The notes beneath the pieces are model-generated. The model ran no database searches and was not told where the DNA came from. It was given only the letters and a program-made list of their open reading frames with translations. From positions 1 to 20,953 of the IMG/VR virus record IMGVR_UViG_3300029258_003803: 20,953 nucleotides of DNA; one strand, given 5' to 3'. Source of the stretch: a virus. A program made the translations under genes and the position numbers. This document shows positions 1 through 20,953 of this stretch, piece by piece. Numbering within the stretch: the stretch's first letter is position 1; the number at the start of each line of letters is the position of its first letter.

Positions 1-333
1 GAAGCAGGCCGGGACCGAGGGGGAGGGAGACACGGCGGCGGGGCAGGGGCCAACGACAAAGCCGACCAGGCGGCCGCCACCGGGGGAAGCGGCCACGGCG
101 GAGACGAGGGCGGCGGAGCGGGCGACGAGGGCGGCGACGAAGGACACGCCAGGGCGGCGGAAGGAGGAGGCGCGGAAGACGCGGGCGCGAGAGCCGCCGG
201 CGGAGCGGACGAGCGCATCGGCCCCGGAGGCGCAGCCGACGGCCAGCGGACCGGCCAGGCCGGCGACGGCGCGGCGGACGAGAGACGCGAAAGCGGCCGG
301 CAAAGAGCGCGAACCCGTGAACCCAGTGACCAT
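1..333 (-). CDS. SLOG/DUF2493-like nucleotide-binding protein, partial (C-terminus outside window)
   Basis: The reading frame runs from an ATG at 333 to the window edge with no stop (111 codons). The N-terminus reads VTGSRSLP, followed about 25 residues later by GCASGADALVR and then by a hydrophobic alternating stretch ending VGFVVGPCP. A glycine-rich 'GSR' turn followed by 'G.A.GAD' is the signature of SLOG Rossmann-like proteins (YspA/DUF2493/DprA-like), which bind nucleotides or nucleotide-derived ligands. A GGGGGG run 5-10 nt upstream can serve as ribosome binding site, and a promoter with an operator lies just ahead. It is transcribed away from the phage-like cassette. Many residues are Ala/Val/Arg from very GC-rich codons, so similarity is limited to the motifs. 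The specific role (sensor, DNA processing, defence) cannot be told. Confidence 0.6.
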   Translation of the reverse strand, partial: MVTGFTGSRSLPAAFASLVRRAVAGLAGPLAVGCASGADALVRSAGGSRARVFRASSFRRPGVSFVAALVARSAALVSAVAASPGGGRLVGFVVGPCPAAVSPSPSVPACF

Positions 334-358
334 GATATCCCCCCAGTGGTGACAAATG

Positions 359-407
359 ATGGTATCATCTGGTATCTATGATACCATAGAATATCCCAAA
401 TTGTCAA
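359..407 (-). promoter_or_regulatory. Promoter with overlapping palindromic operator for the SLOG-like gene
   Basis: On the minus strand a perfect -35 TTGACA (402-407) is followed after 18 nt by -10 TATCAT (378-383). The -10 lies inside a perfect inverted repeat: ATGGTATCAT (359-368), 9-nt spacer, ATGATACCAT (378-387). The spacer holds a third GGTATC half-site (371-376). Placement over the -10 and start region suggests repression of the SLOG-like gene; the regulator is not identified. Confidence 0.7.
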
Positions 408-471
408 GCCCTTTTATCCCAAATTTTATCCCAAAATGAAAACCCGAAATATTGCCCCAGGCGACCCGGCA

Positions 472-646
472 GGCGACCCCCACGGCCAGCGCGGGGCCGG
501 GGGCCCCGGAGGCGCGGCGCCCAGCACGCCGGCGCGCCCAGAGCCCCAAGACGGCGACCCCCACGGCCAGCGCGGGGCCGGGGGCCCCGGAGGCGCGGCG
601 CCCAGCACGCCGGCGCGCCCAGAGCCCCAAGACGGCGACCCCCAAC
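472..646. repeat. 81-bp tandem repeat, two full units plus a partial third
   Basis: Two units (472-552 and 553-633) appear identical by eye, and a third begins at 634 before diverging. Each unit is extremely GC-rich and contains GGGGCCGGGGGCCCC-type self-complementary sequence. The period is a multiple of three, so open frames exist on both strands (for example 669 to 376 on minus). The minus frame would run into the promoter of the SLOG-like gene and has no convincing start, so I treat this as non-coding repeat. Confidence 0.75.
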
Positions 647-1158
647 GGACGCCAGTCTGCCCCCAGCAAGCAGAAGCGCGCGATACGGTGCCCCCTTTTT
701 AACTCTTTTTTTTTTCCTCAGGGTCTATTTCCTGGGTGGATCAATAAGCTTTGCCCCCTTTTCGATCAGCCATACAGATCTAATTAAAAACAATGTGGGG
801 TGCCCAGCGAACGGAGCCCCCACATGGAATGAGAGCACAAAAGCGCGGGCGTGTCAAGGGCTCTTCAAGGTCTATAGCCTTTCGACTTTCAACGCCCTTG
901 ACATGGCCGCGCACTCTTTTGCAGATGCGCACTCTTTGTAAACATGTAGCATTTGTGGCCGGTGAGTGTTGTTTAGCGTTTCTTTTTCTTTCTCGAACAG
1001 TGAGTTTTTTTCTCGGTTTCAATGTTCTTTGGCGAGGGCTCCTTACAAGGAGTCTTTTGTGCTATCATGGAATGCGGGGCGTAGTGAGCGGTCAAGTTGT
1101 GTAGGTCTTTTGCTCTCGTTTTCTCTTACTTCCGGTCGGGGCGCCGTTGCAGACAGGA
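647..1158. other. Gene-poor region with inverted repeats and T-tracts
   Basis: No convincing gene. It contains a T10 tract (near 707-716) and a hairpin at 794-822 (GTGGGG paired with CCCCAC) that on the minus strand is followed by ATTGTTTTT, terminator-like. There is also a perfect 10-bp inverted repeat: TGTCAAGGGC at 852-861 and GCCCTTGACA at 894-903, so that two TTGACA elements face outward. A direct repeat GCGCACTCTTT (909-935) sits beside it, and a CTCC/GGAG hairpin followed by TTTT lies near 1038-1058. These suggest control signals, but no start codon with a ribosome site follows directly. Confidence 0.4.
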
Positions 1159-1540
1159 GGCGCGGGCCGCTGCCGGGTTGATCGCGGCTACCTTCAATTT
1201 GGAGCCTAGACTATTTAGCGGCCCGCGCCCGCCGAAGGCGCCATGGAGGACCATGGTGTGATGGGGATCGAACCTGAAGGCGGTGCACGAGTTTGTGTCT
1301 CGTTTCGAGGTCGCTGTGGAGGGCGCGGTTGTCGCTGGGCGTCGACGGGGCCAAAGGGGGTGTGTGCGGGGGGGTGGGGGGGTCTGATGGGTGGCGCCGG
1401 TCCCTTCGAGCGCGGGAGGGCTGCGTGTAGCACCCTTCTGAGCCAAGTGGGATCAAGTTTTGTCGGAGTGTTTACCTCAAGGCTGTGGCGCCCGATGACT
1501 GCGAGAGCTGGCGCCCCGGTTAGGCGTGGGTGGGTATTTT
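1159..1540 (+). ncRNA. Candidate structured non-coding RNA, copy A
   Basis: This stretch has no convincing gene but aligns with 11322-11590 in ordered blocks: 1270-1303 (33 of 34 identical), 1329-1350 (22 of 22), 1403-1435 (31 of 33) and 1487-1515. The blocks contain conserved hairpins. ACGAG/CTCGT closes a 7-nt loop at 1287-1303. CCTTC/GGAGG pairs at 1403-1415. GGCGCC at 1487-1492 pairs with GGCGCC at 1510-1515. A 13-bp perfect inverted repeat (1159-1171 with 1217-1229) lies upstream and could be an outer stem. A T-rich stretch follows (1536-1545). Orientation is inferred from the surrounding plus-strand genes and from hairpin/T-tract order. The family is not recognised; an OMEGA/HEARO-type guide RNA is one possibility, but no IscB, IsrB or TnpB gene is nearby. 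Confidence 0.55.
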
Positions 1541-1597
1541 TCTTTTAAATTATATAAATTTTTGGGTCTGCTGACGGGGAATCCTTGACAATCCCGG

Positions 1598-1618
1598 AGA
1601 CGACCGACCCGGTCGTCT
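1598..1618. promoter_or_regulatory. Palindromic operator-like site
   Basis: A perfect 9-bp inverted repeat, AGACGACCG-ACC-CGGTCGTCT, starts 7 bp after a TTGACA (1585-1590) and 33 bp before the promoter of the next small gene. It has the size and symmetry of a repressor site. Confidence 0.5.
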
Positions 1619-1651
1619 GTACAGGGGGGTGGGGCGGGGGGGCGAAGGGTA

Positions 1652-1680
1652 TTGACCAGTTCGATGGTTTGTGATATAGT
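1652..1680 (+). promoter_or_regulatory. Near-consensus sigma-70 promoter for the small gene at 1687
   Basis: TTGACC (1652-1657), a 17-nt spacer, then TATAGT (1675-1680). The expected transcription start falls at about 1686-1688, on the ATG itself, so the message would be leaderless or nearly so. Confidence 0.75.
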
Positions 1681-1686
1681 GGGATT

Positions 1687-1872
1687 ATGATGGAGGTTCA
1701 GGGTGGGCAGCGGAATGGAGTTTGGTCAGGCAAGTTGGGCCGGATTGTGCGGTGGCTCTTGAGTGAGGCTGCGCCGGTTGTGGAGTCTGACGACTGCAAT
1801 TGGAAGCTGGTCATTAATGGGGGTCCGGGGGATGATGTGAAGGCGGTGATCGAGCAGTATAAGCGGATCTGA
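1687..1872 (+). CDS. Small hypothetical protein (61 aa), probably from a leaderless message
   Basis: ATG ATG directly follows a strong promoter (TATAGT 6 nt upstream), and a strong terminator closes the unit, so this is a stand-alone transcript. The protein is small and mixed in charge, with a Trp-containing helix (GRIVRWLLSEAAP), an acidic middle, and a C-terminal helix with DDVKAVIEQYKRI. No ribosome binding site is visible, as expected for a leaderless message. I do not recognise the family. An upstream palindrome suggests it is regulated, so an early or regulatory gene is possible. The last codons and stop are duplicated: a 16-bp tandem duplication (AGTATAAGCGGATCTG) spans 1857-1888. Confidence 0.5.
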   Translation: MMEVQGGQRNGVWSGKLGRIVRWLLSEAAPVVESDDCNWKLVINGGPGDDVKAVIEQYKRI

Positions 1873-1920
1873 GTATAAGCGGATCTGATTGGGTCTTTTT
1901 CTGAGCGTGGCCTGGTTGGT

Positions 1921-1957
1921 AAGGGCGCTCTACCTTTACGGTAGAGCGCCCTTTTTT
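1921..1957 (+). terminator. Rho-independent terminator
   Basis: A perfect 14-bp stem, AAGGGCGCTCTACC / GGTAGAGCGCCCTT, with a TTTAC loop is followed by a T-run. It separates the small-gene transcript from the structural cassette. Confidence 0.92.
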
Positions 1958-1989
1958 GTGTTTTATGGCTTTTTGTCAGGAGGTGTAGG

Positions 1990-2394
1990 ATGCGCAAGTA
2001 TGCAGTTGTGGTTGTGGTGCTGGTTCTGTTGTCTGTGACGTCGATGCCGGCGGTGGCGTCGGTGGGGCAGGACGAGGCGATCCCGACGTTTGATTCGTGG
2101 CTGGAGAGTGCTTCTGGGCCTCTGGTCAGTGTCATCGTCGGGATTCTTTTGTCTTGGTTGGTGGAGTGGTGGCCGGCGTACGCTTCGTGGCCGTCGCGGC
2201 AGAAGCGGGTTGTGTTTATCGTGCTCTGCCTGGCTGTGCCGGTGGGCGCGGCGTGTTTGCGGGCGGCGCTGGGGTATGTGGCCTGGTCGTTCGACCCGTT
2301 GGTATGGTATGCGCTATGGGCCGGGTTTGCAGCTGCAGGGGCCGGGACGGCGGTGCACGCGCGCACGGGCGCAGGTGTCGACGCAGCGGGATGA
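1990..2394 (+). CDS. Holin-like membrane protein
   Basis: The 134-aa protein begins with a basic, very hydrophobic signal/anchor (MRKYAVVVVVLVLL) ending in an Ala-rich cleavage-like site. Three further hydrophobic segments lie at about residues 44-62, 72-95 and 101-122, separated by short polar loops (SWPSRQKR between the first two). AGGAGG at 1979-1984 is a good ribosome binding site. Small proteins of this layout (FDxW...LVSVIVGILLSW...KRVVF..LCLAVP) sit at the head of tailed-phage structural modules and are usually called putative holins, which permeabilise the inner membrane at lysis. That role is inferred from topology and position. No endolysin with an obvious catalytic domain is adjacent. 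Confidence 0.65.
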   Translation: MRKYAVVVVVLVLLSVTSMPAVASVGQDEAIPTFDSWLESASGPLVSVIVGILLSWLVEWWPAYASWPSRQKRVVFIVLCLAVPVGAACLRAALGYVAWSFDPLVWYALWAGFAAAGAGTAVHARTGAGVDAAG

Positions 2395-2764
2395 GGCGGA
2401 TCTAGAGTTCGACCAGGAGGCGCGGAAGAAGGTTCTGCGCAACGGGGATTACAGTCACGAGTTGATGCAGTTCTTTTTGCAGATCCTGGAGACGGAGCGG
2501 ATCGAGCGGCGGGCGGTGAACTCGCTGGTGCTGGAGCAGGCGGGGACGGCGCGCCACCAGGCCGATGAGGCGGTAAACGTAATGCGCGATTTCGTCGACA
2601 TTGCGCGGCGGATGGTGGATCGGCAGGATGCACGGGATGAGGAGCTGATCAAGCTGGTCCGGGAGCAATACGTGGCGGTCAAGTCGGTGGAGATCGCGTT
2701 GCGGCAGGTCGCGGCGCTGGCCGAGCGGGATGCCGGGGAGGAGGCTCATGGAGGACAGCAGTAA
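2375..2764 (+). CDS. Hypothetical helical protein (129 aa)
   Basis: The start is uncertain. A GTG at 2375 gives VSTQRDEADLEFDQEARKK and overlaps the end of the membrane-protein gene by 20 nt, fitting translational coupling; no strong ribosome site is visible. The protein is almost wholly charged and helix-forming, with heptad-like patterns (ILETERIERRAVNSLVLEQ, VMRDFVDIARRMVDRQDARDEELIKLVREQ). It lacks Cys and has very few Gly/Pro, as in coiled coils. The family is not recognised. Its place between a holin-like gene and the terminase genes suggests a phage accessory or lysis-timing role, but that is a guess. Confidence 0.6.
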   Translation: MSTQRDEADLEFDQEARKKVLRNGDYSHELMQFFLQILETERIERRAVNSLVLEQAGTARHQADEAVNVMRDFVDIARRMVDRQDARDEELIKLVREQYVAVKSVEIALRQVAALAERDAGEEAHGGQQ

Positions 2765-3029
2765 GGCCGGGGGTGAGGGGCAGTCTGTGGGGCTGCAGAT
2801 CATGGGTCGTATCCGGGCCCGGTTGGAGGAGGAGGCGTCGCGGCTGCTGGTGGAGTCGACCAGGATGAAGCGGGGGGCGGAGCAGATGAAGGCGTTGTCG
2901 GAGCAGTTGTCGGCGCGGGCGACGGTGATCAACGAGTTGGCAAACAGCTTGGGGGACACGGCGACGATGGCTAAGAGCGTTCGGTTCTTGTGCGAGGACG
3001 AGGAGGGAGAGGGGGGGTGTGAGGCGTGA
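2748..3029 (+). CDS. Hypothetical helical protein (93 aa)
   Basis: ATG at 2748 is preceded by GGGGAGGAGG at 2735-2744, an excellent ribosome site, and overlaps the end of the previous frame by 17 nt. An ATG at 2730 is less well placed. The sequence MEDSSKAGGEGQSVG leads into long charged helices (IRARLEEEASRLLVESTRMKR, QMKALSEQLSARATVINEL), a likely coiled coil, with an acidic C-terminus containing two Cys. It resembles its upstream neighbour in composition, so the two may pair with each other. No function is recognised. Confidence 0.65.
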   Translation: MEDSSKAGGEGQSVGLQIMGRIRARLEEEASRLLVESTRMKRGAEQMKALSEQLSARATVINELANSLGDTATMAKSVRFLCEDEEGEGGCEA

Positions 3030-3141
3030 GGCGTGAGGCGTGAGGCGTGAGGCGTGATGCGTGGGGCGTGAGGTGTGGGGTGTGAGTGTGAGGTGTGAGG
3101 TGTGGGGTGTGAGTGTGAGGTGTGAGGTGTGAGGTGTGATG
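3019..3141 (+). repeat. Degenerate short tandem repeats built from GTGAGGC/GTGAGGT
   Basis: About 16 variants of a 7-bp unit (GTGAGGC, GTGATGC, GTGGGGT, GTGAGGT) lie between the helical-protein gene and the small terminase gene. The right half is rich in GAGGTG, which is itself a good anti-16S match, so the array also provides the ribosome binding site for the next gene. Similar units recur at 9784-9832, 11219-11238, 19230-19275 and 20675-20745. Confidence 0.85.
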
Positions 3142-3615
3142 ATGGGGTCGAGGCGATGTACGGCACTCCGGAAGGATGGGGAGCCGTGCCGGGCGTGGGC
3201 GGTGCGGGGGAGCGATCCGCCGAGGTGCGGGGCGCATGGCGGCGGCTCGGCGTCGGCGGGCGCGCCGGCCGGCAATCAGAACGCGCGGAAGCACGGCGTT
3301 TACGACGACGCGGGCGATCTGCCTGCGGATCTCGATGCGCGGATTCGGGATCTGGACCGGCGTGTGGAGGAGTTGTCGGCGTACATTGACGGGCGGGAGG
3401 ATTTGGTGTCGGAGGAGTATATCCGGTTGCTGGGTTTGTTTGGGTTGCTAACGAGCCGGTTGGGGCGGTTGATGCGCGATCGGGTGCAGCTCGGCGGCGG
3501 TGAGGGGGGGCTGGGGGAGGCAATCGAGGACGCGCTGGCGGTGGCCAGCGAGGTCTTGGGCGTGGATTTAACGGGAAAAAAAAGTCCTTTGACAATCGAG
3601 GCCGAGGGGGGTTAG
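3139..3615 (+). CDS. terS: Terminase small subunit-like DNA-binding protein
   Basis: The N-terminus has C-T-A-x4-G-x-P-C followed by C-x2-H (RCTALRKDGEPC ... RCGAHGG), a compact zinc-ribbon-like arrangement. The motif GAPAGNQNARKHGVY then follows, which marks small-terminase-like proteins of many prophages. The remainder is a long charged helix (DLDARIRDLDRRVEELSAYIDG) suited to oligomerisation. The family recognises phage DNA and hands it to the large subunit for packaging. The start is ATG at 3139 (GTG 3136 and ATG 3142 are alternatives) behind GAGGTG units. Near its 3' end is a run of eight A (3576-3583), very unusual in this GC-rich gene. A -1 slip there would enter the large-terminase frame. 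Confidence 0.7.
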   Translation: MMGSRRCTALRKDGEPCRAWAVRGSDPPRCGAHGGGSASAGAPAGNQNARKHGVYDDAGDLPADLDARIRDLDRRVEELSAYIDGREDLVSEEYIRLLGLFGLLTSRLGRLMRDRVQLGGGEGGLGEAIEDALAVASEVLGVDLTGKKSPLTIEAEGG

Positions 3616-3641
3616 AGAGGCTGGCCCGGGTCGGGCCCCGT

Positions 3642-5135
3642 GTGCGGGCGATGGGGGCGTGCCTGGCGGATCTGGAGGTTTTTTCGCGGGTGGTGGTCGG
3701 GCTGCCGCTGCGGCGGTATCAGTTGGAGCCGGCGCGGGCTATCCTGGAGAGCGTGTTGCATGGCCGGGGTGAGACGTTTGTGGTGATGATGAGCCGCCAG
3801 GCGGGGAAAAACGAGCTGGCGGCGCAGCTGGAGGCGTATCTGTTGAGTCTCTATCAGCGGCGCGGCGGGCAGGTGGTGAAGGCCTCGCCCACGTTCAAGC
3901 CGCAGACGATCAACAGCATCCTCCGGCTGACGGATCGACTGGACAACCAGTGGCTGCGGCGGCGGTGGCGACGGCGGGAGGGGTACATTGTGGAACTGGG
4001 CCGGGCGCGGGTGCTGTTTTTCAGCGCTGAGCCGTCGGCCAAGGTCGTGGGAGCGACGGCGAACCTCCTGCTGGAGGCAGACGAAGCGCAGGACATTTTG
4101 TCTGCCAAGTGGGAGAAGGATTTCGAGCCGATGGGCGCCAGCGCCAACGTCACGACGGTGATGTGGGGAACGGCGTGGACGAAAAACACGCTGTTGGCAC
4201 GGACGAAGGCGCATCTGCAGCGCCTTGAAGCGCAGGACGGTCGGCGTCGGGTGTTCACCTACGATGCGAGTGCGGTGGGCGCGGAGGTGCCGGCGTATGC
4301 GCTTTACGTGGCGGACAAGGTGTCGAGGCGGGGGCGAAACCATCCGCTCATAAAGTCGCAGTATTTCCTCGAGGAGGTGGACGCGGAGGGGAAGCTTTTC
4401 AGCAAGCTGCGGCGGGCGTTGATGCGGGGCGGCCACGAGCGGCGGCACGCGCCGGTGGCGGGGCGGCGGTATGCGTTGCTGGTCGACGTCGCCGGGGAGG
4501 ATGAGACGCCGGGTGACGCGCTGGAGCGGATGCTGCTGGAGAACTCTCGGCGGGATGCGACGGCGCTGACGGTGGTGGAGGTGGACGTGGCGTATGGACG
4601 GTTGCCAGTCTACCGGACTGTCGACCGGCGGTTGTGGCTGGGTGCAAAGCACACGGGGCTGTACGGGCAGATTTTGGCGCTGGTGCAGCATTGGGGGGCG
4701 GTATGGGTGGTCGTCGATGCGACGGGGGTGGGCGCGGGGTTGTCCTCGTTCTTGGCCCAGGCGTTGGGGGAGAAGGTCATTCCGGTGGTGTTTTCCCCCA
4801 AGGTCAAGAGCGAGCTCGGGTGGGACTTTTTGGCGATCGTGGAGACGGGGCGTTATCGGGATTATGTCGACGATGGCGCGCCGGAGACGCGGCAGTTTTG
4901 GCATGAGGTGGAGGCGTGCGAGTATGAAGTCGGCGAGGGGCCGGGTAAGCGGATGAAATGGGGGGTGTGGGAGGCGGTGGCGTACGATGGTTTGATTGCG
5001 TACGGGCACGATGATTTGCTCGTCGGTGCGGCGCTGACGGCGGTCCTGGATCGGCAGCCGTGGCCGGGGACGGGACCAAGCGGGGTTGTGACGCTAGGGG
5101 ATGTGCTGGAGGAGATCGACGATGGGGAGTGGTGA
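3642..5135 (+). CDS. terL: Terminase large subunit (packaging ATPase/nuclease)
   Basis: 497 aa counted from GTG 3642. The ATPase half has Walker A SRQAGKNE (51-58), Walker B LLLEADEAQ (142-150) and a coupling-like TVMWGTAW (172-179). The nuclease half has three acidic motifs: LLVDVAGED (Asp282), VVVDATGVGAGL (Asp359) and HDDLLVGAAL (Asp457/458), as in RNase H-like packaging nucleases. It drives ATP-dependent DNA packaging and cuts concatemers at the portal. The start is weak: neither GTG 3642 nor ATG 3651 has a ribosome site. The frame stays open upstream through 3561, encoding plausible terminase N-terminus (LERLARVGPRVRAM), so translation may enter by frameshift or coupling from the small subunit gene. 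Confidence 0.92.
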   Translation: MRAMGACLADLEVFSRVVVGLPLRRYQLEPARAILESVLHGRGETFVVMMSRQAGKNELAAQLEAYLLSLYQRRGGQVVKASPTFKPQTINSILRLTDRLDNQWLRRRWRRREGYIVELGRARVLFFSAEPSAKVVGATANLLLEADEAQDILSAKWEKDFEPMGASANVTTVMWGTAWTKNTLLARTKAHLQRLEAQDGRRRVFTYDASAVGAEVPAYALYVADKVSRRGRNHPLIKSQYFLEEVDAEGKLFSKLRRALMRGGHERRHAPVAGRRYALLVDVAGEDETPGDALERMLLENSRRDATALTVVEVDVAYGRLPVYRTVDRRLWLGAKHTGLYGQILALVQHWGAVWVVVDATGVGAGLSSFLAQALGEKVIPVVFSPKVKSELGWDFLAIVETGRYRDYVDDGAPETRQFWHEVEACEYEVGEGPGKRMKWGVWEAVAYDGLIAYGHDDLLVGAALTAVLDRQPWPGTGPSGVVTLGDVLEEIDDGEW

Positions 5136-5154
5136 TCAGGTCGAGGAGGGGTCA

Positions 5155-5496
5155 ATGGAGAAGCAGGTGTTCGATGAGCCGATTTGGGCGATTGTGGAGC
5201 TGATGGGGCGTCACGTGGTTGCCGGGGAGGTGTCGGAGGTGACGGTGGCGGGGGCGGGGATGCTGCGGGTGGACGTGCCGGCGGTGGACGGGTCGCCCGG
5301 GTGCACCAAGTTTCTCGGGGGGAGTGCAATTTACGCGATTACGCCGGTGGGGGAGGCTGAAGCGCGGGAGGCTATCCGGCGGCTGAAGGTGCGGCCGGTG
5401 CATATCTGGGTGGTGCCGGACCGGCCGGCGCTGCCCTCGTCGTCGCCGTCGCCGTCGCGGGCGACGGATCTGGACGTTGAGGATTGTGGGGTTTAG
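5155..5496 (+). CDS. Conserved phage-associated protein of unknown function (113 aa)
   Basis: ATG 5155 has GAGGAGGGG at 5142-5150 as ribosome site; an upstream ATG at 5122 lies in the same frame but is less well supported. The body reads WAIVELMGRHVVAGEVSE ... MLRVDVPAVDG ... KFLGGSAIYAITPVGEAEAREAIRR, a pattern seen in small proteins next to portal and terminase genes and sometimes mislabelled as acetyltransferase. It looks like a compact beta-rich domain. The tail is low complexity (SSSPSPS) ending DVEDCGV. The stop directly abuts the portal ATG, so the two are co-translated. The biochemical role is unknown. Confidence 0.7.
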   Translation: MEKQVFDEPIWAIVELMGRHVVAGEVSEVTVAGAGMLRVDVPAVDGSPGCTKFLGGSAIYAITPVGEAEAREAIRRLKVRPVHIWVVPDRPALPSSSPSPSRATDLDVEDCGV

Positions 5497-6831
5497 ATGG
5501 CCGGCTTTGGGGAGCGGTTGGCGAGGTTCTTTTTCGGTGGTGTGATCGACCGGGCGGTGGCGCGGGAGGTCAGCGCGGCGGTGAGCGTGCGCGTCGATGA
5601 CTCGGCCGGGTGGGAGGAATACGGCCGGCTCGGGCCGGCGGATCGGCCGTGGGGTGACCGGTTGCAGGACCTGGGCGACGCGTTGGAGGCCTGGCGGAAG
5701 AATTTTTTGATCCGGCGGCTTGTCAATCTGACGCGGTCGTACGTCACCGGCGGGGGGATCGTGGTGAGTTCGGGCCACCGGGATGTGGAGCGGTTCGTCC
5801 GGGCGTTTTGGGACCATCCGCAAAATCGGATGGATCGGCGGCTCGGGCCGATGTGCGATGAGTTGACTCGGTCGGGGGAGTTGTTCTCTATCTTATTCAC
5901 GAATCGAGTGGACGGCATGAGTTATCTTCGTCTTGTGCCGGCCTCGAGTATTGCGGAGATTGAGACGGAGGAGGACGATTATGAGGTGGAGCTGCGGTAC
6001 GGGGAGCGGCGCGGGGTGGAGCCTCGCTGGTGGCTCTCGCCGGCGCACCCGGAGGCGGGCCAGGCCGGCGACGGTGGGAAGCTGCCGCCGGTGATGTTGC
6101 ATTTTGCGGTTAACCAGGTAGTCGGGGCGGTTCGGGGGGAGGGCGACCTGGGCCCTGTGCTGCCGTGGGCGAAGAGGTATTCGGAGTGGTTGAAGGACCG
6201 GGTGCGGCTCAACCGGCAAAGGACGCGCCAGGGGCTGCTGGATGTGGAGATCGCGGACGATAGCATGGTGGAGGCGAAGCGGCGGCAGCTGGCCACCTCG
6301 AATCCGGTGGCGCACGGGATCTATGTCCATGGCCCGGGCGAGAAAGTCACGATGCATGAGTTGAGTATTCGGGCCGGGGATGTCACGCAAGACGGTCGTC
6401 TCCTCCGGCTGGCGGCGGCAACGGGGGCCAACGTGGCGTTGCACTTTCTCGGCGAGGGCGAAAGTGTGAATTACGCTACCGCCAAGGAGATGGGCGAGCC
6501 CACGACGCTTTTTTACGCCGCGCGTCAGGAGGATTTGTGTGGGTTTCTCGTTGATCTGGTCGGGCAGGCGTACCGCCGGAAGGTGGCCATGGGCCTGGCC
6601 AGGATGCCAAAGGGGGGCGACCTGAGGCTGAGCGCGTCGGTGGGTGAAGTGAGCCGGGCCGACAACGTGGGCCTGGCGCAGGCGGCGGCGGCGATCGTTG
6701 GGGCGTTGGCCGAAATGAAGGCGCAGGGATGGATCGACGACGCGACGGCGGTGGAGATGGCGTTCAAGTTTGCCGGCCAGCCGCTGGGCGAGGGTGAGAT
6801 CGAGAGGATTCTTTATTCTGGTGAACAATAG
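5497..6831 (+). CDS. Portal protein
   Basis: 444 aa. Position directly after the large terminase and before the protease-capsid gene is the canonical portal slot. Portal-like features include an N-terminal helical region with RRLVNLTRSYVTGGG, then VERFVRAFWDHPQNRMDRRLGPMCDE (clip/wing side), LRLVPASSIAEIE, MLHFAVNQVVGAVRGEGDLGPVLPWAKRY (stem helix), and a helix-rich crown (LCGFLVDLVGQAYRRKVAMG). Portals form a dodecameric ring at one capsid vertex and bind the packaging motor. The start ATG follows the previous TAG with no gap. The size is typical (400-500 aa). The stop codon is the first bases of a 57-bp tandem repeat. Confidence 0.85.
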   Translation: MAGFGERLARFFFGGVIDRAVAREVSAAVSVRVDDSAGWEEYGRLGPADRPWGDRLQDLGDALEAWRKNFLIRRLVNLTRSYVTGGGIVVSSGHRDVERFVRAFWDHPQNRMDRRLGPMCDELTRSGELFSILFTNRVDGMSYLRLVPASSIAEIETEEDDYEVELRYGERRGVEPRWWLSPAHPEAGQAGDGGKLPPVMLHFAVNQVVGAVRGEGDLGPVLPWAKRYSEWLKDRVRLNRQRTRQGLLDVEIADDSMVEAKRRQLATSNPVAHGIYVHGPGEKVTMHELSIRAGDVTQDGRLLRLAAATGANVALHFLGEGESVNYATAKEMGEPTTLFYAARQEDLCGFLVDLVGQAYRRKVAMGLARMPKGGDLRLSASVGEVSRADNVGLAQAAAAIVGALAEMKAQGWIDDATAVEMAFKFAGQPLGEGEIERILYSGEQ

Positions 6832-7058
6832 TGGAACGAGATTCTTCGCCTTCGCTACGCTTTGGCTCAGAATGACAATTTTCCAGGGTGGAACGAGATT
6901 CTTTGCCTTTGCTATGTTTTGGCTCAGAATGACAATTTTCCAGGGTGGAACGAGATTCTTTGCCTTTGCTATGCTTTGGCTCAGAATGACAATTTTCCAG
7001 GGTGGAACGAGATTCTTTGCCTTTGCTACGCTTTGGCTCAGAATGACAATTTTTCAGG
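6831..7058. repeat. 57-bp tandem repeat, four units, between portal and capsid genes
   Basis: Units start at 6831, 6888, 6945 and 7002, with only a few differences between them. Each contains AACGAGATTCTT...GGCTCAGAATGAC, a partial palindrome (ATTCT/AGAAT, GCC/GGC). The reverse complement (GTCATTCTGAGC...AAGAATCTCGTT) belongs to a dispersed repeat seen in many bacterial genomes, where it yields spurious 'CHSEPKRSEGEESR' peptides. It fills the whole space between the portal stop and the ribosome site of the capsid gene. Confidence 0.9.
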
Positions 7059-7067
7059 GAGGTTTTT

Positions 7068-9383
7068 ATGGTGGAAGAGGTTGAGCGGTTGGAGGGGGAG
7101 GCTGGCGCGGAGGGTCCGGATCTGGAGCGTGGGGATCTCGCGCGCGTGCACTCGGGCCGGCTGTTGCTCCAGCTGGAGCCGGTGGGCGGGGGCGTCAATC
7201 GGTCGGGCCGGCGGGAGTATGATTGCATCTTTTTGCAGCCGGGTCGGGTGATGATGGCCAACGGGGAGGAGAGTACCTGGTTGATCCCGGCGGATGTGGC
7301 CCAGGCGGCGGCGCCGCTCTTTGGTGAGGTCTCGTGTTACCTGGATCACCCGGATCAGGTGGGTTTCTGGGGCTCGCGGGGGGAGCCGAAGGTGCGCAAC
7401 CTGGCCGGGGTGACGTTCGATGCCCAGTGGTCGGAGGAGGATCGAGCGGTCGTTGGGGGTATCCGGTTGTATGACAAGGAGCCCGGGTCGCCCGGGGCGT
7501 TCGTTGGCCACCTGGTGGATCAGATACTGGCTGACAAGGAGACGGGATTGGAAGTTCCTTCGCTTGGCTTGTCAGCTGTTTTTTATCACGACTCGGTGTT
7601 CGACGAGGAGGCCGGTCTGAGGGTCACGACGGCTTTTCGAAAGATCGAGTCGGTTGATTTTGTCTATGCTGCCGGCGCGCGGGGGTACGTCCGCAAGGCG
7701 TTGGCTGCAATGGAGACCGGGGAGTGGCCTCGGTCTCGCTATCGCTTGGGGGCGTATCCCCAAAGGAGTGAAGCCATGTCAGAGGAAGTGAGGACTGCGG
7801 GGGGCGAGGGGAGTGCGCCTCCGGAGGAGGAAGCGCCGCGTGCGGAGCATTCGACGCAGAGATTTCAGCAGCTGTCGCCGGCGGTCGCGCCCGTGCTGCA
7901 GCAGGCCCAGGCCCAGCAAGAGCGGCCAGTGGACCTCGGTGCGGCGCTGGAGGCGATCCGCGGGGTGGCAGAGCGGATCGACCGGTTGGAGGGGCTGAGT
8001 GCGTCGGTGGAGCGTCTCGCCGGGCAGGTGGAGGTGTTGTCGCGGCCGGCTGCGGTGGCTGCGCCTGTGGCCGATCCGGAGCCGGAGCCCGTGCCTGTGC
8101 CGGCGGCGTCGGCGACACCGGCCGGCGACCTGGTCGTGGAGCGGCTGGACGGGCTGAGCGCGTCGGTGGAGCGGCTCGCCGGGCTGATGGCCGAGCGGGA
8201 GGCCGGGCAGACGGTCACCGGGATGGGCGATGCACCTCGAGGCGATGGTGGCCGGATCTCGCTGGGCCCGACGGGGCTGGAGCAGATGGAGGCGGCGGTC
8301 GACTGGATCTTTGGCGTGCCGGGCGCGTCGCTGCCGGTGCCTGATCTGCGGCGGACGGATCGGATTTACTATTTGCTGAGCGGTGATGGTAACTGGACTG
8401 GGGTGTTCAACGAGAGGGAGGCGTTGGCAACGGCGAATCCGACGACACTGCCGGGGTTGGCAGTCAATGCCATGAACAAGGTGATTGTGCCGCTCTACGA
8501 TCGCATGGGCTGGTATCGTTGGTATGAAAAGATTGTTGTCGTGCAGCCGACGGATGGGACGTTGCATGATATGGCCTGGTTGCAGTTTGGTGGGATTGGT
8601 GACCTGCCCATCGTAGCAGACGGGGCAGCATACACTGAGCTGACGGTGGCGGATAGCAAGGAAAGCGATTCGTTCATCAAGCGAGGTGGGTACGTGGGGA
8701 TCACGGAGAAGATGCTGAGGAACAGTGCCATTGCCGAGATACAGGCGATTCCCAAGGCGATGGTTTTGTCTTCGGTACAGACCCGGTCGGGTAGGATTGC
8801 GGGGCTCTTTACGGCTAGTGCCGGCGTTGGACCGACGTTGGACCAGGACAGCACGGCTCTTTTCCACAACGATCACGGGAACCTGGCCACCACGGCGTAT
8901 TCGTGGTCGGCGTGGAAGGCGGCCAGGATCGAGTGTGCCAAACAAACGGAGTTGGGGAGCTCAAAGCGGCAAGGTCTGTTTCCGCGGTACTGTCTGGTGC
9001 CGATCGATTTGTATGACGGGGCGATGAGCGATTTCGGGTATGGTGCGGGTCCCCAGGGGCAACCGGGGACGAGTGACTATCACGTCAATCCGTACGCTAT
9101 GGATCACCCGGATGACCCTCGGCCGGTCCCTCTCTGTGTGCCAGATTGGACTGACACGAACGATTGGGGCTATCTGGCGGATCCGATGGTGGCTCCCATC
9201 ATTCAAATGGCGTACGCCGACAATCCGGGCGGGGGGATCCATCCCCCTCCACAGCTGTATGTAGTCACCAGTAAGCTGGCCGGTTTGATGTTCACGAATG
9301 ATGTGCTGCCGATTAAGGTCAGGGATTACTGGGCTTATGGCGTGGCCACCTATCGGGGCATTGGGAAGCGGAATGTGAGTTAG
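7068..9383 (+). CDS. Fused prohead protease - scaffold - major capsid protein
   Basis: 771 aa, ATG 7068 behind GGGAGG. Residues 50-215 resemble a prohead maturation protease: a His in CYLDHPDQVG (His94), a Ser in VPSLGLSAVF (Ser165 or Ser169), and IESVDFVYAAGARG with Asp197. Residues 237 to about 390 are Ala/Glu/Pro-rich and helical with the duplicated motif RLxGLSASVERLAG, as in scaffolds. From about 395 (ISLGPTGLEQMEAAVDWIFGV) to the end is a globular domain fitting a HK97-fold capsid subunit. The protease would process the scaffold and release mature capsid. A strong internal ribosome site and ATG at 7776 (Met237) could give scaffold-capsid without protease. Protease-capsid fusions are known but uncommon; usually these are two or three genes. 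Confidence 0.82.
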   Translation: MVEEVERLEGEAGAEGPDLERGDLARVHSGRLLLQLEPVGGGVNRSGRREYDCIFLQPGRVMMANGEESTWLIPADVAQAAAPLFGEVSCYLDHPDQVGFWGSRGEPKVRNLAGVTFDAQWSEEDRAVVGGIRLYDKEPGSPGAFVGHLVDQILADKETGLEVPSLGLSAVFYHDSVFDEEAGLRVTTAFRKIESVDFVYAAGARGYVRKALAAMETGEWPRSRYRLGAYPQRSEAMSEEVRTAGGEGSAPPEEEAPRAEHSTQRFQQLSPAVAPVLQQAQAQQERPVDLGAALEAIRGVAERIDRLEGLSASVERLAGQVEVLSRPAAVAAPVADPEPEPVPVPAASATPAGDLVVERLDGLSASVERLAGLMAEREAGQTVTGMGDAPRGDGGRISLGPTGLEQMEAAVDWIFGVPGASLPVPDLRRTDRIYYLLSGDGNWTGVFNEREALATANPTTLPGLAVNAMNKVIVPLYDRMGWYRWYEKIVVVQPTDGTLHDMAWLQFGGIGDLPIVADGAAYTELTVADSKESDSFIKRGGYVGITEKMLRNSAIAEIQAIPKAMVLSSVQTRSGRIAGLFTASAGVGPTLDQDSTALFHNDHGNLATTAYSWSAWKAARIECAKQTELGSSKRQGLFPRYCLVPIDLYDGAMSDFGYGAGPQGQPGTSDYHVNPYAMDHPDDPRPVPLCVPDWTDTNDWGYLADPMVAPIIQMAYADNPGGGIHPPPQLYVVTSKLAGLMFTNDVLPIKVRDYWAYGVATYRGIGKRNVS
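7762..7778 (+). promoter_or_regulatory. Internal ribosome binding site and start codon inside the capsid fusion gene
   Basis: AAAGGAG at 7762-7768 lies 7 nt before an in-frame ATG (7776-7778), at the exact junction of the protease and scaffold parts. Starting here gives a 535-aa scaffold-capsid protein. This is as strong a site as any in the cassette. Confidence 0.65.
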
Positions 9384-9412
9384 TCGGGTAGTCGGTTGGT
9401 CGGGTAGGTTCA
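9384..9412 (+). repeat. Short 8-bp tandem repeat (TAGTCGGG type)
   Basis: Units of RRTTAGTC/GGGTAGTC/GGTTGGTC type directly follow the capsid stop. The same family recurs at 19332-19396 and 20612-20671. Confidence 0.7.
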
Positions 9413-9431
9413 ACTATAAGGAGATTGTGTC

Positions 9432-9785
9432 ATGTTGAGGAAGTTTGTTCACACTGTACACGTGCCCGGGACGGGGACGGATATGAGTGTTCGGTGGAAG
9501 GTGCCGTCGGATTGTACGCTGTTGCATGTCTCGGCCTGTACCTCGTCGGATGACAGTGCAAAGATGGAGATCGGTGATGCGAGTGATGCCGATGCTCATT
9601 TGACGTCGTCGGCGGTCGGGAGTGGGGCGAATGCAATTGTGGAGTTTGACAAGGATGATTTTGTCGGCACGGAGTTTCCCCGGCTGCAGGATGGGGATAC
9701 GTTGGTCATTACGGTTGATACGGATGGAGGTGTTTCCGGGACCGGCGATGATTTGACGCTGGTGCTGACGTTTGTTGAGGGGTAG
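9432..9785 (+). CDS. Small beta-rich protein, candidate head decoration/cement protein
   Basis: 117 aa, ATG 9432 with AAGGAG at 9418-9423. The sequence alternates hydrophobic and polar residues (FVHTVHVPGTGTDMSVRWKVPSDCTLLHVSAC; TLVITVDTDGGVSGTGDDLTLVLTFVEG), the pattern of a beta-sandwich, and has no signal peptide. A small beta protein right after the capsid gene is the usual place of decoration or cement proteins that clamp capsid subunits. The role is inferred from position and fold only. Its general style is shared with the gene at 12145. Confidence 0.55.
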   Translation: MLRKFVHTVHVPGTGTDMSVRWKVPSDCTLLHVSACTSSDDSAKMEIGDASDADAHLTSSAVGSGANAIVEFDKDDFVGTEFPRLQDGDTLVITVDTDGGVSGTGDDLTLVLTFVEG

Positions 9786-9832
9786 CGCGTGATGCGTGAG
9801 ACGTGATTCGTGAGACGTGATTCGTGGGGGCA
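9784..9832 (+). repeat. Short 7-bp tandem repeats (CGTGATT type)
   Basis: Units of CGTGATG, CGTGAGA and CGTGATT alternate. This is the same family as at 3019-3141 and 19230-19275. Confidence 0.7.
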
Positions 9833-9867
9833 GGCGTGAGGTCTGCCCCTGTGTGGAGGAGGTTGTC

Positions 9868-10230
9868 ATGGGTTTTTTGGATTCGATGGCGGAGGGGGCG
9901 GCGAGGATGGCGGAGTATGCGGTGGCTCAGCGGGTGCAGGTGCCGGTGGAAGAGTTGGGGCGGGCGTTGGCTGAGTTGGGGCTGGTGGGTGTGCCAGTGT
10001 ATAGCGCGCGGAAGTTGGAGGATGGTGGCATTGAGGTGGTGACTCGGTTCGGCGCGAAGGTCTGGCGGCCGGAGAAGCCGGCGGCGAAGAAGCGGGCCAC
10101 GAGGAAGCCGGTCACGAAGAAGCCGGCTTCGAAGCGCACGCGGTCCCGGTCCGGGTCGTCGACGGGTAGCAAGAAGGTTGAGGTAAAAGGAAAGGAGGCC
10201 GGAGGTGAGGTTCAGGCTGAGCAGGAGTGA
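9868..10230 (+). CDS. Hypothetical protein with histone-like basic tail (120 aa)
   Basis: ATG 9868 with GGAGGAGG at 9854-9861. The N-terminal part is a helical and beta domain (MGFLDSMAEGAARMAEYAV, VPVEELGRALAELGLVGVPVYSARKLEDGGIEVVTRFGAKVW). The C-terminal third, from about residue 70, is rich in Lys/Arg/Ala/Pro with repeated KKPA/RKPV/KKPAS steps, like the tail of H1-type or HU-extension proteins that bind DNA without sequence preference. It lies between capsid and fibre-like genes, so it may be a DNA-condensing internal head protein. The family is not recognised. Its end overlaps the start of the next gene by 26 nt. Confidence 0.65.
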   Translation: MGFLDSMAEGAARMAEYAVAQRVQVPVEELGRALAELGLVGVPVYSARKLEDGGIEVVTRFGAKVWRPEKPAAKKRATRKPVTKKPASKRTRSRSGSSTGSKKVEVKGKEAGGEVQAEQE

Positions 10231-11218
10231 TGGGTGGTTTCTCGTTGGGTTGGTTGGGATTTTGGTTGTTGTTGTGTTGGTGGTGGGGGGTGTGCAGCGG
10301 TGGGAGGCGTCCATCGATGAGGGGAATGAGATTGTTTCGCTGGGGGTGTCGCATTTCAGCGGGATACACGTTTCGGTGCCGACGGATGTGGCTACGGCGA
10401 CGCCAGGGCTGATGGTGGACTGTGCCGGGGTGGGCAACTGTTTCGAGATTCGGGACGGGGGTACGCCGGTGGCGCAGTGGGGCGACGGTGGGGCTTTTAC
10501 CGGGTCTGGTGCGCGGACGTTTTCCGGTCTGGTCAATGCTAACGGCGGGATCGCGGTCGACACATCGGCTTTCACGGTGGCGGATGCGACGGGGAACACG
10601 GTGGTCAGTGGGACGCTGGCGGTGTCGGGGACGTCGACGCTGGCCGGCCTGGCTAACGCCGATGGTGGGATCGCGGTGGACACATCGGCTTTTACCGTGG
10701 CGGATGCGACGGGGAACACGGTGGTCAGTGGGACGCTGACGGTGTCGGGGACGTCGACGCTGGCCGGCCTGGCTAATGCCGACGGCGGGATCGCGGTGGA
10801 CACATCGGCTTTTACCGTGGCGGATGCGACGGGGAACACGGTGGTTAGTGGGACGCTGGCGGTTAGTGATACCTCGACGCTGGCCGGGGGGCTGACGGTG
10901 AGTGCCGGTGGGCTGGATGTTGCCGGCGGGGTGTTTGAGATGAGTCACACTGAGATCACGAATTCGTACGATCTCACCCCGACTAGCACGTTGTACATTG
11001 TGAACTCGACGGGGGCGACGGTTATAACGCCGACTGCTTGCTCGAATTTGGGGCAGATGCTGTTTTTCTATGGTGACGACAATAACGGTGTTACCATAGC
11101 GAAGGCGAATTTGCTGACGACGGACGGGAATGATGTGGCCATTGACCAGTATGACTTGGTGGGTTTTATGTGCGTGACGACGAAGTGGGCGCTGATGTTT
11201 GAGGCGAATTTGCAGTGA
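10205..11218 (+). CDS. Membrane-anchored repeat protein, fibre/adhesin-like
   Basis: 337 aa from GTG 10205, behind AGGAGG (10195-10200). Basic residues (RFRLSRSDG) precede one transmembrane segment (about residues 11-29). The middle holds three near-identical 36-residue repeats (NADGGIAVDTSAFTVADATG..., about residues 110-215), then a shorter fourth-like remnant, and a beta-rich end (SNLGQMLFFYGDDNNGVTIA ... VTTKWALMFEANLQ). The repeat type is common in trimeric fibre shafts and surface adhesins. A membrane anchor is odd for a virion fibre and suggests a host-surface protein or a virion protein crossing a membrane. The repeats are also nearly identical in DNA (units about 108 bp), so recent duplication is likely. 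Confidence 0.65.
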   Translation: MRFRLSRSDGWFLVGLVGILVVVVLVVGGVQRWEASIDEGNEIVSLGVSHFSGIHVSVPTDVATATPGLMVDCAGVGNCFEIRDGGTPVAQWGDGGAFTGSGARTFSGLVNANGGIAVDTSAFTVADATGNTVVSGTLAVSGTSTLAGLANADGGIAVDTSAFTVADATGNTVVSGTLTVSGTSTLAGLANADGGIAVDTSAFTVADATGNTVVSGTLAVSDTSTLAGGLTVSAGGLDVAGGVFEMSHTEITNSYDLTPTSTLYIVNSTGATVITPTACSNLGQMLFFYGDDNNGVTIAKANLLTTDGNDVAIDQYDLVGFMCVTTKWALMFEANLQ

Positions 11219-11257
11219 TCCGTGATGCGTGATGCGTCTACGGCGGAGCGATGGCCG

Positions 11258-11590
11258 GAGCCGGGGGTTGCCTGCGGGGTGGATCCCCGGCTCGGTAAGG
11301 GTCACGGTGGGGTGGTGGAGCGAACCTCAAGGCGGTGCACGAGTTTGTGTCTCGTCTCTAGGTCGCTAGGGGGGGCGCGTTTGTCGCTGGGCGTCGACGG
11401 GGACAACGGGGGTGTGTTTGAAGTCAGGGGGCTTTGTTATGGGTGTCGCCGGGTCCTTCGACCGCGGGAAGGCTGCGTGTAGCACCCGTCTGCGCGTCTT
11501 TGGATCTAGTTTTTTCGTGAGTTTCTAGTTCATTCTCGAGGGTGCCCGATGGCTGAGGGAGCTGGTGCCTTGCTTTGGTGGGTGCTGGTG
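11258..11590 (+). ncRNA. Candidate structured non-coding RNA, copy B
   Basis: There is no convincing gene between 11219 and 11624. Ordered blocks match copy A: 11322-11355, 11381-11402, 11455-11487 and 11541-11569. The hairpin arms change in pairing-preserving ways. GGTGCC/GGTGCC (11541-11546 with 11564-11569) replaces GGCGCC/GGCGCC at the same 23-nt spacing. CCTTC/GAAGG replaces CCTTC/GGAGG. A separate 9-bp inverted repeat, GAGCCGGGG (11258-11266) with CCCCGGCTC (11285-11293), lies upstream where copy A has its 13-bp one. It sits inside the structural cassette, 35 nt ahead of the caspase-like gene. Confidence 0.55.
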
Positions 11591-11624
11591 AATTTTCTCA
11601 GTAAAAATCCAGGAGGAGGGTGCT

Positions 11625-12155
11625 GTGAAGGTGTTGGCGATGTGTTGCCAGGAGTTTAGATGGGGGATGCGGAAGGTGGCGGGGGTGGAGCCGGTGTTGG
11701 CGCCGCCTATCCGTCTGGAGACGTTTAAGCCTGTCTTCCTGGAAGGCTATGGTTTGTTGATGTTCAAGCTCCACGGTCTAATTGACCAGCCATTTTGGTA
11801 TGGAACTGGCTGGACGACGGCGATGGGGGCGGAGCAGGTACGCCGGGCGGATCTAAAAGGTGTGATGGTATTTGCAATGTGTTGTTATACGCCGGAGAGT
11901 CCGATGCTGGAGGCGTTTCTCGATGCGGGGGCAAGTGTGATAGCCGGGCGGGGGGAGAATTTGGCCAGGCGGAGGGGGGTTCACGGGGTAGATTTGTTGG
12001 GTAGGGCTTTCAGGCAGGTGTACACCTCGACGCGGCGGCCGTGGATGTCGCTTCACCTGGCTAAGATGAGGGTACGGGCGGCAGGGTTGGATCGGACGGG
12101 GCGGGATGCGTTGGGGTTCAGGCTCTATGAAAGGATTGGCAGTCATGGGAGTTGA
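11625..12155 (+). CDS. Caspase/CHAT-like (clan CD peptidase-fold) protein
   Basis: 176 aa, GTG 11625 with AGGAGGAGGG at 11611-11620. Two hydrophobic strands carry a His-Gly (YGLLMFKLHG, His50) and a Cys (LKGVMVFAMCCY, Cys86 or Cys87), followed by MLEAFLDAGASVIAGRGEN. This matches the HG...C...'alldaGA.aViG' order of CHAT, gingipain (C25) and caspase-like peptidases, which cleave after a His/Cys dyad. It is shorter than most CHAT domains (250+ aa), so it may be a minimal or inactive form. No sensor domain is fused. It lies between the RNA candidate and small beta proteins. Whether it is a virion protein, a processing protease or a defence effector is open. Confidence 0.55.
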   Translation: MKVLAMCCQEFRWGMRKVAGVEPVLAPPIRLETFKPVFLEGYGLLMFKLHGLIDQPFWYGTGWTTAMGAEQVRRADLKGVMVFAMCCYTPESPMLEAFLDAGASVIAGRGENLARRRGVHGVDLLGRAFRQVYTSTRRPWMSLHLAKMRVRAAGLDRTGRDALGFRLYERIGSHGS

Positions 12156-12534
12156 TCGCATTCAATTCAGTACGGGGGCGGCGGTGGGGAGCGCGGGGGC
12201 GGCGACGTCGACGGGGTGCTGTCCGCATGTGGCGGGGCGGGTGTTGGCGGTTCACGTGGCGTATGTGGGATCGCCGCCGGCGGGGACGACGGATGTAACG
12301 CTGGAGGATGAGGCCGATCCGGCGGGGGAGAAGATTGTTAGTTTGGTGGATGGGGCGACGGATGTCAAGGTCTGTCCTCGGCGTAAGGTGCAGGATAATC
12401 TCGGTAGTGATGTCACGTTCGATGGAAGTAACGAGGTATACGAGCCGTATGTGGTGCATGGCCGGTTGAAGGCGACGATTGACCAGGTGAACAGTGGGGA
12501 TTCGGCGACGGTGACGGTGTGGGTGGAGGTGTGA
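12145..12534 (+). CDS. Small beta-rich phage-like protein (129 aa)
   Basis: ATG 12145 (MGVDRIQFSTGAAVGSAGAATS) overlaps the preceding stop by 11 nt, with AAGGA at 12131-12135 as ribosome site. An Ala/Gly-rich N-terminus leads into alternating beta strands (VLAVHVAYVGSPPAGTTDVTLEDEAD; GRLKATIDQVNSGDSATVTVWVEV). The style resembles the decoration-like gene at 9432 (ending TLVLTFVEG), so the two may be related structural proteins. No specific family is recognised. Confidence 0.65.
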   Translation: MGVDRIQFSTGAAVGSAGAATSTGCCPHVAGRVLAVHVAYVGSPPAGTTDVTLEDEADPAGEKIVSLVDGATDVKVCPRRKVQDNLGSDVTFDGSNEVYEPYVVHGRLKATIDQVNSGDSATVTVWVEV

Positions 12535-12535
12535 G

Positions 12536-12778
12536 GTGGCGACCTATGGGCGGGTGGCCAGCACGGGGGACGGCGGTATCGTTATTGAGGTGGATGGGGT
12601 GCGGATCACGATCGGCGATCTGAGTTCGTACGACACGGCGGCGGCGTTGAAGGCGGAGGCGGAGCGGCAGGCCGGCGGGTCGTTGGATGATCTCTATTTC
12701 CACGTCAACAGGGATGGGTCGGTGGTGATCGCTACGGGGTCGGCGCCGGCGGTCTGGCCGGAGGATGAGGGGGAGTAA
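12536..12778 (+). CDS. Small hypothetical protein (80 aa)
   Basis: GTG 12536 begins one base after the preceding TGA, and GGTGGAGGTG upstream serves as ribosome site. The protein has a short beta start (IVIEVDGVRITIGDL), a helix (DTAAALKAEAERQAG) and a beta hairpin (YFHVNRDGSVVIATG). It is acidic. It is co-translated with its neighbours in the fibre region; no family is recognised. Confidence 0.6.
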   Translation: MATYGRVASTGDGGIVIEVDGVRITIGDLSSYDTAAALKAEAERQAGGSLDDLYFHVNRDGSVVIATGSAPAVWPEDEGE

Positions 12779-12781
12779 GCT

Positions 12782-13480
12782 GTGGGTGAGGTTTTCAATG
12801 TGACCCACAATGCGGGCAATTTGTCCGAGTATGATGCGACGGCGACGGATGGGGGGGATCTGTCGGCGGACGCGGCGGCGGCGATGGCCGGCAGTGGCTA
12901 TGGCCTGCAGGCGGTGGTTGATGATACGAGCGCGTTGTATGGCCAGGTGAATGTTTCTCTCGCATCGGCGGCGTTCCGGTATCGGTTTTATTTTGACCCC
13001 AACGGCGTTTCGATGGGGAACGGGGATGAGTTCCGGCTGGTGGATTTCTGCGATGGGGGGAGCGTCCGTCAGTTTGTGGATGTGGAGTACTCGGGTAGTG
13101 CGTACAACATTCGGGCGCAGGTTGTGGACGATGTGGGGGGGTGGGATACGACGGGCAATCAGGCGATCACGGATGCGCCGCATTATATCGAGGTGTTGGT
13201 GGAGTATGCCAGCTCTAATGTGGCGAGTGACGGGCGGGTGACGCTCTGGATCGACGGGTCGCAAGAGGGACAGATTACGGGGCTGGATATATACGATGTG
13301 TCGAAGCCTGACCGGGCGCGGATGGGGGCGGTGCAGGGGCTGGAGGGGACGACGTCGGGGACGATTTATTTGGACGAGTTTGTGCTGCGGGATGACGACA
13401 CGGCGATCGGGCCGGCGTCGTACGGGGGCAGTGTTGCGCCGGTGGCGGCGCATCATTACCGGTTGAGGAGGGCGGCCTGA
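12782..13480 (+). CDS. LamG/concanavalin-like jelly-roll protein
   Basis: 232 aa, GTG 12782 with GGGGGAG at 12769-12775. The sequence order fits a laminin-G/concanavalin-like lectin sandwich: FRYRFYFDPNGVSMGNGDEFRLVDF, then VRQFVDVEYSGSAYNIRAQV, APHYIEVLVEYASS, GRVTLWIDGSQEGQITGLDI, and GTIYLDEFVLRDDDTAIG, where IYLDEFVL is typical of the last strands. Such domains bind glycans in phage tail or host-surface proteins. The end overlaps the next start (TGATG). A receptor- or glycan-binding accessory is the best guess. Confidence 0.65.
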   Translation: MGEVFNVTHNAGNLSEYDATATDGGDLSADAAAAMAGSGYGLQAVVDDTSALYGQVNVSLASAAFRYRFYFDPNGVSMGNGDEFRLVDFCDGGSVRQFVDVEYSGSAYNIRAQVVDDVGGWDTTGNQAITDAPHYIEVLVEYASSNVASDGRVTLWIDGSQEGQITGLDIYDVSKPDRARMGAVQGLEGTTSGTIYLDEFVLRDDDTAIGPASYGGSVAPVAAHHYRLRRAA

Positions 13481-14772
13481 TGCAGTGGTTGAGGCAATCG
13501 ACGGCTGTGACGATCAAACTCGGTCCGTTTCTGGATGAGGGCGACGGGAAAACGGCGGAGACGGGTCTGACGATTTCGCAGGCGGATATCCGGTTGAGTA
13601 AGAATGGGGGGGCGTTTGCGCAGACTCATAATGCGGCGGGGGCGACGCACGATGAGAATGGGTGGTATGGGGTTCCTCTGGATACGACGGATACGGGTAC
13701 GTTGGGGATGTTGGTGGTGGCGGTGCATGAGAGCGGGGCGCTGCCGGTGTGGCAGGGGTTCATGGTTGTGCCGGCTAATGTGTGGGATAGTATGTTTGGG
13801 TCGGATCTGCTCCAGGTGGATGTGCATTCGATCGATGACGACGAAACGGCGGCGGACAATTTGGAGGCGGATTACGATGGGACGGGGTATGCCAAGTCGG
13901 CGTCGACTGTTGGGACGGTGACGGATTTGACGAATGCGAATCCGAGCGCGGGGGATATTGCGGATGCGGTGTGGGACGAGGCGTCGACGGGGCACGTGGA
14001 TGCCGGCAAGGCGGGGGCGCAGCTGTGGACCGACGTCGATGCGATCAAAGCCAAGACGGACAACCTGCCGGCGGACCCGGCGGACGACAGCGACATCGAT
14101 GCGCAGCTGGCCACGATAGACGCGGTGGTCGACGCGATCAAGGCCAAGACGGACAACCTGCCGGCGGACCCGGCGGACGACAGCGACATAGACGCGCAGT
14201 TGGCCACGATAGACGCGGTGGTCGACGCGATCAAGGCCAAGACGGACAACCTGCCGGCGGACCCGGCGGACGACAGCGACATAGACGCGCAGCTGGCCAC
14301 GATAGACGCGGTGGTCGATGCGATCAAGGCCAAGACGGACAACCTGCCGGCGGACCCGGCGGACGATAGCGACATCGATGCGCAGTTGGCCACGATAGAC
14401 GCGGTGGTCGATGCGATCAAGGTGGTGACTGATGCTCTCACGGCTGCGGATATCGCCGATGCGGTGTGGGATGAGGCGACGGCGGGTCACCAGGCTGCGG
14501 GGACGGCGGGGAAGGCGCTGACGGACGGGATCACGGCGGGGAGTGGGGCGATCACGTTTGTGTATACGCTCACCTCGTCGGTGGATGGGGCAGGGGTTGC
14601 GGATGCGGATGTGTGGGTGACGGGTGACGTAGGTGGTGGCAACGTGCTGGCCAGTGGGACAACGGATGCCAGTGGCCAGGTGACGTTTTATCTGGATGCG
14701 GGGACGGTGTATGTGTGGCGGCAGAAAAGCGGCTGGAATTTTGTTAATCCGGATGTGGAGACGGTGGGTTAG
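13480..14772 (+). CDS. Fibre-like protein with four 31-residue repeats
   Basis: 430 aa, ATG 13480 overlapping the previous TGA. The N-terminal domain (STAVTIKLGPFLDEGDGKTAETGLTISQADIRLSKNGG) resembles baseplate/fibre attachment domains of the BppU type. Residues about 185-315 hold four near-perfect copies of a 31-residue unit starting AIKAKTDNLPADPADDSD and including LATIDAVVD, a heptad-friendly shaft or coiled coil. The C-terminus has a beta-sandwich (VYTLTSSVDGAGVADADVWVTGD ... GQVTFYLDAGTVYVWRQKSGW) like carboxypeptidase-regulatory or Ig-like domains. It most likely forms a trimeric fibre or spike. The repeats are almost identical in DNA (93-bp units). Confidence 0.72.
   Translation: MQWLRQSTAVTIKLGPFLDEGDGKTAETGLTISQADIRLSKNGGAFAQTHNAAGATHDENGWYGVPLDTTDTGTLGMLVVAVHESGALPVWQGFMVVPANVWDSMFGSDLLQVDVHSIDDDETAADNLEADYDGTGYAKSASTVGTVTDLTNANPSAGDIADAVWDEASTGHVDAGKAGAQLWTDVDAIKAKTDNLPADPADDSDIDAQLATIDAVVDAIKAKTDNLPADPADDSDIDAQLATIDAVVDAIKAKTDNLPADPADDSDIDAQLATIDAVVDAIKAKTDNLPADPADDSDIDAQLATIDAVVDAIKVVTDALTAADIADAVWDEATAGHQAAGTAGKALTDGITAGSGAITFVYTLTSSVDGAGVADADVWVTGDVGGGNVLASGTTDASGQVTFYLDAGTVYVWRQKSGWNFVNPDVETVG
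14040..14425 (+). repeat. 93-bp tandem coding repeat in the fibre-like gene
   Basis: Four units of 93 bp differ at only a few, mostly synonymous, positions (GAC/GAT, CTG/TTG, ATA/ATC). Low divergence implies recent expansion or ongoing homogenisation, so copy number may vary between strains. Confidence 0.9.
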
Positions 14773-14773
14773 T

Positions 14774-15055
14774 ATGAGGTTGGTTGCGCTTGTTGCGGTG
14801 GTGGCGGGTGCGGTGGCGGGGGTGGAGGTGGTTGTTGGTGTTGCGTCGCAGTACGATCCCGGTGTGATGCGCCGGGTCGTGGAGACGCGGCAGGGGGGGG
14901 CGGTGGCGTGTCCGCTGCCGCGGGTTTTGCCGGCGGTGGATGGGTTTGTGGCGGTGCGGGAGTGTGGGCGGATTGGGGAGGTGTGGTGGAGGTGGGTTAT
15001 TTGACGGCGCTGCGGTGGGGGGTGGTGGGGAGGGGGGTGCGGGTGGAGGTGGTGA
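14774..15055 (+). pseudogene. Broken RlpA/3D-like (double-psi barrel) cell-wall protein
   Basis: ATG 14774 starts a signal-like N-terminus (MRLVALVAVVAGAVAGVEVV) followed by ASQYDPGVMRRVVETRQ and LPAVDGFVAVRECGRIGEVWW. This matches the AS.YdpG.M ... DGyVAV.dC..iGe series of RlpA/3D-like proteins linked to cell-wall binding or lysis. The frame then stops at 15004. In another frame, from about 14986, the sequence continues VVEVGYLTALRWGVVGRGVRVEVV, which fits the usual C-terminal end. The middle (expected WxxFLVADC-type segment) is missing. So a deletion with frameshift has removed part of the gene. As a 76-aa product it would lack the domain core. Alternatively an assembly error caused the break. 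Confidence 0.55.
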
Positions 15056-15152
15056 GAACCACTGAGGGGATGAGGGCACTGAGGGGTAGAATCACTGAGG
15101 CACTGAGTGATCACTGAGGGGGTGGGGGGTAGAATCACTGAGGGCAATGAGG
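15056..15152 (+). repeat. Imperfect repeats of ACTGAGGG type
   Basis: Repeated CACTGAGG(G) units and two GGGGTAGAATCACTGAGG copies lie between the broken RlpA-like gene and the next promoter. This is a third short-repeat family in the window. No gene is seen here. Confidence 0.65.
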
Positions 15153-15172
15153 AAATTGCTGGGGGGATAGTT

Positions 15173-15194
15173 GCGTATAATAGGTGGTATACGC
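15173..15194 (+). promoter_or_regulatory. Promoter -10 overlapped by palindromic operator, upstream of the connector-like gene
   Basis: A consensus -10 TATAAT (15176-15181) overlaps the inverted repeat GCGTATA (15173-15179) / TATACGC (15188-15194). The -35 is poor (AAATTG at 17 nt or TTGCTG at 14 nt), so an activator may be needed. It is 36 bp ahead of the next start codon and would give a separate transcript for the last structural genes. Confidence 0.5.
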
Positions 15195-15216
15195 AGTAGT
15201 TGTGTAGGGGGTCGTT

Positions 15217-17133
15217 ATGGCGACGGGTTCGGGTACGGGGACGCCGGCGGGGGGGTCGGGGAGTGCGACGTTGACGTCTCTCCGGCAGCGGGTGCTGACG
15301 CAGGTGACGGCGGCGGCGGGGGGGCCGGTGGATGAGGCGGTGACGAAGAGCAGTTTGTCGCTGTCGACGATGCGGGAGCGGGCGCGGGTGGAGCTGCAGC
15401 TGAGTGGGCGGTCGTCGGGTGCGGAGGTGGAGGTGGCGACGGCGAGCAGTGAGACGCTGACGACGTTGCGGGATCGGGTGGAGATCGCCCTGCAGGATTC
15501 GGGGAATGCGATCTGGGCGACGGGGGATTTGGACGAGGCGATCCGGCAGACGTTGGAGCAGTATAGCCGGGTGCGGCCGCAATCGGGGATTGCGACGATC
15601 ACGCTGAGCAGCACCGGGCGGGAGGTGGATATTTCGTCGGTGTCGGGGCTGCTGCGGGTGGAGAAGGTGTGGTGTCCGTACGATTCGAGCAGTCCCTCGT
15701 ATCCGCCGAACTGGCGGAATTTTCGGGTGTGGCCGGGGTCGATTCTTTTTGTGGATGACAGTGACGAGCCGCAGAGTGGGGAGAAGGTTCGAATCTGGTA
15801 TACCAAGGAGCAAGCGCTGAATGGTCTCGATTCGGCGACGTCGACGACGTTTCCGGTGGAGGATGAGGCGTTTGTTGTGGCCGGCGCTGCGGCGTTTGCG
15901 GCGCGGTTTCGGGCGATCGAGATCGCGGAGCAGGCGAACGTGGATGCGAAGGTGTTTGACCGCCTGCAGGCGTGGGCGACGTCGGCGATGGCTGAGTTCG
16001 AGGAGGGGCTGCGGGGACGCCGGCGGGCGATCGGCGGGGGGGACTATGATGAGGAGGCGCTGGACGAGGCGATCCGGCAGGCGTTGGAGTTGTACAGCCG
16101 GTATAAGCCAGATGAGGCGATCACGACGGTCGCGCTGACGGCCAACGGGCGGGAGATCGATATTTCGTCGGTGTCGGGGTTGGTGCGGGTGGTGCGGGTG
16201 TGGTGGGATTATGATTCGAGCAGTCCGGGGCATCCGCCGAACTGGCGGCATTTTGAGGTGTGGCCGGGGGGGGTGCTCTATGTCGACGATCAGAGTACGC
16301 CGCAGAGCGGCGACACGGTCAGGATTTGGTACACGAAGGAGCAGACGCTGAACGGCCTCGACGGGGCGTTGGCGACGACGTTTCCGGTGGACGATGAGGG
16401 GTTTTTGGTCAGTGGCGCGGCGGCGCTGGCGGCGCGGTTTACGGCGGCGCGTCACGTGGGCAAGGGGGATTTTTCGCATCTGGTGTCGTGGGCGGATGCA
16501 GAGTTGAAGTGGTTTAGAAGGGGACTGTGGACGAAGGCCCGGTTGAGTTATGCGTATGCGTACGACCAGGACGATCTCGACGAGGCGATCCGGTGGGCGC
16601 TGGCCAGGTATACGGAGGTTAGCCCGGATGTGGCGGTCACGACGGTGGCGCTGGGCAGCAGTGGGCGAGAGGTGGATATCTCGTCCATTACGGATTATTT
16701 GGAGGTTCAGCGGGTGTGGCGGGGTTATGACTCGTCGGACCCGGAGTATCCGCCGGTGTGGTGTGATTTCGAGTTGTGGCCGGGGGATGTTTTGTTCATC
16801 GACAGTGAGAGCGAGCCGCAGTCGGGCGATGTGGTCCGGGTGTGGTACACGAAAAAGCGGGCGGTGAGCGGGTTGGATGGGGCGTCGGAGACGACGCTGC
16901 CGGATGAGGATGAGACGTTGGTCGTGGTGGGGGCGAGTGGGTTTGTGGCGCAGGAGCGGGTGCAGGAGGAGGATCGAAGGAGTGTGCCGCGCAAGCTGCG
17001 GGAGTGGGCGGAGGCGCGGTTGAGGGAGTTTGAGCGGGGGTTGGCGAAGGTGGCGCGCCGGCAGGCGGCGAAGTATAGCGGGGTGGCCACGGGCCCGCAG
17101 CTGGACCGGTGGGATAGGGAGGGGAGGTGGTGA
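15217..17133 (+). CDS. Triplicated connector/adaptor-like domain protein
   Basis: 638 aa, ATG 15217. Three tandem copies start with LDEAIRQ-type helices near residues 104, 282 and 453. Each copy then has (G)REVDISS, a V.RVW...YDSS.P.YPP.W motif, WPG..LF.D, PQSG..VR(I/V)WYTK, GLDGA..TTFP and a final helix rich in Ala. The order of helix, a beta part with 'dISs..gl.rV..v', 'Ytk' and TT-P resembles small head-tail connector (gp6-like adaptor) proteins, normally about 150-200 aa with one copy. The three copies are clearly diverged, so the fusion is old. In a 12-fold neck ring, four such proteins would supply 12 domains; that is inference. A helical N-terminal region with coiled-coil-like repeats (ATLTSLRQRV, STMRERARVEL, TTLRDRVEIAL) precedes it. 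Confidence 0.6.
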   Translation: MATGSGTGTPAGGSGSATLTSLRQRVLTQVTAAAGGPVDEAVTKSSLSLSTMRERARVELQLSGRSSGAEVEVATASSETLTTLRDRVEIALQDSGNAIWATGDLDEAIRQTLEQYSRVRPQSGIATITLSSTGREVDISSVSGLLRVEKVWCPYDSSSPSYPPNWRNFRVWPGSILFVDDSDEPQSGEKVRIWYTKEQALNGLDSATSTTFPVEDEAFVVAGAAAFAARFRAIEIAEQANVDAKVFDRLQAWATSAMAEFEEGLRGRRRAIGGGDYDEEALDEAIRQALELYSRYKPDEAITTVALTANGREIDISSVSGLVRVVRVWWDYDSSSPGHPPNWRHFEVWPGGVLYVDDQSTPQSGDTVRIWYTKEQTLNGLDGALATTFPVDDEGFLVSGAAALAARFTAARHVGKGDFSHLVSWADAELKWFRRGLWTKARLSYAYAYDQDDLDEAIRWALARYTEVSPDVAVTTVALGSSGREVDISSITDYLEVQRVWRGYDSSDPEYPPVWCDFELWPGDVLFIDSESEPQSGDVVRVWYTKKRAVSGLDGASETTLPDEDETLVVVGASGFVAQERVQEEDRRSVPRKLREWAEARLREFERGLAKVARRQAAKYSGVATGPQLDRWDREGRW

Positions 17134-17230
17134 GCCCTCTCCCCCGGCCCCTCTCCCAAAGGTCTGGGAGAGGGGGGTGGGCGGTGAGCCCTCTCCCCTG
17201 GCCCCTCTCCCAAAAGTCTGGGAGAGGGGG
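17129..17230. repeat. Two 54-bp palindromic 'CCCTCTCCC' repeats
   Basis: Units start at 17129 and 17183. Each folds as CCCCTCTCCC paired with GGGAGAGGGG around an AAA-GTCT loop. This is a widespread dispersed bacterial repeat that yields spurious 'GEGPGERA' peptides. The stop codon of the connector-like gene lies inside the first unit. It might act as a transcription or RNA-end signal but has no T-run. Confidence 0.85.
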
Positions 17231-17268
17231 ATGTGGTTAGTGAGTCGTGAGTTGTGGGAGGTGAGGTG

Positions 17269-17502
17269 ATGGGTAGTGGTGGTAGGCATTTGAGTACGCA
17301 GCGGATGTTGGCTGTGTTGGCGGGTAAGATGTGCGACCTCGATCTGCGGGGGTATCTTTGCTGGGTGGAGAATGGGGAGTCGTTGACGGCGTTTTTGGAG
17401 CCGGAGGCGCAGGGGCCGGTGCAGGAGCGGTTGACGAATGCGCGGCGGTTGGGGGAGGCAGCGATGGCGTTTGTGGAGGCGGTGGAGGAGATTGTGCGGT
17501 GA
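17269..17502 (+). CDS. Small hypothetical helical protein (77 aa)
   Basis: ATG 17269 with GGGAGGTGAGG upstream (17257-17266). The sequence MGSGGRHLSTQRMLAVLAGKMCDLDLRGYLCWVENGESL is followed by a charged helix (VQERLTNARRLGEAAMAFVEAVEEIVR). It overlaps the next gene by GTGA, so they are translationally coupled. It could be a chaperone or small tail component for the following tail gene. No family is recognised. Confidence 0.65.
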   Translation: MGSGGRHLSTQRMLAVLAGKMCDLDLRGYLCWVENGESLTAFLEPEAQGPVQERLTNARRLGEAAMAFVEAVEEIVR

Positions 17503-19229
17503 GGGTGGTCGATGCGACGTTGTTGAGTGGGCAGCTGCGGCTGGCCGGGGAGCCGGCGCGGTCGCTGGTGGTGGGGACGGCGCCGGATACGGCGGATGTG
17601 TCGGCGTATGTGGTGGCGTACGATTATGAGGAGGTGGGGGATAGCGATTCCGGCTTGACGGTGCGGTTGGATAATTCGGGGGGGACGTTCAATTCGTTGA
17701 CCGGTGACCTGGCCAACGTCACGCAGGGGGCGGCGGTGGAGTTGAAGCGGGGGGTGCGGGTGGAGGGGACAAGTTACCTGGCGGAGCTCCCCCGGACGTG
17801 GGTCGAGTCGATCGGGTATGAGCACCTGGGCGGGGTGAGTTTGTGTGTGCTGGAGTGCATCGATTGGCGGGGGAGGCTGGCGCGGTGGCGGGCTGCATCG
17901 GAGCAGACGTGGTCGTCGACGGCGGCGTCGACGATCCTGGAGTGGTTGCTGACGCAGGTGGGGTTGACGCGGGCGTCGGGGACGATGACTGCGTTGACGC
18001 TGGATTATGCGGTGCGGCTGCGGGAGTCGGGGGAGGCGGCGCTGGATCGGTTGGTGGGCAAGATGCCGGAGTATCTTTACGCCGGGTTGGATGGGGAGGT
18101 CAAGTGGCGGGAGATCGATGGGGGGGATGTTTCGGTTTACACGTTTGGGTGGAATGCGAGCCACGCGGTGCTGCTGGTCGAGGCGGCGGCTTCGGCGTGG
18201 CAGGTGAATAGTGTGAGTGTGTTGGGCCGGGCGGGGAAGAGTGGGTTGGCGGAGGATGCGACGCAGATCGCGGCGGTGGGGAGGCGGCGCTGGACGATCT
18301 ATGATGATGATCTGGACGGTGACGCCGAGTGCGCGCAGCGCGCCCAGGCGGAGTTGGATTTGTACCAGGCGGAGGCGACGGAGGCGACGATTGTGTGCCG
18401 GCCTTGTCACGGGTTGGAGTTGTTCGATGTGGTGACGGTGGCCTCGCCACCATGGGGTGGGTTGGACGTGGTGGGGCGGGTGATTCGGTTTCGGGAGGAG
18501 TGGAATATGAATGGAAGGTGGCACCAGGTGATCGGGTTGGGGCGGGTGAAGGATAAGGATCCGGGGAACCAGCCGGCGAAAAAGTCGGCGAGGAAGGGGC
18601 GGCAGAGCCGCCGGCGTATCTGGCGGTGTCCGGTTTTGCGGCGGGAGCCGTCGGATCCGTGGTTGGTGCCGGTGGGGGGGATTGTGATGTGGTCGGGGGC
18701 GTCGGACGATGTGCCGGCGGGGTGGGTGTTGTGCGATGGGACGAATGGGACGCCGGATCTGCGGGGGCGGTTTATTGTGGGGGCGGGGGATGCTTACACT
18801 TCGGGGGATGTGGGGGGGGAGGAGACGAGCGACCTGCGGCACACGCATGGGCCGGGGTCGCTGGCGACGGATTCGGACAGCCACACGCACGGGCCGGGGT
18901 CGCTGGCGACGGATTCGGACAGCCACAAGCATGGGTTTGCTCATGACATTGCTACGGGGAGCGAGTCGGCGGCGGTGACGGTGGCATCGGGGTCGGGGGC
19001 GGAGGCGGCGCGGGGTGGGAGTTTGCATCACGTGCACACGGTGTCGGGGTCGACGTTGGAGTCGGAGATGGAGAGCGATGGTCACAGTCACGACGTGGAT
19101 AGTGGGGCAACGGCGAGCGACAGTCATGGGCACGATGTGGATAGTGGGGTGACGGGGAGTGGGGGGTCGGCGGGGCAGGAGAATCGGCCGCCGTTTTATG
19201 CGTTGGCGTTTATTATGCGGGTGGGGTGA
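17499..19229 (+). CDS. Tail protein with C-terminal collar domain and His-rich tip
   Basis: 576 aa, GTG 17499 overlapping the preceding TGA, with GGAGGAG at 17483-17490. Residues 1 to about 350 are a beta/helix domain (TVRLDNSGGTFNSL, TWVESIGYEHLGG, DWRGRLARWRAASEQTW) that resembles baseplate-hub/tail-associated proteins. A basic linker (KKSARKGRQSRRR) follows. From about residue 388 a tail-collar domain begins: VPVGGIVMWSG...PAGWVLCDGTNGTPDLRGRFIVGAG. The end has repeated H-x-H motifs (HTHG, SHTHG, HVHT, HSHD, HGHD) and ENRPPFYALAFIMRVG, the usual C-terminus of collar/short-fibre proteins, whose HxH motifs bind metal in trimeric tips. It is the probable receptor-binding device. A 60-bp duplication repeats GPGSLATDSDSH at about 18856-18927. 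Confidence 0.78.
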   Translation: MRVVDATLLSGQLRLAGEPARSLVVGTAPDTADVSAYVVAYDYEEVGDSDSGLTVRLDNSGGTFNSLTGDLANVTQGAAVELKRGVRVEGTSYLAELPRTWVESIGYEHLGGVSLCVLECIDWRGRLARWRAASEQTWSSTAASTILEWLLTQVGLTRASGTMTALTLDYAVRLRESGEAALDRLVGKMPEYLYAGLDGEVKWREIDGGDVSVYTFGWNASHAVLLVEAAASAWQVNSVSVLGRAGKSGLAEDATQIAAVGRRRWTIYDDDLDGDAECAQRAQAELDLYQAEATEATIVCRPCHGLELFDVVTVASPPWGGLDVVGRVIRFREEWNMNGRWHQVIGLGRVKDKDPGNQPAKKSARKGRQSRRRIWRCPVLRREPSDPWLVPVGGIVMWSGASDDVPAGWVLCDGTNGTPDLRGRFIVGAGDAYTSGDVGGEETSDLRHTHGPGSLATDSDSHTHGPGSLATDSDSHKHGFAHDIATGSESAAVTVASGSGAEAARGGSLHHVHTVSGSTLESEMESDGHSHDVDSGATASDSHGHDVDSGVTGSGGSAGQENRPPFYALAFIMRVG

Positions 19230-19275
19230 GGAGTGAGGCGTGATGCGTGAGGAGTGATTCGTGATTCGTGATTCG
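19230..19275 (+). repeat. Short 7-bp tandem repeats (CGTGATT type)
   Basis: GTGAGGC, GTGATGC, GTGAGGA and GTGATTC units follow the tail gene stop, the same family as at 3019-3141, 9784-9832 and 20675-20745. Confidence 0.8.
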
Positions 19276-19290
19276 TGAGAGGTAGTGGGT

Positions 19291-19330
19291 GAGGGCCAGT
19301 CGCTTTGGGCGGCTGGCTCTTTTTGTTTTT
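19291..19330 (+). terminator. Rho-independent terminator of the structural cassette
   Basis: A GAG(gg)CCAGTCG...CGGCTGGCTC stem with a small bulge is followed by TTTTTGTTTTT. It lies about 60 bp after the tail gene. Confidence 0.85.
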
Positions 19331-19331
19331 G

Positions 19332-19396
19332 GGTAGTCGGTTAGTCAATTAGTCAATTAGTCAATTAGTCGGTTAGTCGGGTGGTCGGGTGGTCGG
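19332..19396 (+). repeat. 8-bp tandem repeats (AATTAGTC/GGTTAGTC/GGGTGGTC)
   Basis: Eight consecutive 8-bp units separate the cassette terminator from the CRISPR array. The same family is found at 9384-9412 and beyond the CRISPR leader promoter at 20612-20671. Confidence 0.85.
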
Positions 19397-19462
19397 GGGC
19401 TTTGGTAGGGGGGCGATTTTTTTGAGTGTGGGCTGTTTGACAGGACAAAATTGAAATTGGTG

Positions 19463-20400
19463 GTCTCAATCCCCTATCAAGCGGGGCAATGTTTCTGACC
19501 AGTGGTCTCGATCCAGACGTAGTCGCATCCTGCACCGTGTCTCAATCCCCTATCAAGCGGGGCAATGTTTCTGACTGGAGAGAACAGGTGCTCATCAAGT
19601 GAAAGTCCCAAGTCTCAATCCCCTATCAAGCGGGGCAATGTTTCTGACGAGGCGAAGAGCCTCCTGGAGAACAACTCCTTCCCCAAGTCTCAATCCCCTA
19701 TCAAGCGGGGCAATGTTTCTGACTCGGCCAGTCCGGCCCGCCAAACAGCCCCGCCAATGGTGTCTCAATCCCCTATCAAGCGGGGCAATGTTTCTGACCC
19801 GGAGGATGTGCGCTCGCAATCCTCATAGTTGCGAGTCTCAATCCCCTATCAAGCGGGGCAATGTTTCTGACAAGACGCCACTGGCGAGACCTGCCAGTGG
19901 TGTATCCACCAGGTCTCAATCCCCTATCAAGCGGGGCAATGTTTCTGACCCGAAGGCGAAAGTTGCGCCTTCGGGCAGGGGGGTATCCCGTCTCAATCCC
20001 CTATCAAGCGGGGCAATGTTTCTGACGAGAAAGAAATGGGAATTTTAAGGGCCTTCTGGGTCCAAGTCTCAATCCCCTATCAAGCGGGGCAATGTTTCTG
20101 ACCAGTGCTCGGTCAAGGTAATTGGCCGCTGTGGGGCCGAGTCTCAATCCCCTATCAAGCGGGGCAATGTTTCTGACCAGAGAACCCGGACCCTCTGGTC
20201 AAAAGGGAGGGCTTTGGTCTCAATCCCCTATCAAGCGGGGCAATGTTTCTGACGAGGCCAATGGGTAAATGGCCTCGATGGATTAGTTGAGTCTCAATCC
20301 CCTATCAAGCGGGGCAATGTTTCTGACTCCTTCAATGAAAAGCCCGACCCCAGGAGATCTCTAGTCTCAATCCCCTATCAAGCGGGGCAATGTTTCTGAC
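19463..20400 (-). CRISPR. CRISPR array: 13 repeats of 37 nt, 12 spacers of 36-41 nt
   Basis: Repeats start at 19463, 19539, 19612, 19687, 19762, 19835, 19913, 19990, 20066, 20141, 20217, 20291 and 20364, and look identical (GTCTCAATCCCC...GTTTCTGAC on plus). A CCCC/GGGG stem lies inside. The reverse complement ends in ATTGAGAC, close to the ATTGAAAC handle left at crRNA 5' ends in many type I-B and type III systems, so the crRNA sense is the minus strand. A promoter at 20592-20621 supports this. Full identity of all repeats gives no degenerate end. No cas gene lies in the window, so the type is unknown. No spacer matches the rest of this window by eye. Six spacers contain perfect hairpins. 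Confidence 0.98.
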
Positions 20401-20585
20401 TGTCATTTGCCTTGGTACGATGGGTTGTGGGGGGTGTTTGGGAGGTGTACTGTCTGTTGTGGAAGGTGTGGCATTTTATGTCCTCTTGCGAATTTCAGGA
20501 AATGTGAGTGTGGAAAGTGTACCGTTTTGGGCTGTTTGCCTTGAAATGGATGGTGTGGGGTGGTGGGTGGGGTGAGCGGTGATGC
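20401..20585 (-). promoter_or_regulatory. CRISPR leader (transcribed on minus strand)
   Basis: About 185 bp lie between the expected start of the minus-strand transcript and the first transcribed repeat. It has lower GC than the surroundings and no gene. The blocks GAGTGTGG and GGGCTGTTTG occur both here (20505-20540) and beyond the other end of the array (19424-19440), which may be an old leader duplication. Confidence 0.6.
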
Positions 20586-20591
20586 AGGTAC

Positions 20592-20621
20592 ATTATACAC
20601 TATTTTGGGGTGGTTAGTCAA
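20592..20621 (-). promoter_or_regulatory. Promoter of the CRISPR array
   Basis: On the minus strand: TTGACT (20616-20621), 18-nt spacer, TATAAT (20592-20597), with a TG two bases before the -10. It points into the array, as expected for a leader promoter. Confidence 0.75.
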
Positions 20622-20745
20622 GGGGTCTGTTAGTCGGGTGGTCAATTAGTCGGGTAGTCGGGTGGTCGGGGGCGATGCGTGAGGCGTGAGGGGTGATTCG
20701 TGATGCGTGATGCGTGATGCGTGAGGAGTGATTCGTGAGGGGTGA
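20612..20745 (+). repeat. Mixed 8-bp (TAGTCGGG) and 7-bp (CGTGATG) tandem repeats
   Basis: The 8-bp family (20612-20671) runs directly into the 7-bp family (20675-20745). The -35 of the CRISPR promoter lies within the first repeat unit, so the repeat and promoter have been combined. Confidence 0.8.
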
Positions 20746-20776
20746 GGGGGAAGGGGGTGGGGAGGGGTGGGGTGGT

Positions 20777-20800
20777 GCCCTGGGCGGGGATGCCCAGGGC
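20777..20800. terminator. Hairpin downstream of the partial minus-strand gene
   Basis: Perfect 9-bp arms GCCCTGGGC / GCCCAGGGC with a 6-nt loop. It lies 12 bp beyond the stop of the minus-strand gene. It lacks a T-run on the minus strand; on plus it is followed by TTTGGTT. A weak or rho-assisted terminator is likely. Confidence 0.5.
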
Positions 20801-20812
20801 TTTGGTTGGTGG

Positions 20813-20953
20813 TTAGGGGCGGAGTTTTTGTTTGTCGGTTTCGGGGTCGAGGGTCCAGATGGCTCGTTCGCTGCGGTGCATGAGGAGGGTGTGGTCGCCA
20901 AAGTAGGTGGCGCCGCCGACGGTGGCGGCGCCGTTGGCGATGACGAATTCTGT
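20813..20953 (-). CDS. Unidentified protein, C-terminal fragment
   Basis: The frame enters from the right window edge and stops at TAA (20813-20815), giving 46 residues ending TFGD-like: ATYFGDHTLLMHRSERAIWTL, then a charged Lys/Gln/Pro end. Short beta strands with a YFGD turn would fit a beta-propeller-type or repeat protein ending, but this is too short to assign. It is transcribed toward the CRISPR leader and ends before the hairpin at 20777. The codon usage (GCC, ACC, CTC) is ordinary high-GC and free of the G/T-heavy bias of the phage-like strand. Confidence 0.6.
   Translation of the reverse strand, partial: TEFVIANGAATVGGATYFGDHTLLMHRSERAIWTLDPETDKQKLRP

Follow-up and report, generated by a model that had tools for sequence, protein, structure and literature searches.

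Two copies of a constrained noncoding element, which are long-lived paralogues, are carried by the 20,953-nt IMG/VR virus record analysed here at its full length (the window), most of which is a single plus-strand structural gene cluster. We propose that the element, which is plus-strand, about 200–300 nt long and restricted to one phage lineage, acts in cis on the late transcript, preferably by a mechanism like that of the put sites of phage HK022. We give this reading a probability of roughly one in three, about half of it for antitermination and the rest for a different cis function in the mRNA (in processing, in stability or in translation of ORF 11625).

Two copies in the window and a third in a related phage

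The two copies lie on the same strand, offset by 10,052 nt in register, and match each other within the window at E 5.5e-56; their ungapped alignment (1265–1465 with 11317–11517, 201 nt) has 82% identity. A third, distinct copy is found on contig 3300029267_005644 (L005/L008, hereafter L005), flanked by the same pair of genes as copy 2, and contigs L003 and L004 carry copy 2 unchanged. The main features are as follows.

1244..1541, plus strand: copy 1, core of the noncoding element, sharing 76–77% identity with copy 2 across 298 nt
11295..11595, plus strand: copy 2, core of the noncoding element within the structural operon, by its identity to copy 1 and its ortholog in L005/L008
1329..1350, plus strand: 22-nt identical block in copy 1, TTGTCGCTGGGCGTCGACGGGG, with one C-to-T change in L005
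11381..11402, plus strand: the same 22-nt block in copy 2, by string comparison
1159..1229, plus strand: 13-bp inverted repeat 5' of copy 1, arms at 1159 and 1217, absent from the other copies
11258..11293, plus strand: 9-bp inverted repeat 5' of copy 2, arms at 11258 and 11285, not kept in L005
1990..19229, plus strand: structural (late) gene cluster with TerS, TerL, portal, protease-capsid protein and tail fibre, assigned with PHROGs

A preliminary description of this DNA had reported the two copies, their conserved blocks and hairpin strings and a separate inverted repeat upstream of each, and a re-count in the window located all of these. The blocks of 33/34 (1269/11321) and 22/22 identical positions (1329/11381) were recovered exactly, and the third (1411/11463) is present with 30 rather than 31 of 33 positions identical. 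Over the core, the orthologous pair (copy 2 and the L005 copy) shares 81% identity and the paralogous pairs 75–76%. Since the orthologues are closer than the paralogues, the duplication is most simply older than the split of the two phages. The L005 contig stops short of copy 1, and the first location is seen in the window only.

Noncoding nature and constraint

The element is noncoding. Changes between the copies fall evenly across codon positions, nonsynonymous changes outnumber synonymous ones in all frames, every frame contains a stop in at least one copy, and the L005 copy has frame-breaking indels. A coding remnant was rejected on these frames, codon positions and indels, and the original description of the regions as noncoding holds, with no conserved reading frame across the blocks.

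Between the window phage and the L005 phage, 12.4% of positions differ in the central ~195 nt, compared with 24.5% at four-fold synonymous sites (p = 1.4e-4). In the 3' part the two phages differ by 30%, with no departure from synonymous sites, and the upstream extension, at 42%, changes faster than these. Neither outer part changes more slowly than neutral sequence, and the GGCGCC hairpin and the inverted repeats 5' of the copies, which fall within these parts, are therefore in unconstrained DNA. Conservation is clustered, with runs of 27 and 17 invariant columns across the three sequences, the longest of which has P = 0.0006 under column shuffling. Within the ungapped 201 nt, copies 1 and 2 differ by 37 changes, of which only 9 are transitions; drift through G-U pairs does not leave such a pattern.

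These data bear on the quite unlikely reading that the segment is a largely inert duplication whose blocks were kept by recent exchange between copies or phages, not by selection. That only three distinct sequences exist, and that four-fold identity varies as widely as 62–88% among genes, would allow it. It fits poorly, however, with a register held for 201 nt without a gap, with conserved blocks shared by the paralogues and the orthologue alike, and with the greater closeness of the orthologues, which is evidence against gene conversion having occurred recently within the window.

Folding and strand specificity

The preliminary description took the element for a large structured RNA, a reading that is partly supported: at least one hairpin (H1) is specific to the plus strand, whereas the element as a whole folds about as well as its shuffles. 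Single-sequence folding of the three copies gave z-scores of −0.7, +0.7 and +0.5 against dinucleotide shuffles, and the consensus fold of the whole core lies at the shuffle mean (z about 0). The three-sequence alignment was also scanned in 56-column windows on both strands against shuffled alignments, and the hairpins discussed are these.

1267..1315, plus strand: hairpin H1, copy 1, by consensus fold against shuffles
11319..11367, plus strand: hairpin H1, copy 2, by consensus fold against shuffles
1397..1438, plus strand: hairpin pair H2 (CCTTC arm and UGC/GCA hairpin), copy 1, weak
11449..11490, plus strand: hairpin pair H2, copy 2, weak
1511..1527, plus strand: small 3' hairpin H3 (YGCC/GGYG), copy 1, pairable in all three copies
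11565..11581, plus strand: small 3' hairpin H3, copy 2, pairable in all three copies

The best plus-strand window is H1 (z about −3), a hairpin of 49 nt built around the invariant run of 27 nt, whose stability was reached by 2 of 500 shuffles on the plus strand and 86 of 500 on the minus strand; as the best among many windows scanned, this plus-strand signal is suggestive. For H2, which has one two-sided change, 5 of 200 and 27 of 500 shuffles were as stable, and for H3, which sits in the unconstrained 3' part, 17 of 500.

Covariation, on which the structured-RNA claim had leaned, is not borne out: H1 and H2 together contain one double change in 34 pairs, a count matched by 145 of 500 shuffles, in a test that with three sequences has little power either way. 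The individual arms had a mixed fate. GGCGCC (1487/1510) and GGTGCC (11541/11564) do recur at the 23-nt spacing, but the pairing is broken in L005, where the 5' arm reads GTGAGC, and covariation of this hairpin was rejected. CCTTC can pair in all three copies (with GGAGG, GAAGG and, in L005, GGGGG), though its changes fall on the purine side only, and the ACGAG-TTTGTGT-CTCGT hairpin is present in both copies as described.

The main rival, possible though on the doubtful side, is that the element works as DNA: an origin, a site of packaging or recombination, or a stretch of homology bounding an exchangeable head-gene module. Whole-element RNA folding no better than shuffles and the preponderance of transversions between the copies are what such a site would show, and the packaging and capsid module is flanked by the two direct copies. 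Exchange near copy 1 is also indicated at 2284–2305, where all three related contigs break and the sequence is 100% identical even to L005, against ~86% identity between L005 and the window in the genes flanking 2284–2365. H1 speaks for RNA instead, being strand-specific and reliant on G-U pairs; moreover, the palindrome within the 22-nt block, CGTCGACG, is common in the window (10 sites), and the proteins scanned included no recognisable integrase or recombinase.

Operon context and a proposed cis-acting role

Promoter-like and terminator-like sites place the two copies before and within the structural operon.

1652..1680, plus strand: promoter-like site TTGACC-17-TATAGT, 3' of copy 1 and before the 61-aa ORF 1687, a consensus match only
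1921..1953, plus strand: strong terminator-like hairpin with 14 pairs and a T run, separating copy 1 from the structural operon
19291..19321, plus strand: strong terminator-like hairpin closing the structural cluster

The two best terminator-like sites of the window thus bracket the operon, the strongest being that at 1921–1953. The sole good promoter-like site (1652) lies 3' of copy 1; none was recognised 5' of copy 1 or before copy 2, and no terminator stands out just 3' of copy 2. Copy 2 occupies a 406-nt gap in a compact operon in which most gaps are below 120 nt (others measure 236 and 444 nt); as it also lacks a promoter-like site, co-transcription with the operon is the simplest assumption.

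The same landmarks make it unlikely that the two loci give rise to a free small RNA that has 5' and 3' ends of its own and acts in trans. A U-rich stretch, TTTTCT, closes the similarity 3' of H3 in all three copies and no gene follows copy 1 directly, as such an RNA would lead one to expect; the missing promoter-like sites before both copies, a U stretch too distant from H3 for an ordinary intrinsic terminator, and the lack of constraint in the 3' part all weigh against it.

The cis-acting reading draws together the duplication, the noncoding and constrained sequence, its orientation with the operon, the plus-strand H1 and the terminator-like hairpin between copy 1 and the operon. Late transcription starting before copy 1 would have to pass the terminator at 1921–1953, as in processive antitermination systems. 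In the mechanism we prefer, the nascent RNA (H1, a G-rich linker and H2) would make contact with RNA polymerase during elongation or with a factor of the phage; at copy 1 this would carry polymerase past this terminator into the 17-kb structural operon, and about 9 kb later copy 2 would restore the effect. We infer three points: that transcription runs through copy 1, that the element acts as RNA, and that antitermination takes place. The absence of a promoter-like site before copy 1 counts against antitermination, a reading that has to assume that transcripts of copy 1 continue into the operon.

The nearest analogue, by our comparison, would be put of HK022, where each phage has two RNA copies with terminators downstream (PMC9378689). 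Like putL and putR (PMC9378689), the element is noncoding, occurs in two similar copies in one phage, contains hairpins and, at copy 1, lies 5' of a terminator-like site, and cis action is proposed for both. The differences are substantial: put is about 70 nt in two stem-loops and belongs to the early operons of lambdoid phages, whereas the window element spans 200–300 nt (~195 nt constrained, with H1 and H2 80 nt apart) and has one copy ahead of a late operon and one inside it. The two are not shown to be related in sequence, and antitermination here is a proposal by analogy. Tested against put, the window has two related copies in one phage genome and a terminator-like site 3' of copy 1, with no promoter-like site 5' of it; size and a covariation no higher than in shuffles count against a put-like reading.

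The put RNA suppresses termination through the beta-prime zinc-binding domain of the polymerase. A put-like antiterminator may be the mechanism here, a suggestion that we hold with low confidence. A bolder version, which we consider improbable, is that the element represents a new class of phage RNA, with no sequence relation to the put, nut or Q systems, that keeps polymerase processive through the 17-kb late operon after loading at two points. To our knowledge, regulation in Chloroflexota phages has hardly been studied. If the cis-acting reading is true, this would be a late-transcription regulatory element of such phages; if false, it would still be a constrained noncoding repeat, an orphan that serves as a marker of a single narrow phage lineage.

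Search for relatives and comparison with known RNAs

The family had not been recognised earlier, and Rfam matched neither copy, giving chance matches only at the gathering score and up to E 10. DNA-pattern scans of viral and genome contigs returned only the three related contigs already known, and no further copy came from capsid and ORF-11625 protein scans for loci, from distant blastn of phages and plasmids, or from nhmmer on all loci. A covariance model whose own members score 190–222 bits found nothing further in 99 loci and 298 genomes; two genome matches at E 0.006, about chance level for 298 genomes, and an unrelated match in L150 were discarded. Altogether, the element has no relative in 400 Chloroflexota genomes or ~100 related loci, and capsid-bearing loci with 60–77% capsid identity are without a recognisable copy or too short to show one. 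The repeats inspected in other relatives (L035, L042, L045, L058 and L095) proved to be simple repeats or coding sequence and are no counterparts of the element. As far as these data show, it is confined to one narrow phage lineage.

Several known RNA types are comparable in size. GOLLD, ROOL and OLE are likewise noncoding RNA candidates of several hundred nt, but Rfam has no match for the window element, which shows no sign of being extensively structured. With the HEARO/OMEGA guide RNAs it shares its noncoding nature, a length of a few hundred nt and the presence of conserved blocks, and nothing else favours the suggestion, made in the preliminary description, of a guide RNA working in trans with a host or phage nuclease. 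HEARO (RF02033) matched neither copy up to E 10, and the TnpB C-terminal domain (PF07282) is absent from the window and the three related contigs, the control being positive in six genomes; we regard this reading as very improbable. The IscB RRXRR domain (PF14239) had no match near the element, but the control genomes gave none either. Reverse transcriptase (PF00078; group II intron, retron or DGR) is absent from the window and its near relatives, contigs that may be incomplete, with the control positive in three genomes. The suggested packaging-RNA analogue also found no support: no Rfam packaging RNA of the phi29 type matched, and the packaging genes form an ordinary-looking TerS/TerL/portal set, scoring as TerS and TerL and not as a phi29-like ATPase.

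Host and other features of the window

In protein scans, relatives of the capsid sit chiefly in genomes of Chloroflexota, Anaerolineae among them, and in virus contigs from metagenomes, so the phage host is likely a member of the Chloroflexota. The CRISPR repeat of the window, tried for host identification, matched none of 400 Chloroflexota genomes. Its array (19464–20400; 13 repeats, 12 spacers) lies just 3' of the last structural gene and the terminator with no cas gene in view, and contig 3300017989_000547 carries an identical array with the same spacers; against the fetched loci, no spacer matched over more than 15 nt. A capsid relative with 73% identity, on a Chloroflexota MAG contig (L035:8996–10978), lies immediately 3' of two-component and HD-domain-like signalling genes, not of terminase and portal genes.

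About 122 nt present in the three related contigs are missing from the window at 2358–2365, which alters the gene after ORF 1990. The noncoding DNA at the left end, 5' of copy 1, holds nested imperfect inverted repeats (818–843/1054–1079 and 843–861/894–912), and the portal–capsid gap holds tandem 57-nt repeats that are 95–96% identical (6831–7062). Repeats of a 7-nt unit of the GTGATGCGTGA type recur in intergenic gaps (3005–3136, 9782–9825, 11215–11237, 19226–19276 and 20672–20729); one instance lies immediately 5' of copy 2, and L005 has similar repeats.

What the first reader, a model, noticed from the sequence alone, without database searches (positions are those of the whole stretch)
19500..20363. 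Half of the CRISPR spacers contain perfect hairpins
Six of 12 spacers carry perfect inverted repeats: 19878-19885/19893-19900 (8 bp, extendable to 11 with one wobble), 19950-19958/19966-19974 (9 bp), 20254-20260/20270-20276 (7 bp), 19802-19807/19819-19824 (6 bp, plus an alternative TCGCAA/TTGCGA), 20178-20182/20193-20197 (5 bp, 8 with the adjoining repeat), and 19649-19653/19659-19663 (5 bp). By a rough count a 7-bp perfect arm is expected in about 2% of random spacers, so three in 12 is striking. The arms differ in sequence, so this is selection for structure, not a repeated source. Terminator- or structured-RNA-derived spacers, including uptake by a reverse transcriptase-Cas1, would explain it.
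Basis: partly seen in the sequence, partly recalled or inferred. Interest (0 to 1): 0.7.

Follow-up and report, generated by a model that had tools for sequence, protein, structure and literature searches.

The report
Type III CRISPR array favouring hairpin spacers
Several of the stored virus fragments in this CRISPR memory fold back on themselves; the same excess appears in arrays with the same kind of repeat from other genomes, and fits a known habit of type III CRISPR systems of picking up DNA that folds into hairpins.

Summary
All six inverted repeats are at the stated coordinates. "Half of the spacers" is weak: stems of 5 bp or more occur in 6 of 12, against 4.5 expected. The long stems are a real excess: three of at least 7 bp against 0.34 in dinucleotide shuffles (P=0.007), two of at least 8 bp against 0.09.

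The effect replicates. The repeat belongs to a family found beside type III-A loci whose adaptation genes are Cas1 plus a CRISPR-associated primase-polymerase (CAPP). In 1011 such spacers, 43 have stems of at least 8 bp against 6.6 expected from real DNA; 368 spacers near type III-A loci without detected CAPP give 10 against 2.4; 409 spacers of other arrays, taken as type I, give 2 against 2.5. The subgroup with the window's kind of repeat is strongest (grouped after the fact).

RT-Cas1 is not supported for these loci; terminators explain at most 14 of 101 hairpins. Best explanation: type III adaptation prefers folded single-stranded DNA, as reported for Streptococcus thermophilus (review PMC9048733). 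No cas gene was recognised in the window, so its type III assignment rests on the repeat. No protospacer was found.

The parts
19463..20400 (-). CRISPR array: 13 identical repeats (minus-strand reading GTCAGAAACATTGCCCCGCTTGATAGGGGATTGAGAC) and 12 spacers
   Evidence: exact repeats; weak Rfam CRISPR-DR10 match to every repeat on the minus strand, 25 bits, below the gathering score of 39. Minus-strand transcription is inferred from the ATTGAGAC end, the Rfam strand and the arrangement in related loci.
19878..19900 (.). spacer 6 hairpin, 8 bp perfect arms 19878-19885/19893-19900, loop 7
   Evidence: single-spacer shuffle P=0.0065
19950..19974 (.). spacer 7 hairpin, 9 bp arms 19950-19958/19966-19974, loop 7, flush with the spacer end
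   Evidence: shuffle P=0.0005
20254..20276 (.). spacer 11 hairpin, 7 bp arms 20254-20260/20270-20276, loop 9, flush with the spacer end
   Evidence: shuffle P=0.0085
19802..19824 (.). spacer 5 inverted repeat, 6 bp
   Evidence: shuffle P=0.066, not significant alone
20178..20197 (.). spacer 10 inverted repeat, 5 bp (8 bp with the adjoining repeat)
   Evidence: shuffle P=0.69: chance level
19649..19663 (.). spacer 3 inverted repeat, 5 bp
   Evidence: shuffle P=0.57 for the stem: chance level
3136..19229 (+). phage module beside the array: terminase, portal, protease-capsid fusion, tail fibre; no cas gene recognised
   Evidence: the window is an IMG/VR virus record

Best explanation
The array belongs to a type III-A CRISPR system, probably one whose adaptation module is Cas1 plus a CAPP primase-polymerase, and its hairpin spacers are the footprint of a type III adaptation preference for single-stranded DNA that folds back on itself. 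Likely steps: the coding strand of an invader is exposed as single-stranded DNA; a fold-back supplies the duplex that Cas1 needs; the fragment is integrated without a PAM; selection for RNA targeting then keeps the orientation in which the crRNA is antisense to the mRNA. Shown here: the hairpin excess, its replication in related arrays, its absence from the compared non-type-III arrays, the antisense coding bias and the enrichment at start codons. Inferred: that the window's own machinery is of this type, that the substrate is single-stranded DNA, and that the effect arises at acquisition.
For: Repeat family GTCAGAAACAYYGCCCCG..GGGGATTGAGAC in Desulfamplus and Syntrophobacteraceae. Desulfamplus G004 has Csm-type effector genes, CARF effectors, PrimPol, TPR and Cas1 around such arrays (Cas10 and Cas6 there are my reading of the translations). 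CAPP matches occur in 51 of 395 genomes of that phylum; in the fetched loci that hold arrays the repeats are of this general kind and CAPP sits next to Cas1; G1111 holds Cas10a, CAPP, Cas1 and the array in one locus. Hairpins over shuffles in 738 CAPP-adjacent spacers: >=7 bp 61 vs 12; >=8 bp 32 vs 2.7; >=9 bp 17 vs 0.56. Against real DNA at >=8 bp: CAPP set 43 vs 6.6, other type III-A 10 vs 2.4, other arrays 2 vs 2.5. SD-ATG starts: 36 antisense vs 5 sense to the crRNA in the CAPP set, 15 vs 5 in other type III, 1 vs 2 in controls. The target strand keeps an open frame, hairpin spacers included. Review PMC9048733 reports for RT-free type III-A in S. thermophilus a preference for ssDNA stem-loops, enrichment 10-50 bp after start codons and coding-strand bias.
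Against: No cas gene recognised in the window and its host is unknown. A slightly relaxed repeat pattern was not found in genome contigs, nor the repeat within 3 mismatches in 380 genomes of the G001 phylum, where CAPP was also not found at E<=1e-40 in 400. The excess differs among arrays: G005 is borderline and many smaller type III arrays show none. By mean folding z-score, type III arrays without CAPP do not differ from the controls. The control arrays were taken as type I from repeat and Cas1 form, not from full typing of their loci. No protospacer was found for window or G1111 spacers, so the state of the source DNA was not observed.
Confidence: 0.58

Rival explanations
1. PrimPol snap-back: the CAPP polymerase (or another) extends a folded-back 3' end of the prespacer, so that the second arm is newly made and absent from the invader.
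For: The group with the window's kind of repeat and a CAPP has most long stems: >=9 bp 24/623, against 1/388 in the other CAPP group, 3/368 in type III-A without detected CAPP and 0/409 in controls. Stems end flush with the crRNA-3' end of the spacer more often than in natural DNA (ratios 2.3-2.6 vs 1.4 at 5 bp). CAPPs prime and extend DNA and displace strands (PMC8211822).
Against: The flush excess is as large in type III-A arrays without CAPP. Hairpin spacers keep an open reading frame on the target strand as often as others (2.4% vs 2.6% closed). Overlapping spacers in G003 carry the same hairpin more than once. Most stems lie inside the spacer.
Confidence: 0.13
2. Uptake of structured RNA or terminators, including by an RT-Cas1.
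For: Some spacers are antisense to intrinsic-terminator-like sequences, notably in G1111; spacers are antisense to mRNA. G040, a genome with a related repeat, has RT and Cas1 genes side by side on another contig.
Against: In the loci where array and adaptation genes lie together, no RT was found beside Cas1; only 14 of 101 hairpins have an A- or T-run, in equal orientations; no clear strand difference in folding. In Thermus type III the strand bias arises from selection (PMC7515739).
Confidence: 0.08
3. Survivorship: acquisition is unselective, and spacers whose crRNA folds on itself are kept because they are weakly active and cause less self-damage.
For: Type III adaptation needs no PAM and takes host sequence (PMC9048733).
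Against: The DNA search of the G1111 genome with its own array returned only matches on the array's contig, in and just beyond the array (sensitivity for 36-nt matches unknown). The coding bias and the SD-start enrichment suggest functional spacers.
Confidence: 0.1
4. In the window itself, chance: 12 spacers were singled out because they looked structured.
For: P is only about 0.002-0.008 for 12 spacers, before allowing for the choice of array.
Against: Independent arrays of the same repeat family show the same excess.
Confidence: 0.11

Closest known systems
Type III-A adaptation in Streptococcus thermophilus (Zhang et al., as reviewed in PMC9048733)
   Same: Preference for foldable DNA, enrichment near start codons, bias to the coding strand, no RT, spacers centred near 36 nt
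   Different: There seen in laboratory acquisition on plasmids and host; here seen in natural arrays, and strongest where a CAPP accompanies Cas1. The original paper was not held, so this rests on the review.
CRISPR-associated primase-polymerase (CAPP) modules (PMC8211822)
   Same: PrimPol next to Cas1 in type III loci, best PADLOC match PDLC01101
   Different: The words hairpin, snap and inverted do not occur in the main text of that paper; the link to spacer structure is proposed here by association only
RT-Cas1 type III systems (for example Marinomonas mediterranea)
   Same: Type III, PAM-free, transcript-related spacer choice
   Different: No RT beside Cas1 in the loci where these arrays and adaptation genes lie together

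Membership tests
CRISPR array | regular identical repeats with unique spacers | tested here: met
   13 identical repeats, 12 different spacers of 36-41 nt
Type III-A CRISPR system (for the window) | Cas10/Csm genes with the array | not testable with these tools
   none of the ten window proteins scanned is a cas gene; the record is a 20,953-base virus contig and its host was not identified
Type III-A CRISPR system (for the window) | repeat of the family found at Csm loci | tested here: met
   alignment score 31-32 (window repeat 37 nt) with repeats of G002, G003 and G005; G004 and G1111 loci carry Csm/Cas10 genes. Resemblance, not proof of type
Type III spacers | crRNA antisense to coding strand | tested here: inconclusive
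   clear for the pooled spacers; no SD-ATG match in the 12 window spacers
CAPP-associated adaptation (for the window) | PrimPol next to Cas1 | not testable with these tools
   inferred from the repeat only; relatives show it
RT-Cas1 adaptation (for the window) | RT fused to or beside the Cas1 that serves the array | not testable with these tools
   no cas genes in the window; in related loci with array and Cas1 together no RT was found, but G040 has RT and Cas1 side by side on a contig without an array

The most novel reading that the evidence does not exclude
A particular Cas1-CAPP module, the one that uses repeats of the window's kind, actively captures or makes hairpin prespacers, with the primase-polymerase as the cause; its arrays would then be a natural record of a primase-polymerase acting in CRISPR memory formation.
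Probability: 0.2. Interest if true: 0.75.

Novelty: new variant of a known kind. Interest (0 to 1): 0.5.

Why it matters
How type III systems without a reverse transcriptase obtain their prespacers, and what CAPP does in that step, are open questions. A strong hairpin footprint that can be read from sequence alone, and that differs between adaptation-module groups, lets genomes be sorted into those that do and do not show it and points to modules worth testing.

Tried and rejected
Relaxed repeat pattern in genome contigs: no hit. Repeat within 3 mismatches in 380 genomes, and CAPP in 400 genomes, of the G001 phylum: none. Spacer 7 and 11 cores in viral contigs: only the sister contig. Window and G1111 arrays against phages and plasmids: no match. 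Stems continuing into the repeat: no excess. RNA-strand folding asymmetry: not clear. Tail-fibre relatives, to decide whether the array is phage or host DNA: only the sister contig. Original paper on S. thermophilus type III-A acquisition: not held. The idea that CAPP alone explains the excess: rejected, because a second CAPP group shows little of it.

Full report
Observation. Dinucleotide shuffles show that the 5-bp cases are ordinary (6 seen, 4.5 expected, P=0.27), while three stems of at least 7 bp (0.34 expected, P=0.007) and two of at least 8 bp (0.09 expected, P=0.0045) are not. Natural DNA has more stems than shuffled DNA; against it P is about 0.002 to 0.008. A contig from another IMG/VR record carries the same 12 spacers and is not an independent case.

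What the array is. Read on the minus strand the repeat is GTCAGAAACATTGCCCCGCTTGATAGGGGATTGAGAC, ending in ATTGAGAC, which looks like a crRNA handle; Rfam CRISPR-DR10 matches it weakly on the minus strand, below the gathering score. The window is a virus record with a phage structural module, and none of the ten proteins scanned is a cas gene. Whether the array is on the phage or in flanking host DNA is not settled. A pattern for the repeat ends found close relatives in Desulfamplus and Syntrophobacteraceae, and a class-wide search found the family in 10 of 389 genomes. In Desulfamplus G004 the arrays lie among Csm-type genes with Cas1, a TPR protein and a PrimPol that PADLOC calls an adaptation polymerase. 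PrimPol matches of this family occur in 51 of 395 genomes of the phylum. In the fetched loci that hold arrays, the PrimPol adjoins Cas1 and the repeats are of this general kind. In G1111, Cas10a, CAPP, Cas1 and the array share one locus. I infer that the window's array belongs to such a system.

Replication. In 273 spacers of the repeat family, stems of at least 9 bp number 8 against 0.27 in shuffles; in 409 spacers of other arrays, whose repeats and Cas1 genes look like type I, 0 against 0.21. In 738 further CAPP-adjacent spacers: at least 7 bp 61 vs 12, at least 8 bp 32 vs 2.7, at least 9 bp 17 vs 0.56. Type III-A loci in genomes without a CAPP match at the threshold gave 368 spacers with 10 vs 1.2 at 8 bp. 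Against natural DNA of the fetched loci, in G+C bins, for stems of at least 8 bp: CAPP set 43 vs 6.6, other type III-A 10 vs 2.4, other arrays 2 vs 2.5, window 2 vs 0.06. Splitting the CAPP set by Cas1 similarity and repeat kind, done after seeing the per-array numbers, puts the excess mainly in the group with the window's kind of repeat: at least 9 bp 24/623 against 1/388 in the other CAPP group, 3/368 in type III-A without CAPP and 0/409 in the controls. Removing the strongest array (G1111) leaves 16/519. Spacers within one array are not fully independent.

What the hairpin spacers come from. They are mostly not terminators: 14 of 101 have an A- or T-run at the stem, 7 in each orientation. 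On the strand targeted by the crRNA, all three frames are closed in 2.4% of hairpin spacers and 2.6% of the rest, against about 10% in shuffles, so the sources are mainly coding. SD-ATG start sites occur antisense to the crRNA in 36 of 1023 CAPP and family spacers and sense in 5; 15 and 5 in other type III; 1 and 2 in the controls. Overlapping spacers point to natural sources, among them a repeated element in G003 and terminator-like sequences in G1111. Stems end flush with the crRNA-3' end of the spacer more often than in natural DNA in all type III groups, not in the controls. On the target strand this is a hairpin at the 5' end with a 3' single-stranded tail.

Reverse transcriptase. In G005, G010 and G337 no RVT_1 match was found, and in G002, G003, G004 and G210 the RVT_1 matches lie away from the listed arrays and their cas1 genes. 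The type III-A loci without CAPP that I inspected show a standalone Cas1 and no frame with the RT motif nearby (a crude motif test). G040 differs: its three-repeat array is on one contig, and another contig has an RT followed by a small Cas2-like frame and Cas1, with no array on it. So RT-based uptake is not supported where it could be checked, but a related repeat in one genome may be served by an RT module.

Interpretation. A review of type III adaptation (PMC9048733) reports that RT-free type III-A of S. thermophilus, unlike type II-A, prefers single-strand origins, oriT and other stem-loop regions, is enriched 10-50 bp after start codons and favours the coding strand, explained by folded single-stranded DNA as substrate. 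The natural arrays studied here show the same three marks. In Thermus type III, acquisition was from both strands and the strand bias arose from selection (PMC7515739), so the antisense orientation here may be selection. CAPPs prime and extend DNA on single strands and bind Cas1 and Cas2 (PMC8211822), which makes a role in such capture plausible, but CAPP presence alone does not predict the excess.

Limits. The type III assignment of the window is by repeat only. The search for CAPP in the phylum of G001 found none, and if the host lies there the CAPP part would not apply. Control arrays were few (six arrays, four genomes). No protospacer was found, so capture and synthesis are not separated directly. 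I chose thresholds and groups while looking at the data; the large contrasts are robust to this, the small ones are not.

Noticed in passing
window 19323-19416 and 20604-20757: The array is bracketed on both sides by the same simple-repeat families (8-nt units of the GTCAATTA/GTCGGTTA kind on both sides; 7-nt GTGATTCGTGATGCG-like units at 20674-20757 and near 19230-19280).
   Followed up: no
window 19463-20400: A CRISPR array without recognised cas genes on a phage-like contig; the sister contig ends at nearly the same place, so phage or host origin is open.
   Followed up: partly
window about 6850-7050: Several near-identical units containing TTTGGCTCAGAATGACAATTTT at regular spacing between the portal and capsid genes.
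   Followed up: no
window 13900-14440: The protein at 13480-14772 contains about four near-identical copies of IDAVVDAIKAKTDNLPADPADDSDIDAQLAT.
   Followed up: no
L178, L179, L183, L184, L023/L034, L265, L283 arrays: Several overlapping type III spacers agree except in their last one to three bases, which suggests untemplated or mis-copied end bases.
   Followed up: partly
L018/L035 (Desulfamplus G003): Five spacers come from variants of one repeated element (..CTGCACTGCTTTTTAAAGGTTCAAGCATAACCTT..); outside the arrays only one site with 2 mismatches to its core was found in the G003 genome.
   Followed up: partly
L184 (G1111): Several spacers target a set of similar terminator-like sequences, some followed by ribosome-binding sites (GTGAACAAAAAAAGCGCAC..), as if from one family of elements.
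   Followed up: partly
L077 7864-9223 (G004): The CAPP gene of this Desulfamplus genome is split into two open frames, so it may be broken or hold a frame error; G004 spacers show no hairpin excess.
   Followed up: no
L096 8382-11010 (G040 contig C155): RT, a small Cas2-like frame and Cas1 in a row on a contig without an array, in a genome that also carries a short array with a related repeat.
   Followed up: partly
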